From Oscillospiraceae bacterium (GTDB lineage: Bacteria; Bacillota; Clostridia; Oscillospirales; Oscillospiraceae), in the NCBI GenBank assembly GCA_017622995.1, contig JAGAQA010000008.1:38420-102419 (forward strand): a DNA stretch of 64,000 nt, written 5' to 3'. Within the stretch, counting starts at the first letter, position 1; every line of letters begins with the position of its first letter. A program made the translations under genes and the position numbers. The notes beneath the pieces were generated by a model. It ran no database searches. It saw only the letters and a list, made by a program, of their open reading frames with translations, and had not been told where the DNA came from. Shown piece by piece: positions 1-64,000 of the stretch.

Positions 1-975
1 AAGCTCATTATGGTAGACCCCAAAATGGTGGAGCTGGGCATTTACAACGGCATTCCCCATCTGCTGATTCCCGTGGTCACCGATCCCAAAAAGGCAGCCG
101 GTTCTCTGCAGTGGGCGGTTACGGAAATGCTGCGCCGGTATAAGCTGATGAGCGATGCCGGTGTCCGGGATCTGGAATCCTACAACAGCATTATGGAATC
201 CGAGGAAGACGGCCAGAAGCTGCCCCAGGTCATTGTCATCATCGACGAGCTGGCGGACCTGATGCTGGTGGCTGCCAAGGAGGTGGAGGATTCCATCTGC
301 CGTATTGCCCAGATGGGCCGTGCTTCCGGTATGCATCTGATCATCGCCACCCAGCGGCCCTCCGCCGACGTGATCACGGGCCTGATGAAGGCCAACATCC
401 CCTCCCGCATTGCCTTCTCCGTGGCCTCCGCCATGGAATCCCGGATCATTCTGGATACCCAGGGCGCGGAAAAGCTGGTGGGCAAGGGAGATATGCTCTA
501 CGCCCCCATCGGCTGCGGCAAGCCCCTCCGGGTTCAGGGCTGCTTTGTCACCGACAGCGAGGTGGAGGCCGTGGCCGGTTATGTAAAGGATCACTATGTG
601 GCCGATTATAACCAGCAGGTGCTGGAGGAGATTGAGAAGAAGGCCCAGCAGACCGGAAAGAACGGAAAGGGAAGCGCTCCGGAGGCGGAACCCAACGATG
701 AGGAGCTGGAGGGCGACGAGATGCTGCCCGCCGCGGTGGATGTGATTCTGGAAACCGGACAGGCTTCCGTTTCCATGCTGCAAAGAAGATTGAAGCTGGG
801 CTACGCCCGTGCCGCCAGAATCGTGGACGAGATGGAGGAAAAGGGGATTGTGGGTCCCTTCCAGGGCTCCAAACCCCGGGCCATCCTCATTACCAAAGAG
901 GAGTGGGCCGCCCGGAACGGCACTATGACCGAGGAGCTCCCCTTTGACCCGGAGGTCCCTGACGAGCTGCTGTAA
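1..975 (+). CDS. ftsK: DNA translocase FtsK/SpoIIIE, C-terminal part (5' end outside window)
   Basis: The frame is open from base 1, so the gene starts upstream of the window. It is the C-terminal half of a hexameric ATP-driven DNA pump that moves chromosomal DNA through the division septum or into the forespore. Visible are the Walker B strand VIVIIDELADLM, the ATQRPS segment typical of FtsK, and a last ~75-residue winged-helix gamma domain (GYARAARIVDEMEEKGIVGP) that reads orientation sequences on the chromosome. An acidic, low-complexity linker (roughly residues 215-240 of the visible part) joins motor and gamma domain, as is usual. The family is certain; whether it is the vegetative (FtsK/SftA) or sporulation (SpoIIIE) type cannot be told without the N-terminal membrane part. 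Confidence 0.95.
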   Translation, partial: KLIMVDPKMVELGIYNGIPHLLIPVVTDPKKAAGSLQWAVTEMLRRYKLMSDAGVRDLESYNSIMESEEDGQKLPQVIVIIDELADLMLVAAKEVEDSICRIAQMGRASGMHLIIATQRPSADVITGLMKANIPSRIAFSVASAMESRIILDTQGAEKLVGKGDMLYAPIGCGKPLRVQGCFVTDSEVEAVAGYVKDHYVADYNQQVLEEIEKKAQQTGKNGKGSAPEAEPNDEELEGDEMLPAAVDVILETGQASVSMLQRRLKLGYARAARIVDEMEEKGIVGPFQGSKPRAILITKEEWAARNGTMTEELPFDPEVPDELL

Positions 976-1019
976 GCCTGTGGCTGTTACGACGGAATCA
1001 ATTTATAAATTGGCATAAA

Positions 1020-1150
1020 AACTGTCATTGCGAACCAGTGACCGATGTCACTGGTGTGGCAATCTCATGTATGGCAGGAAGGTAAGCTTGACCATTTCAC
1101 CATACCTGAGATTCCCACGCCAGTTTGAGAACTGGCTCGGAATGACAGTT
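1020..1150. repeat. MITE-like element with long imperfect terminal inverted repeats
   Basis: The ends are inverted: AACTGTCATTGCGAACCAGT at the left is matched by CTGGCTCGGAATGACAGTT at the right, and an inner pair TGGCAATCTCA / TGAGATTCCCACG continues the symmetry. The element is about 131 bp, has no coding capacity and lies between ftsK and the DUF4317 gene. Short palindromic intergenic elements with ends of this kind occur in many copies in clostridial genomes. Only one copy is seen in this window, so mobility is inferred from structure. Confidence 0.6.
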
Positions 1151-1261
1151 TTATTGTTTGTGCAATTCATCTTCAGACAGCCCCAAGTTCTTTCCACTGG
1201 ATTTTTCCGAACAACTGTGCTATAATACCCAGGCATTTTGATTTTGAAACGAGGGAATACC

Positions 1262-2425
1262 ATGAACGATAAGGAAATCGGCGAGATTCGCCGCCATCTG
1301 CGGCGGGACCGCAGCAATATTACCGCCATTTACGGCTGCTATGTCAATGACAACAAAGAGATCATCACGGAGTTCCGCCAGAGCACCGGCCTGATGCCGG
1401 AAAACGAGGCGGATAAGTATTACGGTCTGCTGCGGCGGGTGCTGTCCGGCGCCATCGGAAAAAATCTGATCGATATTACCTTCAAAACCGCCCAGGTGGC
1501 CGACAGCCCGGAGCACAAAATGCTCATGGACCTGCGCAAGACGGCCCTGAAGGATGACGAGCTGCGACTGAGCTTTTACCAGAAGATCATCGACAATGTG
1601 GCGCTGGAGGGCAACTACCTGATTCTCATTGGCTGCGACAGCTACGATGTGCCCTTCAAAGGAAAGGACGACCTTTCCAATCCGGATTCCTCGGAGGAGA
1701 CCTATACCTATCTGATCTGCGCCATCTGCCCGGTGAAGCAGACCAAGGCAAACCTCCACTATGTGCCGGAGGAAAAGCTCTTCCACGACGGGGCCATGAA
1801 TCAGCCGGTGGCCGCGCCTATGCTGGGCTTTCTGTTCCCGGCCTTTGACAACCGGGCAACCAATATTTACAATGCCCTGTACTATACCCATGATGTAAAA
1901 ACCAGCCAGGACGCCCTCATTGAGGCGCTGTTTAACACCCCCGTTCCCATGCCCGCGGCGGAGCAGAAAAAGTGCTTTGAGGCCCTGCTTACCACCGCTT
2001 TGGGGGAGGACTGCAATCTGGATGTGGTGCAGACGGTGCATGACCAGCTGTGCCAGCGCATCGAGCTCCATAAGGAGGCCAAGGTGCCGGAACCTCTGAT
2101 GATTGCCAAGGCCGATGTGAAGGAAGCGCTGGCTTCCTGTGGCGTGTCCGAGGAGCACCTGGCAAAGTTCAGCGTGGACTACGATGAGACCTTCGGCTTT
2201 GAGGCGGATCTGCACCCCAAAAACATCATCGACAACAAGCGCTTTGAGATCAAGACCCCGGATGTTTCCATCAAGGTAGATCCCACCAGAAGCGACCTGA
2301 TCGAAACCCGCATCATCGGCGGGGTCAAGTACATCCTGATCTGCGCCGACGAAAACGTGGAGGTCAACGGCGTCAGCATCCATATTGGGGAAAGTGAGCA
2401 GGATCCTTCGCCCGCAACCGTATAA
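1262..2425 (+). CDS. DUF4317 family protein
   Basis: A 387-residue soluble protein beginning MNDKEIGEIRRHLRRDRSNI, which matches the N-terminus usual for the DUF4317 family of Firmicutes. The ATG at 1262 is preferred because it has a GAGGGA ribosome site five bases upstream; an upstream in-frame start at 1238 lacks one. A -10 box TATAAT lies at 1221-1226 with only a weak -35. No membrane segment or signal peptide is seen and no catalytic motif is recognised. The function of the family is unknown. The reading frame continues for 39 codons after the stop (see 2426-2545). Confidence 0.85.
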   Translation: MNDKEIGEIRRHLRRDRSNITAIYGCYVNDNKEIITEFRQSTGLMPENEADKYYGLLRRVLSGAIGKNLIDITFKTAQVADSPEHKMLMDLRKTALKDDELRLSFYQKIIDNVALEGNYLILIGCDSYDVPFKGKDDLSNPDSSEETYTYLICAICPVKQTKANLHYVPEEKLFHDGAMNQPVAAPMLGFLFPAFDNRATNIYNALYYTHDVKTSQDALIEALFNTPVPMPAAEQKKCFEALLTTALGEDCNLDVVQTVHDQLCQRIELHKEAKVPEPLMIAKADVKEALASCGVSEEHLAKFSVDYDETFGFEADLHPKNIIDNKRFEIKTPDVSIKVDPTRSDLIETRIIGGVKYILICADENVEVNGVSIHIGESEQDPSPATV

Positions 2426-2545
2426 GATAGGCATGTCATTGTCCAACTGAAAAGCGGGGAGAATACCCAATACCTCACCGTGAAATGGCAGGATGGCTTT
2501 GCCACCAGCCCCCGCTGCTTCGTCCAGCCGGAGACCTTCAACTGA
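2426..2545 (+). other. In-frame open extension after the DUF4317 stop
   Basis: Directly after the TAA at 2423-2425 the same frame stays open for 39 codons to a TGA at 2543-2545. The translation (for example VQLKSGENTQYLTVKWQDG) looks like ordinary protein sequence rather than noise. It has no start codon or ribosome site of its own. It may be the former C-terminus of the DUF4317 protein cut off by a nonsense mutation, or the stub of a lost gene. Confidence 0.35.
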
Positions 2546-2550
2546 AGAAG

Positions 2551-2581
2551 ATACCCCCGCACCGACCTGGTGCGGGGGTAT
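2551..2581. terminator. Hairpin between convergent genes
   Basis: Perfect 13-bp stem ATACCCCCGCACC / GGTGCGGGGGTAT with a 5-base loop, between the convergent DUF4317 and cytidylate-kinase-like genes. Neither side has a long T run, so it is a weak but probably bidirectional terminator. Confidence 0.6.
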
Positions 2582-2599
2582 GTAACATCTGATTCGGTA

Positions 2600-3214
2600 T
2601 TATTTCTCTCTGGACTTCAGCACGGTGTCAATGATGATCTGTGCGCTCTCTTCAATGCCGATGGTGCTGGTGCGCAGGCAGATGTCGTAGTTCTGGCTCT
2701 GGCCCCAGGTGCGGCCGGTGTAGTGCTGATAGTTTACCCGGCGGCGCTTGTCCTTTTCGGAAAGCCGCTGCTCGGGGGTCTTGTCGGTTTCGCCGTAGAG
2801 CTCTACAATGCGCTTTGCCCGGTATTCATTGTCAGCGGACAGATACACATGGAGGGCATCGGGCCGGTCCTTCAGAATGTAGTCCGCGTTCCGGCCCACA
2901 ATGACGCAGGGGCCCTTCTCCGCCAGCTCCAGAATCACGCTGCACTGGGCATTCCACAGGTAGTCGGCGGTGGAAAGACCGTTCATAATGCCGGGCACAC
3001 CCTGGGGAGCAAAGGCGTAGGAGAACACGCTGCCGCTGGGGGAATGCTCGCTGTGTTCCTCAACAAACTTGGGCGCGAAACCGGATTCCTTGGCAATATC
3101 TTCCACGAGCTTTCCGTCATAGAAAGGAATCCCCAGCTTGTCGGCCACGATATGTCCGATGGTACGTCCGCCGGCGCCGAATTCACGGCTGATGGTGATA
3201 ATTTTCTTTTCCAT
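2600..3214 (-). CDS. Cytidylate kinase-like family protein
   Basis: A 204-residue P-loop kinase of the cytidylate-kinase-like family. It starts MEKKIITISREFGAGGRTIG, where SREFGAGG is the family's modified nucleotide-binding loop, followed by a KLGIPFYDGKLV segment and VIVGRNADYIL. The start is fixed by TGGAGGCG just upstream of the ATG at 3214; a longer in-frame start at 3352 would run through the promoter. These proteins resemble Cmk but are usually encoded in addition to the true cmk, and their substrate is not established. A paralogue lies at 30707-31300. Promoter TTGACT-17-TATAAT is at 3248-3276 on the same strand. Confidence 0.85.
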   Translation of the reverse strand: MEKKIITISREFGAGGRTIGHIVADKLGIPFYDGKLVEDIAKESGFAPKFVEEHSEHSPSGSVFSYAFAPQGVPGIMNGLSTADYLWNAQCSVILELAEKGPCVIVGRNADYILKDRPDALHVYLSADNEYRAKRIVELYGETDKTPEQRLSEKDKRRRVNYQHYTGRTWGQSQNYDICLRTSTIGIEESAQIIIDTVLKSREK

Positions 3215-3247
3215 AACATCGCCTCCATATAGCTTTTTGATACTTGC

Positions 3248-3276
3248 ATTATAGTCAATTTGACGGGAAAAGTCAA
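3248..3276 (-). promoter_or_regulatory. Sigma-A type promoter for the cytidylate-kinase-like gene
   Basis: On the minus strand, TTGACT (3271-3276), a 17-base spacer and TATAAT (3248-3253). This is near consensus and sits about 35 bases before the start codon. Confidence 0.8.
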
Positions 3277-3306
3277 TCCTAACCTTCTTAACTTGGAACA
3301 AAACAC

Positions 3307-3347
3307 AAAATCTGCACAAAGCGGTCTGCTTTGTGCAGATTTTTGAC
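3307..3347 (-). terminator. Terminator of gltX
   Basis: A 16-bp perfect stem AAAATCTGCACAAAGC / GCTTTGTGCAGATTTT with a 5-base loop, lying immediately after the gltX stop. On the minus strand it is followed by a T-rich tract (GTGTTTTG). Confidence 0.85.
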
Positions 3348-3351
3348 TGCA

Positions 3352-4998
3352 TTAGTTCAGAATGGCCAGCGCCTTGCGGATCCGCTCCGCCGTGCGGTCC
3401 GGGCCAAGGAGCTGCATAACGGTGTACAGATCCGGAGAGTTGGTCTTTCCGGTTACTGCCTGACGGATGAAGGTGGAAACATCGGAAACGGTGCCCGGGA
3501 AGGCATCGGGGTTCTGCTTATAGGCCTTCATATCCGTGGTAAAGCCGATGGCTTCGGTGATGGCCTTCACCTTATTGAACCAGACAGCGGAGTCGTCTGC
3601 CGGGTCAAAGCCCTCCAGGAACCGGGTCAGCACATCGGCAATGGTTTCCCGGGAGAACCGCTGGTCAAACACGGGGCTTTCCAGATAGTCGTCGTAGAAA
3701 AAGCCCATGTAGTCCTTGGCATCCTTCCAGGTGGCCAGATCCTTTCTGGGCTTCTTGCCGCCCCGGCCGATGGCCAGGATGGCTTTGGCGTAGTCGGGAT
3801 CCTCTGCCAGCTTTTCGCCGAAGTCCGGCTGGAATTCCAGTGCCCATTCGGTGAGCTGCCGGTAAACGTCTTCGGCGCTCATCCGGGAGATCACATTCTT
3901 GGAAACGTCAATGAGCTTGGCATAGTCAAAAAGGGAACCGGCGGGGTTCAGCTTCTTGGGGCTGAAGGGGAAGGTGTCCATATCCGCGTCGGGATTGGCC
4001 CGACGCCAGTCTTCAAAGTTGGAGTTCAGAACGGTCATCAGGTATTCCCGCATGGCCAGGGCAGAAAAGCCCTCCGCCTTGTAGTAGGTCAGGGCCAGCT
4101 CGGGGTCCTTCCGCTTGGAGAGCTTCCGCTTGGAAGCACCGTCCATCTTCATCAGGGGCCCAATGTGCACATATTTGGGCAGCTTAAAGCCCAGAGCCTG
4201 AAACAGCTGAATGTGGAAGGGCAGGGTGGACAGCCACTCATCCCCCCGGACCACATGGGTGGTGCGCATCAGGTGGTCATCCACGGCGTGGGCAAAGTGG
4301 TAGGTGGGGATACCGTCGGACTTCAGAAGCACATGGTCCACGTTGTTTTCCGTAATGGTCAGCTTTCCCTTTACCAGATCGTCAAATTTGAACTGGTTCT
4401 CAATGGAGCCGGTGGAGCGGAACCGCAGCACCCAGGGGTTGCCCGCGGCCAGCTGCGCCTGAATATCCTCCATGCTCCGGTCACGCCAGAGGGCGTAGGG
4501 GCCGTAGTAGCCGGTGGTTTCCTTGTTGGCTTCCTGCTTTTCCCGCATGGCGGTGAGCTCTTCCTCGGTGCAAAAGCAGGGGTAGGCCTTGCCTTCCATA
4601 ACCAGCTTTTTGGCGTAGACATGGTAGATTTCCGCCCGCTGACGCTGGCGGTAGGGACCGTAGGCGCCGTTGTCTCCATCAATGGTGGCGCCCTCATCAA
4701 AGTGGATGTTGTAGTGCTTCAGGGAAGAAATGAGCACCTCCACCGCGCCGGGAACCTCCCGCTTGGCATCGGTATCTTCCACCCGGAGGAACAGAACGCC
4801 GTTTGTCCGGTGGGCCATCCGCTCGGAGATCATGCCCTGGACCAGGTTGCCCAGGTGTACAAAGCCTGTGGGAGAGGGAGCCATACGGGTGACCACGGCG
4901 CCCTCCGGCAGATTGCGCTGGGGGAACCGTGCTTCCAGCTCCTCCGGCGTGGCGGTCACATCGGGAAACAGCAGCTCAGCAAGTGCCTGATAATCCAT
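3352..4998 (-). CDS. gltX: Glutamate--tRNA ligase
   Basis: A 548-residue class I aminoacyl-tRNA synthetase that charges tRNA-Glu with glutamate. The HIGH-like motif is in RMAPSPTGFVHLGNL near residue 40, the family's FLRVEDTDAKRE follows, and the KMSKS-equivalent KLSKRKDPE is near residue 280. The C-terminal third would be the anticodon-binding helical domain. It is transcribed leftwards from its own promoter (5033-5061), divergent from trpS, and ends in a strong hairpin. Catalytic motifs look intact. It could be a non-discriminating GluRS that also charges tRNA-Gln, as in many Firmicutes, but that cannot be decided here. Confidence 0.96.
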   Translation of the reverse strand: MDYQALAELLFPDVTATPEELEARFPQRNLPEGAVVTRMAPSPTGFVHLGNLVQGMISERMAHRTNGVLFLRVEDTDAKREVPGAVEVLISSLKHYNIHFDEGATIDGDNGAYGPYRQRQRAEIYHVYAKKLVMEGKAYPCFCTEEELTAMREKQEANKETTGYYGPYALWRDRSMEDIQAQLAAGNPWVLRFRSTGSIENQFKFDDLVKGKLTITENNVDHVLLKSDGIPTYHFAHAVDDHLMRTTHVVRGDEWLSTLPFHIQLFQALGFKLPKYVHIGPLMKMDGASKRKLSKRKDPELALTYYKAEGFSALAMREYLMTVLNSNFEDWRRANPDADMDTFPFSPKKLNPAGSLFDYAKLIDVSKNVISRMSAEDVYRQLTEWALEFQPDFGEKLAEDPDYAKAILAIGRGGKKPRKDLATWKDAKDYMGFFYDDYLESPVFDQRFSRETIADVLTRFLEGFDPADDSAVWFNKVKAITEAIGFTTDMKAYKQNPDAFPGTVSDVSTFIRQAVTGKTNSPDLYTVMQLLGPDRTAERIRKALAILN

Positions 4999-5032
4999 AA
5001 AAAATACCTCTTTGTCATAATTTCCAGGTTAG

Positions 5033-5061
5033 AGTATAGCATAGCGCTCCTAAAAAATCAA
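5033..5061 (-). promoter_or_regulatory. Promoter of gltX
   Basis: On the minus strand, TTGATT (5056-5061), a 17-base spacer, TATACT (5033-5038), 35 bases before the gltX start. Confidence 0.7.
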
Positions 5062-5084
5062 TGTCTATCCCATCAGAAAATCCC

Positions 5085-5113
5085 TTGCGTAAACCGGCAA
5101 GCTATGGTAAAAT
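5085..5113 (+). promoter_or_regulatory. Promoter of trpS
   Basis: TTGCGT (5085-5090), a 17-base spacer and TAAAAT (5108-5113), just upstream of trpS and divergent from the gltX promoter. Confidence 0.6.
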
Positions 5114-5140
5114 AAACAATCATACAGGAAAGAAGCGTTA

Positions 5141-6169
5141 TTGGATATGAGCGAAATCATTCAGGAAACCCCCAAGAAACGGATGCTTTCCGGCATCAAG
5201 CCCTCCGGTGATCTCACCCTGGGCAGCTACTTAGGTGCCGTGAAAAACTGGGCCGAGCGGGCACAGGAATATGACTGCTTCTACTTTATGGCAGACCTTC
5301 ACGCCATCACCGTCCGGCAGAACCCGGCGGATCTGCGGCGGCGTACCCTGGAGCAGCTGGCCCAGTACATCGCCTGCGGCCTGGACCCGGAGAAGAATAC
5401 CCTTTTCATCCAGAGCCATGTGCACCAGCACGCGGAGCTGGGCTGGGTGCTGCAGTGCTATTCCATGTTCGGCGAGCTGAGCAGGATGACCCAGTTCAAG
5501 GACAAGTCTGCCAAGAACGCGGACAATATCAACGGCGGCCTGTTTTCCTACCCCAGCCTGATGGCGGCGGACATTCTGCTGTACCAGCCGGATCTGGTGC
5601 CTGTGGGGGAGGATCAGAAGCAGCATGTGGAGCTGTGCCATACCATCGCCCGCCGCTTCAACGGCGTCTACGGCGACGTGTTCAAGATCCCCGAGCCCTT
5701 CGTGCCCAAGGTGGGTGCCCGGATCATGAGCCTGACAAACCCCACCGCCAAGATGAGCAAATCCGAAAATGAGGATACGGGCCGTGTGCTGCTGATGGAT
5801 ACCCCCGAGACCATTATGCGCCAGTTCAAGCGGGCCATCACCGATTCCGATACGGAGAACTGCGTCCGCTACGATAAGGAGAACAAGCCCGGTGTTTCCA
5901 ACCTGATGACCATATACTCCGCGGTCACCGGCAAGAGCTTTGCGGAAATCGAAGCCGAGTTCGCGGGCCAGGGCTATGGCAAGTTCAAGCCCGCCGTGGG
6001 GGAAGCCGTGGTGGAAACCCTCCGCCCCATCCGGGAAGAGGCCACCCGGATCATGAAGGACAAGGCGTACCTGGAAAAGGTCTACCAGGACGGTGCCCAA
6101 AAGGCCGCCTATGTGGCGGAAAAGACCCTGCGTAAGGTTTATAAAAAAGTGGGCTTTGTGGCCAGATAA
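5141..6169 (+). CDS. trpS: Tryptophan--tRNA ligase
   Basis: A 342-residue class Ic aminoacyl-tRNA synthetase, normal length for bacterial TrpRS. The first signature is SGIKPSGDLTLGSYLGA (the HIGH region), GEDQKQHVEL lies mid-protein, and the KMSKS loop appears as AKMSKSEN. Two starts are possible: TTG at 5141, spaced 7 bases from AGGAAAG, or ATG at 5147. TTG was chosen for the spacing, and the difference is two residues. It is a single-gene unit between its own promoter and the terminator at 6173-6207. Confidence 0.95.
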   Translation: MDMSEIIQETPKKRMLSGIKPSGDLTLGSYLGAVKNWAERAQEYDCFYFMADLHAITVRQNPADLRRRTLEQLAQYIACGLDPEKNTLFIQSHVHQHAELGWVLQCYSMFGELSRMTQFKDKSAKNADNINGGLFSYPSLMAADILLYQPDLVPVGEDQKQHVELCHTIARRFNGVYGDVFKIPEPFVPKVGARIMSLTNPTAKMSKSENEDTGRVLLMDTPETIMRQFKRAITDSDTENCVRYDKENKPGVSNLMTIYSAVTGKSFAEIEAEFAGQGYGKFKPAVGEAVVETLRPIREEATRIMKDKAYLEKVYQDGAQKAAYVAEKTLRKVYKKVGFVAR

Positions 6170-6172
6170 CAG

Positions 6173-6207
6173 AAAGGGTGCGGTTTTCGCCGCATCCTTT
6201 TGTTTGT
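6173..6207 (+). terminator. Terminator of trpS
   Basis: An 11-bp stem AAAGGGTGCGG / CCGCATCCTTT starting four bases after the trpS stop, followed by TTGTTTGT. Confidence 0.75.
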
Positions 6208-6224
6208 GCGGACGCACTTACCCA

Positions 6225-6253
6225 TTGCACTTTTGACAGGAATGTGGTATACT
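6225..6253 (+). promoter_or_regulatory. Promoter of the murB-whiA-dnaE block
   Basis: TTGCAC (6225-6230), a 17-base spacer and TATACT (6248-6253), about 30 bases upstream of the murB start. Confidence 0.7.
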
Positions 6254-6281
6254 GTTACCAATCATACACCCGGAGGCGTTT

Positions 6282-7193
6282 ATGTCAGATTTTTCGACTT
6301 TTCAGCGGAATAATCCGGATTTTCCCGGTGAAATCTGCATCCGATATGGAGAACCCATGTCCAAACACACTTCCTTCCGCATCGGAGGAAATGTCGAGGC
6401 CATGGCCTTTCCCAAAAACAGGGAAGAGCTCAGTCTGCTTCTCAATTGGTCCGGTTTGTTGGACAGAAAACCCGTTATCTTAGGGGCAGGAACCAACGTA
6501 CTGGCGCCGGACGAGGGCATGGAGGGCCTGATCATCTGCCTGAAGGACTGCCTGGACGGCATGGAGCGGTTGGATGACCGCCGCATCCGGGTAATGGCCG
6601 GTGTGACCCTTTCCCGGGCGGCAATGTTTGCCGCTTCCCAGGGCCTTTCCGGTCTGGAGTTTGCCCACGGCATTCCCGGTACCCTGGGCGGCGGTGTGTA
6701 TATGAACGCCGGTGCCTACGGCGGAGATTTGGAGTCGGTTTGCCGGGAGGTGGAGCTGATGGATTTCAGAGGAAATCTCTATACCCGCACCGGGGAAGAG
6801 ATGGACTTTTCCTACCGCCACAGCTGCCTGGAATCGGAGCCCGCCATCGTGGTCAGTGCGGTTCTGGAGCTGGAGCCCGGAAAAGAGGAAGACATCCGCG
6901 GCAGGATGAAAGCGCTTCAGACCAAACGGCTTGCCTCCCAGCCTCTGAATCTCCCTTCCGCCGGTTCCGCCTTCAAGCGTCCGGCGGGGGGCTACGCCGC
7001 CGCCCTCATTGAGCAGGCGGGGCTCAAGGGCTTCCGGGTAGGGGATGCCGCCATTTCCGAAAAACACGCGGGCTTTGCCGTCAATCTGGGCGGCGCCACC
7101 GCTGCCGATGTGAAAAAGCTTCTGGAGGAGGTTTCCCGCCGGGTGGAGGCCCATTCCGGCATCCGTCTGGAACCGGAAATCCGCATCTGGTAA
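6282..7193 (+). CDS. murB: UDP-N-acetylmuramate dehydrogenase
   Basis: A 303-residue FAD enzyme that reduces UDP-GlcNAc-enolpyruvate to UDP-MurNAc in cytoplasmic peptidoglycan synthesis. FAD-binding segments are LGAGTNVLAPDEG and HGIPGTLGGGVYMNAGAYGG; the catalytic serine is in GSAFKRP and the C-terminal glutamate in EPEIRIW. The ATG at 6282 follows GGAGGCG. The frame ends 27 bases before whiA, so the two are probably cotranscribed. Length and motifs fit the short Gram-positive form. Confidence 0.96.
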   Translation: MSDFSTFQRNNPDFPGEICIRYGEPMSKHTSFRIGGNVEAMAFPKNREELSLLLNWSGLLDRKPVILGAGTNVLAPDEGMEGLIICLKDCLDGMERLDDRRIRVMAGVTLSRAAMFAASQGLSGLEFAHGIPGTLGGGVYMNAGAYGGDLESVCREVELMDFRGNLYTRTGEEMDFSYRHSCLESEPAIVVSAVLELEPGKEEDIRGRMKALQTKRLASQPLNLPSAGSAFKRPAGGYAAALIEQAGLKGFRVGDAAISEKHAGFAVNLGGATAADVKKLLEEVSRRVEAHSGIRLEPEIRIW

Positions 7194-7220
7194 TGCTTGT
7201 CAGAAAGAGAGGAGAACGCC

Positions 7221-8132
7221 GTGCTGTCCTTTTCCGCGTCCGCCAAGGCGGAGATCTGTAAAGAAAATCCCCAGTCCGGCTGCTGTGCCCTGGCCCAGTG
7301 CTTTGGCATTCTGCTGTTTGCCAACAGCTTTACGGAAACGCAAATTAAAATCATTACGGAAAGCCAGGATTTTGCCAGGCTGCTGCCCAAGCTGTTCCGC
7401 AAGGCTTTTTCCGTGACCTTTGATACCCTGCCGGAAGAGGGGGCAGTGGGGAAGCTGGTGTTTGTCATCCGCAGCCCGGAAAAGATTGCCGAAATTATGT
7501 CCGCCTTTGGCTTTGATACCGGCAGCACCCTTTCCCTGCACATCAATCTGCCCATTGTGGAAGAGGACTGCTGCAAGGCCGCCTTTCTGCGGGGGGCGTT
7601 TCTGGCCGGCGGCAGTGTCACCAGCCCCGCCAAGGCCTATCATATGGAGCTGGCCACCACCCATCAGATTGTATCCCGTGAGTGCGACGCCCTGATCCGG
7701 GAAACCCTGGGCTTTTCTCCCAAAACCGCCTCCCGGGCCGGTGCCCAGGTGCTGTATCTCAAGCAGAGCGATCTCATCTCTGATTTTCTCACCTACCTGG
7801 GGGCCCCGGTGGCTGCCATGGGCATTATGGAGGCCAGACTGGAAAAAGAACTGAATAACCAGGTCAACCGCTGCTGCAACTGCGACGATGCCAATACCTC
7901 CAAGGTGGTGGAAGCCGCCCAGGAGCAGCTGGCTGCCATCCGCGTCCTGCGTCAGACCCAGCGCTTGGAGACCCTTCCGGGAAAGCTGCTTCAGGCGGCC
8001 AGGGCCAGGCTGGAAAATCCCGAGTCCTCCCTGGCGGAGCTGGCCGCCATGATGGAGCCGCCCATCACCAAGCCGGCCATGAACCATCGGCTGAAGCGGA
8101 TCGTGGAGCTGGCAAAGGAGGCGGAGCAATGA
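7221..8132 (+). CDS. whiA: Sporulation/cell-division regulator WhiA
   Basis: A 303-residue WhiA protein: an N-terminal LAGLIDADG-like part and a C-terminal helix-turn-helix. It binds DNA and influences cell division and chromosome segregation in Gram-positive bacteria. The start is taken as GTG at 7221 because AGAGAGGAG precedes it by seven bases and the protein then begins LSFSASAKAEICKENP, as WhiA proteins do; a TTG at 7197 would add eight residues. Family features seen are CCALAQCFGILL, FLRGAFLAGGSV and the RCCNCDDANTSK segment before the HTH. It overlaps dnaE by four bases. The usual neighbours rapZ and yvcK are absent between murB and whiA. Confidence 0.93.
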   Translation: MLSFSASAKAEICKENPQSGCCALAQCFGILLFANSFTETQIKIITESQDFARLLPKLFRKAFSVTFDTLPEEGAVGKLVFVIRSPEKIAEIMSAFGFDTGSTLSLHINLPIVEEDCCKAAFLRGAFLAGGSVTSPAKAYHMELATTHQIVSRECDALIRETLGFSPKTASRAGAQVLYLKQSDLISDFLTYLGAPVAAMGIMEARLEKELNNQVNRCCNCDDANTSKVVEAAQEQLAAIRVLRQTQRLETLPGKLLQAARARLENPESSLAELAAMMEPPITKPAMNHRLKRIVELAKEAEQ

Positions 8133-11100
8133 GTTTTGTACATCTTCACGTCCATAGCGAGTATAGCCTGCTGGACGGCGCCTGCCGCATCGACGGCCTT
8201 ATGGACCGGGTAAAGGAGCTGGGGCAGACCGCCGTGGCCCTGACCGATCACGGTGTCATGTACGGCTGCATTGATTTTTACAAAGCCGCCAAGGCAGCGG
8301 GGATCAAGCCCATCATCGGCTGCGAGGTCTATGTGGCCCCCCGGCGAATGACAGACAAGGTTCACGGCCTGGATCAGGAAAGCTACCACCTTGTCCTGCT
8401 CTGCGAAAACCAGAAGGGCTATGAAAACCTTTGCTACATGGTTTCGGAGGCCTTTTTGCATGGCTTCTACGGAAAGCCCCGCATCGATCTGGAGCTGCTG
8501 GAGCAGCGCCATGAGGGGCTTATCGCCTTGTCCGCCTGCCTGGGCGGCGCCATCCCTCAGGCCCTTCTCCACGAGGATTACCAGGGCGCCCGGGAATACG
8601 CTCTGCGGCTGAGTAAAATGTTCGGTCCGGACCGGTTCTATCTGGAGCTTCAGGACCATGGCATCGAAGCCCAGCGCCCGGTGAATCAGGGCCTACAGCG
8701 CCTTGCCCGGGAGGAGGGGCTCCCCCTGGTCATCACCAACGATGCCCACTATCTGCGCAAAGAGGACGCGGATATGCAGGATGTGCTGCTGTGCATTCAG
8801 ACCGGCAAGACCGTTGACGATCAGAACCGGATGCGGTTCGAAACCCAGGAGTTCTACCTGAAAAGCGAGGAGGAGCTTCGGGAGCTGTTCCCGGGCTGCG
8901 ACGAGGCCTTTTCCAATACCCAGAAAATTGCCGATATGTGCAATGTGGAGTTTACCTTCCATGAGTATCACCTGCCCGCCTACCCGGTGCCGGAGGGCTA
9001 TACCAACGAGGAATACTTCCGCAAGCTCTGTTACGAGGGCTTCCGGGAGCGTTATCCGGAGGAACCGAAGGAATACAGGGAGCGGATGGAGTATGAAATC
9101 AGCGTCATCAGCTCTATGGGTTATGTAAACTACTACCTGATCGTCTGGGATTTTATCCACTATGCAAAACAGGCGGGCATTCCCGTGGGCCCGGGCCGTG
9201 GTTCCGGAGCGGGCTCCATTGTTGCCTACTGTATCCACATTACGGAAGTGGATCCCATGAAATACGGCCTGATCTTCGAACGGTTCCTGAACCCGGAGCG
9301 GGTGAGTATGCCCGATTTCGATACGGACTTCTGCCAGGAGCGCCGGGGGGAGGTCATCGACTATGTTTACCGCAAGTATGGTTCCGACCGGGTGGCACAG
9401 ATCGTCACCTTCGGCACCATGGCTGCCCGTGGCGCCATCCGGGATGTGGGCCGGGCGCTGAACTTCACCTTCGCGGAAACCGATGTGGTGGCCAAGCTGG
9501 TGCCCGCCGGGCCCCATGTGACCCTCAAGTCCGCTTTGCAGGAATCCCCCCGTTTCAAGGAGCTGTACGATGGGGACCCCAGAGTGAAAAAACTGGTGGA
9601 CACCGCCATGCGGCTGGAGGGAATGCCCCGGAATGCCTCCACCCACGCGGCCGGTGTGGTGATAACCGCCCAGCCTGTTTGCAGCTATGTGCCCTTGTCC
9701 CGGAATGACGATACCATCGTCACCCAGTACACCATGACCACAATCGAGGAGCTGGGGCTTCTCAAAATGGACTTCCTGGGCCTGCGGAACCTGACGGTGA
9801 TCCAGGATGCCGAGGAGCAAATCCGGCAGGTGAACCCCGGCTTTTCCGTGGCGAATATCCCGGATGACGACCCGGAAACCTTTGCCATGCTCTCCGAAGG
9901 CAAGACCCAGGGCGTTTTCCAGATGGAGTCTGCCGGTATGACCGGTGTGTGCATCAATATGAAGCCCAGCTCCATTGAAGACATCACGGCCATCGTGGCC
10001 CTCTATCGCCCCGGCCCCATGGACTCCATTCCCCGGTTCATCGCCAACAAGCTGGCGCCTGACAAGGTGACCTACAAAACACCCCTTCTGGAACCTATTC
10101 TGAAGGTGACCTACGGCTGTATCGTCTATCAGGAGCAGGTCATTGAGATCTTCCGGAATTTGGGCGGCTATACCATGGGGCAGGCGGACAACATTCGCCG
10201 GGCCATTTCCAAGAAAAAGATGAAGGTCATCGCGGAGGAACGGAAGGTCTTCGTCTACGGTGACAAGGAGCAGGGCATTTCCGGCGCCATCGCCAAGGGC
10301 GTCAGCGAGGCGGCGGCCCAGTCCATCTATGATGAGATTGTGGATTTCGCGAACTACGCCTTCAATAAATCCCACGCGGTGTGCTATGCGGTGGTGGCCT
10401 ATCAGACGGCCTACCTCAAGTGCCATTACCCGCGGCAGTATATGGCGGCGCTGATGACCTCCGTGCTGGATTCTGCCGTAAAAATCTCCACCTACATTGC
10501 CGAGTGCAAGGAGCTGGGCATTCCGCTTCTGAGCCCGGACATCAACCATTCCGAGGACCACTTCTCCGTAGAGGAGGGGGGCATCCGCTTTGGCCTGGGG
10601 GCCGTAAAGAACATCGGCCGGGGCCTCATTCGCAGTGTTTCCCAGAAGCGCCGGGAGGGTGGCCCCTTTCAATCCCTCCAGGATTTTCTGGAGCGGATGG
10701 ACGAGGGAGAGCTCAACAAGCGGGCGGTGGAAAATCTGATCCGCTGCGGTGCCATGGATTGCTTCGGCTATCACCGCAGTGAGCTCATTGGTGTGTATGA
10801 AGCCATGATGGACGGTGTGGCCGATACCCGGAAAAAGAATCTGGAGGGCCAGCTGGGCCTCTTTTCCATGCTGGATGAGGATGAGCCTGCCGCCAGAATT
10901 GATATTCCCCGGCGGGAAGAATTTTCCAAAGCCGAGCTCATGGCCATGGAAAAGGAGACCACAGGCATCTACCTGTCCGGCCACCCCATGGACGACTACC
11001 GGAAATTTCTTCAGAACACCCATGTCCTGCCCATCGGGGAGCTGATGGAGGAGGACAGCCGGTTCCAGGATGATCAGATTGTCAGTGTGGCGGGGATCAT

Positions 11101-11584
11101 CCAGACGGTAAAGACCAAGACCACCCGGAATAATTCCATCATGGCCTATGTGACCCTGGAAGACGACACCGCCGCCATAGAAATGCTGGCCTTTTCCAGT
11201 GTGCTCAGCCAGTACGGCGGCTATATCAAGGAAAACGGTGCGGTGGTGGTCAACGGCAGACTGTCCCTGCGGGATGACAAAGAGCCACAAATCGTTATCA
11301 ACCGGGTCCGGCCCATGTCGGATTATTCGGAAAAGCCTCCCAAAGAGCCGGAAGAAGCCAAGCCGGTTCCCCGCCAGGGAACCCTTTATCTGCGGCTTCC
11401 CGGAGAGGAAGGAAAGCTCTATCCCAAGGTAAAGGCAATCCTCAATATGTTCCCCGGGGAAAGCCGGGCGGTGCTGTTTTTTGAGGATACCCGGGCCCGC
11501 CGGGGTACCGCCTGCACCATTGCGGATTCCATGCTCGCGGAACTGAAAAACGTGCTGGGAGAAGGGAATGTTGTGCTGAAATAG
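8129..11584 (+). CDS. dnaE: DNA polymerase III subunit alpha
   Basis: A 1151-residue replicative polymerase of the DnaE type. The N-terminal PHP domain is recognised by FVHLHVHSEYSLLDGA and ALTDHGVMYG; the palm catalytic aspartates lie in MPDFDTDFC; GPGRGSGAGS and the AAGVV segment are typical. The C-terminal ~250 residues hold the helix-hairpin-helix and OB-fold regions. Length matches DnaE rather than the longer PolC with its embedded exonuclease. The ATG overlaps the whiA stop (ATGA), pointing to translational coupling. No terminator is seen directly after the stop. Confidence 0.96.
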   Translation: MSFVHLHVHSEYSLLDGACRIDGLMDRVKELGQTAVALTDHGVMYGCIDFYKAAKAAGIKPIIGCEVYVAPRRMTDKVHGLDQESYHLVLLCENQKGYENLCYMVSEAFLHGFYGKPRIDLELLEQRHEGLIALSACLGGAIPQALLHEDYQGAREYALRLSKMFGPDRFYLELQDHGIEAQRPVNQGLQRLAREEGLPLVITNDAHYLRKEDADMQDVLLCIQTGKTVDDQNRMRFETQEFYLKSEEELRELFPGCDEAFSNTQKIADMCNVEFTFHEYHLPAYPVPEGYTNEEYFRKLCYEGFRERYPEEPKEYRERMEYEISVISSMGYVNYYLIVWDFIHYAKQAGIPVGPGRGSGAGSIVAYCIHITEVDPMKYGLIFERFLNPERVSMPDFDTDFCQERRGEVIDYVYRKYGSDRVAQIVTFGTMAARGAIRDVGRALNFTFAETDVVAKLVPAGPHVTLKSALQESPRFKELYDGDPRVKKLVDTAMRLEGMPRNASTHAAGVVITAQPVCSYVPLSRNDDTIVTQYTMTTIEELGLLKMDFLGLRNLTVIQDAEEQIRQVNPGFSVANIPDDDPETFAMLSEGKTQGVFQMESAGMTGVCINMKPSSIEDITAIVALYRPGPMDSIPRFIANKLAPDKVTYKTPLLEPILKVTYGCIVYQEQVIEIFRNLGGYTMGQADNIRRAISKKKMKVIAEERKVFVYGDKEQGISGAIAKGVSEAAAQSIYDEIVDFANYAFNKSHAVCYAVVAYQTAYLKCHYPRQYMAALMTSVLDSAVKISTYIAECKELGIPLLSPDINHSEDHFSVEEGGIRFGLGAVKNIGRGLIRSVSQKRREGGPFQSLQDFLERMDEGELNKRAVENLIRCGAMDCFGYHRSELIGVYEAMMDGVADTRKKNLEGQLGLFSMLDEDEPAARIDIPRREEFSKAELMAMEKETTGIYLSGHPMDDYRKFLQNTHVLPIGELMEEDSRFQDDQIVSVAGIIQTVKTKTTRNNSIMAYVTLEDDTAAIEMLAFSSVLSQYGGYIKENGAVVVNGRLSLRDDKEPQIVINRVRPMSDYSEKPPKEPEEAKPVPRQGTLYLRLPGEEGKLYPKVKAILNMFPGESRAVLFFEDTRARRGTACTIADSMLAELKNVLGEGNVVLK

Positions 11585-11585
11585 C

Positions 11586-11614
11586 TTTTCATTTCCGACA
11601 TTTTGTGTTATAAT
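11586..11614 (+). promoter_or_regulatory. Promoter upstream of the lipoprotein/two-component operon
   Basis: TTTTCA (11586-11591), a 17-base spacer and consensus TATAAT (11609-11614), about 110 bases before the lipoprotein start. Confidence 0.6.
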
Positions 11615-11724
11615 ATACCTTACGGAACCAAGCGCGATTTTTGCGGAGAATAAACCGGCGCCTCTTATGGTGACAAAGTGTTCGCCGCGTTTTCTCAATA
11701 CCATCACGAAAGGGAGCTGGTGCC

Positions 11725-13044
11725 TTGAAAAAGAAATACGTTTTGGCGGCAATTTTGCTTCTGCTGGCATCGCTTCTGGCATCCTGCGGCTACAGCACGG
11801 TGGAGGAGATGTACCGCATCCCCAAGCGGTCCCAGGAGTATACCTTCCTGCAATCCACCATCGAGCAGGCCATGACCGGCCTGGAGTTTGCCTCGCCCAC
11901 CATGGGAGACAATCAGCAAACCGTTCAGGCGGCGGACCTGGATGGAGACGGGAAAACGGAATATCTGGTGTTTGCCAGGGATTCCTCCGATAAGCCTCTG
12001 AAGGTGCTGGTTTTCCACGAGACGGAGGACGAAAAATACTTCCTTATGGAGCGGCTGGAAATGAACGGCTCCTCCTTTGAACAGGTGATCTATGCGGATA
12101 TGGACGGCCGTTCCGGAATGGAACTGGTCATTGGCCGCAGACTCACCAACCAGGTGATGCGCATCGCGGACGTTTACTCCTTTGCAGGTGGCCAGGGAGA
12201 ACAGCAGATCAACACCATCTACTCCAAATTTCTCACCGCGGACCTTACATGTGACGGCAAGCAGGAGCTCATTGTGATTCGGGAAGGGGACACGGATGTG
12301 TCTGCCGGTTCCGCGGTGGTGTTCCGCTGGGAAAACGGCGATGTGGAGCGTACCAGAGAGATCCGCCTGTCTCAGCGGGTGGAGCAGATCAAGCGCCTGA
12401 AGGTCAGCCGCCTGGAAAGCGGAGATCCGGCGGTGTATATTTCCAGCACCATCAATGACAGCGCCATCGTCACGGACGTTCTCGTGATGCAGGGAACGGA
12501 TTTTGTGAACCTCAACAGCACCGGCAAGCTTGCCTACAGCGTTCAGGCTCTGCGAAACTACTTCCTGTATATGAACGATGTGGATGAAGACGGCGTGATG
12601 GAGCTTCCCAGTCTGATGGAAATGCGCCCCGTAAAGCCGGAGGAGCAGGGCAGAAGCCAGCAGATGGTTTACTGGTATTCCATCGATATGGACGGAAAGG
12701 AAATCCCCAAGATGTATACCTTCCACAATGTGGAAAACGGTTGGTATTTGCTGCTGGATGTTTCCACGGAGGTGGCCCAGCGCATTGCCGTGGAGCGGGA
12801 CGGAAACAGTCTGCGCTTCTACATATGGGAGGAGGAGGCCAAGCCCCTGTTTACCCTCAATGCCTATACAGGCAATGACCGGAATCAGGCGGCCCAGGCC
12901 AACAACCAGTTTGTTCTTTATCAGACCAACAGCGTGGTATATGCTGCCAAGCTGGAGGTTCAGTCCGCAGCATACGGAATCACCCAGGAGAGTCTTACAG
13001 GGGCTTTCCGTTTGATGGGTATGGATTTGAAGAAAGAGGGGTAA
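11725..13044 (+). CDS. Putative lipoprotein, FG-GAP/VCBS-like repeats
   Basis: A 439-residue protein with a type II signal peptide: lysines, a leucine-rich core and the lipobox LLASC near residue 20, so it should be anchored outside the membrane by a lipidated cysteine. Short calcium-loop-like motifs recur (AADLDGDGKTEYLV, YADMDGRSGMELV, MNDVDEDGVMEL), typical of FG-GAP/VCBS beta-propeller proteins. The start is TTG, with AAAGGGAG about nine bases upstream. It ends nine bases before a response regulator and histidine kinase, which suggests a sensing or accessory role for that two-component system. The specific function is unknown. Confidence 0.7.
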   Translation: MKKKYVLAAILLLLASLLASCGYSTVEEMYRIPKRSQEYTFLQSTIEQAMTGLEFASPTMGDNQQTVQAADLDGDGKTEYLVFARDSSDKPLKVLVFHETEDEKYFLMERLEMNGSSFEQVIYADMDGRSGMELVIGRRLTNQVMRIADVYSFAGGQGEQQINTIYSKFLTADLTCDGKQELIVIREGDTDVSAGSAVVFRWENGDVERTREIRLSQRVEQIKRLKVSRLESGDPAVYISSTINDSAIVTDVLVMQGTDFVNLNSTGKLAYSVQALRNYFLYMNDVDEDGVMELPSLMEMRPVKPEEQGRSQQMVYWYSIDMDGKEIPKMYTFHNVENGWYLLLDVSTEVAQRIAVERDGNSLRFYIWEEEAKPLFTLNAYTGNDRNQAAQANNQFVLYQTNSVVYAAKLEVQSAAYGITQESLTGAFRLMGMDLKKEG

Positions 13045-13053
13045 GAATCGGCT

Positions 13054-13740
13054 ATGAAAAAGGTTTTGATTCTGGAAGACGAGGTAAATATCCGCAGCTT
13101 TGTGGTGATCAATCTGCGGCGGGCCGGTTACGATGTGATTGAGGCCGGTACCGGTCAGGACGCCCTGGATCGGCTGGCGGAAAACCCGGACATCGGTGTG
13201 GCGATTCTGGATATTATGCTGCCGGATATTGACGGCTTTGAGGTCTGCCGCCGGATCCGGGCAACCAGCAAGCAGATCGGCATCATCATGCTCACCGCCC
13301 GGACCCAGGAAATGGATAAGGTTACGGGGCTGATGACCGGTGCCGACGACTATGTGACCAAGCCCTTCTCTCCGGCAGAGCTGACGGCGAGAATCGACGC
13401 CCTCTACCGCCGTATCGGCGGCGACAGCTCTGCAGGCGCGGAGCTGCTGAGCCAGGGCCCCTTTGTGATGAACACCCGGAACCACACCCTGGAAAAGGCG
13501 GGCAACCGGATTCGTCTGACCCAGGTGGAGTACGCCATCCTGAAGCTCTTTATGCAGAACCCCGGCAGAGCCCTGTCCCGGGAAGACATCCTTTCCGCCG
13601 TGTGGGGCAAGGATTATGAGGGAGAACTGAAAATTGTGGATGTCAACATCCGCCGTCTGCGCATCAAAATTGAAGACGATACAGCCAATCCTACCTATAT
13701 CACCACGGTGTGGGGCCTTGGTTATAAGTGGGGCGCATAA
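13054..13740 (+). CDS. OmpR/PhoB-family response regulator
   Basis: A 228-residue two-domain regulator. The receiver domain holds acidic residues E8, D9 and E10, the phospho-acceptor D53 (in AILDIMLPDIDGFEV), T81 and K103 (TKPFSPAEL). The C-terminal winged helix (about residues 130-228) ends in TTVWGLGYKWGA, diagnostic of the OmpR group. It is encoded between the lipoprotein and the cognate kinase, overlapping an alternative kinase start, so the three genes probably form one operon. The regulon cannot be deduced. Confidence 0.93.
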   Translation: MKKVLILEDEVNIRSFVVINLRRAGYDVIEAGTGQDALDRLAENPDIGVAILDIMLPDIDGFEVCRRIRATSKQIGIIMLTARTQEMDKVTGLMTGADDYVTKPFSPAELTARIDALYRRIGGDSSAGAELLSQGPFVMNTRNHTLEKAGNRIRLTQVEYAILKLFMQNPGRALSREDILSAVWGKDYEGELKIVDVNIRRLRIKIEDDTANPTYITTVWGLGYKWGA

Positions 13741-13745
13741 TCCGG

Positions 13746-15167
13746 ATGAAGCTTGAGATTAAGAAAATCGGCTCTCTGCACAAGCGGTGGCTGGCAAACA
13801 TCACCCTGGTCATTCTTGCTGTGGGCCTGGTGTGTGTGGCGGCCATTACCGCCTCCTATGCCTTTTACTGCTACAACAATATGAGCTCCGATCTGCACAA
13901 CCGGGCAAAAAGCGCCACGGAGTTCTTTAAGGACTACCGGGAGCAGGATTACGAATCCTTCTACGAATCCTGTTCGGCCTATGCCCAGACTGTGGAGGAA
14001 GGGGCCCGTTTGGAGCGCCAGTTTATCGACCAATGGGGGCAGATCGTGGCCTCCTCCTATGGCAGCTGGTATGCCTCCTCTCCCCGGACGCCGGAGATTG
14101 CCCAGGCCATCAGCACCCGGTCCATACAGCCCTTTGTGGGCAGGGACCCGGATACCGGCGAGCGGATTATGGCGGTCAGCAGCCCCATGATCTACAGCAC
14201 CGGCGAGGTGATTGGCGTTCTGCGGTTTGTCACCTCCACCTCGGCCATGGACGGCCAGATCTTTGTGGTGGCGTTGGTGAGCCTGGGGGTTCTTCTTGGG
14301 GCCCTGTCAATCGTTCTGCTTTCCAGTTCCTTTTTCATCCGTTCCATCATGACCCCGGTGGAGCAGATCACGGAGAAGGCAAAGCGGATCGCCAACGGCA
14401 GCTACGGCGCTCAGATCAAAACCAAATACAACGACGAAATCAAGGACCTGGCGGATACCATCAATGAAATGTCCGTCAAGATCAGTCAGAACGAAAAAAT
14501 GCAGGCGGAGTTCATCTCCCAGCTTTCCCATGAGCTGCGTACCCCGCTGACGGTGATCAACGGCTGGAGCGAGACCCTGCTTTCTGATGAAACCCTGGAG
14601 CCCGATACGGTCCAGGGCCTGAAGATCATTTCCTCGGAGGCCAAACGGCTGACGGAAATGGTGATGGAGCTGCTGGACTTTACCCGGCTCCAGGATGGCC
14701 GTATGACCCTTACCGTGGAGCAGACGGACATCCGCAGCGAGTTTGAAGATACCGTATTCATGTACGGCAGCAGGCTCGCCCAGGACGGCATCACCCTGGA
14801 ATACCTGGACAATGACCAGGAGATTCCGGAGATTCCCTGTGATCCCAAGCGTCTGCGCCAGGTGTTCCTGAACATTCTGGACAATGCCGCCAAGCACGGC
14901 AAGGACGGCAAGCGGATCGAGGCCAGCATTTCCTGGGAGGATGATATGGTTGTGGTCCGCATCCGGGACCATGGCCCCGGCATCCCTGAGGACGAGCTTC
15001 CGCTGGTCAAAAAGAAATTTTACAAGGGCAGCTCCAAGGCCCGGGGCACCGGCATCGGTCTTGCGGTGTGCGACGAGATCGTGGAGCTCCACGGCGGCAA
15101 GCTGACGCTGGAAAATGCCGAGGGCGGCGGTACGCTGGTTACCGTCAGCCTGCCGGTTTCCCAGTAA
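13746..15167 (+). CDS. Membrane sensor histidine kinase
   Basis: A 473-residue HAMP-type kinase. There are two transmembrane helices, near residues 20-45 and about 175-200, enclosing an extracellular sensor of about 130 residues, then HAMP, HisKA (SQLSHELRTPLTVI, phospho-histidine H262), and a HATPase with N box NILDNAAKHG, G1 RDHGPGIPE and G2 GTGIGLAV. The ATG at 13746 was chosen; a GTG at 13728 is also in frame but lies inside the regulator gene. It is the cognate partner of the response regulator directly upstream. The sensor domain shows no recognisable ligand fold. Confidence 0.93.
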   Translation: MKLEIKKIGSLHKRWLANITLVILAVGLVCVAAITASYAFYCYNNMSSDLHNRAKSATEFFKDYREQDYESFYESCSAYAQTVEEGARLERQFIDQWGQIVASSYGSWYASSPRTPEIAQAISTRSIQPFVGRDPDTGERIMAVSSPMIYSTGEVIGVLRFVTSTSAMDGQIFVVALVSLGVLLGALSIVLLSSSFFIRSIMTPVEQITEKAKRIANGSYGAQIKTKYNDEIKDLADTINEMSVKISQNEKMQAEFISQLSHELRTPLTVINGWSETLLSDETLEPDTVQGLKIISSEAKRLTEMVMELLDFTRLQDGRMTLTVEQTDIRSEFEDTVFMYGSRLAQDGITLEYLDNDQEIPEIPCDPKRLRQVFLNILDNAAKHGKDGKRIEASISWEDDMVVVRIRDHGPGIPEDELPLVKKKFYKGSSKARGTGIGLAVCDEIVELHGGKLTLENAEGGGTLVTVSLPVSQ

Positions 15168-15189
15168 GCGCCGCCCGGAAAGGATCATC

Positions 15190-16173
15190 ATGGCAAATCA
15201 AGAAAAATTCAAAACCACCATCGGCGGTCAGGCCCTGATCGAGGGGATTCTCATGCGGGGCCCGGAAAAGGACGCCGTCGTCATCCGGGGCAAGGACGGC
15301 CTGACCCTGGAGGTTACGGACCGGAAGCAGCATAAACCCGGATCCATAACAACCTGGCCCTTTCTCCGGGGCATCTTCGGCTTTTTCGATGCCCAGGTGG
15401 TTGGCGTCAAGGCGCTGATGCGGTCCGCGGACCTGGCCCCGGAGGAAATGCAGGAGGAGCCCTCCAAATTTGACCTGTGGCTGGAAAAAACCCTGGGCAG
15501 CGAGGCCTTTCAAAAGGCCATTGTGGGCATTGCGGTAGCCATGGGCATGGGACTGTCCATTCTTCTGTTTTTCCTGCTGCCCATGACCATTGCTTCCTTC
15601 TTTGACAAAATCATTCCCAGCATTCTGGGAATCAACCTGCTGGAAGGCCTGATCCGAATGATCATCTTCCTTGCCTACATGATCCTCATTTCCCGGATGA
15701 AGGAAATGCGCCGGGTCTTTTCCTATCACGGTGCCGAACATAAGACCATCCGCTGCTATGAGTGCGGCTTGCCGCTGACGGTGGAAAACGTCCGGGCCCA
15801 GACCCGGTTTCACCCCCGCTGCGGCACCAGCTTCCTGCTGGTGATTATGGTTATTTCAGTGCTGCTTTTTTCGGTGGCTTCCTCTCTGCTGCTTGCGGTG
15901 GTGCCCGGGCTGGAGGCCATGCGGGGCAGCTTCGGCTACCGGCTGCTGATGATTGTCTTCAAGCTCCTGCTGCTTCCTCTGGTGGTGGGCATCACCTACG
16001 AAATCAACCGCTGGGCTGGAAGACATGACAACTGGTTTACCAAAATTCTCACAGCGCCCGGTATGTGGCTCCAGCATTTCACCACCAACGAGCCGGAAGA
16101 CAGCATGATTGAGGTGGGCATTGCCGCCGTGGAGGCGGTGCTGCCGGAAAAGGAGGGCTCTGACCGGTGGTAA
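15190..16173 (+). CDS. DUF1385 family membrane protein
   Basis: A 327-residue protein of the DUF1385 family (YqhQ in Bacillus). It begins MANQEKFKTTIGGQALIEGI and has the conserved segments GGQALIEGILMRGP, SYHGAEHKTIRCYE and RFHPRCGTSFL. About four hydrophobic segments between residues 110 and 280 indicate an integral membrane protein; the His/Cys-rich centre suggests metal binding, but no function is established for the family. The ATG at 15190 follows AAAGGATC. The gene overlaps prmC, a neighbour order common in Clostridia (usually rpmE-DUF1385-prmC-prfA). Confidence 0.9.
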   Translation: MANQEKFKTTIGGQALIEGILMRGPEKDAVVIRGKDGLTLEVTDRKQHKPGSITTWPFLRGIFGFFDAQVVGVKALMRSADLAPEEMQEEPSKFDLWLEKTLGSEAFQKAIVGIAVAMGMGLSILLFFLLPMTIASFFDKIIPSILGINLLEGLIRMIIFLAYMILISRMKEMRRVFSYHGAEHKTIRCYECGLPLTVENVRAQTRFHPRCGTSFLLVIMVISVLLFSVASSLLLAVVPGLEAMRGSFGYRLLMIVFKLLLLPLVVGITYEINRWAGRHDNWFTKILTAPGMWLQHFTTNEPEDSMIEVGIAAVEAVLPEKEGSDRW

Positions 16174-17042
16174 ACACACTTGGTGACCTTTACCTCCAGG
16201 CAAGAGACCGGCTGCTGGAAACCGAGAATGGGGAGTATGCTGGCATGGCCGCCAGGGAACTGGTCAGCACCCTGTCCGGCCGCAGTCAGGAGCAGTTCCT
16301 TATGGACCGGAACCGCGAAGCGCCGGAAGAACTGTGCCTGCGGGTCAGCGAGGGTGTGGAGCGGCTGCTTGCCGGAGAGCCGCTGCCCTATGTGCTGGGG
16401 GAGTGGACCTTCTACGGCCTTCCCATGGTGGTATCTCCCGATGTGCTGATTCCCCGGGATGATACCTGTGCTCTGGCGGAGCTTGCCATTCATCATGGCC
16501 TGTTTCTGGACCCGGCACCCCGGATTCTGGACCTGTGCTGCGGCTCCGGCTGCATCGGCCTGGCCATCGCCAGCCGACTGAAGGATGCCCGGGTCACCCT
16601 GGCGGACCTTTCCCGGGAAGCTCTGGCGGTGGCAAAAAAGAACATCCTTTTAAACCACATGGGCGGCAGGGTCAGCTGTGTTCAGCTGGATGCCCGAAAG
16701 GCCCCTCCGGCGTTCCTGGGCAGGTTTGACATGATTGTGTCCAATCCGCCCTATGTAACCGCTGCCGAAATGGAGCAGCTTCCCAGAAGCGTGGCGGATT
16801 TTGAGCCCCATATGGCCCTTTTCGGCGGGGAGGACGGTCTGGATTTTTACCGGGACATCACAAGCATTTACCGCTCCGTGCTGAAACCCGGCGGGCTCAT
16901 GTGCTATGAGTTCGGCATGGGCCAGGGGGACGCGGTCTGCGCCATCCTGGAAGAAAACGGATTTACGATCCTGGAAAGGACCCTGGATTATAACGAAAGA
17001 GAACGCGCCGTGCTGGCTCGGTACGGCAGGAAGGAACAGTAA
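16167..17042 (+). CDS. prmC: Peptide chain release factor N5-glutamine methyltransferase
   Basis: A 291-residue SAM-dependent methyltransferase that methylates the GGQ glutamine of release factors RF1 and RF2. Motif I is [13 protein letters not shown], the catalytic NPPY appears as [12 protein letters not shown], and the N-terminal helical substrate-binding domain includes LPYVLGEW. It starts with GTG at 16167, with AGGAGG ten bases upstream, overlapping the preceding gene by seven bases. prfA, the usual neighbour, is not adjacent; recA follows after one base instead. Confidence 0.94.
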
Positions 17043-17043
17043 T

Positions 17044-18150
17044 ATGGCTACGAAAAAAACAGCTTACGAAGCACCCACCCCCGCATCCGATAAGAAAAAA
17101 GCCCTGGCGACGGCCCTGTCCCAGCTGGACAAGACCTTTGGCAAGGGCACCGTTATGCGTCTGGGCGACCGGCCGGAAATGAACGTGGAGGCCATCCCCA
17201 CCGGTTCTCTGGCGCTGGACGCCGCCCTTGGCATCGGCGGTGTTCCCAAGGGCCGGATCATTGAGATCTACGGACCGGAGTCCTCCGGTAAGACCACCCT
17301 GGCCCTGCACATTCTGGCAGAGGCCCAGAAGCGGGGCGGCGAAGTGGCTTTTGTGGATGCCGAGCACGCGCTGGACCCGGTGTACGCCTCCGCCCTGGGT
17401 GTGGATATTGACAATCTGCTGGTTTCCCAGCCCGACACCGGCGAGCAGGCTCTGGAGATCACCGATGCGCTGGTCCGTTCCGGCGCCGTGGACGCGGTGG
17501 TTGTGGACTCCGTTGCCGCGCTGGTTCCCAAGCAGGAAATCGAGGGCGAGATGGGCGACACCTTTGTGGGCCTGCAGGCCCGGCTCATGTCCCAGGCCCT
17601 TCGGAAATTGGCAGGCACCATCAACAAAACCAACTGCGTGGTGATCTTCATCAACCAGCTGCGTATGAAGATCGGCGTCATGTACGGCAACCCCGAAACC
17701 ACCACCGGCGGCAACGCTCTGAAGTTCTACGCCTCCGTCCGTCTGGATGTGCGCCGCATTGAGGCCATCAAGGAGGGCGGCAACGTCATCGGCAACAAGA
17801 CCCGGGTCAAGGTGGTAAAGAACAAGGTGGCGCCTCCCTTCAAGGAAGCGGTGTTTGATATTATGTACGGTCAGGGCATCTCCAAGTGGAGCGAGCTCAT
17901 CGATCTGGCGGTGCAGATGGACATTATCCAGAAGTCCGGCAGCTGGTTCAGCATGGGTGATGACCGCATTGGTCAGGGCAAGGACAGCGTGAAGGCCTAC
18001 CTGCAGGAGCGTCCGGAGCTGGCGGAGCAGGTGGAAGCCCAGGTCCGTGAGAACCTGTGGAAGATTTCCGGCGGCGCCCCCAAGGCTCCTGCCCGTGCCG
18101 CGGAAAAGGCCGTGGCCGTAAGCGCAGACGATTTTAACGATGAGGATTGA
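17044..18150 (+). CDS. recA: Recombinase RecA
   Basis: A 368-residue RecA, the strand-exchange ATPase for homologous recombination and SOS induction. Walker A is GPESSGKTT, Walker [10 protein letters not shown], and the DNA-binding loops include [17 protein letters not shown] and [20 protein letters not shown]. The ATG at 17044 lies one base after the prmC stop. No LexA-type SOS box is evident upstream because the gene is embedded in an operon. The C-terminus ends in an alanine-rich, acidic tail as usual. recX overlaps its 3' end by 11 bases. Confidence 0.98.
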
Positions 18151-18769
18151 GTTCCTCAAAACGGCGCCGGACCGGTCCGGACGCTATGCCGTCCGCTTTG
18201 ATGACGGCAGCACCCTTCGGCTGTACCGGCAGAGCATAGAGGATTTTGGCCTGTATACCGGCATGGAGCTGACCGAACAGGAGTACGCGAAGCTCCTGAA
18301 AAGCGCTTCTGAGGTTTCCGCGAAAATGCGGGCTGTGCGGATTGTGTCCGCTGCCAATGTATCGAAGAAAGAACTGCAATCCCGGCTGGTACGGAAAGGG
18401 GAGGACCCCCTGGAAGCGGAAAAGGCGGTGGCCTGGCTTTCCGATATGAAGGTGCTGGATGACAGCCAGACGGCGGAAGCCCTTGTCCGCTCCTGCATTG
18501 CCAAGGGCTACGGCATCAACCGGGCAAAGCAGGTCCTCTATGAAAAGCGGATTCCCAAGGAGCTGTGGGAGCATGCTCTGGAGGATTACCCGGACCAGGA
18601 AGAAAAGATCCGGGATTTTCTCCGGGCCCGCCTGGCGGGAAACCCGGACCCCAAAGCAAGAAAAAAGGCCATCGATGCCCTTCTTCGCCGGGGTCACAGC
18701 TACGGTGCCATCCGGCAGGCGTTAAACGCCCTTTCCTTAGATACAGATGATTTCCCGGAGGATTTGTGA
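18140..18769 (+). CDS. recX: Regulatory protein RecX
   Basis: A 209-residue helical protein of the RecX family, which binds RecA filaments and limits their extension. Repeated three-helix motifs are visible, for example [17 protein letters not shown] and [18 protein letters not shown], and the C-terminal [15 protein letters not shown] is typical. Its ATG lies inside the last codons of recA, so expression is probably coupled to recA. An N-terminal stretch of about 60 residues precedes the first RecX repeat, as in many Firmicutes RecX proteins. Confidence 0.9.
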
Positions 18770-18771
18770 TA

Positions 18772-20106
18772 ATGGCAAATATCGGTTTTATTTCCCTTGG
18801 CTGTGCCAAGAATCAGGTGGACTGCGAGCGGATGATGTACCGCGTCCAGGAAGCCGGGCACAGGGTTTCGGGTGACATTCCCGGCAGTGATGTGGTGGTG
18901 ATCAACACCTGCGGCTTTATCGATTCCGCAAAGAGCGAGGCCATCGACTATATCCTGCAAACCGCCGCCCTGAAAGCAGAGGGGCAGGTGGGCAAAATCC
19001 TGGTAACCGGCTGCCTGTCCCAGCGCTATCAGGGGGACATTCTGAAAGAGCTGCCGGAGGTTGACGGCATTCTGGGTACAGGCAGCTATACCCACATTGT
19101 CCCGGCCATTGAGCAGTTGCTTTCCGGTCATCAGGTGGTAGATTTCGGCTCCATCGACGCTCCCGAGGAGGAGACGGGCCGGGTTATGACCACCCCGGAG
19201 CATTATTCCTACATCAAAATCGCCGAGGGCTGCAACAACCGCTGCGCCTTCTGCATCATTCCCTACCTCCGGGGCAAGTACCGCAGCCGCCAGCTGGACG
19301 ATGTGCTGTATGAGGCACGGATTCTGGCCGCTTCCGGCACGAAGGAGCTCATTGTGGTGGCACAGGATACCAGCCGTTACGGCACGGATCTGGAAGGCCA
19401 CAAGCGGCTGCTGCCGGAGCTTCTGCGGGAGCTGTGCAAAATCGACGGCTTCCATTGGATCCGGGTCCACTATGTTTATCCGGATGAAATTGATGACGAA
19501 CTCATTGATGTTCTGGCTACGGAGCCCAAGATTGTCAAGTATCTGGACATTCCCATTCAGCACTGCAATGATGCCATCCTGTCCGCCATGCACCGCCGTG
19601 GGGATAAAAAGCTGATCACAGAGCTCTTTGCCAAGCTGCGCAGCCGGATTCCCGGCCTTGTGATCCGCACCAGCCTGATCACCGGCTTGCCCGGTGAAGG
19701 GGAGGCGGAGTTCCAGGAGCTGTGCCAGTTCCTGCGGGAACAGCGGCTGGAGCGGGTGGGCGCATTTGTGTTCTCCCCGGAGGAGGGCACCCCTGCCGCC
19801 CAAATGGAGCATGTGGACGAGGAGACGGCCCGGCAGCGGGCCCAGACGCTGGAAATGATCCAGTCCGAAATCATGGACGATTACAACGCCGCCATGATAG
19901 GGAAGACCCTGGAGGTGCTGGTGGACGGCTACGATGAAGAGCAGGAGCAGTTCTACGGCCGTACCTATGCCGATTCCCCGGACATTGACGGCAGGGTGTG
20001 GATTGCGTCCCAGGAGCCCCTCCGGGAGGGCGATTTCGTTATGGTCACCATCGATGAGATCATTGACGGCGATCTGGCAGGCTATGTTCAGGAGGAAGAA
20101 GTATGA
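18772..20106 (+). CDS. rimO: Ribosomal protein S12 methylthiotransferase
   Basis: A 444-residue radical-SAM enzyme that adds a methylthio group to the conserved aspartate of ribosomal protein S12. The N-terminal UPF0004 domain begins ANIGFISLGCAKNQVDCERM with its three cluster cysteines; the radical-SAM cluster motif is CNNRCAFCIIP; the C-terminal TRAM domain covers about residues 375-440. The ATG at 18772 is nine bases from GGAGGAT; a GTG at 18766 is too close to that site. It follows recX and overlaps pgsA by four bases. Confidence 0.96.
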   Translation: MANIGFISLGCAKNQVDCERMMYRVQEAGHRVSGDIPGSDVVVINTCGFIDSAKSEAIDYILQTAALKAEGQVGKILVTGCLSQRYQGDILKELPEVDGILGTGSYTHIVPAIEQLLSGHQVVDFGSIDAPEEETGRVMTTPEHYSYIKIAEGCNNRCAFCIIPYLRGKYRSRQLDDVLYEARILAASGTKELIVVAQDTSRYGTDLEGHKRLLPELLRELCKIDGFHWIRVHYVYPDEIDDELIDVLATEPKIVKYLDIPIQHCNDAILSAMHRRGDKKLITELFAKLRSRIPGLVIRTSLITGLPGEGEAEFQELCQFLREQRLERVGAFVFSPEEGTPAAQMEHVDEETARQRAQTLEMIQSEIMDDYNAAMIGKTLEVLVDGYDEEQEQFYGRTYADSPDIDGRVWIASQEPLREGDFVMVTIDEIIDGDLAGYVQEEEV

Positions 20107-20633
20107 CAACAGCCAGTAAAATCACCCTGTTCCGGGTGGTATTGATTCCGCTTATGATGGTTACCCTGTACCTCAGTGAGGGCTTCCGGGGAATCTGGAT
20201 GTGGATCAGCCTCGGTATTTTCATCCTTGGCAGTCTCAGCGATTATCTGGACGGACAGATTGCCCGCCGCTGCAACCAGGTTACGGACTTCGGAAAGTTT
20301 CTGGATCCGCTGGCGGATAAGCTGCTGACCATTGCCGTGATGACAATGTTTACCGAATGGGGCCGGTTCCCCGCCTGGGCGCTGATGATCGTTCTGGCCC
20401 GGGAGTTCGCCGTTACCGGCCTGCGTCTGGTGGCAGCCCCCAAGGGTCATGTGATTGCCGCCGCCTGGAGCGGCAAGGTAAAGACCGCCAGCACCATGGT
20501 GGGCCTGATCTTTTGGATGATTTTCCCGGTCAACCCCCTGGTCGGCGGTATCGTCAGCGCGGTGATCGTGGTTACCACGGTCTACTCCGGCGTGGAGTAT
20601 TTCATCAAAAACTGGTCCTGCCTCTGGGATTGA
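20103..20633 (+). CDS. pgsA: CDP-diacylglycerol--glycerol-3-phosphate 3-phosphatidyltransferase
   Basis: A 176-residue integral membrane enzyme making phosphatidylglycerol phosphate. The CDP-alcohol phosphotransferase signature is complete from the DG of YLDGQIARR to the aspartates of FGKFLDPLADK. About five transmembrane segments fit the family. It overlaps rimO (ATGA) and ends in a strong terminator at 20645-20673, closing the DUF1385-prmC-recA-recX-rimO-pgsA run. Confidence 0.94.
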   Translation: MTTASKITLFRVVLIPLMMVTLYLSEGFRGIWMWISLGIFILGSLSDYLDGQIARRCNQVTDFGKFLDPLADKLLTIAVMTMFTEWGRFPAWALMIVLAREFAVTGLRLVAAPKGHVIAAAWSGKVKTASTMVGLIFWMIFPVNPLVGGIVSAVIVVTTVYSGVEYFIKNWSCLWD

Positions 20634-20644
20634 GGTTCCATACG

Positions 20645-20673
20645 AAAAGCCGGCGCATCATGCGCCGGCTTTT
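20645..20673 (+). terminator. Terminator after pgsA
   Basis: Near-perfect palindrome AAAAGCCGGCGCAT / ATGCGCCGGCTTTT, immediately after pgsA, ending in a T run. Confidence 0.85.
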
Positions 20674-20750
20674 GCTGTGCGGTCCAGCACACCCAAGTGG
20701 AAAGACAGGGGGCTGCCCCACAGAATTGCGTACGGCATCAAAAATTCTTT

Positions 20751-20779
20751 TGAAACATTTTCCCACCTACAGTCGTATC
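20751..20779 (+). promoter_or_regulatory. ECF-type promoter, probably autoregulated by the following sigma factor
   Basis: TGAAAC (20751-20756), a 17-base spacer and CGTATC (20774-20779). This pattern is typical of ECF sigma promoters and unlike the sigma-A promoters elsewhere in the window. A related CGT...AGGGTGA core precedes the sigma genes at 47691 and 49882. Confidence 0.6.
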
Positions 20780-20802
20780 TAAGGTGAGAGGAGGTGGTGA
20801 CC

Positions 20803-21291
20803 ATGGCTTCTTTGCTGCGTACGGACAAAGAAATCACGGAAATCTATCATCGCAATGTGGATACGGTTTATCGTATTTGCTATTCATTTATGAAAAACAA
20901 AACAGAGGCAGAGGATATGGTGCAGGAAACCTTCCTGCGTCTGATCTCTGCCGGGAAAACCTTTCAGAACCTCCGGCATGAAAAGGCCTGGCTCATCGTT
21001 ACGGCATCCAATCTGTGTAAGGACCAATTAAAGCGTTTTTACCGTACAGATGAAGATCTGGATGCGCATACAGAACTCGCAGGGGAAACGGACGTTCCTG
21101 ACAATCCGGTACTGGAAGCCATCCTTCGCTTGGAGGAAAACTATAAAACAGTGGTGTACCTTTACTATTACGAGGGATATTCTACTGCGGAGATCGCAAA
21201 ATACATCCGATGCCCCCAGGCCACGGTTCGCACAAGGCTTTCCCGAGCCAGAAATCAACTGAAATCAATGTTAGGTGGTGAATCTGAATGA
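20803..21291 (+). CDS. ECF-type RNA polymerase sigma factor
   Basis: A 162-residue sigma-70 family protein with only regions 2 and 4. Region 2 is seen in VDTVYRICYSFMKNKTEAED and the following VQETFLRL; region 4 in YYYEGYSTAEIAKYI and ATVRTRLSRARNQLKSML. The ATG at 20803 is seven bases from AGGAGGT; in-frame GTG codons at 20794 and 20797 overlap that site. It overlaps the next gene by four bases; that gene encodes a single-pass membrane protein, so the pair is probably a sigma/anti-sigma switch. Two more pairs of the same kind occur in the accessory region. Confidence 0.9.
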   Translation: MASLLRTDKEITEIYHRNVDTVYRICYSFMKNKTEAEDMVQETFLRLISAGKTFQNLRHEKAWLIVTASNLCKDQLKRFYRTDEDLDAHTELAGETDVPDNPVLEAILRLEENYKTVVYLYYYEGYSTAEIAKYIRCPQATVRTRLSRARNQLKSMLGGESE

Positions 21292-22868
21292 AACGCAAAG
21301 AAATGATAGATGCATACAATTCCGTTTGTCTTTCCGAACAGGAAAAAGAGGCTCTGTTGGGAAGCATTCTTTCGGCATCAGATCAGGGCCTAACGGAAAG
21401 GAAACCAACGATGAAGCTTTGGCGTAAAAAATTCCTTATGACGGCGGCACTTATCGCGGCTTTGGCTATTTTTATGGGGTGTGCTGTGGTGGCACTCAGT
21501 ACGAAAAAATTGAAGCTGGATGAATATCGGGAAACCCAACCGGCCTGGATCGACTGGGAGGGGCAGCGGCATGAAGCAACAGAGGTTACAAAGACGGTTC
21601 TGTCGCTTCAGGGCCTCCGTGACACCCCCGAACAGAAAGCGGCGCTGGAATGGTATCAGTTTGTGAAAAACTACGACCCGGACCATACCATTTATATGGA
21701 AGCCGGAGGGAAATTCCAGGCACCGGAGGAGTACAGGGCGTACAATGTTTATTCCCAGGCTATGGTGGACAAGCTGGGCCAAATCGCGGAGAAATATCAT
21801 TTGGCGCTCTCCGGCAGGAAGGCAACCGCATATTCCTACGATTGGAAACTGGGCTGGGACGCAATCGGCGTTCATTCCCCGGTTCTTTCCGGGACGGATG
21901 AAACTTATGGGCTCAGGGGCTGCACGTTTTTTGAATCCGGGAATTTTTTCCTTTGGACCGACTTCCATGTGACGGATCCGGATTTTTCTTGGAAGAATCC
22001 AACCTATCTGTCCTTGAGCTACAAGAAAAAGGGCTATATGGATACAACAGTTGTGGGCCTTTACGATGGACCTGGTTCCAGAGCATGGAACTATACCCGC
22101 AGCGACGGCAAATCCGTTCTGATTGTTGTTTCCAACGATGCTTCTCAGCCCGCCAATGACAATGCGTTTATCATCTGTGACCGGGAGGACGCATTCCTCT
22201 ACGCGCAGTTTGAACCGGCGTATTACCCGGATCATGGAGCGGGAACCCGGGAAGAGATGTCGGACCGGGATTTGGAATGGCTTGCAGAGCATATTGATTT
22301 TTCCATCCAGCCGCGCAAACCGGATATGGACCGTGTTCTACCCTTGCTTGAAAAGGAGGACGCGGAATACGATGCCCTGTTGGAGCAGGATAATCCGTTC
22401 AGCCAGGATTGCTACGGCAAGCTGCGTAAGGTTCTGGGCAGCGTTGCAGCGTACCATCTGATCGATTTGGATGGCGATGGGAAAGATGAGTGCTTCTTCT
22501 GGGATCAAAACGGGAATCCTCAGCTCTATACCATGATAGATGGCAAAACGGCTCCGGTTCAAACTCCGGGGGACAAAGCATTCGGTATCCAGGGAGCGGT
22601 AGCTCTGTGCGAAGGGAATGTGCTGAAAACCTATGAAGAGGTTGGACAGGCTTATCAGCTGTACTGTTTTTACACTGTGGATCGGGGAACGCTCCTGGAG
22701 CAGAACCGGCTTGTGTATGACATTGCCAACGACTGCTGGGGCCTGAGTCTCAGCGGCATTCACATCGACAAAGCCTTAACCAAATCGGAAGCGGAGGAAC
22801 TCCTGGGATCCTATGTGGAAATTCCTCTGGAACATTTGCCCATAGAGTCATTCCCGGATGATACATAA
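21288..22868 (+). CDS. Putative membrane anti-sigma factor with large extracellular domain
   Basis: A 526-residue protein: a short cytoplasmic N-terminus of about 45 residues, one transmembrane helix (LMTAALIAALAIFMGCAVVA) and an extracellular part of about 450 residues. Near residue 400 there is a calcium-loop-like LIDLDGDGKDECFFWDQNG, as in FG-GAP-type domains. Translational overlap with the sigma gene and a topology shared with the proteins at 48242 and 50436 (helix ending GCA, with the lipobox-like cysteine inside the helix) support an anti-sigma role by inference. No conserved anti-sigma domain (such as ZAS) is recognised. Confidence 0.7.
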   Translation: MKRKEMIDAYNSVCLSEQEKEALLGSILSASDQGLTERKPTMKLWRKKFLMTAALIAALAIFMGCAVVALSTKKLKLDEYRETQPAWIDWEGQRHEATEVTKTVLSLQGLRDTPEQKAALEWYQFVKNYDPDHTIYMEAGGKFQAPEEYRAYNVYSQAMVDKLGQIAEKYHLALSGRKATAYSYDWKLGWDAIGVHSPVLSGTDETYGLRGCTFFESGNFFLWTDFHVTDPDFSWKNPTYLSLSYKKKGYMDTTVVGLYDGPGSRAWNYTRSDGKSVLIVVSNDASQPANDNAFIICDREDAFLYAQFEPAYYPDHGAGTREEMSDRDLEWLAEHIDFSIQPRKPDMDRVLPLLEKEDAEYDALLEQDNPFSQDCYGKLRKVLGSVAAYHLIDLDGDGKDECFFWDQNGNPQLYTMIDGKTAPVQTPGDKAFGIQGAVALCEGNVLKTYEEVGQAYQLYCFYTVDRGTLLEQNRLVYDIANDCWGLSLSGIHIDKALTKSEAEELLGSYVEIPLEHLPIESFPDDT

Positions 22869-22876
22869 TGCGTACT

Positions 22877-23008
22877 GAATAACGCAAAAAGCCTTGAAAG
22901 CCAAGGCTTTCCGGCAATCTTTGCGTTATTCGGGTGCAAGGATTTTGCGGCTTTGGCCACAAAACCGTTGCACCTGCTTTTCCTGCATGGTTCGCCATGC
23001 AGGAAAAG
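22877..23008. other. Cluster of strong hairpins, possible structured RNA or palindromic element
   Basis: Three stem-loops follow one another. The first has outer stem GAATAACGCAAA / TTTGCGTTATTC (22877-22888 with 22920-22931) and inner stem AAAGCCTTG / CAAGGCTTT. The second is closed by GGTGCAA / TTGCACC (22933-22939 with 22968-22974). The third is a perfect 14-bp stem CTTTTCCTGCATGG / CCATGCAGGAAAAG with a TTCG tetraloop (22977-23008). The region has no gene. This is more folding than one terminator needs. Confidence 0.5.
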
Positions 23009-23035
23009 TACGCATTGATTGCTGTCTGAATTTCC

Positions 23036-23062
23036 AAAAATGGTTAAAAAGAGCCATTTTTT
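23036..23062 (+). terminator. Probable terminator of the sigma/anti-sigma operon
   Basis: Stem AAAAATGG / CCATTTTT closing a 10-base loop and running into a T6 tract. A further 10-bp hairpin (AATAAGCCGC / GCGGCTTATT) lies at 23072-23095. Confidence 0.6.
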
Positions 23063-23116
23063 GAAACTACAAATAAGCCGCATTGGCGGCTTATTCAGCA
23101 GACATTAAATAAAGGC

Positions 23117-23146
23117 ACACCCCCGTGACTGCGGTCACGGGGGTGT
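23117..23146 (-). terminator. Terminator of the U32 peptidase operon
   Basis: A perfect 13-bp stem ACACCCCCGTGAC / GTCACGGGGGTGT with a 4-base loop, four bases beyond the U32 stop. The minus-strand tail GCCTTTATTTAA is only moderately T-rich. Confidence 0.75.
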
Positions 23147-23150
23147 CAAG

Positions 23151-24368
23151 CTACTTGGGGGAAAGATCTACGCTTCTTCTGAGAATTGACATGGCGGGGA
23201 CTTTTTTGGGCAGCTGCATGAAAAATTCCATCTGGGGCGTCCGGGGTTCTTCCAGGGCTTCTCCCTCCGGGGTGGTCATTTCCCCGGCGGCCAGCGCAAA
23301 GGGCCGGGTGTCCGGGCCCACGCATTCCAATGGATCACCCTTCCGGAACTTGTTCCGCAGAGAGCATTTGGCAAGACCCGTTTCGTCACAGCTTTCCACC
23401 ATGGCCACGATCTGCCATTGCCGAATGTAGCGGGAATTTTCGGTGTACTGTCCCGGCTGGCCGTAATAGAACCCGGTGGAGTAGATCCGGTGGGAGATGT
23501 GCTCCACCTCGTCCCGCCAGACGGGATCCAAAGGCAACCCCTGGGAAACCGCGTCAATGCAGTGCCGGTAGGCGCCGGTGACAATGGCTGCGTAGTAGGG
23601 GGACTTTGCCCGGCCCTCCAGCTTGATGCAGTCCACTCCGGCGTTTTGCAGATCGTCCAGGTGGTCGATCATGCACATATCCCGGGAGTTCATGATGTAG
23701 GTGCCCTTTTCGTCTTCAAATACCGGGAAGTATTCCCCGGGCCGTTTTTCCTCCATCAGAGCGTACTGATAGCGGCAGGGCTGGGCACAGGCCCCCCGGT
23801 TGGAGTCCCGGCCCGTCATGTAGTTGCTCAGCAGGCACCTGCCGGAGTAGCTGACGCACATGGCCCCGTGTCCGAAGGTCTCCAGCTCCAGCTCCTTGGA
23901 CACTCTGGCCCGGATTTCGGCAATCTCGGAAAGACTCAGCTCTCTTGCCAGCACAACCCGCTGGGCGCCCAGGTCATACCAGCTCTGGGCGCAGGCGTAG
24001 TTGGCGATGGACTGCTGGGTGGAGATGTGCCGCTGGCAGTGGGGGGCGTATTTCCCGGCCAGGGTAAAGGCACCCAGATCCGCCAGAATCAGGGCATCCA
24101 CCCCGGCGCTGTCCAGCTGTTCCAGGTATTCCGGCAGCTGAATGACCTCCTCATTTCTCGGCATGGTGTTTACGGTTACATGGACCTTGACCCCGTGGCT
24201 GTGGGCCAGAGCCACAGCTTTGGGCAGCTCCGACCGGGAGAAGTTCCCGGCGAAGGAGCGCATTCCAAAGCTGGTGCCTGCCAGATACACGGCGTCCGCA
24301 CCGTAGAGAATGGACATCTTCAGCTGTTCCATGTCCCCGGCAGGGGACAGCAATTCTATTTTTTTCAT
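23151..24368 (-). CDS. Peptidase U32 family protein
   Basis: A 405-residue protein of the U32 (YegQ/YhbU, collagenase-like) family. It begins MKKIELLSPAGDMEQLKMSI, has the family signature ELETFGHGAMCVSYSGRC with its cysteines, and RGACAQPCRYQY further on. Members act as proteases or in tRNA/ubiquinone hydroxylation; in Firmicutes they are often listed beside mltG, but a precise substrate is not known. The ATG at 24368 follows AAGGGATAAT and abuts the mltG stop. It is the last gene of the tmk-DJ1-mltG-U32 operon. Confidence 0.9.
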   Translation of the reverse strand: MKKIELLSPAGDMEQLKMSILYGADAVYLAGTSFGMRSFAGNFSRSELPKAVALAHSHGVKVHVTVNTMPRNEEVIQLPEYLEQLDSAGVDALILADLGAFTLAGKYAPHCQRHISTQQSIANYACAQSWYDLGAQRVVLARELSLSEIAEIRARVSKELELETFGHGAMCVSYSGRCLLSNYMTGRDSNRGACAQPCRYQYALMEEKRPGEYFPVFEDEKGTYIMNSRDMCMIDHLDDLQNAGVDCIKLEGRAKSPYYAAIVTGAYRHCIDAVSQGLPLDPVWRDEVEHISHRIYSTGFYYGQPGQYTENSRYIRQWQIVAMVESCDETGLAKCSLRNKFRKGDPLECVGPDTRPFALAAGEMTTPEGEALEEPRTPQMEFFMQLPKKVPAMSILRRSVDLSPK

Positions 24369-24369
24369 A

Positions 24370-25968
24370 TTATCCCTTGTTGCTGGCGCGGAAGGCCTCG
24401 TGCTCCTCCAGAGTTCTGGAGAAGTGATGCACACCGGTTTCCATATCCAGCACATAGTAATAGTAGTCGGTATCCTGGGGCTCCAGGGCGGCCAGGATGC
24501 TGCCAAGGCCCGGATTTGTAATGGGTCCCGGGGTCAGACCGGTGTTCAGATAGGTGTTGTAGGGGGTGTCGGTCTGCAGGTCTTCCGCGGTCAGATCGGT
24601 TTTGCCGTCCAGACCGTAGATCACGGCGGCGTCGATGTTCAGGAAGGCCGGAGTATTGCCCCAGGCAAACAGACGGTTGTAGATGACGGAGGAAATGGTG
24701 TAGCCTTCCTCGGCACTGGCGGTTTCCTTTTCAATCAGGGAGGCAACGGTGATCACATCAGCCATGGTAAACTGGTGGGCGGCAATGTAATCCTCGTTCC
24801 TGCCGTTGCGCCGCATCATATCGGAGATGCGGGTATTAAGGGCATCCAGCTTTCCACGGATTTCTTCATCCACACGCTTGTCAAAGTTTCCGAGCATTTT
24901 ATCCAGCACATTCTGGGGGGAATCGTTGGTGTAGAATTCATAGGTATCCGGGAACAGATAGCCTTCCAGGCAGTATTTGCTGCTGCGGTCCAGACCTTCC
25001 AGGAACCAGTAGTCCCCCAGGTCGCCCTCTTTCGCGTAGCTTTCCAGTGTTTCCACGGTACAAACCCGCTTGTCCTGCAGCAGTTCAAAGACCTGGCGGC
25101 AGTTGGAGCCTTCGGGAATCATAACGGTTACAACCGACCGCTTCGAGCTGGGGGACATCATGCTCACCAGGGCGTGATAGTCGTAGAGGGAGTTGAGGTC
25201 CCAAATTCCGGGCTTGATTTCATCCTCGTCCACGGCGAAGCTGGCATAGAGCTTAAAGAGCCCGGGGTAGCGGATGAGCCCTGCGTTGTGGAGCTTGGCT
25301 GCCACATCGTCAATGGTGTCATTGGGGGTAATGGTTACGGTTACCTGCCGGTCCTCCCGGCCAAAGGCCAGCACATCCGCCGCGCAGACCCAGGCCATCC
25401 GGCCCAGGGTGACTCCGATGGCCAGGGTAATGGCAATCCATACGATGGTCACCAGAATGTTGGGAATGCCCAGCAGACCTTCGCCTCTCCGGTTCCGGGG
25501 GCGGCCCTTTTTGGCGGGGTGGGTCTTTAAGGGAACGGCTTCCTCTTTTTCATCAGGCTTGGCGTTGAAAAGCTCCTGGAATTCCAGATCTTCTTCCGTA
25601 GGGGGCTCGTCCGGATCCTTGGGTTCCGGTGCCTTCTCTTCGGTGTAAGCATCCAGGAAGGAGAAATCAAAGTCCGCCAGGGGATTGGCCCCCGCAGCTT
25701 CTTCCTGGGGATTCTCCGGTTCGGCGGCCTCTGGGGGTACTTCATCCGCAGAAGCATCTGCCGGTGCTTCCGTTTCCGGGGCAGGTCTTTCCGCTTCCGG
25801 GCCGGAATCAAAGGAGATCCATTCCGTTTCCCCCTGGTCGTCCGGATCGGGCAGGGGGGCGGTATCTTTGTTCAGGAACCGGCCCGTGTACTGGTCCGTT
25901 TCCGGTTCCATGCCGTCCGGGGCAAGATAATTGGGCGTTCCCGGCTCATGGGAAGGTGTATCGTTCAT
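24370..25968 (-). CDS. mltG: Endolytic transglycosylase MltG
   Basis: A 532-residue membrane enzyme that cleaves nascent glycan strands and sets their length. There is a long disordered, acidic, proline-rich cytoplasmic N-terminus (about 180 residues, unusually long), one transmembrane helix (ILVTIVWIAITLAIGVTLG), a LysM-like region (TPNDTIDDVAAKLHNAGLI) and the YceG catalytic domain with the catalytic glutamate in VASLIEKETASAEE. The C-terminus keeps NTYLNTGLTPGPITNPG. It is cotranscribed with the U32 gene. Confidence 0.95.
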   Translation of the reverse strand: MNDTPSHEPGTPNYLAPDGMEPETDQYTGRFLNKDTAPLPDPDDQGETEWISFDSGPEAERPAPETEAPADASADEVPPEAAEPENPQEEAAGANPLADFDFSFLDAYTEEKAPEPKDPDEPPTEEDLEFQELFNAKPDEKEEAVPLKTHPAKKGRPRNRRGEGLLGIPNILVTIVWIAITLAIGVTLGRMAWVCAADVLAFGREDRQVTVTITPNDTIDDVAAKLHNAGLIRYPGLFKLYASFAVDEDEIKPGIWDLNSLYDYHALVSMMSPSSKRSVVTVMIPEGSNCRQVFELLQDKRVCTVETLESYAKEGDLGDYWFLEGLDRSSKYCLEGYLFPDTYEFYTNDSPQNVLDKMLGNFDKRVDEEIRGKLDALNTRISDMMRRNGRNEDYIAAHQFTMADVITVASLIEKETASAEEGYTISSVIYNRLFAWGNTPAFLNIDAAVIYGLDGKTDLTAEDLQTDTPYNTYLNTGLTPGPITNPGLGSILAALEPQDTDYYYYVLDMETGVHHFSRTLEEHEAFRASNKG

Positions 25969-25983
25969 AGGGGTCTCCTTTCG

Positions 25984-26526
25984 TCAGCGGATCACAATCT
26001 GCTGTGCGATGGCCTGGGCCTTTTCCTCCCCCCGCAGGGCACGGATCAGCTCCAGAGCAAAGGGAATGGCGCAGCCGGCAGAGGTGCCGGTAATGAGCTT
26101 TCCGTCCCGGACCGCGGCGGCGCCGGGCTGCATGTTGGCGCTGCCCATCTGCCCTTCACAGCCGGGATAGCAGGTGGCGTTTCTTCCGTCGGTGATGCCC
26201 AGGTCGGCAAGAACCGTGGGACCGGCGCAGATTGCGGCAACGAACCTGCCCTGATCCCAGCCATACCGCAGGGCATCCAGAGCGGGCTTGCTTGCCCGGG
26301 CGCTGGCAACGCCGCCCAGTCCGCCGGGCAGTACAATCATTTCCATGGCGTCCAGCTCCATGTCCTCCGGCAAAATATCGGCCTCCACGCCGATTCCGTG
26401 GCTGCCGTATACGGTTTTCCCGGTAACACCAACGGTCTTTACCTCAATTCCGGACCGGCGCAGCAGATCGATGGGGGCAATGGCCTCCATTTCCTCAAAA
26501 CCGGTTCCAAGCAATACATATACCAT
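25984..26526 (-). CDS. DJ-1/PfpI family protein
   Basis: A 180-residue flavodoxin-like protein of the DJ-1 group. The nucleophilic elbow is VAAICAGPTVLADLG with a central cysteine, and the N-terminal glutamate is in GTGFEEMEAIAP. Family members act as protein or nucleotide deglycases, glyoxalases or redox-responsive chaperones; the choice cannot be made from sequence. It lies between tmk and mltG in one operon, with three bases separating its start from the tmk stop. Confidence 0.9.
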   Translation of the reverse strand: MVYVLLGTGFEEMEAIAPIDLLRRSGIEVKTVGVTGKTVYGSHGIGVEADILPEDMELDAMEMIVLPGGLGGVASARASKPALDALRYGWDQGRFVAAICAGPTVLADLGITDGRNATCYPGCEGQMGSANMQPGAAAVRDGKLITGTSAGCAIPFALELIRALRGEEKAQAIAQQIVIR

Positions 26527-26529
26527 GGT

Positions 26530-27198
26530 TCAGTCCTCCAAAAGCGCTTTTACATAGCGGTAGATTTCTTCGTGAATGTCTTCCATGCTCCGCATTTTTC
26601 CCTCCGCAACGCAGGAAATCACCTTCCAGCCGTAGAAATCGGCGGCGATGCGGCCCATGCGGCGGCTGGCAGCCAGATAGGCGGTGTCCGCCTCGTGAAT
26701 GTCCGCATGGGTGCCGGTGGCGGCCTCCCGGGAGCGCAGTAGCGTCTCGGTAAAGTCGGTGGGCACATCCAGGTAGAGCACCAGATCGGGTCTGGGCAGA
26801 CCCATGTGGTCATATTCCAGCTCATAGAGCCATTTCAGGAATTCCCTCTGCTTTTCCGGGGGCTCCTTGGATGCCTGGTGCACCGCATTGGAGGTGGTGT
26901 AGCGGTCGGAAACCACCAGCCCGCCCTGCTCATACCACCGGCCCCAGACCTTTTTATAGGACGCAAACCGGTCCACCGCGAAAAAGGTGGAGGCGGTGTA
27001 GGCGTTTACATCCTCCGGGTGGGTGCCGAATTCGCCGCCCAGGTACATCCGGATCAGCGCGGAGCTGGGCTCCTCATACTGGGGAAATACCAGTTTTTCA
27101 AAGGGAATATTCTCTTTGGCCAGACGGTGGGTCAAAAGCCGGAACTGGGTGGATTTTCCGGAGCCGTCGGTTCCTTCTATCACAATCAGTTTGCCCAT
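26530..27198 (-). CDS. tmk: Thymidylate kinase
   Basis: A 222-residue nucleoside monophosphate kinase converting dTMP to dTDP. The P-loop is IEGTDGSGKST, the nucleotide-binding arginine motif is VVSDRYTTSNAVHQA, and VLYLDVPTDFTETLLRSR is the strand before the lid. It is a little longer than typical Tmk (~205), with an insertion before DRYTTS. The start at 27198 is placed after AGGATCG; the upstream in-frame ATG at 27246 adds 16 residues without a ribosome site. It is the first gene of the operon running to 23151. Confidence 0.88.
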   Translation of the reverse strand: MGKLIVIEGTDGSGKSTQFRLLTHRLAKENIPFEKLVFPQYEEPSSALIRMYLGGEFGTHPEDVNAYTASTFFAVDRFASYKKVWGRWYEQGGLVVSDRYTTSNAVHQASKEPPEKQREFLKWLYELEYDHMGLPRPDLVLYLDVPTDFTETLLRSREAATGTHADIHEADTAYLAASRRMGRIAADFYGWKVISCVAEGKMRSMEDIHEEIYRYVKALLED

Positions 27199-27342
27199 TT
27201 TCTCGATCCTTCCATGAAAAATTGAGAACAGGTCATAAATCCACATTTTATAACCAGTCTAGAATATACCACATTCGGGCCCTTTTGTCCACCGGAAAGC
27301 CCTTAATTTTTCCTTGCGAAGGGGGGCGTGGTCACGAAAGCA

Positions 27343-27370
27343 TTGCAAAACGGCATTTTCTTTGTATAAT
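27343..27370 (+). promoter_or_regulatory. Promoter of the PfkB/pyridoxal-kinase/GNAT operon
   Basis: TTGCAA (27343-27348), a 16-base spacer and consensus TATAAT (27365-27370), 40 bases before the start codon. Confidence 0.75.
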
Positions 27371-27411
27371 GGGATAAGAATAAGTCCGTATACGGGAAAG
27401 GGGAAGACACA

Positions 27412-28347
27412 ATGGGAATCGTTGTCATCGGAGCAGTTTTTGTGGACATCAAAGGATACCCGGAGGGGAATTACATTCCCGCGGGACGCAATGCAGGCCG
27501 TGTGGAGCAGATCTACGGCGGTGTTTCCCGAAACGTGACGGAGGATATTGCCAACTGCGAGCTGCGGCCCACCTTTGTGAGCCTGGTGGATGATTCGGCC
27601 ATCGGAGGCGATGTGGTGCGTCAGCTGAACAACCACAAGGTGAATACCCGCTTTGTCCGACAGGTGCCGGACGGTATGGGAACCTGGCTGGCGGTCTTTA
27701 ATCATGAGGGGGATGTGGTGGCTTCCATCTCCAAGCGTCCCAACCTGATGCCCATTCTGGACATTCTGGAGCAGAACGGGGAGGAGATCTTCGCGGATGC
27801 GGACGGTGTTGTGATTGAGGTGGACATTGAAAAGAGCATTGTGAAAAAGGCGCTGTCCCTGGCAAAGCAGTATGGAAAACCGGTCTACGGTGTGGTGGCC
27901 AATATGAGCATCGGCCTGGAGCGCCGGGATTTTCTGAAGGAAATGGACGCCTTTGTGTGCAACAAGCAGGAGGCCGGTATTCTCTTCTGTACGGATTATT
28001 CCCGGAAAACCGCCGAAGAAATGGTGGACATTGTGGCCCAAAAGGTGGTCCAGGCCCGGATTCCCCGACTGATTGTCACCATGGGTGCCGAGGGCGCGGT
28101 GTATGCGGATATGCTGGGCAAGGAAAAGGGCCTGTGTTCTGCCCGCCCCGTAGAGGTAAAGGATACCACTGGCGCCGGGGATGCCTTCTGCGCCGGTGTG
28201 GCGGTGGGCCTGACCTACGGCAAGGGCCTGAGAGATGCCTGCGAGATCGGCACCCATCTGGCAGCTTCCGTCATCGTCACCTCCGAAAATGTGTGCCCCC
28301 GTTTTCTGCCGGGAGAGCTGGGGCTGGAAATGGATGTGCCGGACTGA
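27412..28347 (+). CDS. PfkB-family carbohydrate/nucleoside kinase
   Basis: A 311-residue ribokinase-fold kinase. The N-terminal glycine region is IYGGVSRNVTEDIA and the catalytic PfkB signature is VKDTTGAGDAFCAGVAVGL with the base aspartate in GAGD. The substrate is not evident: ribokinase, adenosine kinase and pseudouridine kinase share this frame, and the N-terminal IGAVFVDIKGYP with GGVSRN is most like pseudouridine/sugar kinases. The stop overlaps the next gene, another kinase of the same superfamily, by one base. Confidence 0.85.
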   Translation: MGIVVIGAVFVDIKGYPEGNYIPAGRNAGRVEQIYGGVSRNVTEDIANCELRPTFVSLVDDSAIGGDVVRQLNNHKVNTRFVRQVPDGMGTWLAVFNHEGDVVASISKRPNLMPILDILEQNGEEIFADADGVVIEVDIEKSIVKKALSLAKQYGKPVYGVVANMSIGLERRDFLKEMDAFVCNKQEAGILFCTDYSRKTAEEMVDIVAQKVVQARIPRLIVTMGAEGAVYADMLGKEKGLCSARPVEVKDTTGAGDAFCAGVAVGLTYGKGLRDACEIGTHLAASVIVTSENVCPRFLPGELGLEMDVPD

Positions 28348-29174
28348 TGAACGAAAAACGAATTTTAACGGTGCAGGATCTGTCCTGTCTGGGCCACTGC
28401 TCGGCGCTGGTTGCCCAGCCGGTGCTGTCCGCCTGGGGGCATGAGGCGTGCCTGCTTCCCACAGCACTGCTTTCTACCCACACGGCATTTCCTGACCCCT
28501 ATATTTTGCAGCTATGCGGCAGTATGCCGGAAATTGTCCGCCATTGGCAGCGGGAGAAGCTGACCTTTGACGCCATCCTCATCGGGTATCTGGGCAGCGT
28601 CCGGGCCATCGACCAGGTAAGCGCCCTGGTGGATAGCCTTCTGGCCCCCGGGGGACTCTGCATTCTGGACCCCGTGATGGCGGATCACGGCAAGCTCTAC
28701 CGGGGCTTTGATATGGATTATGTTTCGGCCATGGGAAAGCTGTGCAGCCGGGCGGATATTCTGCTTCCCAACCCAACGGAGGCGGCGCTGCTGGCGGGGA
28801 AACCGTATCCGGAAACCATGACGGAGGAAGGGGCCCGGGGGCTTCTGTCCGGCTTCCCCTGGGAGAAGGTCATCCTCACCGGCGCTGTGGAAGGGGAAGA
28901 AACCATCGGTATTGCCATCAAGCAGGGCCCGTCCATTGCCTTCTATCACCACCCAAAAGCGCCCGGGTCCTTTCATGGCACCGGCGACCTGTTTGCCGCC
29001 TGCTTTACCGGGGCGCTGATGTCCGGTAAGCCTTTCCCGGATGCGGCCTGCTTCGCTGCCGGCTTTACGGGCAAGTGTGCCCAGTATACGTCTCAAAAAA
29101 CCGACCGCGCCTATGGCATTCGGTTTGAGCCCCTTCTCGGGCTCCTTACAAAAGAATCAGGTGAAGAAATATGA
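28347..29174 (+). CDS. Pyridoxamine/pyridoxal kinase family protein
   Basis: A 275-residue ribokinase-superfamily kinase of the PdxY/PdxK type, which phosphorylates B6 vitamers. It opens RILTVQDLSCLGHCSALVA, typical of the clostridial 'pyridoxamine kinase' group, has the ILDPVMADHGKLY segment and the anion-hole motif FHGTGDLFAACF. The ATG at 28347 shares a base with the upstream stop. Its pairing with a PfkB kinase suggests one salvage operon, but no B6 synthesis gene is nearby. Confidence 0.85.
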   Translation: MNEKRILTVQDLSCLGHCSALVAQPVLSAWGHEACLLPTALLSTHTAFPDPYILQLCGSMPEIVRHWQREKLTFDAILIGYLGSVRAIDQVSALVDSLLAPGGLCILDPVMADHGKLYRGFDMDYVSAMGKLCSRADILLPNPTEAALLAGKPYPETMTEEGARGLLSGFPWEKVILTGAVEGEETIGIAIKQGPSIAFYHHPKAPGSFHGTGDLFAACFTGALMSGKPFPDAACFAAGFTGKCAQYTSQKTDRAYGIRFEPLLGLLTKESGEEI

Positions 29175-29821
29175 AAAAAGAAACCATGATGAAAACCAAA
29201 CGGCTGCTGCTGCAGCCCATGAGCCCGGAAGCGCTGGAAGCCAAAATCCGCACGCTTACAGATCCTGAGCTGAAAAAAGCCTACGGGGAAATGCTTTCCG
29301 GCTGCAAGGAAAAGCCGGAGGACTTTCTGTGGTACACCCCCTGGCAGATGATCCGAAAGACGGACGGAAAGGCTTTGGGGGACCTGGGCTTTAAGGGAGC
29401 GCCCCGAAAGGGAACCGTGGAAATCGGCTATGGCATCGAGAAAGACTTTGAGGGCCAGGGCTATACCACCGAGGCCCTGGGTGCCATGCTGGACTGGGCC
29501 TTTGCCCAGGATAACGTATACGCTGTGGAAGCGGAAACGGATCCGGACAATGCCGCGTCCCAACACATTCTGAAGAAATTCAAATTTCTGCCCGCCGGGG
29601 AAGGGGAAGAAGGGCCCCGCTTCCGCAGGGAAAAGCCCCAAACCAGCTGGACAACCATCTACATGGGCTTCGGAATCAGCATAGGCTGTGCCATAGGCAG
29701 TCTGATGGAGAATATCGGCGCCGGTATGTGCTATGGCATGGCAATGGCCATGTGCCTGGGTGCTGCAATGGATGCCTCCCAGCGCAAGCGCCGCAAGGCG
29801 GTGCTGGAAGAGGAGACCTGA
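29171..29821 (+). CDS. GNAT N-acetyltransferase with C-terminal hydrophobic tail
   Basis: A 216-residue protein. The first ~165 residues are a GNAT domain of the RimJ/RimL type: motif A is seen around IGYGIEKDFEGQGYTTEALG and the ETDPDNAASQHILKKFKF segment follows. The last ~50 residues are a glycine/methionine-rich hydrophobic stretch (GISIGCAIGSLMENIGAG) followed by a basic end, unusual for a GNAT enzyme and suggesting membrane association. It overlaps the pyridoxal kinase gene by four bases. The substrate is unknown. Confidence 0.8.
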   Translation: MKKETMMKTKRLLLQPMSPEALEAKIRTLTDPELKKAYGEMLSGCKEKPEDFLWYTPWQMIRKTDGKALGDLGFKGAPRKGTVEIGYGIEKDFEGQGYTTEALGAMLDWAFAQDNVYAVEAETDPDNAASQHILKKFKFLPAGEGEEGPRFRREKPQTSWTTIYMGFGISIGCAIGSLMENIGAGMCYGMAMAMCLGAAMDASQRKRRKAVLEEET

Positions 29822-29849
29822 CTGCGTTCCGGTATTCCGCTGAAGGAAA

Positions 29850-29880
29850 TTTTCTCCCGGCCTGCCGGGCCGGGAGAAAA
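29850..29880. terminator. Hairpin after the GNAT gene
   Basis: A 13-bp stem TTTTCTCCCGGCC / GGCCGGGAGAAAA with a 5-base loop, 28 bases after the GNAT stop. There is no T run on the plus strand, so it may be a weak terminator. Confidence 0.5.
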
Positions 29881-29963
29881 AGCGCGTTTTCCGAAAAATA
29901 GGACTTGCATTTTCAGGAAAGCTGTGCTAGAACATCCAAGCTGTCAGGGTACAGCCTTCATAT

Positions 29964-30040
29964 CCGGGTGTGGCGAAGTTTGGTATCGCGCTTGAATGGG
30001 GTTCAAGAGGCCGCTGGTTCGAATCCAGTCACTCGGACCA
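29964..30040 (+). tRNA. tRNA-Pro (anticodon GGG)
   Basis: A full cloverleaf: acceptor CCGGGTG (29964-29970) pairs with CACTCGG (30030-30036), discriminator A, encoded CCA. The D stem is GCGA/TCGC and the anticodon stem CTTGA/TCAAG with loop ATGGGGT, giving anticodon GGG at 29998-30000. The T arm is GCTGG-TTCGAAT-CCAGT. A strong terminator follows at once. Confidence 0.96.
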
Positions 30041-30043
30041 AGC

Positions 30044-30077
30044 AAAAAAGAGGAAGCGAAAGGGCTTCCTCTTTTTT
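30044..30077. terminator. Bidirectional terminator after tRNA-Pro
   Basis: A 14-bp stem AAAAAAGAGGAAGC / GCTTCCTCTTTTTT. It ends one base before the stop of the leftward MATE remnant, so it can serve both strands. Confidence 0.85.
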
Positions 30078-30078
30078 G

Positions 30079-30543
30079 TTACCTGTTTTCACTGAGCCGC
30101 ATGTTTTTGGAGGCACAGCGTTTCATTGCCGGGATAGAGAGAACACAGACCAGAACAGTCAGAATATCGGCAGCAGGCTGGGAGGCATAGATACCACCCA
30201 CACCCAGCAGTTTCGGAAGAAAAAGAATGAAGGGAACATAGAACAGTCCCTGCCGGATCACGGAGAGAAACAGCCCATACCGGGCTTCCCCAATGGTCTG
30301 GTAGGTAATGGTCATCATGTAGCATAGACCAAAGGCTGGATACAGCGCCATTTGGGAGGTCAGCAGCCAGCGGCCATAGTCCACAATTACCGGATTGCTG
30401 TTAAACAGCAGAATCAGAGGCTTTGCCAGCAGAATATAGACTGCCTCCACCAGAACCGTCATCACCAGAGCGCCCTTAAGCGCAAAACGCACCGACTGAT
30501 GGAAACGATCCTCGTTTTTCGCGCCGAAGGCGTAGGATGCGAC
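30079..30543 (-). pseudogene. MATE-family efflux transporter, C-terminal remnant
   Basis: About 155 residues match only the last third of a MATE multidrug/cation antiporter: ASYAFGAKNEDRFHQSVRFA is the loop normally found in mid-protein, followed by four or five hydrophobic helices (LFNSNPVIVDYGRWLL, then YMMTITYQTIGEARYGLF). In the same frame an amber codon lies at 30544-30546, and sequence further upstream no longer resembles MATE. The N-terminal two-thirds are gone, so this is a decayed gene. The longest open part begins with GTG at 30492. Confidence 0.75.
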
Positions 30544-30614
30544 CTATTCATTGACCAAGTGGTCTGTTTGCGCGGAGCGGCAGAGCAGGTTCCTGAAATT
30601 CTTCACAAATGTTG

Positions 30615-30643
30615 TTGAAGCATTTTTCTAAGTGTGCTACAAT
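30615..30643 (+). promoter_or_regulatory. Promoter of the second cytidylate-kinase-like gene
   Basis: TTGAAG (30615-30620), a 17-base spacer and TACAAT (30638-30643), 63 bases before the start. Confidence 0.55.
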
Positions 30644-30706
30644 GTGCACATACCGGCAGGGGAACAGAGCATTCCCCCTATCACGGCACATATGGGAGGT
30701 ATCCTT

Positions 30707-31300
30707 ATGAAGCGTATCATTACCATTGGAAGAGAGTTTGGCGCGGGCGGCAGTGATCTTGGCCGCCGGTTGGCAAGGGAGCTGGGCATCGCCTACTATG
30801 ATCGGGACATTATTCTGCGCACGGCAAAGGCAAGCGACCATTTGACACCGGAGCAGGTTCGCCTTTGGGATGAGCGGGTGCCCATGGAATTTGGCTTCAC
30901 ACAAAGCCTGTTCAATTTCTACAGCCGTCCGCTGAGTGAAGAATTGTGGGACGCCCAGGTGCGGGCCATCCGGGCGCTTGCGGACAAGGAAAGCTGTGTG
31001 ATTGTGGGACGAAATGCGGATTATATTCTCAAGGAGTATGACCACTGCCTGCGTGTATTCATCCATGCGGACCGGGCCTGGCGGCTCCTGCGGGTCCGGA
31101 AGGAAATGCCGGATACACCCTGGAATGTTCTGGAATCAGACATGGATACCGCAGACCGTGCCCGCCGTACCTACTGTGAGAAAATGACCGGCCGTGCTTA
31201 CGGTGACAGCCGAAACTACGATCTGACGCTGTGTACCAGCACCCTTGGCCTTGAAAAAGCATACCAATTGCTTAAGAGTGCTGCCGAAATGATGGAATAA
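30707..31300 (+). CDS. Cytidylate kinase-like family protein (paralogue)
   Basis: A 197-residue P-loop kinase-like protein beginning MKRIITIGREFGAGGSDLGR. The REFGAGG loop, the LGIAYYDRDIILRTA segment and CVIVGRNADYILKEY are shared with the protein at 2600-3214. The ATG at 30707 is preceded by GGGAGG at suitable spacing. The length equals that of Cmk, but the P-loop lacks the usual GxxGxGK, as in the rest of this family; substrate unknown. It has its own promoter and stands alone. Confidence 0.85.
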   Translation: MKRIITIGREFGAGGSDLGRRLARELGIAYYDRDIILRTAKASDHLTPEQVRLWDERVPMEFGFTQSLFNFYSRPLSEELWDAQVRAIRALADKESCVIVGRNADYILKEYDHCLRVFIHADRAWRLLRVRKEMPDTPWNVLESDMDTADRARRTYCEKMTGRAYGDSRNYDLTLCTSTLGLEKAYQLLKSAAEMME

Positions 31301-31343
31301 TTTAGCGAATCCGTCGAATATGGACAGATGTCTTTCACTCGTG

Positions 31344-31380
31344 TTGACTTTCGAATACTAAAGTGGTAATATATTCGAAA
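31344..31380 (+). promoter_or_regulatory. Promoter with overlapping inverted repeat, amino-acid ABC operon
   Basis: TTGACT (31344-31349), a 17-base spacer and TAATAT (31367-31372). A perfect 9-bp inverted repeat TTTCGAATA / TATTCGAAA (31349-31357 and 31372-31380) brackets the spacer and -10 box, placed as a repressor operator would be. The regulator is unknown. Confidence 0.65.
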
Positions 31381-31465
31381 GATGATTGGGAGCAATTCCA
31401 TTCGTCTCTGCCGGGTAACCGGTGGAATTCCCGTTTTGGGAACAACAGAGGAAAGGATGAAAATT

Positions 31466-32242
31466 ATGAAAAAGTTGTTTGCACTGCTTTTTGCCGTTGT
31501 TATGGTTCTGTCCCTGGTTGCCTGCGGTGCCAAGCCCGCTGAGACCCAGGCTCCTGCCGCATCCGGCAAGAAGTGGAACATCGCCACTGACACTGTGTTT
31601 AAGCCCTTCGAGTATACCGATGCTTCCGGTAACTTCGTGGGTATCGACGTGGATATTCTCGCAGCCATTGCCGCTGACCAGGGCTTTGACTACGAGCTGA
31701 ACAGCCTGGGTTGGGATGCAGCCATTGCTGCCTGCCAGGCCCATCAGGCTGACGGTATGATCGCCGGTGCCTCCATCACCGATGAGCGTAAGGCCAGCGG
31801 CTGGATTTTCTCCGACGGCTACTACAACGCTACCCAGAGCATGACCGTTGCCGCTGATTCTGACATCACCGGCTTCGACGATCTGAAAGGCAAGGATGTT
31901 GCGGTTAAGACCGGCACCCAGGGTGCCTCCTACGCGGAAAGCCTGAAGGATCAGTACGGCTTTAATATTGTCTATTTCGAGGATTCTCCCACCATGTATC
32001 AGGCGGTTGTCGGCGGTCAGTGTGTTGCCTGCTTTGAGGATACCCCCATTATGCAGGCATCCATTAAGGACGGCGGCATGGCGCTGAAGGTTCTGGAGGC
32101 GACCGCAAACGCCGGCGGCGATTACGGCTTTGCCATCTTCGATAGCGCAAACCAGGAGCTGCTGGATATGTTCAATGCCGGTCTTGCCAACATTAAGGCG
32201 AACGGTACTTACGACAAGATTCTGGCCAAGTATCTGGGCTGA
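31466..32242 (+). CDS. Amino-acid ABC transporter substrate-binding lipoprotein
   Basis: A 258-residue periplasmic-binding-type protein (SBP_bac_3). The signal peptide LFALLFAVVMVLSLVACG ends in a lipobox with a lipidated cysteine, then an alanine-rich linker. The mature part has the family features TVFKPFEYTDASGNFVGIDV and KGKDVAVKTGTQGASYAES. The second ATG (31466) gives the classic signal peptide and suits AGAGGAAAGG; the first ATG at 31457 would add three residues. Permease and ATPase genes follow. The substrate is probably a polar amino acid; which one is not readable. Confidence 0.93.
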   Translation: MKKLFALLFAVVMVLSLVACGAKPAETQAPAASGKKWNIATDTVFKPFEYTDASGNFVGIDVDILAAIAADQGFDYELNSLGWDAAIAACQAHQADGMIAGASITDERKASGWIFSDGYYNATQSMTVAADSDITGFDDLKGKDVAVKTGTQGASYAESLKDQYGFNIVYFEDSPTMYQAVVGGQCVACFEDTPIMQASIKDGGMALKVLEATANAGGDYGFAIFDSANQELLDMFNAGLANIKANGTYDKILAKYLG

Positions 32243-32253
32243 GAAACAAGCCT

Positions 32254-32288
32254 GTAGGGGACGCCTGTAGGCGTCCCTTACTTTTTTA
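32254..32288 (+). terminator. Intra-operon attenuator between binding protein and permease
   Basis: A stem GTAGGGGACGCC / GGCGTCCCTTAC followed by TTTTTT, between the binding-protein stop and the permease start. Partial termination here would give more binding protein than membrane components, as is usual for such operons. Confidence 0.7.
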
Positions 32289-32312
32289 CATTATCAGAAA
32301 GGAGTCCTGAGC

Positions 32313-32987
32313 GTGATCCGCATTCTCTCCGTCTATGGCAATTTGCTGCTGCGTGCCATGGGACAGACGCTGGTGCTTGCGCTGTCCGGCCTGCTGTTTG
32401 CCTGTATTCTGGGCCTGATTTTTGGCTTGCTCAGTGTACTGAAAAACCGCATCTGCAACGCGATTTCCACCATTTTTGTGGATGTCATCCGTGGTGTCCC
32501 TATGATCGTTCTGGCGTTTATGATTTATTTCGGCGTTCCTCAGGCGATCAACGGCATTCTTTCCGGCAGTAAATTCACCCTTACCGCCCTTCAGGCCGGT
32601 ACCATTGCCCTGGCGCTGAACTGCGGCGCTTACATGGCAGAAATCATTCGTGCCGGTATTCAGAGTGTGGATCCCGGTCAGATGGAGGCAGCCCGTTCCC
32701 TGGGACTGCCTTATTGGCGCTCTATGGCACGGGTTGTTCTGCCCCAGGCCATTCGCACCATGATTCCCAGCATTATCAACCAGTTTATCATTACGCTGAA
32801 GGATACGTCCATTCTGTCGGTCATTGGCTTCCCGGAGCTTGTAAATACCGCGAAGAATGTGGTTGCCAATACCATGCGTGCCTTTGAGGTATGGGCAATC
32901 GTGGGCATCATGTATCTGATCATCATTACGCTGCTGTCCCGTCTGGCAAAGCGGCTGGAAAGGAGACTGAACCGTGGGCGTGAATAA
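32313..32987 (+). CDS. Amino-acid ABC transporter permease
   Basis: A 224-residue HisM-type permease with about five transmembrane helices. The conserved cytoplasmic EAA loop appears as [20 protein letters not shown], and [18 protein letters not shown] is typical. It starts with GTG after AAAGGAG and overlaps the ATPase gene by 14 bases. It would act as a homodimer with the ATPase and the binding protein encoded upstream. Confidence 0.94.
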
Positions 32988-33720
32988 GAACAATGTGAAA
33001 ATCCACATTTCTCATCTGAAGAAGAACTTTGGCAAGCTGGAAGTTTTGAAGGATGTATCCACCGACATCTACGAAGGAGAGGTCGTGGTCATTCTGGGAC
33101 CCTCCGGCAGCGGTAAGTCTACATTGCTGCGCTGCCTGAATCGCCTGGAGGAAATCACCGGCGGGGAAGTGATTGTGGACGGCCACGATCTGACCGATAA
33201 GAAAACCGACCTCAACAAGGTTCGGGAAAAAGTGGGCATGGTGTTCCAGCATTTTAACCTGTTCAACAATCTGAATGTGATGGGCAATATGACCCTGGCC
33301 CCCACGGAACTCAAAAAAGCCACAAAGGCAGAGGCCAAGGAGCGGGCTTTGCAGCTGCTGGACCGTGTCGGATTGCTGGATAAGGCATCTGCCTATCCGG
33401 CGCAGCTGTCCGGCGGCCAGAAACAGCGTGTGGCCATTGCCCGGGCTCTGGCTATGAATCCGGACATTATGCTCTTTGACGAGCCAACCTCTGCGCTGGA
33501 TCCGGAAATGGTCGGTGAGGTTTTGCAGGTAATGAAGCAGCTGGCTGCCGACGGAATGACCATGGTGGTTGTCACCCATGAGATCGGTTTTGCCCGGGAA
33601 GTGGCAAGCCGGGTGATTTTCATGGAGGGCGGCTACATCGTGGAGGAGGGGACTCCTGACGAGGTCATCAACCACCCCAAGCAGCAAAGAACCATCGATT
33701 TCCTGAGTAAGGTATTGTAA
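32974..33720 (+). CDS. Amino-acid ABC transporter ATP-binding protein
   Basis: A 248-residue GlnQ/HisP-type ATPase. Walker A is GPSGSGKST, the signature motif [17 protein letters not shown], Walker [15 protein letters not shown], and the H-loop [10 protein letters not shown]. The GTG start overlaps the permease gene. A strong terminator follows at 33725. Confidence 0.95.
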
Positions 33721-33724
33721 CACA

Positions 33725-33757
33725 GAGGGGCCTCCGGATCGGAGGCCCCTCATTTTT
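33725..33757 (+). terminator. Terminator of the amino-acid ABC operon
   Basis: Stem GAGGGGCCTCC / GGAGGCCCCTC with a GGATC loop, followed by ATTTTTC. Confidence 0.85.
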
Positions 33758-33783
33758 CGGTGCTTGGACACAATATGCCGCAA

Positions 33784-33819
33784 AAAAGCCGACCGGTTCT
33801 CCTGTGAACCAGCCGGCTG
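33784..33819 (-). terminator. Terminator of proBAC
   Basis: On the minus strand, stem AGCCGGCTGGTTC / GAACCGGTCGGCT (13 bp, two wobbles) with a T6 run, just after the proC stop. Confidence 0.85.
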
Positions 33820-33822
33820 CGG

Positions 33823-34608
33823 TTATTTCCCTAATTCTTTGTTTTTTGCATAGGCCGCGCAGACGCAGTCCATCACTGCCCCCCGGAAGCCCCGCTCCTC
33901 CAGAATCCGTACGCCTTCAATGGTGCTGCCGCCGGGGGAGCATACCGCGTCCTTCAGCGCGCCAGGATGCCGGTGGGTGGAAAGAAAGATTTCTGCCGCC
34001 CCTTCCAGGGTCATGGCCGCGTAGTCCAGAGCTTTGGCTCTGGGCAAGCCGCAGGCAACACCGCCGTCAGCCATGGCCTCCAGCATCAGATAGACATAGG
34101 CAGGGCCGCTGCCGGAGAGGGCGCTGGCCGCGTCAATGAGTCGCTCTTCCAGGGCATCCAGCAGACCACAGGGGGCCATATCCGCCAGCCAGTCGGCTCG
34201 TATTTCCTCTGTCACCAGGTCATTGGTGCAGTAAGGAATCACACCCTTGCCCACAGCGGTGGGGGTATTGGGCATGATACGGATGACCGGCAGCTGTGTA
34301 CCAACGAGCTCCTCGATCCGGGCGATTTCCAGCCCAGCCGCCATGGTGATGAGCAGCGGCTTTTTCTCCGCCAGCGTTTCCCGCAGGGGAAGAAGCAGCT
34401 CCTGCATCATATGGGGCTTTACCGCAAGAAAAATGCGTTCACTGTTTGCGGCAATTGCGGCATTGTCGGTATACAGTAGACCCAACTCCCGGGCCAATTG
34501 CTCCGCTTTTCCGGAGCGGTCTGTTACGGCAATGTCTTTTGTGCTTCTGCTCAGGGCCCTGGCAATGGCGCCGCCCATGTTGCCGCAGCCCAAAAATCCA
34601 TACTTCAT
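33823..34608 (-). CDS. proC: Pyrroline-5-carboxylate reductase
   Basis: A 261-residue NAD(P)H enzyme for the last step of proline synthesis. The Rossmann motif is [14 protein letters not shown] at the N-terminus, [13 protein letters not shown] follows, and the C-terminal helical dimer domain contains [20 protein letters not shown] and the [11 protein letters not shown] signature. It is the last gene of the leftward proB-proA-proC operon, and its ATG overlaps the proA stop. Confidence 0.96.
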
Positions 34609-35834
34609 ACTCTTATATGCCCCTTTCCGTGAATGATGTATTTGTAGGTAGTCAGCTCCCGCAGGCCCATGGGTCCTCTGGCGTGGAGCTTTTGGGTGGA
34701 AATGCCCATCTCACAGCCCAGGCCAAATTCGCCGCCATCGGTAAAGCGGGTGGAGGCGTTTACATACACAGCCGCGCTGTCCACGTTTGCCGTGAAGTAC
34801 CGTTCCGCGACTGGGTCGGAAGTAACAATGGCTTCACTGTGACCGGTAGAATGGGCTGCTATATGCGCGACGGCCTCGCGAACATCCGCCACACATTTCA
34901 CCGCCAGGATGTAATCGAGAAATTCCGTGTCAAAGTCCTGCGCTCCCGCCGGTGTGCCGGAAATATACCTTGCTGCTTCTGTGTCAAGCCGTAGTTCGAC
35001 CCTCTGTCCCAGACGGGCATGGAGCTTGGGCAAAAATTCGGGAGCGATGGCCCGATCCACCAGCAGCACCTCTTCCGCGTTGCATACACTGGGGCGGCTG
35101 GTTTTGGCATTCTCGATGATGTTCAGTGCCATTTCCTGATCAGCGGTTCTTTCCACATAGACATGGCAGATCCCGGTACCGGTGGCGATGCAGGGGACCG
35201 TTGCCCTGCGGACACAGGCGTTGATCAGGCCCGCACCGCCCCGGGGAATCAGCAGATCCACATAGCCGTTGGCGGTCATGAGGGCTGTGGCACTGTCACG
35301 ACTGGTATCCTGCACCAAATTCACCGTCGTCTCGGGAATGCCCACAGAGCGAAGACCGGCTTGCAAAGCCTCTACAATGGCACCGGTACTGCGGAAGGCT
35401 TCCTTGCCGCCCCGGAGAATGCAGACGTTGCCGCTTTTCAGCGCCAGGGCTGCCGCGTCACTGGTAACATTGGGCCTGCTCTCATAGATGATGGCAATGA
35501 CGCCCATGGGAACCGTGACCTTATCGATCCGAAGGCCATCCGGGCGGGTGTGGCTTTCCAGAAGAAGGCCCACAGGATCGGGAAGCTGGGCAACCTCCCG
35601 GATGCCCTTTGCCATTCCCGCAATCCGCTCCGGGGTCAGGCGCAGACGATCCAGCATCACATCGGATACATGCCCCCTTGCAGCCTCCAGATCCTGTTCA
35701 TTGGCGAAAAGAATCTTCTCCGTTTCCGCAAGAAGGCTGTCCGCCATGGCATGAAGCGCCCTGTTCTTCTCCTGTTTGGTTAGGCAGGAAATAGATGATT
35801 TCGCGGCCTTTGCCGCTTCCAGCAAAGTCTTCAT
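34605..35834 (-). CDS. proA: Glutamate-5-semialdehyde dehydrogenase
   Basis: A 409-residue aldehyde-dehydrogenase-fold enzyme reducing glutamyl phosphate to the semialdehyde. Seen are [20 protein letters not shown], the nucleotide segment [14 protein letters not shown], and the catalytic cysteine region [12 protein letters not shown]. The ATG at 35834 is used because GGAGGA lies seven bases upstream; another ATG at 35840 would sit on that site. Two bases separate it from the proB stop. Confidence 0.95.
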
Positions 35835-35836
35835 AT

Positions 35837-36601
35837 TCATTCCTCCACAAATCTGGTGCCTACCGGCTTTCCCTCCACAATGTCGTAGAGCGAGGCAGGA
35901 TTGTTTCCGTTGGCGATGACCATCTCGCAGCCGCAGCCGAAGCACAGCTCTGCCGCCCGCAGCTTGGTCACCATGCCGCCGGTTCCTTGGCTGGTGCTGC
36001 TGACCCCGGCCAGCTTTTTGATGCTTTCGTCCAGGCCCCGCACCAGCGGAATCAGCTTGGCACTGGGATCGGTGTGGGGGTCGGCTGTGTACAGACCATC
36101 GATGTCCGATAACAGAATCAGAAGCTTGGCGCCGACGCTTTGGGCAACCCTTGCCGCCAGGGTGTCGTTGTCGCCGATGACGATTTCCTCAGTGGCAACC
36201 GTGTCATTCTCATTGATGATCGGGACTACCCCCAGTTCCAGAAGCCGGTTCAGGGTATTGGTGAAATTGGTATGGCGAATTTCACTGGTCAGGTTGTCTG
36301 CCGTAATCAGCAGCTGGGCAACGGTATGGTGATACTCGCTGAACAGCTTGTCATAGATGTACATCAGTTCGCATTGGCCCACAGCTGCCGCGGCCTGCTT
36401 GGTGGGGATGTCCTGGGGACGGCTCCGCAGCCCTAGCTTTCCCACACCCATGCCGATGGCTCCGGAGGAAACCAGAATCAGCTCGTGCCCGGCGTTGCGT
36501 ATATCGCTCATGGTCTTGCAGAGCGCTTCCACCCGCCGGATATTCAGCTGGCCCGTGGGGTAAGCCAGTGTGGATGTACCGATTTTGATAACAATGCGCA
36601 C
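35837..36601 (-). CDS. proB: Glutamate 5-kinase (no PUA domain)
   Basis: A 254-residue amino-acid kinase that phosphorylates glutamate to start proline synthesis. It begins [19 protein letters not shown], with [13 protein letters not shown] and [20 protein letters not shown] as substrate-binding segments. The C-terminal PUA domain of the E. coli enzyme is missing, which is the normal short form in many Firmicutes. It starts with GTG after AGGAGGAA. A 38-codon ORF ends two bases before this start. Confidence 0.95.
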
Positions 36602-36603
36602 AG

Positions 36604-36720
36604 TTATTCCTCCTGTGTGAAAATATGGATTATTATATCACTTCGGCACTGTAAAGCAAATAGAAAATACATCAGGGACAGCAGATTTTGCATTGTTTTA
36701 TATATTTCTTTCACGTTCAT
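36604..36720 (-). CDS. Possible 38-aa leader ORF upstream of proB
   Basis: An ATG at 36720 with AAAGGAT just upstream opens a 38-codon ORF ending at 36604, two bases before the proB GTG; its last codons contain the proB ribosome site. The peptide (MNVKEIYKTMQNLLSLMYFL at the start) has a hydrophobic middle and no proline run, so it is not a classic attenuation leader. Translational coupling is possible. The proB promoter lies inside it, which argues that it may be fortuitous. Confidence 0.3.
   Translation of the reverse strand: MNVKEIYKTMQNLLSLMYFLFALQCRSDIIIHIFTQEE
36632..36659 (-). promoter_or_regulatory. Possible promoter of proBAC
   Basis: On the minus strand, TTGCTT (36654-36659), a 16-base spacer and TATAAT (36632-36637), about 30 bases before proB. 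Confidence 0.6.
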
Positions 36721-36783
36721 ATCCTTTCTTTCCCGGTTGCTGGGCTTTATTCTACCGCAGAAAGGGGACGCATTGCAAGCAGC

Positions 36784-36812
36784 TTGCAATGCTGAAAAAT
36801 TTTTGTTATAAT
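36784..36812 (+). promoter_or_regulatory. Promoter of bcp-yaaA
   Basis: TTGCAA (36784-36789), a 17-base spacer and TATAAT (36807-36812). The -35 box is the right arm of a palindrome CATTGCAAGCAGCTTGCAATG (about 36771-36791), a possible operator. Confidence 0.75.
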
Positions 36813-36845
36813 GCTTTATAATCAAAAGAAAAAGGAGTGCAGATT

Positions 36846-37310
36846 ATGCTGGAAGTTGGAATGAAAGCGCCGGATTTCAGCCTTTTGGATAAGGATGGAA
36901 ATACTGTCCGTCTGTCGGATTTTCAGGGCAAAAAAGTTGTCCTGTATTTCTATCCCAAGGACAATACTCCTGGGTGTACCCGGCAGGCCTGCGCCTTTGC
37001 CGCAAGTTACGAGCAGTTTAAGACACAGGATGCCGCAGTCATCGGGATCAGTAAGGATTCCGTTGCCTCCCACCTGAAATTCGCCCAGAAGTACGACCTG
37101 CCCTTTGTCCTCCTGTCTGACCCGGAGTTGCAGGCGATTCAGGCCTATGGTGTCTGGCAGGAAAAGAAGCTCTACGGCAAGGTGAGCATGGGCGTGGTTC
37201 GCACGACCTACATCATCAACGAACAGGGCATCATCGAAAAGGTCATGCCCAAAGTCAAGCCGGATACCAACGCCGCCGAGATTCTTGCCTATCTGTCAGG
37301 GAATCAGTAA
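36846..37310 (+). CDS. bcp: Thioredoxin-dependent thiol peroxidase (Bcp/PrxQ)
   Basis: A 154-residue atypical 2-Cys peroxiredoxin that reduces hydrogen peroxide and organic peroxides. The active site is YPKDNTPGCTRQACAFA with peroxidatic and resolving cysteines five residues apart, as in the alpha-helix type PrxQ. The ATG at 36846 lies eight bases after AAAGGAG; a GTG at 36837 overlaps that site. yaaA follows three bases after the stop, making a small oxidative-stress operon. Confidence 0.95.
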   Translation: MLEVGMKAPDFSLLDKDGNTVRLSDFQGKKVVLYFYPKDNTPGCTRQACAFAASYEQFKTQDAAVIGISKDSVASHLKFAQKYDLPFVLLSDPELQAIQAYGVWQEKKLYGKVSMGVVRTTYIINEQGIIEKVMPKVKPDTNAAEILAYLSGNQ

Positions 37311-37313
37311 ACC

Positions 37314-38063
37314 ATGAGAATCATCATTTCCCCGGCGAAGAAGATGAAGGTGGATACGGACAGCTTTCCATACCGTGACCTGCCAAAGTTTCTTACGAAT
37401 ACGGAGGAAATCTGCGGTCAGCTCCAGAGCATGTCCTATGAGGAACTGAAAAAGCTCTGGAAATGCAACGACCAAATCGCAGAACTGAATGTCCGGCGGC
37501 TGCGGGATATGGATTTGCTGGGCCGCCTGACCCCGGCGGTGCTGGCCTATGAGGGCATCCAGTATCAGTACATGGCTCCCGGCGTGTTCACGGATCGGGA
37601 ATACGCCTATATTCAGGAGCATCTTCGCATTCTGTCCGGGTTTTACGGCGTTCTGCGACCTTTTGATGGCGTGACACCTTACCGCCTGGAAATGCAGGCA
37701 AAGCTGAAGATAGGGGAGCGCAAAGACCTGTATGCCTATTGGGGGGACCGCCTGGCGCAGACCCTTTGTGCGGAATCCAACTGTATTTTGAATCTGGCGT
37801 CCAGGGAATACAGCATCTGCGTGTCCAAATACCTGCCGGATACGGCCCGATTCATCACCTGTGTCTTCGGCGAAGAAAATGATGGCAAGGTGATTGAAAA
37901 GGGAACCATGTGCAAGATGGCCCGGGGGGAGATGGTGCGCTTCATGGCGCAGTACCAAATCGAAAATCCGGATCAGATCAAGTCTTTTGACCGTCTCAAC
38001 TATCGCTTCGATGAATCCCGTTCGGATGACAGCACATACATTTTCCTTCATGACAGGACATAA
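37314..38063 (+). CDS. yaaA: Peroxide stress protein YaaA (DUF328)
   Basis: A 249-residue protein of the YaaA/DUF328 family, which protects cells from peroxide by limiting free iron. It starts RIIISPAKKMKVDTD and has the conserved FYGVLRPFDGVTPYRLEM and LASREYS segments. It is placed directly behind bcp, so the two functions agree. The family also contains DNA-binding members. It is the last clear core gene before the accessory region. Confidence 0.93.
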   Translation: MRIIISPAKKMKVDTDSFPYRDLPKFLTNTEEICGQLQSMSYEELKKLWKCNDQIAELNVRRLRDMDLLGRLTPAVLAYEGIQYQYMAPGVFTDREYAYIQEHLRILSGFYGVLRPFDGVTPYRLEMQAKLKIGERKDLYAYWGDRLAQTLCAESNCILNLASREYSICVSKYLPDTARFITCVFGEENDGKVIEKGTMCKMARGEMVRFMAQYQIENPDQIKSFDRLNYRFDESRSDDSTYIFLHDRT

Positions 38064-38604
38064 GAAGCTTCAAACCTCGCGAAGGTCTGTGAGACCATCC
38101 GCTTACAAGTTCTGACATTTACGACGTAAATGAGAACAAAAAAAGAACCGAAGAATGGCTACAGGCACTCGGGCTATAATTGCCGTCAGCAGTAACCAAA
38201 TTCAGTTCTATATAGAGAACACCAAATTCTGAGATTGAAGTCAAAGGGGAAATTGTAATTTATCAAAAATTTTTTTTAGATAATCGCGGTAAATTTGCAA
38301 ACAAAAACACCTCCCAATCAGGAGGTTTTTTGCTTGCCACAACAATCCTGAGAAACTGATGTGTGACAAATATTATTGGTGGAGCCGAACCGCTGCCGAT
38401 TTCGGAGGCGTGGGGGCACATTGCAGATGAATCCGATCCCAGCAGCCAACTGGAGGAGGGGATTGAGCAGACCAACCTCCGGAAGCTGCCGCTTTGTCAG
38501 GTGATTGTGCGAAATCCCCTCGGTCAGCTCTGGCTGGTGGGCAAGGATATTTTGCAAGGCCCGCGGAATGGCAGGTGAATGCATACGGCCTCTGAATCAT
38601 TATC
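38064..38604 (+). other. Gene-poor boundary region with a terminator and debris
   Basis: There is no convincing gene. A rho-independent terminator (ACCTCC / GGAGGT with TTTTTT) lies at 38305-38331. A 71-codon frame at 38363-38578 starts with GTG, has no ribosome site and resembles no known N-terminus; it may be debris of the gene whose remains follow at 38605. Composition becomes AT-rich around 38200-38300. This is the likely edge of the accessory region. Confidence 0.5.
38305..38331 (+). terminator. Rho-independent terminator
   Basis: Stem ACCTCC / GGAGGT around CAATCA, followed by T5, downstream of yaaA. Confidence 0.7.
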
Positions 38605-39288
38605 TTGACGGATGGCAATTATGCCAAGTGCTGGGTACGGGAGGATGACGATGTTTTCCTTTATAAGATCGGCAGCAGCCGTTATGAGGTGGAACCGCTG
38701 TCGGAGTTTCCGGCGGCCCAGCTGGCCGCCAAACTCTGCCCCAACTATATGGATTACTATTTAGATTTTTACCGGGGTAAGCTCATTAGTAAGTATCGGC
38801 TGTTCACCTCTGAGGAGCGGGGGCTTGCCAAGGCCGTAGCCACTTTTGGCGAGAAGCGCAACGTTCCCGTTATTCTTGATTGCTTTGACAAGCTTGGCAG
38901 CGGCGATGACTTCCGAAGAATGTGCGTTCTGGGTGCGCTGATTTTCAATCCTGACCGCCATTACGGTAACTTTGGCATTTTGTTTGATACCGAAACCATG
39001 GCTTCGATCTCCATGTGCCCGGTCTTTGATCATAACCGAAGCTTGTTCCCGGATTTGGATCAAGATCAGTTGGAGCGTCCAGACTGGTATATTGAAAAGC
39101 GCAAGTCAATGATCGGTAAGGATTTTCTTATCAACGCCCGTGAACTTATGACACCGGAAATCCGGTCAGACCTGAAGAATCTGCTTGGTTTCCGCTTCCA
39201 CCAACGTGACCGCATTACGGCACCTCAGGAGCGATTGAATGCGCTGAGTGCTATTGTGAATCATCAGATTAAGGCTATCATTGCGTAA
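38605..39288 (+). pseudogene. HipA/CtkA-like kinase, truncated
   Basis: A 227-residue frame matching the C-terminal part of HipA-like Ser/Thr kinases. The catalytic motif is ALIFNPDRHYGNFGILFD (the NxDRHxxN signature) and the metal-binding aspartate follows in CPVFDHNRSLFPD. The frame opens TDGNYAKCWVREDDDVFLYK, the first strands of the kinase, but starts with a TTG without a ribosome site. The usual HipB-type DNA-binding partner is absent. It may be a broken toxin or a short CtkA-like protein; the missing start favours a pseudogene. Confidence 0.65.
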
Positions 39289-39495
39289 ATGTATGTGCCT
39301 ACCGGCAGACACCATAGGTCAACAGAAATAATGCGTTGAATGCAATATTGTGCTTCACGCCGACCTATGATATCCTAAAGATGGAAAGAATAAGTATTGT
39401 TATTTATTTGCTCAAGAGTATAAAATCGGACGCTTCGAAAATTTAGCTGATGGCACAATTGAATATGTAGAAGAACAATTATAACACAAGAAGCG

Positions 39496-39534
39496 AGTCC
39501 GCCTTGATTTTGAGATCAAGGCGGATTCTTTATA
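39496..39534 (+). terminator. Terminator after a decayed frame
   Basis: Stem AGTCCGCCTTGAT / ATCAAGGCGGATT (13 bp, one wobble) followed by CTTTATAT. Confidence 0.65.
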
Positions 39535-39978
39535 TGTTCAAAATATATTGTTCCAAAGAAATTATCTTGTGGTTCCTCTAGAAAAAATTGGAGCATCTGC
39601 CCGGCGGGTATCCAGCTCAAGGATGGGAATTATGTTCAGGCATTTAGCCCTAGCGGAGGCAAGTGGGATTCAGAAAATCATCTATACACGAATGCGCAGT
39701 TCTTATTAAACATCATCCTTGCCCCTAGTCGGATTGGCGGTATGTATTCCTGTTCCAGTTATGAACTGAACGACAGGGGTATCGAATGGTGAAACCGTTC
39801 AATTACATTCCTTTTGAATGTGGATTTCTTTCTAAAGCAAATCAAGATATTTATTGATGGGTGGCTTATGTATTCGTATTGCGACAATGAGGACATAAAG
39901 GAAGAATGCTCTTTTGTGGAGATCACATTAGATTTGATGCATTTTGCTATTAAATGGATACAATTTCGGCTGTTTTCC

Positions 39979-40007
39979 TTGCAAAACTGAATATAGTCTG
40001 ATATAAT
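39979..40007 (+). promoter_or_regulatory. Promoter of the methyltransferase-GHKL operon
   Basis: TTGCAA (39979-39984), a 17-base spacer and consensus TATAAT (40002-40007), giving a leader of about 120 bases. Confidence 0.75.
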
Positions 40008-40134
40008 ATATGTTAATCATTTTGCATTTTTTCATGTAGTTGGTTGAGCTGCGAACAAACCACAGTCAAACCAAATGCGAGAATGTATTTTGTGTAAGCT
40101 CATAATTCCTATAAAAAAGAGGATGGATGAAATT

Positions 40135-41379
40135 ATGAATCTGGCGGAGAAACTTAATCAATATTCTAGAGAGTATTGGGATTTCCAAGATTACCGTAAA
40201 GAAGCCCCCCTGGTTCGATATCCCGCAATTATGGTTGCCCCGATGCAAGAGTGCATTCTCCGCGAAGTGATTAACGCAGATAGGTCGATAAAAAATGTTT
40301 TAGATCCGTTTGTGGGGTCTGGAACTGTTTTGGTCGAAGGTCAAAAACTGGGACTTGATGTTGTTGGAATTGATATCAATCCATTGGCAATCATGTTAAC
40401 ACAAGTTCAATTGGAGGGTGTTCCTGAAGACAAAATTGATAGACATAATGCGGAACTTTTTGCACGTATCGTGATGCTAAATGGCAATGTTGAACACCTA
40501 AACTTTACAAATGTAAAAAAGTGGTTTACAGATGATGTGATTGCTTCGTTGAGCGTTATTAGACAAGCAATCATGGGTGAATGTGATAGCAGAATAAGAA
40601 GGTTTTATTGGTGCTGCTTTGCGGAAACTGTAAAAAAGTACAGTAATACAAGAACATCAACTTTTAAACTACATATTAAAGATGAGGAACACATTGCCTC
40701 TCAGATTGATGATTCAATAGATTTTTTTAAAAACCATGTTATAGATCAATCAAAGCGGTATGCACGTGCTGACACATGCTTGTCTAAGCATTTCCTTGAT
40801 TGTGGGGATTCAAAAGATATTTTGAAAGAAATATCTTCCTGTTCTGTGGATTTGATTTGTACATCACCACCTTATGGTGATAATCATACAACAGTAACAT
40901 ATGGTCAATACTCTATATTGCCTCTTTTGTGGATAGACCCCAGAGATGTTGATTTGTGGAACCCGAACATATTAGAAACATTTACAGCGATAGACTCTCT
41001 AAGTTTGGGTGGACGGGTTAAACGTGGCGATAGCAAGAATTACTCAAAATATGTAGCGGACATTTCTGAGAATAAAAGAAAGAAAATCACCTCATTTTTT
41101 GAAGATTATGAAGCAGTTTTTTCACAATTAGCAAGAGTACTTAAACCGGGAAAACCCATGATACTAACACTTGGTAACCGACGTGTTGATAATCATGAAG
41201 TAGTGTTTGATAAGTTTAATGATGAACTAGCGGCAAAGTACGGTTTGGAAGTTGATTCTACAATTACAAGAAATATTATAGGAAAACGAATGCCCGGTAA
41301 AGTATCAAATCTGAAAGATGTGGGCTCCGTATCTTCAATTAGTACAGAATACATAAAAATATATAGAAAGGCAAAATGA
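40135..41379 (+). CDS. DNA methyltransferase (N4-cytosine/N6-adenine class)
   Basis: A 414-residue SAM-dependent amino-methyltransferase. Motif I is LDPFVGSGTVLVEG at residues 56-69 and the catalytic motif TSPPYGDN starts at residue 243; the SPPY form is commonest in N4-cytosine enzymes. About 180 residues between the motifs probably form the target-recognition part. Two starts are possible, ATG at 40123 and at 40135; the later one has better spacing from AGAGGATGG. It is AT-rich compared with the core, indicating transfer. The next gene, a GHKL ATPase, starts one base after the stop, so the two are cotranscribed. No restriction endonuclease is recognised nearby. Confidence 0.85.
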   Translation: MNLAEKLNQYSREYWDFQDYRKEAPLVRYPAIMVAPMQECILREVINADRSIKNVLDPFVGSGTVLVEGQKLGLDVVGIDINPLAIMLTQVQLEGVPEDKIDRHNAELFARIVMLNGNVEHLNFTNVKKWFTDDVIASLSVIRQAIMGECDSRIRRFYWCCFAETVKKYSNTRTSTFKLHIKDEEHIASQIDDSIDFFKNHVIDQSKRYARADTCLSKHFLDCGDSKDILKEISSCSVDLICTSPPYGDNHTTVTYGQYSILPLLWIDPRDVDLWNPNILETFTAIDSLSLGGRVKRGDSKNYSKYVADISENKRKKITSFFEDYEAVFSQLARVLKPGKPMILTLGNRRVDNHEVVFDKFNDELAAKYGLEVDSTITRNIIGKRMPGKVSNLKDVGSVSSISTEYIKIYRKAK

Positions 41380-41380
41380 T

Positions 41381-43258
41381 ATGGCGGAACAATTCCTATC
41401 CATGAGTGCAAAGGCAATTGCAAAAACTGTTGGTACTGTTGGTAGCCCGTTAGTTGTAATCTCTGAGTTGATAAAAAATGCAGTAGATGCATCAGCTACA
41501 GAAATAAATATCTTTTACGATGCAGAAGGGCGGACAATTACTGTCAGAAATAATCATAAGGGATTTTCTCATGCAGACATTGCTCTTCTGCATGAGCCAG
41601 GCGTTTCAAATAAAAAGACAGGAGAGAATCTTCAAAACGAAGCAGGAATGTTTTTGACAGGTAGCAAAGGACTCGGTTTATTATCTGTTTTTCTGCTGAG
41701 TCAAACTGCGGAAATTAAAACGGTTACAGAAGATCATTGTGTATACATAATTAGGTTGAATAAGGAAAATGGGAGTGTGGATTCTACTGTAACGCAAGAG
41801 AAGTCAGAAGATTTCTACACTGAAGTGATATTAAAAGATGTTGATTACGAAATAATTGCCCTCTTGTCATCTGAAAGTGAAATTAAAAAGTTAAGGCATA
41901 TTTGTACCTATTTGTATAAACCAGAATTACCGTTCCCTAACATGCTTTTGAATATAAAGGGACAAGGAAAAACTCAGATCAATTTTACATGCCCTTTCCC
42001 CAATATGTTATTTGATGTGAATTTTCACTATAATAAATACACACAACAGATTACTTTTCAATGTATTTCTCCAGCCAAAACGGTAAATGAAGATGAGATC
42101 GTTTTTTCTGATTTTTCTTTAGAAGCTCTCCAAGACAAAATGCGCACAGCCTACAAAATTAAAGATACAATACCAACAAGAACGAACGAGACGCCGATGG
42201 TTTCTTTCGAAGATGTGCCATCTTTTGAAGGAAGAATCTTAGTATATGAGAAAAAACTTGCGGGAGAGCGGTTAAAGACATATGGTGCCGGAGTGAATAT
42301 TTATGTGAACGAATACGCGCTATATAACTACCTTGCAGAGGAGAATGACTGGCTAGGATTGGCAGATTATTCGCAGCGTAAAAAAGTAACGCGTTTAAAG
42401 CCTCATAATGTATTTGGATATGTCAACTTCCCCGAATTTGATGAAAGTACTGAGAAGTTGAAGATTTCCAATGAGCGTGCAGATTTCATTCAAGACATGA
42501 CATTCCGCAAACTCATGTACCTAATTAAAGGGGTAATAATGTTTGCGATTTTTAATATTGATGTCGCGGACAAGAATCCAAAGTATAAAGAACATGATAA
42601 GGAACCAGAAACAGGTGATGAAGGCGAGAACGTGGAGGTTGAAGATACCACAACCCCTGCACAACAAGATAGTCAGAATTCTAGTTCAGATGATGGAGGA
42701 TATGGCACAACACGTTTTGATAGCGCAGGAATATCATCTACGCAAGAAAACGGAGATGATGAGCAGCCATATAAACCAGAGGAGGCATATGCTCCAACGC
42801 CAAATGCGAGAAGATGCCTTGAGTTTACTTCTAGTGAGGGAAAAGTAATTGCTGCTCTCAAAGGCACTGACAATTTGGGCGATAAAATCTATGGTCTTGT
42901 TTTTGAGTTGAGCCGTCTTGAAACTGATAAACATCGATATGCTGTTACATGTTTGTATCGTTCACTAATTGAAAGTGCAACAAAAAAATTTGCCTCAAAG
43001 TATAATCAGGTTTCTCTTGAATCAAATAATCTGGAAGCGTCGGTGATATGTGCTTTAAATTATCTTGGAAACCAAATCGGAAAGAATCCTAATGTCTCAG
43101 ACAAAAAAATAAAACAATGCCGCGAGACAGTGAAGAAAAGTAAAATAATAGATATTTTGAACGAATATATACATAATGAAACTGTCCCTGATGCTTTTAA
43201 AATACAAGAGTCTTGGAATACAATGAAAGAATATATAATGATGTGCTTGCTGGCTTAA
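41381..43258 (+). CDS. GHKL (Hsp90/MORC-like) ATPase
   Basis: A 625-residue protein with an N-terminal Bergerat ATPase fold: N box ISELIKNAVDAS (E29, N33), a G1-like NNHKGFS and a G2 loop GSKGLGLLSVF near residue 95. The normal DxGxG is altered here (N57 replaces Asp, H59 replaces the first Gly), which may weaken ATP binding. After a middle part of about 270 residues there is an acidic, Ser/Gln-rich linker (about 410-480), then a helical C-terminal domain (about 490-625) resembling no family I can name. It is directly coupled to the methyltransferase gene, suggesting a two-gene modification/defence module. Confidence 0.75.
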   Translation: MAEQFLSMSAKAIAKTVGTVGSPLVVISELIKNAVDASATEINIFYDAEGRTITVRNNHKGFSHADIALLHEPGVSNKKTGENLQNEAGMFLTGSKGLGLLSVFLLSQTAEIKTVTEDHCVYIIRLNKENGSVDSTVTQEKSEDFYTEVILKDVDYEIIALLSSESEIKKLRHICTYLYKPELPFPNMLLNIKGQGKTQINFTCPFPNMLFDVNFHYNKYTQQITFQCISPAKTVNEDEIVFSDFSLEALQDKMRTAYKIKDTIPTRTNETPMVSFEDVPSFEGRILVYEKKLAGERLKTYGAGVNIYVNEYALYNYLAEENDWLGLADYSQRKKVTRLKPHNVFGYVNFPEFDESTEKLKISNERADFIQDMTFRKLMYLIKGVIMFAIFNIDVADKNPKYKEHDKEPETGDEGENVEVEDTTTPAQQDSQNSSSDDGGYGTTRFDSAGISSTQENGDDEQPYKPEEAYAPTPNARRCLEFTSSEGKVIAALKGTDNLGDKIYGLVFELSRLETDKHRYAVTCLYRSLIESATKKFASKYNQVSLESNNLEASVICALNYLGNQIGKNPNVSDKKIKQCRETVKKSKIIDILNEYIHNETVPDAFKIQESWNTMKEYIMMCLLA

Positions 43259-43448
43259 CAGGCTTAAATATTTAATTATAATACATAGGAATCAGAATAA
43301 GAGCCTCCATTGAGAAGAAACACAGAAACAATAGGCACTGAGGGGTATCTCGGCATCTCCATGGTGAAGTAGCCTGCGAATCTTCAAGTAGGTGGTTTGT
43401 CTGTTTTCAGTACATAGCCATTTGCCTTACTGCAGGAATAGACTATGA

Positions 43449-43475
43449 GCAGGGCACGCTATTCCCGTGCCCTGC
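43449..43475 (-). terminator. Hairpin between the GHKL operon and the small leftward gene
   Basis: A 10-bp stem GCAGGGCACG / CGTGCCCTGC. It lies just after the stop of the leftward gene at 43484 and has no clear T run on either strand. Confidence 0.5.
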
Positions 43476-43483
43476 ATTGAGTA

Positions 43484-43738
43484 TTATAGGTCTTGCAAAT
43501 CCGCAAAAGGAATGTCATTCTCCAGATTATCCCTTGCCAGGTCTATATCAATGATTCCGTGAGCCTTGGAAATGGGCTTTTCATGCCACACTTTCTGATT
43601 TGCGCCGGTTGTTCCCGCGATGATAGGATTTACTTTCTCCTTGCCGCTTTTGGCTTTGCCCTGAATCTGGGGGACAGGGGAAGTCTCATTTCTCGGCCCA
43701 CGGGTCACATCGGGATGCTTCATACCTTTCTTTGCCAT
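43484..43738 (-). CDS. Small conserved hypothetical protein
   Basis: An 84-residue basic protein beginning MAKKGMKHPDVTRGPRNETS, with GKAKSGKEKVNPIIAGT in the middle and an acidic C-terminus. The ATG at 43738 has AGAGGTGAT upstream; the longer in-frame start at 43768 has no such site. Short proteins with this start are, to my knowledge, common in clostridial mobile regions, but no function is known. It shares orientation with the Fic gene (start 44973) and is separated from it by about 140 bases. Confidence 0.6.
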   Translation of the reverse strand: MAKKGMKHPDVTRGPRNETSPVPQIQGKAKSGKEKVNPIIAGTTGANQKVWHEKPISKAHGIIDIDLARDNLENDIPFADLQDL

Positions 43739-43875
43739 AATCATCACCTCTGCGCTAGTATTCCACATTGGGGATGGAGCATTCCTGAACGATAGCAGAT
43801 AGTCGGACAGAGTGAAAATACCGCATATAGCACGAAGAACGCACTGTCTTATTAATGGGCAGTACGTTCTTGTGG

Positions 43876-44973
43876 TTAATTGTAGGGAATATGCTGGTGA
43901 AGGTGGTAGATATAAGGCGCTTTGTTCGTATCTACGGTCAGATACCCTTTCTTGACAAGACTATTCAAAACGCTTCTTGCACCGCTTTCAGACATCTGCA
44001 GAATGCCAGCAGCCTTTTTCGTTGTGATTTCGGCATGGATACCTGTTTTGTTCATCCGTTCCAGCAGCTTTGATTCTGCTTCTGTAAGCGCATTTACAGA
44101 AAGGGCCGCATCGATCAGGCAGCGCTCAAAGGCATCCAGCATATAGGACACAAAGGGGGACAAGTCCAGCCATCTGTCATCGATTCCGTTCAGAACCGTC
44201 TCCGAGTCCGCAAGGCTTCCGTAGTATCCGCTGAGCTGATTGTTGATAGCACTGGACAGCGGCAGATTCTTCATCTTCCGATATCCGCCATGATATAGCT
44301 GGGAAGCATTCAAAATTCTAGCCGCTCTGCCGTTGCCATCACAGAAAGGATGCAGGTACACAAAATAGAAGTGTGCCACAAAGGAACGAACCAGTAAGTC
44401 AGAGTTATCTGCTTCCCGATAAGCAAACCACTGCGTCATCAGCTCTGGCAACTGCTCAGCCTGAGCCGGAACATGAATCACACGCTCCCCGGAACCGATA
44501 TAAACCATACCATCCCGATACAGTTTTCCGCGATGCTCCTCATTTTCGCAGACTCCGTCCACGATCTTCTCCCACAGCCTGCGGATGTTGTTCTCTGTGA
44601 TGGGATGGTTGTAGGCATAGTTGCTGCCGGCGATGGTATTGACAACCATGCGGTCATCCTTGGTTTTGGGATTTTCAAAATGATCCCGTACCCGCTGTAC
44701 CGTGGTTCTCGCACCCTCAATGGTGGCAGAGGACCAGGCATCCAGAAGGATGGTATCTTTTACACCCCGGTGTGCAGGAAGCTGATCATAAAGTGCATCC
44801 AGCTCTGCTGCCTTTTTCCGCAGCGCAGTAACCCCTGTCAGATACAGCTTCTCACCATTCAGACCCAAAAGAGGCAGTTCCATGCGGTCAGTCAATCTCA
44901 TATTCAATTCCTGCTGTGCACCTTCGATGTTGGCTCGCACACGATATTCCAGCTTTTGAATAGTATCCCACAT
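43876..44973 (-). CDS. Fic domain protein with self-inhibitory motif
   Basis: A 365-residue Fic protein, a class that transfers AMP or other phosphate-containing groups to target proteins. The active site is HPFCDGNGRAAR with catalytic H208; an inhibitory motif S82-ATI-E86-G lies N-terminal (class II architecture), so the enzyme controls itself and needs no separate antitoxin. The C-terminal ~70 residues (MNKTGIHAEITTKKAAGILQ onward) form a winged helix, as in SoFic-type proteins. The ATG follows AAGGAGGCG. Promoter TTTACA-17-TAAAAT is at 45006-45034. Confidence 0.93.
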   Translation of the reverse strand: MWDTIQKLEYRVRANIEGAQQELNMRLTDRMELPLLGLNGEKLYLTGVTALRKKAAELDALYDQLPAHRGVKDTILLDAWSSATIEGARTTVQRVRDHFENPKTKDDRMVVNTIAGSNYAYNHPITENNIRRLWEKIVDGVCENEEHRGKLYRDGMVYIGSGERVIHVPAQAEQLPELMTQWFAYREADNSDLLVRSFVAHFYFVYLHPFCDGNGRAARILNASQLYHGGYRKMKNLPLSSAINNQLSGYYGSLADSETVLNGIDDRWLDLSPFVSYMLDAFERCLIDAALSVNALTEAESKLLERMNKTGIHAEITTKKAAGILQMSESGARSVLNSLVKKGYLTVDTNKAPYIYHLHQHIPYN

Positions 44974-45005
44974 AGAAACTACGCCTCCTTTTTAGCGTTG
45001 ATGAT

Positions 45006-45034
45006 ATTTTACCAAAACGATTGGACATTGTAAA
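45006..45034 (-). promoter_or_regulatory. Promoter of the Fic gene
   Basis: On the minus strand, TTTACA (45029-45034), a 17-base spacer and TAAAAT (45006-45011). Confidence 0.7.
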
Positions 45035-45136
45035 CAGTTATCCCAAGATATACATAGTAAAATTCACAATACTTGCCGCATACATAGCCGTCTGCTTCAC
45101 CGCAGGCGGCTAAATCTATTTAAGGAGGAAACCCAA

Positions 45137-45976
45137 ATGGCAAAAACAAAGGTCATTGCCGTTGCCAACCAGAAGGGCGGCGTGGGGAAAAGCACTACGG
45201 TGTATAACCTGGGCGCTGGTCTGGCGATGCAGGGCAAGAAGGTTCTACTGCTGGATGTTGACCCGCAGGGGGACTTAACCAAAATGCTGGGATTGCGAAA
45301 ACCGAATGATTTGCCGCTGACACTGGGCAATGCCATGAACGACATCGTGGCGGGTGTCAGCGGCGGCGATCATCTCGAAATCTGCCATCATCACGAGGGC
45401 TTTGATTTCGTCCCCGGCAACCGTACCCTGTCCGCTGTTGAGGTAGGACTGGTGAATGTCATGAGCCGGGAGACGGTGCTGCGGCAGTATGTGGATCAGA
45501 TCAAAAAAGACTATGATTATGTTCTGCTGGATTGCCGCCCGTCTCTTGGTATGCTGGTCATCAATGCTCTGTCTGCATCGGATTATGTTCTCATTCCAGT
45601 TCAGGCAGAGTATTTTGCTGCCGAAAACATGACGGAACTGGTCAGCACCGTGCAGAACATTAAGCGGCAGATCAACCCCAAGCTGAAGATCGGCGGTGTG
45701 TTTATGACCATGGCCAACGAAACCAATTTCCGCAAGGACATTGTGGCGTCCGTCAAAGCCGCCTACGGCAAGCATCTGTGCTGGCCTTTATCCTGTGCTT
45801 TTTACTGTCTAACAAGGTGGTGCTATTCGCCCGGAGGTATGGAACCACAACACAATTACTGGAGCCGTTTATCTGGACATTTGGCGACAGTGACTCCATT
45901 TTGCTTGCATCCTTACTTTTGGTTTTCCTCTTTTCGGATATGCCCTTCCTTTCCAGCGGGACGCCATTTTACCTGA
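45137..45976 (+). pseudogene. ParA/Soj ATPase, truncated by a fusion junction
   Basis: Residues 1 to about 213 are a ParA-type partition ATPase: VIAVANQKGGVGKSTTVYNL holds the deviant Walker A, LLLDVDPQGDLTKML the A' motif, YDYVLLDCRPSLGML the Walker B region. At about base 45775, after AAYGKHL, the ParA match stops; the frame then runs 67 codons through the start of an ABC permease in the wrong frame. The C-terminal helices, including dimer and DNA contacts, are lost. GGAGGAAAC precedes the ATG, and an 11-bp hairpin (45085-45112) lies in the leader. No ParB is present. Confidence 0.8.
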
Positions 45977-46596
45977 TGCGGACAAGCAGGTCGATCTGGC
46001 TGATCGGCCAAGCAATTTATATTGTCGGTGCAACATCGCTGTACCTGTTGTTTGTGATGCTCTCCACAGCATTTGTCTGCATGGAAAACTCTTTTATCGG
46101 CAATCTATGGAGCCCAACGGCGGTTATGCTGGGTTTTTCCGACGCGGGAAAAGCGATTGCCGTTCCGGCAGCACAGAAAGCAATGGAAATGGTAACACCT
46201 TATGAATGCGCCGCGACCATTCTCCTTCTAATGCTCCTGTACAGCTTGCTGATGGCGTTCACCATGCTCCTGTTCCACCTTTGGAAAGGGCAGCTGGCAG
46301 GCATGGTAAGTGTTTTTGGCTTCAGCCTCTTTGGCTTCCTTCTTTCGCCGGATACCATCAAAACCATGCTGAAGCTGTCCGAGCAGGAAGGCTACGTTGC
46401 GAACATTATTGTCGGCTGGGTATCTCCCCTGAATCACGCTACCTTTCACATGCACAATTTCGGCTATGACAATTTGCCGAGAATGGGGGATACCCTTGTG
46501 ATCTTTGCCTTACTGATTGCACTGTGCTTTGGAATTTCTTTGAAGCTGGTACGAAATTACAGCTTCATTTTCACAGGAACGGAGGGAAATACATGA
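45778..46596 (+). CDS. ABC-2 type permease, probably lacking its N-terminus
   Basis: A 272-residue membrane protein with six or so hydrophobic segments (LAFILCFLLSNKVVLFARRY; LLASLLLVFLFSDMPFL; LIGQAIYIVGATSLYLLFVM; others). The frame opens with GTG exactly at the ParA junction, with no ribosome site of its own, so the first ~15-20 residues of the original permease were probably lost in the same rearrangement. It overlaps the ATPase gene (ATGA), showing that the two were a transporter pair, perhaps for a peptide or antibiotic export/immunity system. Function after truncation is doubtful. Confidence 0.65.
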   Translation: MLAFILCFLLSNKVVLFARRYGTTTQLLEPFIWTFGDSDSILLASLLLVFLFSDMPFLSSGTPFYLMRTSRSIWLIGQAIYIVGATSLYLLFVMLSTAFVCMENSFIGNLWSPTAVMLGFSDAGKAIAVPAAQKAMEMVTPYECAATILLLMLLYSLLMAFTMLLFHLWKGQLAGMVSVFGFSLFGFLLSPDTIKTMLKLSEQEGYVANIIVGWVSPLNHATFHMHNFGYDNLPRMGDTLVIFALLIALCFGISLKLVRNYSFIFTGTEGNT

Positions 46597-47228
46597 TACA
46601 GATCATGGACGTAAAAAAGTCGTTCGGGGCTGAAGAAGTACTTCACGGAATCACCAGGGAATTTGAACCGGGAAAAATCCACGGAATCGTTGGCAATAAC
46701 GGAAGCGGAAAAACGGTACTGATGAAGTGTATTTGCGGATTCCTGCGCCCAACCTCCGGCAGGGTTCTGGTGGACGGAAAGGAAGTGGGAAAAGACATGG
46801 ACTTCCCGGAGAACTTAGGGGCCATCATCGAAACCCCCGGCTTTTTGCCAAATCTCACTGGATTGAAAAACCTAAAGCTGCTTGCTTCCCTGCGCGGCAA
46901 AATAGGCGAAGAACAAATTCGCAGCAGCCTGCGCAGAGTGGGACTGGATCCTGACCTGAAAAAGACCGTGAGCAAATATTCCTTGGGAATGCGCCAGCGG
47001 CTGGGTATCGCCCAAGCCATCATGGAAGATCCATCGCTTCTGATTTTAGATGAACCATTTAATGGATTGGACAAAACCGGCGTTTCCCAGATGCGTCATC
47101 TGATACAAGATCTTCGATCTGAGGGCAAAACAATTCTTTTGGCAAGTCATAACCAATCAGATATAGATATTCTCTGCGACACTGTTTGTGAGATGGACGC
47201 AGGGCATATGCAACTTGTTACAGGATAA
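46593..47228 (+). CDS. ABC transporter ATP-binding protein
   Basis: A 211-residue complete ATPase. Walker A is VGNNGSGKTVLMK, the signature is YSLGMRQRLGIAQAI, Walker B LLILDEPFNGLDKTG, and the switch histidine lies in LLASHNQSD. It resembles the BcrA-type ATPases of antimicrobial-peptide exporters. The ATG overlaps the permease stop by four bases and follows GGAGGGAA. It is intact, although its partner permease looks truncated. Confidence 0.88.
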   Translation: MIQIMDVKKSFGAEEVLHGITREFEPGKIHGIVGNNGSGKTVLMKCICGFLRPTSGRVLVDGKEVGKDMDFPENLGAIIETPGFLPNLTGLKNLKLLASLRGKIGEEQIRSSLRRVGLDPDLKKTVSKYSLGMRQRLGIAQAIMEDPSLLILDEPFNGLDKTGVSQMRHLIQDLRSEGKTILLASHNQSDIDILCDTVCEMDAGHMQLVTG

Positions 47229-47288
47229 ATCACACATAAGCGGAAAAGAGCAGCAAAATCGAAATGTCCCACCATGAAGGAATCGTAT

Positions 47289-47461
47289 ATGAACAGCAAA
47301 ATAGAATGTGCCCAATGGATTCTTTGCCCAAATTGTGGCAAAAAACCCAAACCAAAGTACACGAAGATACGGTGGTTCACAACTTCCCACTGTACTGCCC
47401 CAAATGCAAAACTGAAGCTCGGGTCGATATTACGCAACTGAAAATGACCGTAAACAAATAA
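47289..47461 (+). pseudogene. Cysteine-rich KTR-family protein, frameshifted copy
   Basis: Compared with the intact copies at 49513 and 51942, this copy starts in one frame (MNSKIECAQWILCPNCGKK) and continues in the next (TQTKVHEDTVVHNFPLYCPK, then TEARVDITQLKM). The shift falls at the A run 47340-47345, where one A appears to be missing. All four zinc-ribbon cysteines (CPNC and CPKC) are still encoded. GAAGGAATC stands before the ATG, as in the other copies. Confidence 0.75.
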
Positions 47462-47514
47462 GCCAGACGTAGAACGCAGAGCCTGCTACCCTCAATCATG
47501 CGGGCGGCAGGCTC
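47461..47514 (+). repeat. KTR-cassette direct repeat, copy 1 with hairpin
   Basis: AGCCAGACG-TAG-AACGCAGAGCCT at 47461-47484, directly after the KTR remnant, running into the stem GAGCCTGC / GCAGGCTC (47479-47486 with 47507-47514). Same arrangement as at 49685 and 52114. Confidence 0.75.
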
Positions 47515-47624
47515 AATTATACGCGAAGACATCCTTTTTTGGATTCACCATCCTTGCATTTCTCAAACAGATGCGACATAATGTGGGAAACAGAATCATA
47601 ACTCCCATATTTTTTTCTAAAATG

Positions 47625-47652
47625 TGTGACGCGGGAGAGAAAACCTCGTACT
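47625..47652 (+). promoter_or_regulatory. Possible ECF promoter of the second sigma gene
   Basis: TGTGAC (47625-47630), a 16-base spacer and CGTACT (47647-47652), followed by AGGGTGAGG. The CGT...AGGGTGA core is shared with the regions before the sigma genes at 20803 and 49882. Confidence 0.45.
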
Positions 47653-47690
47653 ACTAGGGTGAGGAACGAATTGAAAGGATGTGAACCTCA

Positions 47691-48245
47691 TTGGAAGATA
47701 AGAAAATAATCGAATTGTTCTGGGCAAGAAACGAAGATGCCATTGCCGAGACGGATGCTACTTATGGAAGAAAGCTCCGTGCGCTGGCAAACAAGATTCT
47801 GAACAATCGGGAGGATGCAGAAGAAAGCGTGAGTGACACCTATATGAAAACTTGGGAAATCATTCCTCCCCAGCGCCCCAACTACTTCTATGCGTTTATC
47901 GCCTCCATCTGCCGACATCTCTCTTTTCATAAGGTTGACTGGAAACAGGCAGCCAAACGAAATGCCGAGGTCGTAGCTTTGACAGACGAGATGGAGCTGT
48001 GTATCCCGGATACCAGCCGTGACCGGGAAATGGAAGCGAAGGAAATTGGGAAAGCTCTAAATGACTTTCTGGAGAGTCTGCCCAAGGAAACCAGATTGAT
48101 TTTCCTGAGGCGGTATTGGCATGTAGATACCATTGCGGAAATCGCCGCCCGGTACGGTATCACAGAGAGCAAAGTCAAAATGCAGCTCAGCCGCACCCGC
48201 GCAAAACTGTGTACATATCTGGAACAGGAGGGAATCCAAGTATGA
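47691..48245 (+). CDS. ECF-type RNA polymerase sigma factor (cassette copy A)
   Basis: A 184-residue sigma-70 protein with region 2 (LANKILNNREDAEESVSDTY, MKTWEIIPP) and region 4 (RRYWHVDTIAEIAARYG, then KVKMQLSRTRAKL). It starts with TTG at 47691, after AAAGGATGTGA. It overlaps the following membrane-protein gene by four bases (ATGA), the same layout as the pairs at 20803 and 49882. The sequence between regions 2 and 4 differs from the copy at 49882, so the two are diverged paralogues with likely different partners. Confidence 0.88.
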   Translation: MEDKKIIELFWARNEDAIAETDATYGRKLRALANKILNNREDAEESVSDTYMKTWEIIPPQRPNYFYAFIASICRHLSFHKVDWKQAAKRNAEVVALTDEMELCIPDTSRDREMEAKEIGKALNDFLESLPKETRLIFLRRYWHVDTIAEIAARYGITESKVKMQLSRTRAKLCTYLEQEGIQV

Positions 48246-49441
48246 ATGGGAAAAAACTGTTAATCGGTTTGAGTTTTATTGACCGAAAGTACATTGAGGA
48301 ATCCGAACAGGATATGCCTGTCAGAAACGCAATCACTACTACCAGAAACCAGAATAAAGCACAATTAAAATGCCTGTCCACAAAGAAAATATGGCTGATC
48401 GCCGCCGTGATTGCGCTGACTCTGCTACTGGTTGGATGTGCGATTATATATGCCAGATGGTCTTCTGGATTGGAAGATTGGTTTCGTCCCAGCAACACGA
48501 TCCGTCAACAGGCTGAACAGAGTGGTCTATCTGTGATTTATCCGCAGGATCAGATTCAAGAAGACGGCTTGTCGGCTACCGATCAGGGTATAACCGTTTC
48601 CGTTAAGCAGACTATTGTAGATCAGTGGCAGGCAAGTGTTGTTTTGAAGATTGAAGGATTTGAATTACCAGATGGGGTACGGCCCTGCTTTTATGGAGAA
48701 AGACCCACTCTCGACGGTAATGCTGAGTTTTGGGGTTCTGCCAGTTATCATTTTTATGACGGAATCGTCATAAATGAATCCGGAAAATCTGTTTATAAGA
48801 ACGGAGAACCTGTCAAAGAAGAACATTACCCCATGGAAGAGTTTAGCGACTACAGCTATGTTATAGGCAGATACTACCTGCCGGATGGGAGCATGGAATT
48901 GACCTTGAGCTTCATTTTTAACGATACCAGCGGTGCGAACCTTGGAAAGATATTAAATCTTTCTTTTACAGGATTTGGCAAGGAAACAGACCTTGGGAAA
49001 GCAACGACCGAGCGAGAACAGTTGGTTTCCGGAAGCTGGAAACTCTCTATTCCACTAAATGGCACCGCACAGGCTATTGAAATAGCTCCCAATGCGCCTC
49101 TAAACGAAGACGGTATGACTCTACTGAAGGCTACTATCGGCCAGATGTCCGGTCAGATAGAGCTTCAGCTGACAGCCTATTATGCAGGCCTTGAAAGTAA
49201 CGAAGGATTAAATCCCAGCTTAGCTGGAATCAGAATGAAAGATGGCAGTTTTGTCCAGGTAGCTGAAGGCGGTTCATACTACAAAGACCGGGATAATCTG
49301 GTGTATGTTGTGGAATACCGAAACTTTAACGAAATAATTGATCTGTCTCAGGTTGAAGCATTGGCCTTCCAGAGTGGCTGGGAAAACGATGCAACCGGAA
49401 AGCCTACAATTCCGGTCTATAAATACATTCCTGTTTCATAA
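48242..49441 (+). CDS. Putative membrane anti-sigma factor (cassette copy A)
   Basis: A 399-residue protein: about 60 cytoplasmic residues, a transmembrane helix (IWLIAAVIALTLLLVGCAII) and an extracellular part of about 320 residues rich in beta-strand-like sequence. The helix is nearly identical to that of the protein at 50436 (IWLIAAVIVLAMLLVGCAVA), while the outer parts are unrelated by eye. The shared helix with different outer domains fits a set of switches that sense different signals. Anti-sigma function is inferred from coupling to the sigma gene and topology. Confidence 0.7.
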   Translation: MNGKKLLIGLSFIDRKYIEESEQDMPVRNAITTTRNQNKAQLKCLSTKKIWLIAAVIALTLLLVGCAIIYARWSSGLEDWFRPSNTIRQQAEQSGLSVIYPQDQIQEDGLSATDQGITVSVKQTIVDQWQASVVLKIEGFELPDGVRPCFYGERPTLDGNAEFWGSASYHFYDGIVINESGKSVYKNGEPVKEEHYPMEEFSDYSYVIGRYYLPDGSMELTLSFIFNDTSGANLGKILNLSFTGFGKETDLGKATTEREQLVSGSWKLSIPLNGTAQAIEIAPNAPLNEDGMTLLKATIGQMSGQIELQLTAYYAGLESNEGLNPSLAGIRMKDGSFVQVAEGGSYYKDRDNLVYVVEYRNFNEIIDLSQVEALAFQSGWENDATGKPTIPVYKYIPVS

Positions 49442-49465
49442 TAATATGCAATCCCCCAATAACAT

Positions 49466-49490
49466 GAGCCAGACGATTAACGCTGAGCCT
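49466..49490 (+). repeat. KTR-cassette direct repeat, copy 2
   Basis: GAGCCAGACG-ATT-AACGCTGAGCCT, 22 bases before the KTR start codon at 49513. Nearly identical to the copy at 51895. Confidence 0.8.
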
Positions 49491-49512
49491 ATTTGATGTG
49501 AAGGAATCGCAC

Positions 49513-49686
49513 ATGGATGAGATAAAAGAGGATTCTCTATGGATTCATTGCCCGGTTTGTGGAGGTAAAACGCGAACCAAGGTATGCAAAGAAACTGTGC
49601 TGGTAAAATTCCCGCTCTACTGTCCCAAGTGTAAAAAAGAAGTCTTGATTGATGTGGTACAACTGAAAATTGTTGCCAGCGAGTGA
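49513..49686 (+). CDS. Cysteine-rich KTR-family small protein (copy 2)
   Basis: A 57-residue zinc-ribbon-like protein: WIHCPVCGGKTRTKV, where the KTR signature sits behind the first CxxC, and FPLYCPKCKKEVLIDVV with the second CxxC. It should bind one zinc ion. The ATG at 49513 follows GAAGGAATC. KTR-family proteins are widespread in Clostridia and often near mobile elements; their role is unknown. Here it lies between anti-sigma A and sigma B, flanked by the cassette repeats. Confidence 0.85.
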   Translation: MDEIKEDSLWIHCPVCGGKTRTKVCKETVLVKFPLYCPKCKKEVLIDVVQLKIVASE

Positions 49687-49741
49687 GCCAGACGGAAAAC
49701 GCAGAGCCTGCTACCCCAATCACCATAGGGGCAGCAGGCTC
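49685..49741 (+). repeat. KTR-cassette direct repeat, copy 3, with terminator-like hairpin
   Basis: GAGCCAGACG-GAA-AACGCAGAGCCT at 49685-49709 overlaps the KTR stop and leads into stem GAGCCTGCT / AGCAGGCTC (49704-49712 with 49733-49741) plus an inner CCCC/GGGG. It probably ends KTR transcription although the T run is poor. Confidence 0.75.
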
Positions 49742-49841
49742 ATTGCACATTGAAGTACAATTCCATACATTTGTCTTTTACGCTCGAGTATGATATTCTT
49801 TTGAAAAAGAAGAAAAACTTTTTCCATTTCTCTTTTTTCTG

Positions 49842-49861
49842 CGTGTATAAGGGTGAAGATA
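49842..49861 (+). promoter_or_regulatory. Possible ECF -10 element of the third sigma gene
   Basis: CGTGTATAAGGGTGAAG matches the CGT...AGGGTGA core found before the other two sigma genes; a -35 element is not clear in the A/T-rich sequence upstream. Confidence 0.35.
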
Positions 49862-49881
49862 CCAAAAAGGAGGTATGACAC

Positions 49882-50439
49882 ATGGATGACAATAAAATAC
49901 TGGATCTGTATTTCGCCCGGTCTGAACAGGCCATTATGGAGACCGATCAGAAATATGGATCATACTGCTTTCATATTGCCAGCCACATCCTATCAAATCC
50001 CTCGGATGCCGAGGAAAGTGTGAATGACACCTATTATACTGCATGGAAGCTGATCCCGCCCAGGAGACCCCAAAGATTGGTTACCTTTCTGGGAAAGCTC
50101 ACCCGGAACCTCTCCATTGACCGCTGGCGGAAGAATACCGCCGGAAAACGGGGCAATGGTGAGACACAGCTGCTCTTGGATGAACTGGAAGAATGTGTCG
50201 CTGGATCTGAAAGTCCGGAAACGGATTTATTGAGGAAGGAACTGACCGCTGCTCTGAACCGTTTTCTGCGGAAACTGCCGGAAAAAGAATGTACTGTCTT
50301 TTTGCTCCGGTACTACTACGCAAACTCTCAGCTGGAGATTACCCAGAAAACAGGCCTTTCCTCCAACCAGGTGAAGTACATATTACAAAGAACCAGAAAG
50401 GATCTGGCCAACACGCTCAAGAAGGAGGGTTTACAATGA
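49882..50439 (+). CDS. ECF-type RNA polymerase sigma factor (cassette copy B)
   Basis: A 185-residue sigma-70 protein: region 2 in ASHILSNPSDAEESVNDTYY and WKLIPPRRP, region 4 in LLRYYYANSQLEITQKTGLS and VKYILQRTRKDLANTLK. The ATG follows AAAGGAGG. It begins DDNKILDLYFARSEQAIMET, close to the start of copy A (DKKIIELFWARNEDAIAET), so both derive from one ancestor. It overlaps the anti-sigma gene by four bases. Confidence 0.9.
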   Translation: MDDNKILDLYFARSEQAIMETDQKYGSYCFHIASHILSNPSDAEESVNDTYYTAWKLIPPRRPQRLVTFLGKLTRNLSIDRWRKNTAGKRGNGETQLLLDELEECVAGSESPETDLLRKELTAALNRFLRKLPEKECTVFLLRYYYANSQLEITQKTGLSSNQVKYILQRTRKDLANTLKKEGLQ

Positions 50440-51860
50440 CTTCTTTTCAGCTTTTGAAGGGGCTTACCGAAATTGATTCCGAATTGCTGGTGAGTGTAGA
50501 ACAGCAAACCAATGCTTCCAAAACAAAATGGAGTAAATCGCAATCGAAGCATCTGTCTGGTAAAAAAATATGGCTGATTGCCGCAGTCATTGTCTTAGCC
50601 ATGCTGCTGGTTGGATGTGCCGTTGCGTATGCAATGATTATCTTTGGAAGTCCTGCAGAGATGATTTCTGCACTTTACGGAGAAAACACCGGATTTGCTA
50701 GTGCCCCTCCAACGGAGGTGAATGATCCCGGGAAACCTGGTAGTGCTTATACGGTTCCGGGGTATGAAAAGCAGCCTGTGGAAGAAACCGTTGCGCAGGA
50801 GTTGGAAAAGTGGATTTCTCCTGTGGGAAAGAGCATTACCACAGATGGGTACAAACTGACGGTAGACGCCTACATCTATGACAGCAATACGCAATGTGGA
50901 CTGATCACCATGCTTTTGGAGCATGAGAATCCGATACCGGACGAGGAATTATTCCTACAAGGGAATGGTCAGCTTGGTGGATATGTAGTAGACATCAATC
51001 AATATGGATATGCATATCTGATTCCAGAGAAAACCACACCCACACAGCTTGCCTTTACTTACTATTTCCGGGCGGATGTGCGCACGGGAACCAACTTGCT
51101 GGTATCCTTCCCGGATTTTGAAGAACAAGCCAGATTGGATGAATATGAACGAAACCGAAAAGAGGGTGTTGCCGCCATCCGGCAAAGGCTGAAAGATGAA
51201 CTGACCGCCCAGGAGGCAGCTGAAAAGATGCGAGAATTGGGATATGGCGGTGGCTACACCGGGGACTATGATGACTACTACTATCTTGCCGCTTTGGAGT
51301 ATGATACCGCCCATGCGGATGCGCTTACGAGCAAGGAGTCAATGGAACTGCAAGTGCTGAGAGACCAGTTAGAAAAAGACTTGACACCTGATGAGGCAGT
51401 GCAGAAACTTCGTTCCCTTTGGGGTGATGCTCTGGTGGAGGAAACCTTCGCCGGACGCATGGACGAACTTCCTGCTGGGGCTTATCATTTCCTGGCCCGG
51501 AGAGCCTATGAGCAGGCCCATGCGGATGAAATGGTATGTGTATCCCTGACTGACAGCGGCAGCTTGCCCTTCAAAACCTTCGGCCAGGGCGATGTCTATG
51601 TGAATTCCCTGTGTGTCAGAATCAGAACATCCCATTATGCAGAATCCGGAAGCGACAATGAGAAAGTCATATTCCACATGACGGATGGTACTGACTTTGT
51701 AGTGCTGGATGATTTGACTGACAATACGCTCTTCAAGAGAGCGATTGAAAACGATGACACCCTCTATATGATGAGCAGTGCCATAAACATTGACAATATC
51801 CAGTCAGTGGAAGTTATTGGAAATATGGGCGGTGCAACGCTGGAAGCTGATACAGAGTAA
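50436..51860 (+). CDS. Putative membrane anti-sigma factor (cassette copy B)
   Basis: A 474-residue protein with about 45 cytoplasmic residues, a transmembrane helix (IWLIAAVIVLAMLLVGCAVA) and a 400-residue outer part. Within it two similar segments recur, ELTAQEAAEKMRELGYG and DLTPDEAVQKLRSLWGD, each followed by a tyrosine-rich stretch and an AHAD motif, suggesting an internal duplication. That part has no counterpart in copy A. Its gene is coupled to sigma B. A signal-sensing role for the outer part is an inference. Confidence 0.7.
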   Translation: MTSFQLLKGLTEIDSELLVSVEQQTNASKTKWSKSQSKHLSGKKIWLIAAVIVLAMLLVGCAVAYAMIIFGSPAEMISALYGENTGFASAPPTEVNDPGKPGSAYTVPGYEKQPVEETVAQELEKWISPVGKSITTDGYKLTVDAYIYDSNTQCGLITMLLEHENPIPDEELFLQGNGQLGGYVVDINQYGYAYLIPEKTTPTQLAFTYYFRADVRTGTNLLVSFPDFEEQARLDEYERNRKEGVAAIRQRLKDELTAQEAAEKMRELGYGGGYTGDYDDYYYLAALEYDTAHADALTSKESMELQVLRDQLEKDLTPDEAVQKLRSLWGDALVEETFAGRMDELPAGAYHFLARRAYEQAHADEMVCVSLTDSGSLPFKTFGQGDVYVNSLCVRIRTSHYAESGSDNEKVIFHMTDGTDFVVLDDLTDNTLFKRAIENDDTLYMMSSAINIDNIQSVEVIGNMGGATLEADTE

Positions 51861-51894
51861 TAGAAAAGGATTATTTCCTAACCTTGAGATATAT

Positions 51895-51919
51895 GAGCCA
51901 GACGATCAACGCTGAGCCT
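51895..51919 (+). repeat. KTR-cassette direct repeat, copy 4
   Basis: GAGCCAGACG-ATC-AACGCTGAGCCT, 22 bases before the third KTR gene, differing from copy 2 at one base. Confidence 0.8.
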
Positions 51920-51941
51920 ATTTTATGTGAAGGAAGCGCGC

Positions 51942-52115
51942 ATGGATGAGATAATAGAGAATTCTCTATGGATTTATTGCCCGGTTTGCGGAGGTAAAAC
52001 GCGAACCAAGGTATGCAAAGAAACTGTGCTGGTGAAATTCCCGCTCTACTGTCCAAAGTGCAAAAAGGAAATTAAAATAGATGTTGTACAACTGAAAATT
52101 GCAGTGAGCGAGTGA
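51942..52115 (+). CDS. Cysteine-rich KTR-family small protein (copy 3)
   Basis: A 57-residue zinc-ribbon-like protein almost identical to copy 2: WIYCPVCGGKTRTKV and FPLYCPKCKKEIKIDVV. The close identity of copies 2 and 3, including the leader bases before the ATG, shows a recent duplication or strong selection. It is followed by the best of the three hairpins. Confidence 0.85.
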   Translation: MDEIIENSLWIYCPVCGGKTRTKVCKETVLVKFPLYCPKCKKEIKIDVVQLKIAVSE

Positions 52116-52177
52116 GCCAGACGAAAGAACGCAGAGCCTGCTTCCCCTTATCCAAGGGGAGACAGGCTCTTTTTTTC
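52114..52177 (+). terminator. Cassette repeat copy 5 and KTR terminator
   Basis: GAGCCAGACG-AAAG-AACGCAGAGCCT (52114-52139) runs into a stem GAGCCTG / CAGGCTC with inner CTTCCCC / GGGGAG, followed by T7. The stop codon of the convergent XRE gene lies in its loop, so the 3' ends of the two genes overlap. Confidence 0.8.
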
Positions 52178-52525
52178 TTCAATTTTTCCGGCATTTTGCT
52201 TGCGCAAGACTCTCAGGACTGATTCAGAAGTTGTGAGCAATGCGGCAGCTTCTTCATCGCTGCAGTTTTCAATCAGCGCACGCAGTTGGTGCTTCACAGA
52301 GGAATCTGCCACCGTTTCCGGATAGAAAATCTCATTGGGATCAATGCGTAAGACGCGAACAAGAGGGTAGAGAATGTTCATTCTTGTATTGGATTTCCCA
52401 TTTTCGATAGAACTGATTGTTCGCGTATTGGTATCAACCAGTTCTCCGACTTGTTCCTGTGTCAGATTCATTTTATCCCGGGCATTCTTTACTGCTCTTG
52501 CCAGCGAGCGTGAAAAAGCATGCAT
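52148..52525 (-). CDS. XRE-family helix-turn-helix regulator
   Basis: A 125-residue regulator. The N-terminal HTH_3 domain is seen in MNLTQEQVGELVDTNTRTIS and SIENGKSNTRMNIL; the remaining ~50 residues are helical and probably mediate dimerisation. Such proteins commonly control mobile elements or toxin-antitoxin modules. A perfect 14-bp palindrome (52544-52557) between its start and the next rightward region is a good operator. It is convergent with KTR copy 3. Confidence 0.88.
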   Translation of the reverse strand: MHAFSRSLARAVKNARDKMNLTQEQVGELVDTNTRTISSIENGKSNTRMNILYPLVRVLRIDPNEIFYPETVADSSVKHQLRALIENCSDEEAAALLTTSESVLRVLRKQNAGKIEEKKSLSPLG

Positions 52526-52871
52526 TATACTTCACCTCGCTTTGTATTGTACAATACTACATTTTTGATTTTAATGTTTTAAAAATCATATTGAGAATGA
52601 AATATACTTCCGTAAAAAGAGAGGATAAGAAATGAACATCAAATTACTGTCCCAAAAAACAAGATATAAATCGCATTTCATTTTGAGCCACAGAATGGGA
52701 ATGCCAGAGAACTAGAAGTATATTTCTGGTTATATAGAGCAAGTAATCGCGCACGGACTACTTATGTAAGTATCCGTGCGTTCATTTTATGGATGCGTGT
52801 TTTCTGCCATTGCTGGTCACCTCCGGGCAATTTGAAGTTTTCGAATTTCAGATTGATTGGAGGAACAAACA
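52526..52871 (+). other. Leader region: operator palindrome, short ORF, attenuator hairpin
   Basis: It contains GTATTGTACAATAC at 52544-52557; a 27-codon ORF at 52632-52715 with AGAGGAT upstream (starting MNIKLLSQKTRYKSHFIL), whose apparent continuation in another frame (ELEVYFWLYRASNRARTTYV) suggests a decayed small gene; and a hairpin CGCACGGA / TCCGTGCG with an inner TACTT/AAGTA stem (about 52749-52778), followed by TTCATTTT. The arrangement resembles leader/attenuator regions of conjugative transposons. Confidence 0.5.
52544..52557. promoter_or_regulatory. Perfect palindrome, likely operator of the XRE regulator
   Basis: GTATTGTACAATAC is fully self-complementary and lies 19 bases upstream of the XRE start codon, where an autorepressor would bind. 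Confidence 0.55.
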
Positions 52872-53390
52872 ATGGATGGATACCATCCGAAAAACAAAGA
52901 TCCCCGTCCTAAGCGGAGGAAAGACAGAGATAACCCCTATACGATATTTACAACCGGCATCCAGACTAATTCACCGCATTATTGGCTGTCATTTACGGAC
53001 AATCAGGGGGAGCGGTACAGTTTGGAAATTTGCAGAGAGCTGTTCGATGCTCTGGATCGGTTTGAGCTGGATGATCTGTCTGTAATGAATGAGATAGACA
53101 ACCATTATGAACATTCCGATCTGACAGAGGAATCCCTGAACACACGGGCTGCAAATCCACCGAAATCTCTGGAAGATACTGTATTCACCAGGCTGCAATA
53201 CGAGCAGTTACATAGTGCAGTATCAGATTTACCGGAAATCCAGCGCAGAAGGGTAAATCTATACTATTTCGGAGGATATACCTTCGAGCAGATTGCGTTG
53301 TTAGAGAACTGCACCAAACGGGCGGTAAAAAGGAGCGTAGATCTCGCTGTCGATACGCTTAGAAAAAAATTGAAAAATTTTTCTGATTAG
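52872..53390 (+). CDS. Sigma-70 region 4-like protein of mobile elements
   Basis: A 172-residue protein. The C-terminal third is a sigma region 4 helix-turn-helix: VSDLPEIQRRRVNLYYFGGY, TFEQIALLENCTKRAVKRSV. The N-terminal part (NPYTIFTTGIQTNSPHYWLS and on) shows no region 2, so it probably does not act as a full sigma factor. Proteins of this layout are common regulators in clostridial integrative elements. The ATG at 52872 is seven bases from GGAGGA; a TTG at 52857 precedes that site. Confidence 0.75.
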   Translation: MDGYHPKNKDPRPKRRKDRDNPYTIFTTGIQTNSPHYWLSFTDNQGERYSLEICRELFDALDRFELDDLSVMNEIDNHYEHSDLTEESLNTRAANPPKSLEDTVFTRLQYEQLHSAVSDLPEIQRRRVNLYYFGGYTFEQIALLENCTKRAVKRSVDLAVDTLRKKLKNFSD

Positions 53391-53415
53391 GGTACACTTT
53401 TGGCGTTTTAGTTAG

Positions 53416-53453
53416 GAAACAGGTGAAGGGGTTAATCCTTCACCTGTTTCTCT
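53416..53453 (+). terminator. Terminator of the sigma-like gene
   Basis: A 14-bp perfect stem GAAACAGGTGAAGG / CCTTCACCTGTTTC, 25 bases after the stop. Confidence 0.75.
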
Positions 53454-53892
53454 GCTTTGGGGAATGGGTCTGTACTTTGAAAATTGCATACCCATTCGTC
53501 AAACACATTCCCATTGCTATTGCGATGAGCATAAGCCGCTTTAGAAGCTGCGCCGGGATGTGCCGGGGAAAAGCATCAGGACATCACTTATCTTTTCGGT
53601 CTGCTAGGCTTTCTTCCCCGGCACGGAGCGAGAAACAGTTTTCTAAGACTTCTGGGTAGCACCCAGAAGGGCGATGACAGGCAGTGGGGACAATGATACT
53701 CCCGTCCAGTCACAGCTAGGAACGCAATGAGGGCGGTCACATGAGAACCATGCGAGGGCGCTTCAACCCGTGGAGCTGGTACGCTGCCAGCCGTTTGATG
53801 ACTTCCCATAATAGCCGGGGTGTCGAGGACAAATAGGCTTCTTCAAATAACAAATCCGCCAGCAGCCTGAAATGGGCGCTGGCGGAGCTTAC

Positions 53893-53919
53893 ATAGGCGG
53901 AGAGTTGCCTATATTTTTT
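53893..53919 (+). terminator. Attenuator-like hairpin before the MazF gene
   Basis: Stem ATAGGC / GCCTAT followed by ATTTTTTG, ending just before the GAGGAGGT ribosome site of the toxin gene. It could limit read-through into that gene. Confidence 0.5.
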
Positions 53920-53936
53920 GAGGAGGTAAAACACAT

Positions 53937-54467
53937 ATGATAAACACATATCTAAGAGGGGAATTGTACTACGCAGACCTGGGCACGGGGGTTGGTTCCG
54001 AGCAGAACGGCTATCGCCCGGTGGTCATCATCCAAAATGATGTGGGAAATCGGCATAGTCCCACCACCATTGTGGCGGCGATTTCCACGCAGATTAAGAC
54101 CAAGGCGAATCTGCCCACCCACTACCATCTGAAGCCGGGGAGCGGGCTTGTGCAGCCTTCCATGGTCATGCTGGAGCAAATCAGAACCGTGGACAAGACC
54201 CGATTGGTTCAGTACATCGGGAAGCTGTCTGACGGGGAAATCAAAGGGTTGAATCATGCGTTGGCCGTCAGCATCGGCCTGATTCCCACAACACCCGGAA
54301 AACTCACATTGTGCCTGTGCAGCACCTGCGCCGAGAACTTCTACGGCTCAGGTGCTTATTATTTGCGCCGGGTGAACCCCATCGAGGTTGAAAAGGAGCT
54401 GTGTACCTACTGTAACCAAAGGGCGGGTTTCGATTATGAAATTACCCCTCGCCATAAGAGCCGTTAA
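53937..54467 (+). CDS. MazF/PemK-type endoribonuclease toxin with cysteine-rich C-terminal extension
   Basis: A 176-residue protein. Residues 1-115 are a MazF fold: LRGELYYADLGTGVGSEQNG, YRPVVIIQND, TIVAAISTQ, SMVMLEQIRTVDKTRL. An added ~60-residue tail holds CLCSTCAENF and CTYCNQRAGF, four to five cysteines arranged like a zinc ribbon, not present in classical MazF. The ATG follows GGAGGT. No MazE-like antitoxin gene lies directly upstream; the next gene downstream is a 53-residue protein and then a serine recombinase. Toxicity is inferred from family. Confidence 0.82.
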   Translation: MINTYLRGELYYADLGTGVGSEQNGYRPVVIIQNDVGNRHSPTTIVAAISTQIKTKANLPTHYHLKPGSGLVQPSMVMLEQIRTVDKTRLVQYIGKLSDGEIKGLNHALAVSIGLIPTTPGKLTLCLCSTCAENFYGSGAYYLRRVNPIEVEKELCTYCNQRAGFDYEITPRHKSR

Positions 54468-54523
54468 GCTGGTTCGCACCTTTGTCAAAACATTCCCTTT
54501 TTTATAATATAAAGGAGGCAATC

Positions 54524-54685
54524 ATGCTAGTCTATACGATCCGAAAGAGTAATTTGTATGCGTCCGGCATTGAACCAACCCGTGAAGTTCTGGACATAGC
54601 CAGTGAAAATGAGAATGTGGATTTTGCCCTTGTCCTTGCAAAGATTCTCAGGGAACTGACAGCCCAGACCGGGAACATAACTTAA
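54524..54685 (+). CDS. Small hypothetical protein between MazF and recombinase
   Basis: A 53-residue acidic protein, LVYTIRKSNLYASGIEPTRE then VDFALVLAKILRELTAQTG. The ATG at 54524 follows AAAGGAGG. No known domain; it ends 13 bases before the recombinase start and is probably cotranscribed. It could be an antitoxin for the MazF-like protein or an accessory factor of the recombinase, neither supported by motifs. Confidence 0.6.
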   Translation: MLVYTIRKSNLYASGIEPTREVLDIASENENVDFALVLAKILRELTAQTGNIT

Positions 54686-54698
54686 GGAGTGAAAACAT

Positions 54699-56600
54699 AT
54701 GACAGTCGTTGAGCGGTTAAGAAACAGGGGAGTGACACCCAGAGCGGTTTTGTACGCCAGATTTTCGTCAGACAACCAGCGGGAAGAGTCCATTGAAGCC
54801 CAGCTCCGGGCCATGCACGAGTATTGCAGCCGGAATTCCATCGTAATTATCCATGAATACTGTGACCGGGCAAAATCCGCGACTACGGATGACCGTCCGG
54901 AATTTCTGAAAATGATTGCGGCATCCAGGGAAGGGGACTTCGACTTTGCCATCGTCCATAAGTTGGACAGATTCAGCCGGAACCGTTATGACAGTGCCTA
55001 CTACAAACGGGAGCTGAAAAAGAACGGAGTGCAGCTTTTGTCCGTTCTGGAGCAGATGGACGACAGCCCGGAAAGCATCATTCTGGAATCCGTGCTGGAG
55101 GGCATGAGCGAATACTACTCCAAGAATCTGGCTCGCGAGGTTATGAAAGGAATGAGAGAATCAGCTATGGACTGTCGTTACATTGGCGGCTGGGTGCCCT
55201 ATGGTTTTCGGGTAGACCCGCAGACCCACAGATATATCATCAATGACTATGAGGCGGAAGCAGTCAGAATGATCTTCCGGGATGTAGCCGATGGCTGCGG
55301 CTACAATGTAGTTTTGAACAAGCTGAATTCCATGGGCTACCGCACCCGGCTGGGCAATACCTTCTCCAAGGAAACACTGTATGAGATGCTGCGGAATGAA
55401 AAGTACAATGGCGTCTATGTGTTTAGCAGGGCGGCAAGCAAGGACGAGCTGGGGCGGCGGAACAATCACCTGGACAAGCCCATTGAGGATCAGATCCGTA
55501 TTCCCGGCGGGATGCCCAAAATTGTGGACGATGACACCTTTGCCCGTGTGCAGGCAATTCTCACCAGCAGAAAGCGCCACGGGCGGCGGGATGGGAAGCG
55601 GAAATATCTGCTGACCGGCATGGTATTTTGCGGCCTCTGCGGTCACAGATATTGCGGCGATTCGATGCAGACCGGGGGTGAAAAGAATCGAAGCGTGATC
55701 GGCACCTACTTCTGCAATAACCGGAAAAACCACGGTGCCCATGCCTGCAGCAACTCCAATATCCATCAGGAACCTTTGGAGGAGCTGGTGCTTCGGAAGA
55801 TTGAAGAAATCGTCTTTGATGAATCTCGGATTCCGGGAATCGTGCAGGCGTACCGGGAGCTGTGCCAGCAGGAGGATGGGACGGATAAAGAAAAGATTCG
55901 TACCCTTCGCCAGAATCTGAAAACCGTAGAGCAGAAAATCGCCAACATTGTCAATATCATTGCCAATACGGGCAGTGCTGCGCTGGTAACTCAGCTTACC
56001 CAGTTGGAGCGGGAGAAAGAGCTGTTGGATGTCCAGATTCAGGAAGAGGAACGGGATACAAAGGAAAATGATCTGGACGAGGAGGCAATCCGCGCAGCGT
56101 TCCGGCAGGCACAGAAAATGTTCCACAGCGGCACCTTGCCCCAGATGGAGCAGATCATCAACCTGTACCTGGACAAGGTTTTGGTGTACCCGGATTATGT
56201 GGAAATCCATCTGAACAATGTCCCTGACAACCTCCTGAATCCGTCTCAGACCATGGACAAACCCGCACTCGGCGGGTTACATACATTTTATATCGAAAAA
56301 ATGTGCGAGAAAAATGACCCCCAAAATCGCACAAGGGAAAAGGGCCAATATGGATATAATATTCTGGTGAAACTACATAGAATAGAACAAAAGAAGGCAA
56401 AATCCAGAAGAAAAGGGCAAAAAGAAACTCGAGCCCAAGACGGCTTGGACTCGAGTAAAACTGGTGGAACGGACGTAACCACAGCAGAACATAAATTTGT
56501 TCTGACTTTACCTGATTTTATGGACTTTTCGATCTTTTTTAGGGGAATATTTTCTGCGCTGATTTGCCCCTTTCCTCCGTTGATGATGATTGTAAGGTGA
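54699..56600 (+). CDS. Large serine recombinase (site-specific integrase)
   Basis: A 633-residue serine recombinase. The N-terminal resolvase domain has the catalytic serine in VLYARFSSDNQ (S23/S24), DRAKSATTDDRPEF and the arginine-rich HKLDRFSRNRYDSAYYK; the Recombinase domain follows (RYIGGWVPYGF; RNEKYNGVYVFSR), then a zinc ribbon (GLCGHRYCGDSM, CNNRKNHGAHACSN) and a coiled coil (about 385-470). The last ~90 residues (from KMCEKNDPQNR) are unusual, basic and not typical of the family; they cover a hairpin and run antisense to the tail of the second recombinase. It probably moves the element that carries this region. Confidence 0.92.
   Translation: MTVVERLRNRGVTPRAVLYARFSSDNQREESIEAQLRAMHEYCSRNSIVIIHEYCDRAKSATTDDRPEFLKMIAASREGDFDFAIVHKLDRFSRNRYDSAYYKRELKKNGVQLLSVLEQMDDSPESIILESVLEGMSEYYSKNLAREVMKGMRESAMDCRYIGGWVPYGFRVDPQTHRYIINDYEAEAVRMIFRDVADGCGYNVVLNKLNSMGYRTRLGNTFSKETLYEMLRNEKYNGVYVFSRAASKDELGRRNNHLDKPIEDQIRIPGGMPKIVDDDTFARVQAILTSRKRHGRRDGKRKYLLTGMVFCGLCGHRYCGDSMQTGGEKNRSVIGTYFCNNRKNHGAHACSNSNIHQEPLEELVLRKIEEIVFDESRIPGIVQAYRELCQQEDGTDKEKIRTLRQNLKTVEQKIANIVNIIANTGSAALVTQLTQLEREKELLDVQIQEEERDTKENDLDEEAIRAAFRQAQKMFHSGTLPQMEQIINLYLDKVLVYPDYVEIHLNNVPDNLLNPSQTMDKPALGGLHTFYIEKMCEKNDPQNRTREKGQYGYNILVKLHRIEQKKAKSRRKGQKETRAQDGLDSSKTGGTDVTTAEHKFVLTLPDFMDFSIFFRGIFSALICPFPPLMMIVR
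56436..56460. other. Hairpin inside the recombinase 3' end
   Basis: An imperfect inverted repeat ACTCGAGCCCAAG / CTTGGACTCGAGT, with an ACGG loop, lies in the tail region common to both convergent recombinase frames. It looks like a bidirectional terminator or an attachment-site feature that became part of a reading frame. Exact borders are approximate. Confidence 0.45.
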
Positions 56601-56773
56601 TCATCATACAGATACACGGAATGTACGAAGGTGTTGATGAGGATGCTTCGTTGTGCAGGATTCTTTCCGCAGTTGGTTTTTATGTAATCCAGATTAGCAA
56701 GAATTTGGGGATAAGAGAAGGTTCTATTCTTCTGTTTTTCGATTGTGAGCTGCTTTTCAATTTCCTTCTTTTC

Positions 56774-57961
56774 CTATTCACGTGCATCGATTCTCTTTGT
56801 AATCCTGTCCACGGATTGTCCGTGCTCCAATGCAGCCCACAGGTTTTCTAGGGCGTTCTCAACCTCTTTTAGTGCAGCTTCGAGTCTTTTGATGGATACC
56901 AGAGTACTATCATCTTGGCAGGCTTTATATAGCTCGTCAGCAATATATTTTATCCTCTCTTCCGTAAGTAAACTCATGCATACATCCACAACGGCATCCT
57001 CTATCGGTTCTTTGGGAACCGCTTTTTTATCGCATTTATGCTTCTTGGCATTGTTGCACATGTAGTAGTGATAATGCTTACCGCTTTTGCTGGTGCCACC
57101 ATATCCGGTCATTGGAGTGTTGCATTCACCGCAATAGAGTTTCGTCGTTAGGAGATACTCGTCTTTACCGCGAATCCTGCCGGGTGCAGCTTTGTTTTTC
57201 TCTATCAGATGTTGCACACGAAAGAACAGTTCGTCATCGATTATGCGGGGCATTCCACCGGGTGTCTCCGTTCCTTTGTAGAGATAGTACCCGATATAGC
57301 GCTTGTTATGGAGTATGCGACTGATGCTGTTCTTATTGAACTCTTTGCCACGGGAAGTGCGAATACGGCGATTATTGAGATCCCGGATAATGTCTGCTGT
57401 CACTTCACCGGACGCATACCGGTTGAAAATTTCACGCACAATAGCTGCCTCGTCCTCATCAATATAGAACCTACGATCCTTGTCCACTTTATAGCCAAGA
57501 CCGGGATTACTGCCATTGGAGAGGCACTTTTCTGCATTAAGCTGCATGCCACGGTTGATCTTCTGGGCAAGCTCAACGGAATAGTACTCGGCCATACTTT
57601 CCAGAACACCTTCGATGAGAATACCAGAAGCATCGTCTGTGATGTTCTCTTTAGCAGAGAGAACACGAACACCGTTCTTCTTCAGTTTAGCCTTATGGAT
57701 TGCACTGTCATACCGATTTCGGGCAAAACGGTCTAGCTGATAGACCAGTACAAATTGGAATGTTTTCTTTTCGCTATCCTGAATCATCCTTTGGAAGCTT
57801 TCGCGATTATCCGATGTTCCGCTCTGCGCCCGATCTATGTATTCACCGATTACAGTGTAATTGTGTGCTTTGGCATATTCATAACATACTCTCAGCTGGC
57901 CCTCAATCGACTGTTCCGTCTGGCTGTGACTGGAGAACCGGGCATAGATGGCAACATTCAT
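56774..57961 (-). pseudogene. Second large serine recombinase, interrupted by an amber codon
   Basis: The open part encodes 395 residues: VAIYARFSSHSQTEQSIEGQ with catalytic S10, VYQLDRFARNRYDSAIHKAK, the recombinase domain and a zinc ribbon (CGECNTPMTGYGG; MCNNAKKHKCDKKAV). At 56774-56776 a TAG follows DARE, but the same frame continues with the expected coiled coil and end (EKKEIEKQLTIEKQKN, YIKTNCGKNPAQRSILINTF, VYLYDDHLTIIINGG) to a stop at 56288. A single nonsense mutation therefore separates the last domain. GGAGGTAAAG precedes the ATG. It is convergent with the first recombinase and its full frame overlaps it by over 300 bases. Confidence 0.85.
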
Positions 57962-58082
57962 TTCTTTACCTCCTGTTTCGTGTTATATACTTATATTACA
58001 CGATCCAGAGTGTCGAAATGCAATGAATTTTCGTGTCGATTTGTAGTATTGGAACCAGCAAGAATGACCATCGGAGCTACTA

Positions 58083-58940
58083 TTATAATTCTAAAATCCC
58101 ACTATCGTGTGGTGAATAAAGGGAATCAAAAACTCTTTTCGGAGTAAAAAGATGTGTAGTCAAAGCTTGCTTGTCGTTTTCGTAAGGGATAACATTGTCA
58201 AATTCAATACGAAGACAATCCCAAGTAGCATCGTTTACATTGGCTGTTACAGTGAGTACTTTTTTACATTTTTCAAAAACTGCGTTATATTTGCAAATGC
58301 ATGGGCCGTTTTCCTCAAAATCCTCATCTGTAAGTCCGAATTCAGTTGGTTTAGATTGATTGATGTAGCAAACGAATTTATCCAACATTTTTTCATCTAG
58401 ATGAATTCTGTTTTTCAATAAGCCTTTAGAACTTCCTCCGCTTTCAATAATATAGGCTTTTGAGAAGGCAGTATTCATTTGCATTTCGTTAGGTGTATAT
58501 ATTATTTTGGTTTTGTTGTACTCTTCTCTTCTTTGAGGGGAAGTTTGAATTAAGTCACCTTTCCCAATTGTATCATAATCCCTATATTGCGCCCTCATTC
58601 CGAACGTAACCACACCGCGACTTCCGTAGAATCCGTTGCTAATATCCCAATCATTTAATAGCTTGAATTTTAGTAACACATCTACTAACCACTGTATTAT
58701 CATTAATGCATCATTTTGTGGAATGTCAAAATTCCTAATTATACCATCATTCATCGAGAACAATGTTTCACAAAAAGGATTGCTAATCGAATGCAAGATA
58801 GGCTCCAATTTTTTAATCCGGTATAAATTATTTATAGCTTCTTGCGCGTGTAAATCCCAATCGCTATTATAAAAAGCTGCTCCATATCCTAATAAATCGA
58901 TCCATGCGCAAAAACTATTTCTTAAATTAATCCCATCCAT
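58083..58940 (-). CDS. AbiH-associated protein with class III cyclase-like motifs
   Basis: A 285-residue soluble protein of no family I can name. The order of motifs recalls class III nucleotidyl cyclases: FCAWIDLLGYG with D15, LFSMNDGIIRN with D65 fifty residues later, and YGSRGVVTFG (108-114) where cyclases have an RxGxxxG strand. The two aspartates would be the metal ligands. Similarity is by eye and limited. The ATG at 58940 follows AGAGGTAAAG; an upstream in-frame ATG at 59075 overlaps AbiH. It lies 31 bases behind the AbiH gene on the same strand, so the two are very likely one operon. Confidence 0.6.
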   Translation of the reverse strand: MDGINLRNSFCAWIDLLGYGAAFYNSDWDLHAQEAINNLYRIKKLEPILHSISNPFCETLFSMNDGIIRNFDIPQNDALMIIQWLVDVLLKFKLLNDWDISNGFYGSRGVVTFGMRAQYRDYDTIGKGDLIQTSPQRREEYNKTKIIYTPNEMQMNTAFSKAYIIESGGSSKGLLKNRIHLDEKMLDKFVCYINQSKPTEFGLTDEDFEENGPCICKYNAVFEKCKKVLTVTANVNDATWDCLRIEFDNVIPYENDKQALTTHLFTPKRVFDSLYSPHDSGILEL

Positions 58941-58971
58941 TTCTTTACCTCTAAAACTGATGTAGTATGTA

Positions 58972-59844
58972 TTACCAATTAATATAGTCAATGCTAACAC
59001 CGGAACGTGAAACATAGTATTCCATATTTTCTTTTGCAGCATCCCCTCGATAATAAAAATCAATATGGTGTGCATATTTGACTATTTCTTGAATATAAAT
59101 GGCATCTTGGTCGCCACAGGACAAGCCCATGAAAACAACCTTATCATATTGTGGGATGGTGGAAAAAATGCTTTTGTAGTGCTTAAGTATTTCTGGACTG
59201 TTTTTATAGTACTGGTTGGCGGCCTGTTCCAACACATCATTTACAGCATTCCGGCACGTAGTATCTCTATAGTCAGAATGTTCGTCCTCTATAACGCATA
59301 GATAGTCTGGTTCTTGGTAAGCATTATGGCCTAAGATGATCTCCTGGCCAATGGTCCCGTGAATGTGATAAATTTTAATACCAGAAACATTGAAATTGTT
59401 TTCGATTGTTTGTGTATAATTAAAATTTACAATACAGTCTCCCTTTTTCGGTAAGAAATACCTATCTGGACGAATGGCTGTATCCATAGTCTTTATCCAC
59501 AAGTCGAATTGCTCTTTTAGAATGCGGATATATTGGTTGTAATATCCAACATTCCAAGCGGGACTATCCCAATATCCAGCACGATCGTCATCTGTTTCGG
59601 CATTATCCATTGCTTCGTTGTATATGTCATCAGCATAAAGTTGGGCAAAAACTGTGAGCATATCTTCAAATGTAGACCACCAGTGAACTTCGTTAACGTT
59701 GTATCCACGCTCATAAAACAGAGTGTCTATTTTATGCACCAATTCACCATATCCGTTGTCAAGCAAAAATATCTTAAAATCATAATAACTTGTAGGAAGC
59801 CCATAATGGCGGTCAAATCCATTTCCGATTATATAAAAGGTCAT
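58972..59844 (-). CDS. AbiH-family abortive infection protein
   Basis: A 290-residue protein with the AbiH signature at the start: FYIIGNGFDRHYGLPTSYYD. Later, DCIVNFNYTQTIENN, IKIYHIHGTIGQEIILGHN and VVFMGLSCGDQDAIYIQEI complete the family pattern; the GNGFD, HGT and GLSCGDQD blocks recall the nucleotide-binding layout of SIR2-like proteins. AbiH of Lactococcus causes phage abortive infection by an unknown mechanism. GGAGGCTTG precedes the ATG. The gene is AT-rich compared with the core and is followed by the cyclase-like gene. Confidence 0.88.
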   Translation of the reverse strand: MTFYIIGNGFDRHYGLPTSYYDFKIFLLDNGYGELVHKIDTLFYERGYNVNEVHWWSTFEDMLTVFAQLYADDIYNEAMDNAETDDDRAGYWDSPAWNVGYYNQYIRILKEQFDLWIKTMDTAIRPDRYFLPKKGDCIVNFNYTQTIENNFNVSGIKIYHIHGTIGQEIILGHNAYQEPDYLCVIEDEHSDYRDTTCRNAVNDVLEQAANQYYKNSPEILKHYKSIFSTIPQYDKVVFMGLSCGDQDAIYIQEIVKYAHHIDFYYRGDAAKENMEYYVSRSGVSIDYINW

Positions 59845-60323
59845 AATTTCAAGCCTCCGGAAATCTCAAGGTGTTATAGGAATAATATAGCTTGGAGAAT
59901 TGTAATAAACAAGTGTTTCAATAATATCCGTCAGTTTTTGTAATGAAAACTGGCGCGTTCGGTCTGATTTTGGAGATTCGAACTCTCCGCAGCCTGATCC
60001 CTCAAAATTAATGGTATCTTTTTCTAACGTTGTATGTAACTTTTTGGGCACCATTTTTTCCAGAAAATCTGCTCTTTGAAAATTCCGTCTCCACTGTCTC
60101 TGTGTGCTCAAGCCTCACTATGGTCAAATTTATGGAAAAACCGCTCCCCGTGAAATCTCGGCAACTTTTCGCCTGATCAGGAAAGCGGTTTTGTTTGCGT
60201 GATTCTACCTTGCAAAGCAGTTTCCTTCATGTCATTTCTACTTTCACAAATCGGACTGCTATAAACAAGGAAGAGAGGTACAGCAACACCAAAGGAATAT
60301 TAGTTAGAAGAACACTGCGGAGC
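59845..60323 (-). other. Intergenic region between AbiH and DUF6236 genes
   Basis: No convincing gene. An 81-codon leftward frame (60111-59866) lacks a ribosome site. A stretch near 59970 resembles the T-loop of a tRNA (GTTCGAATC on the minus strand) but no cloverleaf can be built. A 9-bp stem AAAACCGCT / AGCGGTTTT encloses about 40 bases near 60138-60194. The DUF6236 gene ends at 60324. Confidence 0.4.
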
Positions 60324-61409
60324 TTAAATAATTCTTATCTGCTCATTTCTCTTTAGTAACCCGTTTTGCTCTGCACCCACGATATATGCAAAACCACTAT
60401 GTTGGCGATTAACATTCATTTTCCTTCTGTAGTCGCGGTATTGCATTCCTATTCCGATTAACCCATTTATTCCAGCGGTAGCACCTATAATGCTGTTTGA
60501 AGGATTTACCCCCATTGCTTCGGCCATTTGAATGACTGCGTATGCACCACCTGCATCTTGGATAAAGGAACGAATGCTGCCGAGTGCGAAGCTAATTTTG
60601 TCACCGACAAACATCCTCTCAGTGTCCCGGAGTTCTGTTTGCCAAGAGTTCCGGAACTTTAGAATCTCATTTTCGACTGCACGTGGGGAGTCACATTCAG
60701 AGATTGCCTTTTCAAAATCTGCAATTCTAATACGCAGAGCAGTGAGGTCGTCTTTTCGTTTCTCTTTAAAGTCAAGAATATACTCGAAACCAACATCCAT
60801 AGATGGTATAGGTAAACAGTCGTTAAGCAGTAACGTGACCATTTGCCGGTCTTTCCGAGCTCCAGTTTGACGGTAAACATCATTTAGCTTATAGCTTCTA
60901 TCAGAGCCGATCACCATGCCACGTTGATACTTTGCGATATATTCTGCTAGTGTCCGCATATAGATCTGGATAATGCTCTGATCCATTTGAATCCAACCGT
61001 CTTCGCTGATGACCCTGATCAAGTCTGCTTCTAACAGTTGGTCGATAATACGAGCGGGCAGTTTTTTATAGTGTATAGCAGTAGCTAACGCGGGATTGTA
61101 TTTCTTTTTGGTATGAATTAAATCCAAGCGATTCTGGTGAGGAGCCTTAGAATAAGAAGAGTCAAAACGACGTAAACGTCGCATAAAAATTTGTGCAATT
61201 TCCGAAGAGCCAGCATTGGAAAAATGGTCTTCAGGATAGATTGCTCGGTACTGGTTTCGCTCGCTTAAGTACAGCAATTCTGGGGAAAGATTTGGATATT
61301 CTTCATAAGGAACAATAGAACAGACTTCGTCCCAATATAGAATCACGGACCGTAGCCAGGGGCTATCGGATATATTAATTTTGGGATAATAAAGAATGGA
61401 TTGCGGCAT
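60324..61409 (-). CDS. DUF6236 family protein
   Basis: A 361-residue protein beginning MPQSILYYPKINISDSPWLR, followed by SVILYWDEVCSIVPYEEY, the characteristic opening of DUF6236 proteins. The C-terminal part has a small hydrophobic glycine-rich segment (SNSIIGATAGINGLIGIGMQ). The ATG at 61409 follows AGGAGAAAC; an upstream ATG at 61466 lacks a site. Members are found in defence islands and near mobile elements, with no known activity. It is divergent from the nuclease-helicase gene. Confidence 0.8.
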   Translation of the reverse strand: MPQSILYYPKINISDSPWLRSVILYWDEVCSIVPYEEYPNLSPELLYLSERNQYRAIYPEDHFSNAGSSEIAQIFMRRLRRFDSSYSKAPHQNRLDLIHTKKKYNPALATAIHYKKLPARIIDQLLEADLIRVISEDGWIQMDQSIIQIYMRTLAEYIAKYQRGMVIGSDRSYKLNDVYRQTGARKDRQMVTLLLNDCLPIPSMDVGFEYILDFKEKRKDDLTALRIRIADFEKAISECDSPRAVENEILKFRNSWQTELRDTERMFVGDKISFALGSIRSFIQDAGGAYAVIQMAEAMGVNPSNSIIGATAGINGLIGIGMQYRDYRRKMNVNRQHSGFAYIVGAEQNGLLKRNEQIRII

Positions 61410-61543
61410 ATCGTTTCTCCTATTATTGTATGTTATGTGTATGAAACAAGGTCTTTTATATAGCATATCACAAATTGTTAATTACTTCAAATGATACTTA
61501 TTTTTCTGTGAGAAGTCATTGATTGCAGCATATGGTAGATTCG

Positions 61544-61572
61544 TTGACGAATACTGAATTTTGCAATATAAT
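61544..61572 (+). promoter_or_regulatory. Promoter of the DUF2075 gene
   Basis: TTGACG (61544-61549), a 17-base spacer and consensus TATAAT (61567-61572), about 130 bases before the start. A 25-codon frame lies in the leader. Confidence 0.75.
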
Positions 61573-61607
61573 AGAACCAATATGTAAAACAAAACGGCAC
61601 TCGGCCT

Positions 61608-61685
61608 ATGAATATCACCTGGAAACTGGATAAGCCAATCCCGGCGAAGTACCTTAAGAAAACAAATAAGTTGGTAGTTGGATAA
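61608..61685 (+). CDS. Possible 25-aa leader ORF before the DUF2075 gene
   Basis: ATG at 61608 to TAA at 61685, encoding a basic peptide (MNITWKLDKPIPAKYLKKTN and five more residues). It has no clear ribosome site, but it lies between a strong promoter and the next gene, which begins 15 bases after it. Could be a leader peptide or the stub of a lost gene. Confidence 0.25.
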   Translation: MNITWKLDKPIPAKYLKKTNKLVVG

Positions 61686-61700
61686 CAGAGGGAATAAAGT

Positions 61701-63206
61701 ATGAAGACAGAAAATTTACTATGCACATTTCAAGGGGCGGCCGCTATTGATTTGCTAACAGTGGATAAACACCTCAAAAAACTGAAAAGCCATGAAATAA
61801 GGAATCTAGAATCATTTTGCCGTATTATGAGTAATTATGGTTTTTTCTATAAAGATTATGACGGCTATTTTGTTTCTTATTCCATCAAACAAATTGGCAA
61901 AGAGTTTGATTTGCTACGATTTGGTGACGACTTGATCCTGAATATTGAACTTAAATGCGAGTTGAAGATTGCCAATAAGTTGGAAAAAATCAGAAAACAG
62001 ATGGAGATTAATCACTACTATCTTAAATTTTTGGGAAAACCAATTATCGTGATTACTTATGTAGAAAACGATGGTTTTTTTGTATATGATAGTACTGCCA
62101 ATACTATTAGCAGTATAGCAGAGAGTGATGTTGCTGAAATTATCAAAGCGCACACACCGAACCTTGCAATAGATCCCGACAAGGAATTCATTCCTTCCAA
62201 TTATTTGATTTCTCCCTTTAACTCTACTGAACAATTCATTAATGGAGAGTACTTCCTTACCACTACCCAGCAGAAAATCAAAACTGAGATTAAAGAGAAA
62301 TTAGAAACCGATAGATTTGTGTATTTTTGCATTGCTGCAAATGCTGGTACAGGAAAAACATTGCTGCTTTATGATATTGCAAAGGAATTTCTACAGGGTG
62401 GTACCAATGTGGTACTTATTCATAGTGGTAAACTTAATGATGGACATCGGAAATTGCAGGGAACATATGGCTGGAAAATGCATTCCATTGCATCGGTCAA
62501 TCAGAACACAACAAGCAGTTTACTGGATCCATGCGATATCTTACTCATTGACGAATCGCAGAGAATTAGTAATAGACAGATGGAATGGATTATTGAATGC
62601 AGCCAGCAAAAACAGATTCCGATTATCTTTTCTTATGATCCAAAACAGTATCTGCGTTCGGGAGAGGATAGGGACGTGCTAAGCTATTTGGAGACTAAAC
62701 ATCCAGATATTCCTGTATGTGCCAAGAAACTGACTACTAAAATTCGGACAAACAAGGAACTCGCATCATTTATCACAAATCTATTTGATATTGGTAGGAG
62801 TAAGGACCACCTCGATTATAGTTGTGTAACGATTGAGTACGTTGCTAATGAGAATCAGTTGAAAAACTATATTGCATATTTGCACCAAGATAGAGGCTGG
62901 CAACCAATTAAGTACACAACCTCACTGTACAACGAAGACCCCTTTGATAGCCTGGATGTAATAAGTGATAAAAATGCCCACGATGTTATAGGCCAAGAAT
63001 TTTCAAAAGTTGTGTTTGTCATGGATAGCAATTTTAGGTATGAAGGTAATCGATTGATGGCATCAAGGTATGCATATTATAGTCCAAAAGGTATGCTGTA
63101 TCAAATAACGACGAGAGTAGTCGACGAGTTAAAAATAATTGTGTTCAACAATCCGGAGCTATATCTTAAATTACTAGAAATCAAAGCGATGGATAATTCA
63201 CAGTAG
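61701..63206 (+). CDS. Nuclease-helicase with DUF2075 (Schlafen-like) ATPase
   Basis: A 501-residue protein. The N-terminal ~200 residues contain a PD-(D/E)XK-like motif, D70 in KEFDLL and E83-L-K85 in NIELK, suggesting a nuclease. The DUF2075 superfamily 1 helicase part follows: Walker A AANAGTGKT (216-220), Walker B LLIDESQR (D284, E285), motif III-like IFSYDPKQYL and the QEFSKVVFV segment before motif VI. The ATG at 61701 follows CAGAGGGA. Such nuclease-helicase fusions are typical of defence genes against phage. AT-rich, with its own promoter. Confidence 0.82.
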   Translation: MKTENLLCTFQGAAAIDLLTVDKHLKKLKSHEIRNLESFCRIMSNYGFFYKDYDGYFVSYSIKQIGKEFDLLRFGDDLILNIELKCELKIANKLEKIRKQMEINHYYLKFLGKPIIVITYVENDGFFVYDSTANTISSIAESDVAEIIKAHTPNLAIDPDKEFIPSNYLISPFNSTEQFINGEYFLTTTQQKIKTEIKEKLETDRFVYFCIAANAGTGKTLLLYDIAKEFLQGGTNVVLIHSGKLNDGHRKLQGTYGWKMHSIASVNQNTTSSLLDPCDILLIDESQRISNRQMEWIIECSQQKQIPIIFSYDPKQYLRSGEDRDVLSYLETKHPDIPVCAKKLTTKIRTNKELASFITNLFDIGRSKDHLDYSCVTIEYVANENQLKNYIAYLHQDRGWQPIKYTTSLYNEDPFDSLDVISDKNAHDVIGQEFSKVVFVMDSNFRYEGNRLMASRYAYYSPKGMLYQITTRVVDELKIIVFNNPELYLKLLEIKAMDNSQ

Positions 63207-63489
63207 AATTCAATAGTTTGTAGGTGCACTTGCGATTTGCGATAGAAAAGGATCCTCGATTCCGTATTTGAAGGCGGTCAGCATTTCAGCGCTGGAGAAT
63301 ATGCGGATACTGCATTATGATGTGTTTGACGAGTCGTTGTTGGAAATGTTGGTGGGCGAGCATATTTCCGCTTGAGGCACGACTTGCAAAATATCCAACC
63401 TGCGGTCATCCCAGATGACTTTGAACTGTGTCCGGCAACATTGGAAGACTATGCAAAGAATTAGAAGTAATCTAGGAGAATGAGTTGAA
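63207..63489 (+). other. Short intergenic region with gene remnants
   Basis: Two open pieces without starts, ending ILHYDVFDESLLEMLVGEHI (stop near 63375) and IPDDFELCPATLEDYAKN (stop near 63464), lie in different frames. They look like the end of a decayed gene interrupted by frameshifts. No promoter is clear. Confidence 0.4.
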
Positions 63490-64000
63490 ATGGATGACAA
63501 ATTAAAGAAAATATTGGAAGAAATAAAACAGCAACCACTCCGGTCAAGTGTTATTACGGCAGGAGCATTAATAGATGTAATGCTTGAAAAGGTTCTAAGG
63601 AAGTTGCTGTTGGATACGCCTAAAGTGGATGAGATGTTTAAAGGTAGCGGTTCGTTGAGTGCTTTCTCTGCTAAGATCAGTATGGCTCACGCTTTGGGTT
63701 TGATTTCAAAGGATCTTCATGACGATATTCATTTGTTCAGAAAAATAAGAAATATATGTGCACATGAATTATCACTGGATGATAAACTGATGAACGATAT
63801 AAAAAGTCAGGTAGGGAATTTTAACCTGCTTAAGCATACTGCAATATTGGGTGACAATAAGGATGTACAAGTACATATTGGACTGGAATTTACCTTAATC
63901 TTTTTCTGCCTAATAAAACGATTAGAAAATGTACAGAAGATTGAAGAGAATAAATTCGAAATCCATGATAACTTTCTCACCTTTTCTGAAGAAGAAAACC
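63490..64000 (+). CDS. MltR-like/DUF4145-like protein (3' end outside window)
   Basis: At least 170 residues, still open at the window edge. The part seen fits the MltR-type helical family: SSVITAGALIDVMLEKVLRK, FSAKISMAHALGLISKD, and FRKIRNICAHELS, the RNxxAH motif shared with HEPN-like domains. Known MltR represses mannitol operon expression, but many members sit in defence islands. The ATG at 63490 has AGGAGAATG upstream. No mannitol genes are nearby, so a defence or accessory role is more likely. Confidence 0.7.
   Translation, partial: MDDKLKKILEEIKQQPLRSSVITAGALIDVMLEKVLRKLLLDTPKVDEMFKGSGSLSAFSAKISMAHALGLISKDLHDDIHLFRKIRNICAHELSLDDKLMNDIKSQVGNFNLLKHTAILGDNKDVQVHIGLEFTLIFFCLIKRLENVQKIEENKFEIHDNFLTFSEEEN

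What the first reader, a model, noticed from the sequence alone, without database searches (positions are those of the whole stretch)
40135..43258. Two-gene module: SPPY DNA methyltransferase coupled to a GHKL ATPase
A complete amino-methyltransferase and an Hsp90/MORC-like ATPase lie one base apart behind one clear promoter, in an AT-rich accessory region. There is no recognisable endonuclease. None of the defence systems I know by gene content (BREX, DISARM, type I-IV RM, Gabija and others) has exactly this pair. It could be a modification-dependent defence system in which the ATPase is the effector or a clamp that senses unmodified DNA.
Basis: partly seen in the sequence, partly recalled or inferred. 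Interest (0 to 1): 0.8.

Follow-up and report, generated by a model that had tools for sequence, protein, structure and literature searches.

The report
Methyltransferase and GHKL-ATPase gene pair
Two neighbouring bacterial genes, one that probably marks the cell's own DNA and one that looks like a nucleotide-driven DNA clamp with an interchangeable tail, travel together in distant bacteria and probably form a compact defence against viruses, a new version of a design that others had already predicted.

Summary
In detail: a 414-aa amino-methyltransferase (40135-41379) and a 625-aa GHKL ATPase (41381-43258) lie one base apart in AT-rich accessory DNA. In 15 of 15 other loci with a related GHKL half (27-64% identical to this one where aligned), the same methyltransferase family is the adjacent gene. 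That family otherwise accompanies MvaI/BcnI endonucleases, but none was found in this genome. The ATPase ends in a tail module that is also the tail of PD-lambda-5 A, a ParB-like protein of a proven anti-phage system likewise paired with a methyltransferase. Tails have been swapped: alike tails sit on unrelated heads, and alike heads carry unlike tails. Nineteen aligned tails share one Arg and one His; a HEPN-like nature is a hypothesis, since the classical Rx4-6H motif is absent here and profile support is weak. Best reading: a methylation-guarded defence in which a nucleotide-gated clamp activates a swappable effector tail. GHKL proteins in restriction-modification neighbourhoods, some with C-terminal HEPN domains, were predicted in 2008 and 2013, so this is a new variant of a known kind. 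Function is untested; structure prediction could not be run.

The parts
40135..41379 (+). Amino-methyltransferase, 414 aa (in-frame upstream ATG at 40075); DPFVGSGT before TSPPY; related to MTases of MvaI/BcnI systems, predicted N4-cytosine
41381..43258 (+). GHKL ATPase with C-terminal swappable module, 625 aa
41381..41869 (+). GHKL nucleotide-binding domain (about residues 1-163; E29, N33, GSKGLGL conserved; G1 box N57-N58-H59-K60-G61 in place of DxGxG)
   Evidence: right boundary approximate
41870..42565 (+). Middle part (about residues 164-395), called transducer/S5-like by inference from the MutL/MORC layout; holds the conserved stretch NEYALYNYLAEENDWLGL..RKKVTRLKPHNVFGYVNFP
   Evidence: boundaries approximate
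42566..42775 (+). Acidic, low-complexity linker (about residues 396-465), variable among relatives
   Evidence: boundaries approximate
42776..43258 (+). C-terminal module (residues 466-625) shared with PD-lambda-5 A; R527 and H598 invariant in 19 aligned modules
39979..40007 (+). Promoter-like site TTGCAA-17-TATAAT (TG before the second hexamer), candidate promoter of the pair
   Evidence: number of such sites not above shuffles

Best explanation
A compact, mobile, methylation-guarded defence module. Step 1 (family shown, chemistry inferred): the MTase methylates a short site in the host chromosome, probably N4-methylcytosine in a CCNGG-like site as in MvaI/BcnI systems. Step 2 (inferred from the GHKL layout): the second protein is a dimer whose N-terminal domains close on DNA in a nucleotide-dependent way, like MutL, MORC and VcSduA. 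Step 3 (inferred): on incoming DNA that lacks the mark, clamp closure or persistence moves the C-terminal modules, joined by a flexible acidic linker, into an active pair. Step 4 (inferred; R527 and H598 the likely key residues): the tail, a helical and possibly HEPN-like effector, cuts RNA or otherwise stops the infected cell; in other members a different tail does this work. PD-lambda-5 would be the sister design, with a ParB-like head in place of the GHKL head and a D12-type MTase in place of this one.
For: The window's clade (with L009, L010, L013, L020) is found in both trees, 100/98 for the GHKL part and 100/99 for the MTase. The tail matches PD-lambda-5 A models; six GHKL tails against four ParB-type tails, profile to profile: 99.1%, E 7e-19. 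Tail swaps: L014/L028 heads 27%, tails 64%; L014/L012 heads 68%, tails no BLAST match; L013 tail 73-76% to ParB-type L056, heads without a match. R527 and H598 are the only invariant columns of 19 aligned tails. PD-lambda-5 affected plating or plaque size of all but one of ten phages (PMC9519451, section 7) and was called a compacted RM+Abi system (passage). Accessory setting: left-flank similarity to congeners ends at 38011-38047 in 5 of 5 usable regions; the ATPase was found in none of 100 other genomes of the genus (only 28 of the 101 at least 90% complete); PADLOC/Pfam hits for Fic, HipA-like and AbiH proteins nearby.
Against: No activity has been measured. The tail has no Pfam match at E<=0.1 in the 12 members scanned. 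Rx4-6H, the HEPN motif, is absent from 18 of 19 aligned tails, the window's included; only L050 has an Arg seven before the His. Similarity to DUF4145 (HEPN-like) is 27-30% probability for three tail sets but 0.12% for the GHKL tail set to which the window belongs, and an unrelated control reached 18%. The L014/L028 tails are tied to the other tails only through a PD-Lambda-5_A model: direct profile comparison gives 3-18%, so the two-residue invariance rests partly on a weak alignment. The two trees disagree in one supported place: L015 with L016 in the GHKL tree (99/95), L016 with L018 in the MTase tree (97/93). The window's clade has Asn in place of the adenine-contacting Asp, so ATP use is not certain. 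Structure could not be predicted.
Confidence: 0.5

Rival explanations
1. An unusual type II restriction-modification system: the GHKL protein is itself a DNA endonuclease, with nucleotide-dependent target cleavage done by the C-terminal part, as expected for the BbrUII/HgiDII restriction enzymes that have a GHKL N-terminus.
For: The NCBIfam BbrUII/HgiDII model hits the GHKL half of the window protein (E 3.1e-10) and of 5 of 7 other members scanned (best 2.3e-19). PADLOC REase_II models hit the same half. The MTase family normally serves true restriction enzymes.
Against: That similarity ends between residues 120 and 204 and is far below the model's cut-off (39-69 bits against 550). No nuclease family was found in the tail. 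The only invariant tail residues are one Arg and one His, not a metal-binding acidic set. The same tails occur on ParB-like proteins.
Confidence: 0.25
2. An addiction module for mobile DNA: the MTase acts as antitoxin, keeping the GHKL-tail toxin silent as long as the genome is marked; loss of the locus kills the cell. Phage defence is a by-product.
For: Accessory setting and sporadic spread, copies on viral contigs, swappable toxin-like tails.
Against: Not distinguishable from defence by sequence; the tail's presence in a proven anti-phage system favours defence.
Confidence: 0.15
3. Not defence: an epigenetic or repair pair in which the MutL/MORC-like clamp reads the MTase's mark to organise or mend DNA.
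For: MutL models hit the GHKL half (best E 5.9e-8); eukaryotic MORC proteins act in methylation-linked silencing (starts of abstracts).
Against: Sporadic accessory distribution, tail shared with PD-lambda-5.
Confidence: 0.1

Closest known systems
PD-lambda-5 (Vassallo et al. 2022, PMC9519451)
   Same: Two genes: a DNA methyltransferase and a two-part protein with the same type of C-terminal module; anti-phage activity shown for PD-lambda-5
   Different: Head is ParB-like (by eye and PADLOC model), not GHKL; MTase is D12 type (PD-Lambda-5_B hits in L050, L054, L056); in those loci A precedes B, here the MTase comes first
MORC/paraMORC GHKL proteins of restriction-modification neighbourhoods (Iyer et al. 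2008, PMC2292703)
   Same: N-terminal GHKL plus S5-like part, often a C-terminal extension, next to DNA methylases, in a minority without a helicase
   Different: Tails named there are RE-fold, TIR or an unknown domain with HxH; the tail here was not compared with them by profile
paraMORC with C-terminal Ymh HEPN domain in R-M neighbourhoods (Anantharaman et al. 2013, PMC3710099)
   Same: GHKL head, C-terminal HEPN-type tail, R-M context, proposed analogue of PrrC/RloC
   Different: No Ymh (PF09509) match at E<=0.1 in the 12 members scanned; Rx4-6H motif not present in the window's tail
BbrUII/HgiDII family restriction enzymes (NF050001)
   Same: GHKL N-terminus
   Different: Similarity restricted to the first 120-204 residues and far below cut-off; their MTase partners were not looked at
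MvaI/BcnI restriction-modification systems
   Same: Methyltransferase family (27-30% identity)
   Different: No MvaI/BcnI endonuclease in this genome; the partner is a GHKL protein
VcSduA, Shedu with GHKL head (PMC12137116)
   Same: GHKL head on a C-terminal effector in phage defence
   Different: Effector is a PD-(D/E)XK nuclease (DUF4263); the word 'methyl' does not occur in the paper's main text
TmtA models of PADLOC
   Same: GHKL half hit in 11 of 12 members by PDLC03968
   Different: Models of 1300-1780 positions, matched only in the nucleotide-binding part

Membership tests
PD-lambda-5 | ParB-like N-terminal head in protein A | tested here: not met
   Head is GHKL; PD-Lambda-5_A models align only from residue 396 onward
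PD-lambda-5 | C-terminal module of protein A | tested here: met
   PDLC03998 E 7.1e-11, PDLC04013 E 4.7e-10; hhalign 99.1%, E 7e-19
PD-lambda-5 | D12-class methyltransferase B (PD-Lambda-5_B models) | tested here: not met
   No PD-Lambda-5_B among the best 25 of 62 families listed, so any match is weaker than E 2e-7, against 1e-88 to 1e-123 for true B proteins. Caveat: Pfam MethyltransfD12 does pass its cut-off over residues 43-110 (23.6 against 22 bits), the shared SAM-binding part
RM-associated GHKL (MORC/paraMORC) | N-terminal GHKL with intact motifs plus S5-like part, in a neighbourhood with a DNA methylase | tested here: inconclusive
   GHKL and methylase neighbour met; S5-like part inferred only; G1-box Asp is Asn in the window's clade; which paraMORC family it would be was not tested
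paraMORC-Ymh HEPN | C-terminal Ymh (PF09509) domain | tested here: not met
   No PF09509 match at E<=0.1 among the families listed for 12 members
HEPN RNase | Rx4-6H motif | tested here: not met
   Absent in the window and 17 other of 19 aligned tails (Leu or Phe at H-5 in 17, Ala in L014 and L028); L050 alone has Arg at H-7. An Arg invariant in all 19 lies about 70 residues upstream of the His
HEPN RNase | All-helical HEPN fold | not tested
BbrUII/HgiDII restriction enzymes | Match above the NF050001 cut-off (550 bits) | tested here: not met
   39.2 bits, residues 26-149 only
Type II R-M of MvaI/BcnI type | MvaI/BcnI endonuclease (PF15515) with the MTase | tested here: not met
   No PF15515 match in the genome at E<=0.001; the same search finds it in two plasmid records used as positive controls
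Any anti-phage system | Reduces phage plaquing | not testable with these tools
   Needs experiment

The most novel reading that the evidence does not exclude
GHKL and ParB-like heads are interchangeable nucleotide-gated DNA clamps that read the absence of a methyl mark and fire one common pool of swappable, metal-independent R/H tail effectors: a class of restriction without a DNA endonuclease. In the window's clade the head may even have changed its nucleotide (Asn57 in place of the adenine-contacting Asp, in all 5 members seen).
Probability: 0.3. Interest if true: 0.8.

Novelty: new variant of a known kind. Interest (0 to 1): 0.55.

Why it matters
If true, it links the proven PD-lambda-5 system, for which I saw no mechanism in print, to the MORC/paraMORC ATPases through a shared, exchangeable effector. 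It makes testable whether GHKL and ParB-type clamps do the same job in telling self from non-self DNA, a question that also bears on where eukaryotic MORC proteins came from. It would also let annotation tools recognise such pairs.

Tried and rejected
Single-sequence scans of genome contigs and viral contigs with the ATPase found nothing; the profile scans gave 11 and 4 loci. These scans start from short exact peptide patterns, so they are not exhaustive. A viral-contig scan with the MTase profile gave one locus, on the contig already known as L020. tblastn of the ATPase in plasmids and phages: no match. tblastn of the MTase in phages: 3 records, all at 22%. PDB by sequence: only MutL/Mlh1 N-domains below E 0.05 for the ATPase; the tail profiles gave nothing meaningful. 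DUF5677 as the tail's family (hinted at E 0.014 in L050) was rejected: probability under 1% in five comparisons. DUF4145 is not established (see evidence against). An MvaI/BcnI endonuclease elsewhere in the genome was rejected. The HEF_HK/Response_reg_2 elements of PMC8011034 (abstract and outline read) were considered and not followed as the closest relatives: the weak hits L022/L023 (22-23%) look like them by eye. Passages of PMC12629846, PMC12839542, PMC4081073 and PMC10799925 were read without finding this pair.

Rows dropped or not used before counts: L022 and L023 (weak, other architecture) and L005/L027 (tail only) are not among the 15 GHKL loci; L002, L003 and L004/L026 are second copies of L009, L011 and L017; L087 (G301) was found through the MTase and is not counted among the 15. 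Left out of the tail alignment: L013, L018, L019 (contig ends), L053 and L057 (incomplete), L087 (not added), L090 (found later). Left out of the trees: L019, L022, L023, L026, L027. Of 37 plasmid records with a related MTase I read the neighbourhoods of 8. Of 12 genomes hit by the PD-Lambda-5_A model, I fetched regions of 8; G049 was already held, the window and G165 are GHKL types, and G240 was not looked at. Of 6 congener flank regions asked for, one came as 613 bases and was not compared.
Full report
What is there. Two complete genes on the + strand, 40135-41379 (MTase, 414 aa; an in-frame ATG at 40075 gives 434 aa) and 41381-43258 (ATPase, 625 aa), one base apart. G+C is 36.6% and 37.0% against 56.4% in window 1-38047. 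A promoter-like site lies at 39979-40007, but such sites are as common in shuffled sequence.

The methyltransferase. DPFVGSGT precedes TSPPYGD by about 180 residues, the order of alpha-type amino-methyltransferases (class name recalled). Pfam N6_N4_Mtase E 2.3e-15; MethyltransfD12 just over its cut-off in the SAM-binding part. PADLOC type II MTase models cover nearly the whole length at E 1.2e-64 and 2.4e-62. tblastn in 72,556 plasmid records finds 37 records. Of the 8 neighbourhoods read, 4 (L046-L049; MTase identity 27-30%) have an annotated MvaI/BcnI endonuclease beside the MTase or one small gene away. Two (L043, L045) have a larger GHKL-type protein (828 and 842 aa) followed by a third gene, and two (L042, L044) have hypothetical genes. 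So the family is that of MvaI/BcnI modification enzymes, and N4-cytosine methylation of a CCNGG-like site is the likely chemistry (inference). PF15515 was not found in the window's genome, while the same search finds it in two plasmid controls.

The ATPase. HATPase_c_3 E 5.2e-9, found in 12 of 12 proteins of alignment A3. E29, N33 and the GSKGLGL box are kept (L021 has GNKGLGL; five have GSKGLA). The G1 box is DxGxG in 10 of the 15 proteins in the motif table but N[N/D][H/Y]KG in the other five (window, L009, L010, L013, L020), which are one clade in both trees. In GHKL proteins that Asp contacts the adenine (recalled), so ATP use in this clade needs testing.

Co-occurrence. Searches with the ATPase: 391 genomes of the class, 6 hits including the window; 398 of the phylum, 2 hits (overlapping sample); 101 of the genus, only the window's own (28 of the 101 at least 90% complete and clean); 84,980-species collection by profile, 11 loci; viral contigs, 4 loci; 82 genomes of another class, 1 hit. 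Distinct loci with a related GHKL half other than the window: L009-L021, L028, L090, that is 15. All 15 have the MTase as the adjacent gene on the same strand, overlapping by a few bases or at most about 60 apart; in L028 the ATPase gene comes first. L028 is related over about its first 110 residues only. Hits not in this count: L022 and L023 (22-23% identity; by eye, a Dcm-like methylase two or three genes downstream) and L027 (tail only). Reverse test: the MTase in 382 genomes of the class gives 8 genomes at E<=1e-30. Six have the ATPase beside it (window, G165, G281, G141, G054, G301), one (G229) has a gene resembling MvaI/BcnI endonucleases (by eye, first residues only), and one (G337) has neither.

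Trees. The window's clade and, in the MTase tree, L011+L012+L014 are well supported. The GHKL tree has few supported forks and disagrees with the MTase tree in one supported place (L015+L016 at 99/95 against L016+L018 at 97/93). So the pair mostly, not wholly, shares a history.

The tail. PADLOC scores the window's tail as PD-Lambda-5_A (E 7.1e-11), and many PD-Lambda-5_A models hit tails of the family (12 members scanned). L014 and L028 hit a different model, PDLC03996, at 1.7e-13 and 9.6e-20. Six GHKL tails against four ParB-type tails: 99.1%, E 7e-19 over 130 columns; against four other GHKL tails (L015, L016, L017, L021): 75%, E 2.5e-5. The L014/L028 pair of tails scores only 3-18% against the other sets directly. 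Of nine regions with ParB-type PD-lambda-5 A proteins (L027, L050-L057), L050, L054 and L056 have an MTase that PADLOC calls PD-Lambda-5_B; L052 and L055 have one by resemblance. L027, L051 and L053 instead lie by radical-SAM-like genes and, for L027 and L053, Hsp90-like genes (by eye); L057 is cut off.

Swaps. L013 and ParB-type L056 share 73-76% identity over 85-94 residues of the tail, with no match between heads; L013's head is 59% identical to the window's. L014 and L028 have tails 64% identical and heads 27%; L014 and L012 have heads 68% identical and tails without a BLAST match. The window and L027 (ParB-type) have tails 36% identical over 163 residues. Heads and tails therefore recombine, between GHKL proteins and between GHKL and ParB-type proteins.

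Possible active residues. Nineteen aligned tails (12 GHKL, 7 ParB-type) have two invariant columns, R527 and H598 of the window protein; four before the His stands Asn in 14 and His in 5. The HEPN Rx4-6H motif is absent in 18 of 19; L050 has an Arg seven before the His. DUF4145 proteins show a like pattern (R..E and N...H, sequences), but profile support is weak: 27-30% for three tail sets, 0.12% for the window's own set, 18% for one unrelated control. I call the tail HEPN-like only as a hypothesis.

Setting. In 5 of 5 usable congener regions, similarity from the left flank ends at window 38011-38047, after a YaaA-like gene (named by eye), and neither gene of the pair is found in the fetched 4-20 kb. 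In one of them (L073) similarity returns at 43448-43772, just after the pair, and at a few places beyond, as if 38047-43448 were a slot for variable cargo. To the right lie Fic, ParA-like, PemK, two serine recombinases and AbiH genes: an accessory region.

Mechanism. Shown: gene pair, families, conservation, tail exchange. Shown on an alignment that is weak in part: the invariant Arg and His. Inferred: self-marking by the MTase, clamp closing on unmarked DNA, activation of the tail. ParB proteins form CTP-gated and GHKL proteins ATP-gated DNA clamps (recalled); that both carry the same tails beside a methyltransferase is the main reason to think that the heads do equivalent jobs.

Known or new. 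GHKL proteins in R-M neighbourhoods (PMC2292703; passages and section 5) and GHKL with C-terminal HEPN in such neighbourhoods (PMC3710099; passages) are predicted kinds. VcSduA (PMC12137116; passages) has a GHKL head on a defence nuclease. PD-lambda-5 (PMC9519451; outline, passages, section 7) is proven; PMC10799925 (passages) repeats the RM/Abi view. I saw no description of this pair or of tail exchange with PD-lambda-5 in the listings of paper searches (no result) and 109; most subscription papers and preprints are outside that library.

Noticed in passing
window 41546-41563 (residues 56-61 of the ATPase): Clade-specific replacement of the GHKL G1 box DxGxG by N[N/D][H/Y]KG in 5 of 15 proteins, while E29/N33 and the G2 box are kept; possible change of nucleotide.
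   Followed up: partly
L027 6045-11292, L051 6295-9521, L053 5600-12450: PD-lambda-5 A-like ParB proteins next to radical-SAM-like genes and, in L027 and L053, Hsp90-like GHKL genes (by eye): perhaps another defence cluster.
   Followed up: no
L043 3842-9227 and L045 4833-10655: Related MTase followed by an 828-842 aa GHKL protein and a third gene; in L045 the GHKL protein has a second HATPase domain near its C-terminus. Resembles the HEF_HK/Response_reg_2 elements of PMC8011034 (abstract read) but with an amino-MTase.
   Followed up: partly
window 38047-43448 against L073: In one congener similarity ends at 38047 and returns at 43448, just past the pair, which suggests a slot for variable cargo.
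   Followed up: partly
window 58972-59844 (-): AbiH abortive-infection protein (Pfam E 2.8e-37).
   Followed up: partly
window 43876-44973 (-): Fic protein matching PADLOC SoFic (E 1.9e-44), next to the pair.
   Followed up: partly
window 38605-39288 (+): HipA-like protein, PADLOC PDC-M03A (E 1.2e-12; Pfam HipA_C below cut-off), upstream of the pair.
   Followed up: partly
window 45137-45976 (+): ParA-family gene whose last part does not look like ParA and overlaps another ORF (45778-46596); perhaps cut off by a rearrangement (by eye).
   Followed up: no
window 53937-57961: PemK/MazF-like toxin and two large serine recombinases on opposite strands: mobile-element remains.
   Followed up: partly
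window 61701-64000: Schlafen-type helicase-like ORF (61701-63206) and an MtlR-like protein starting at 63490 and running off the window.
   Followed up: no
L042 6440-9851: Lactobacillus iners plasmid: 40% identical MTase followed by three genes without an NCBIfam match at E<=1e-4 (the first without a Pfam match either), a possible unrecognised effector set.
   Followed up: no
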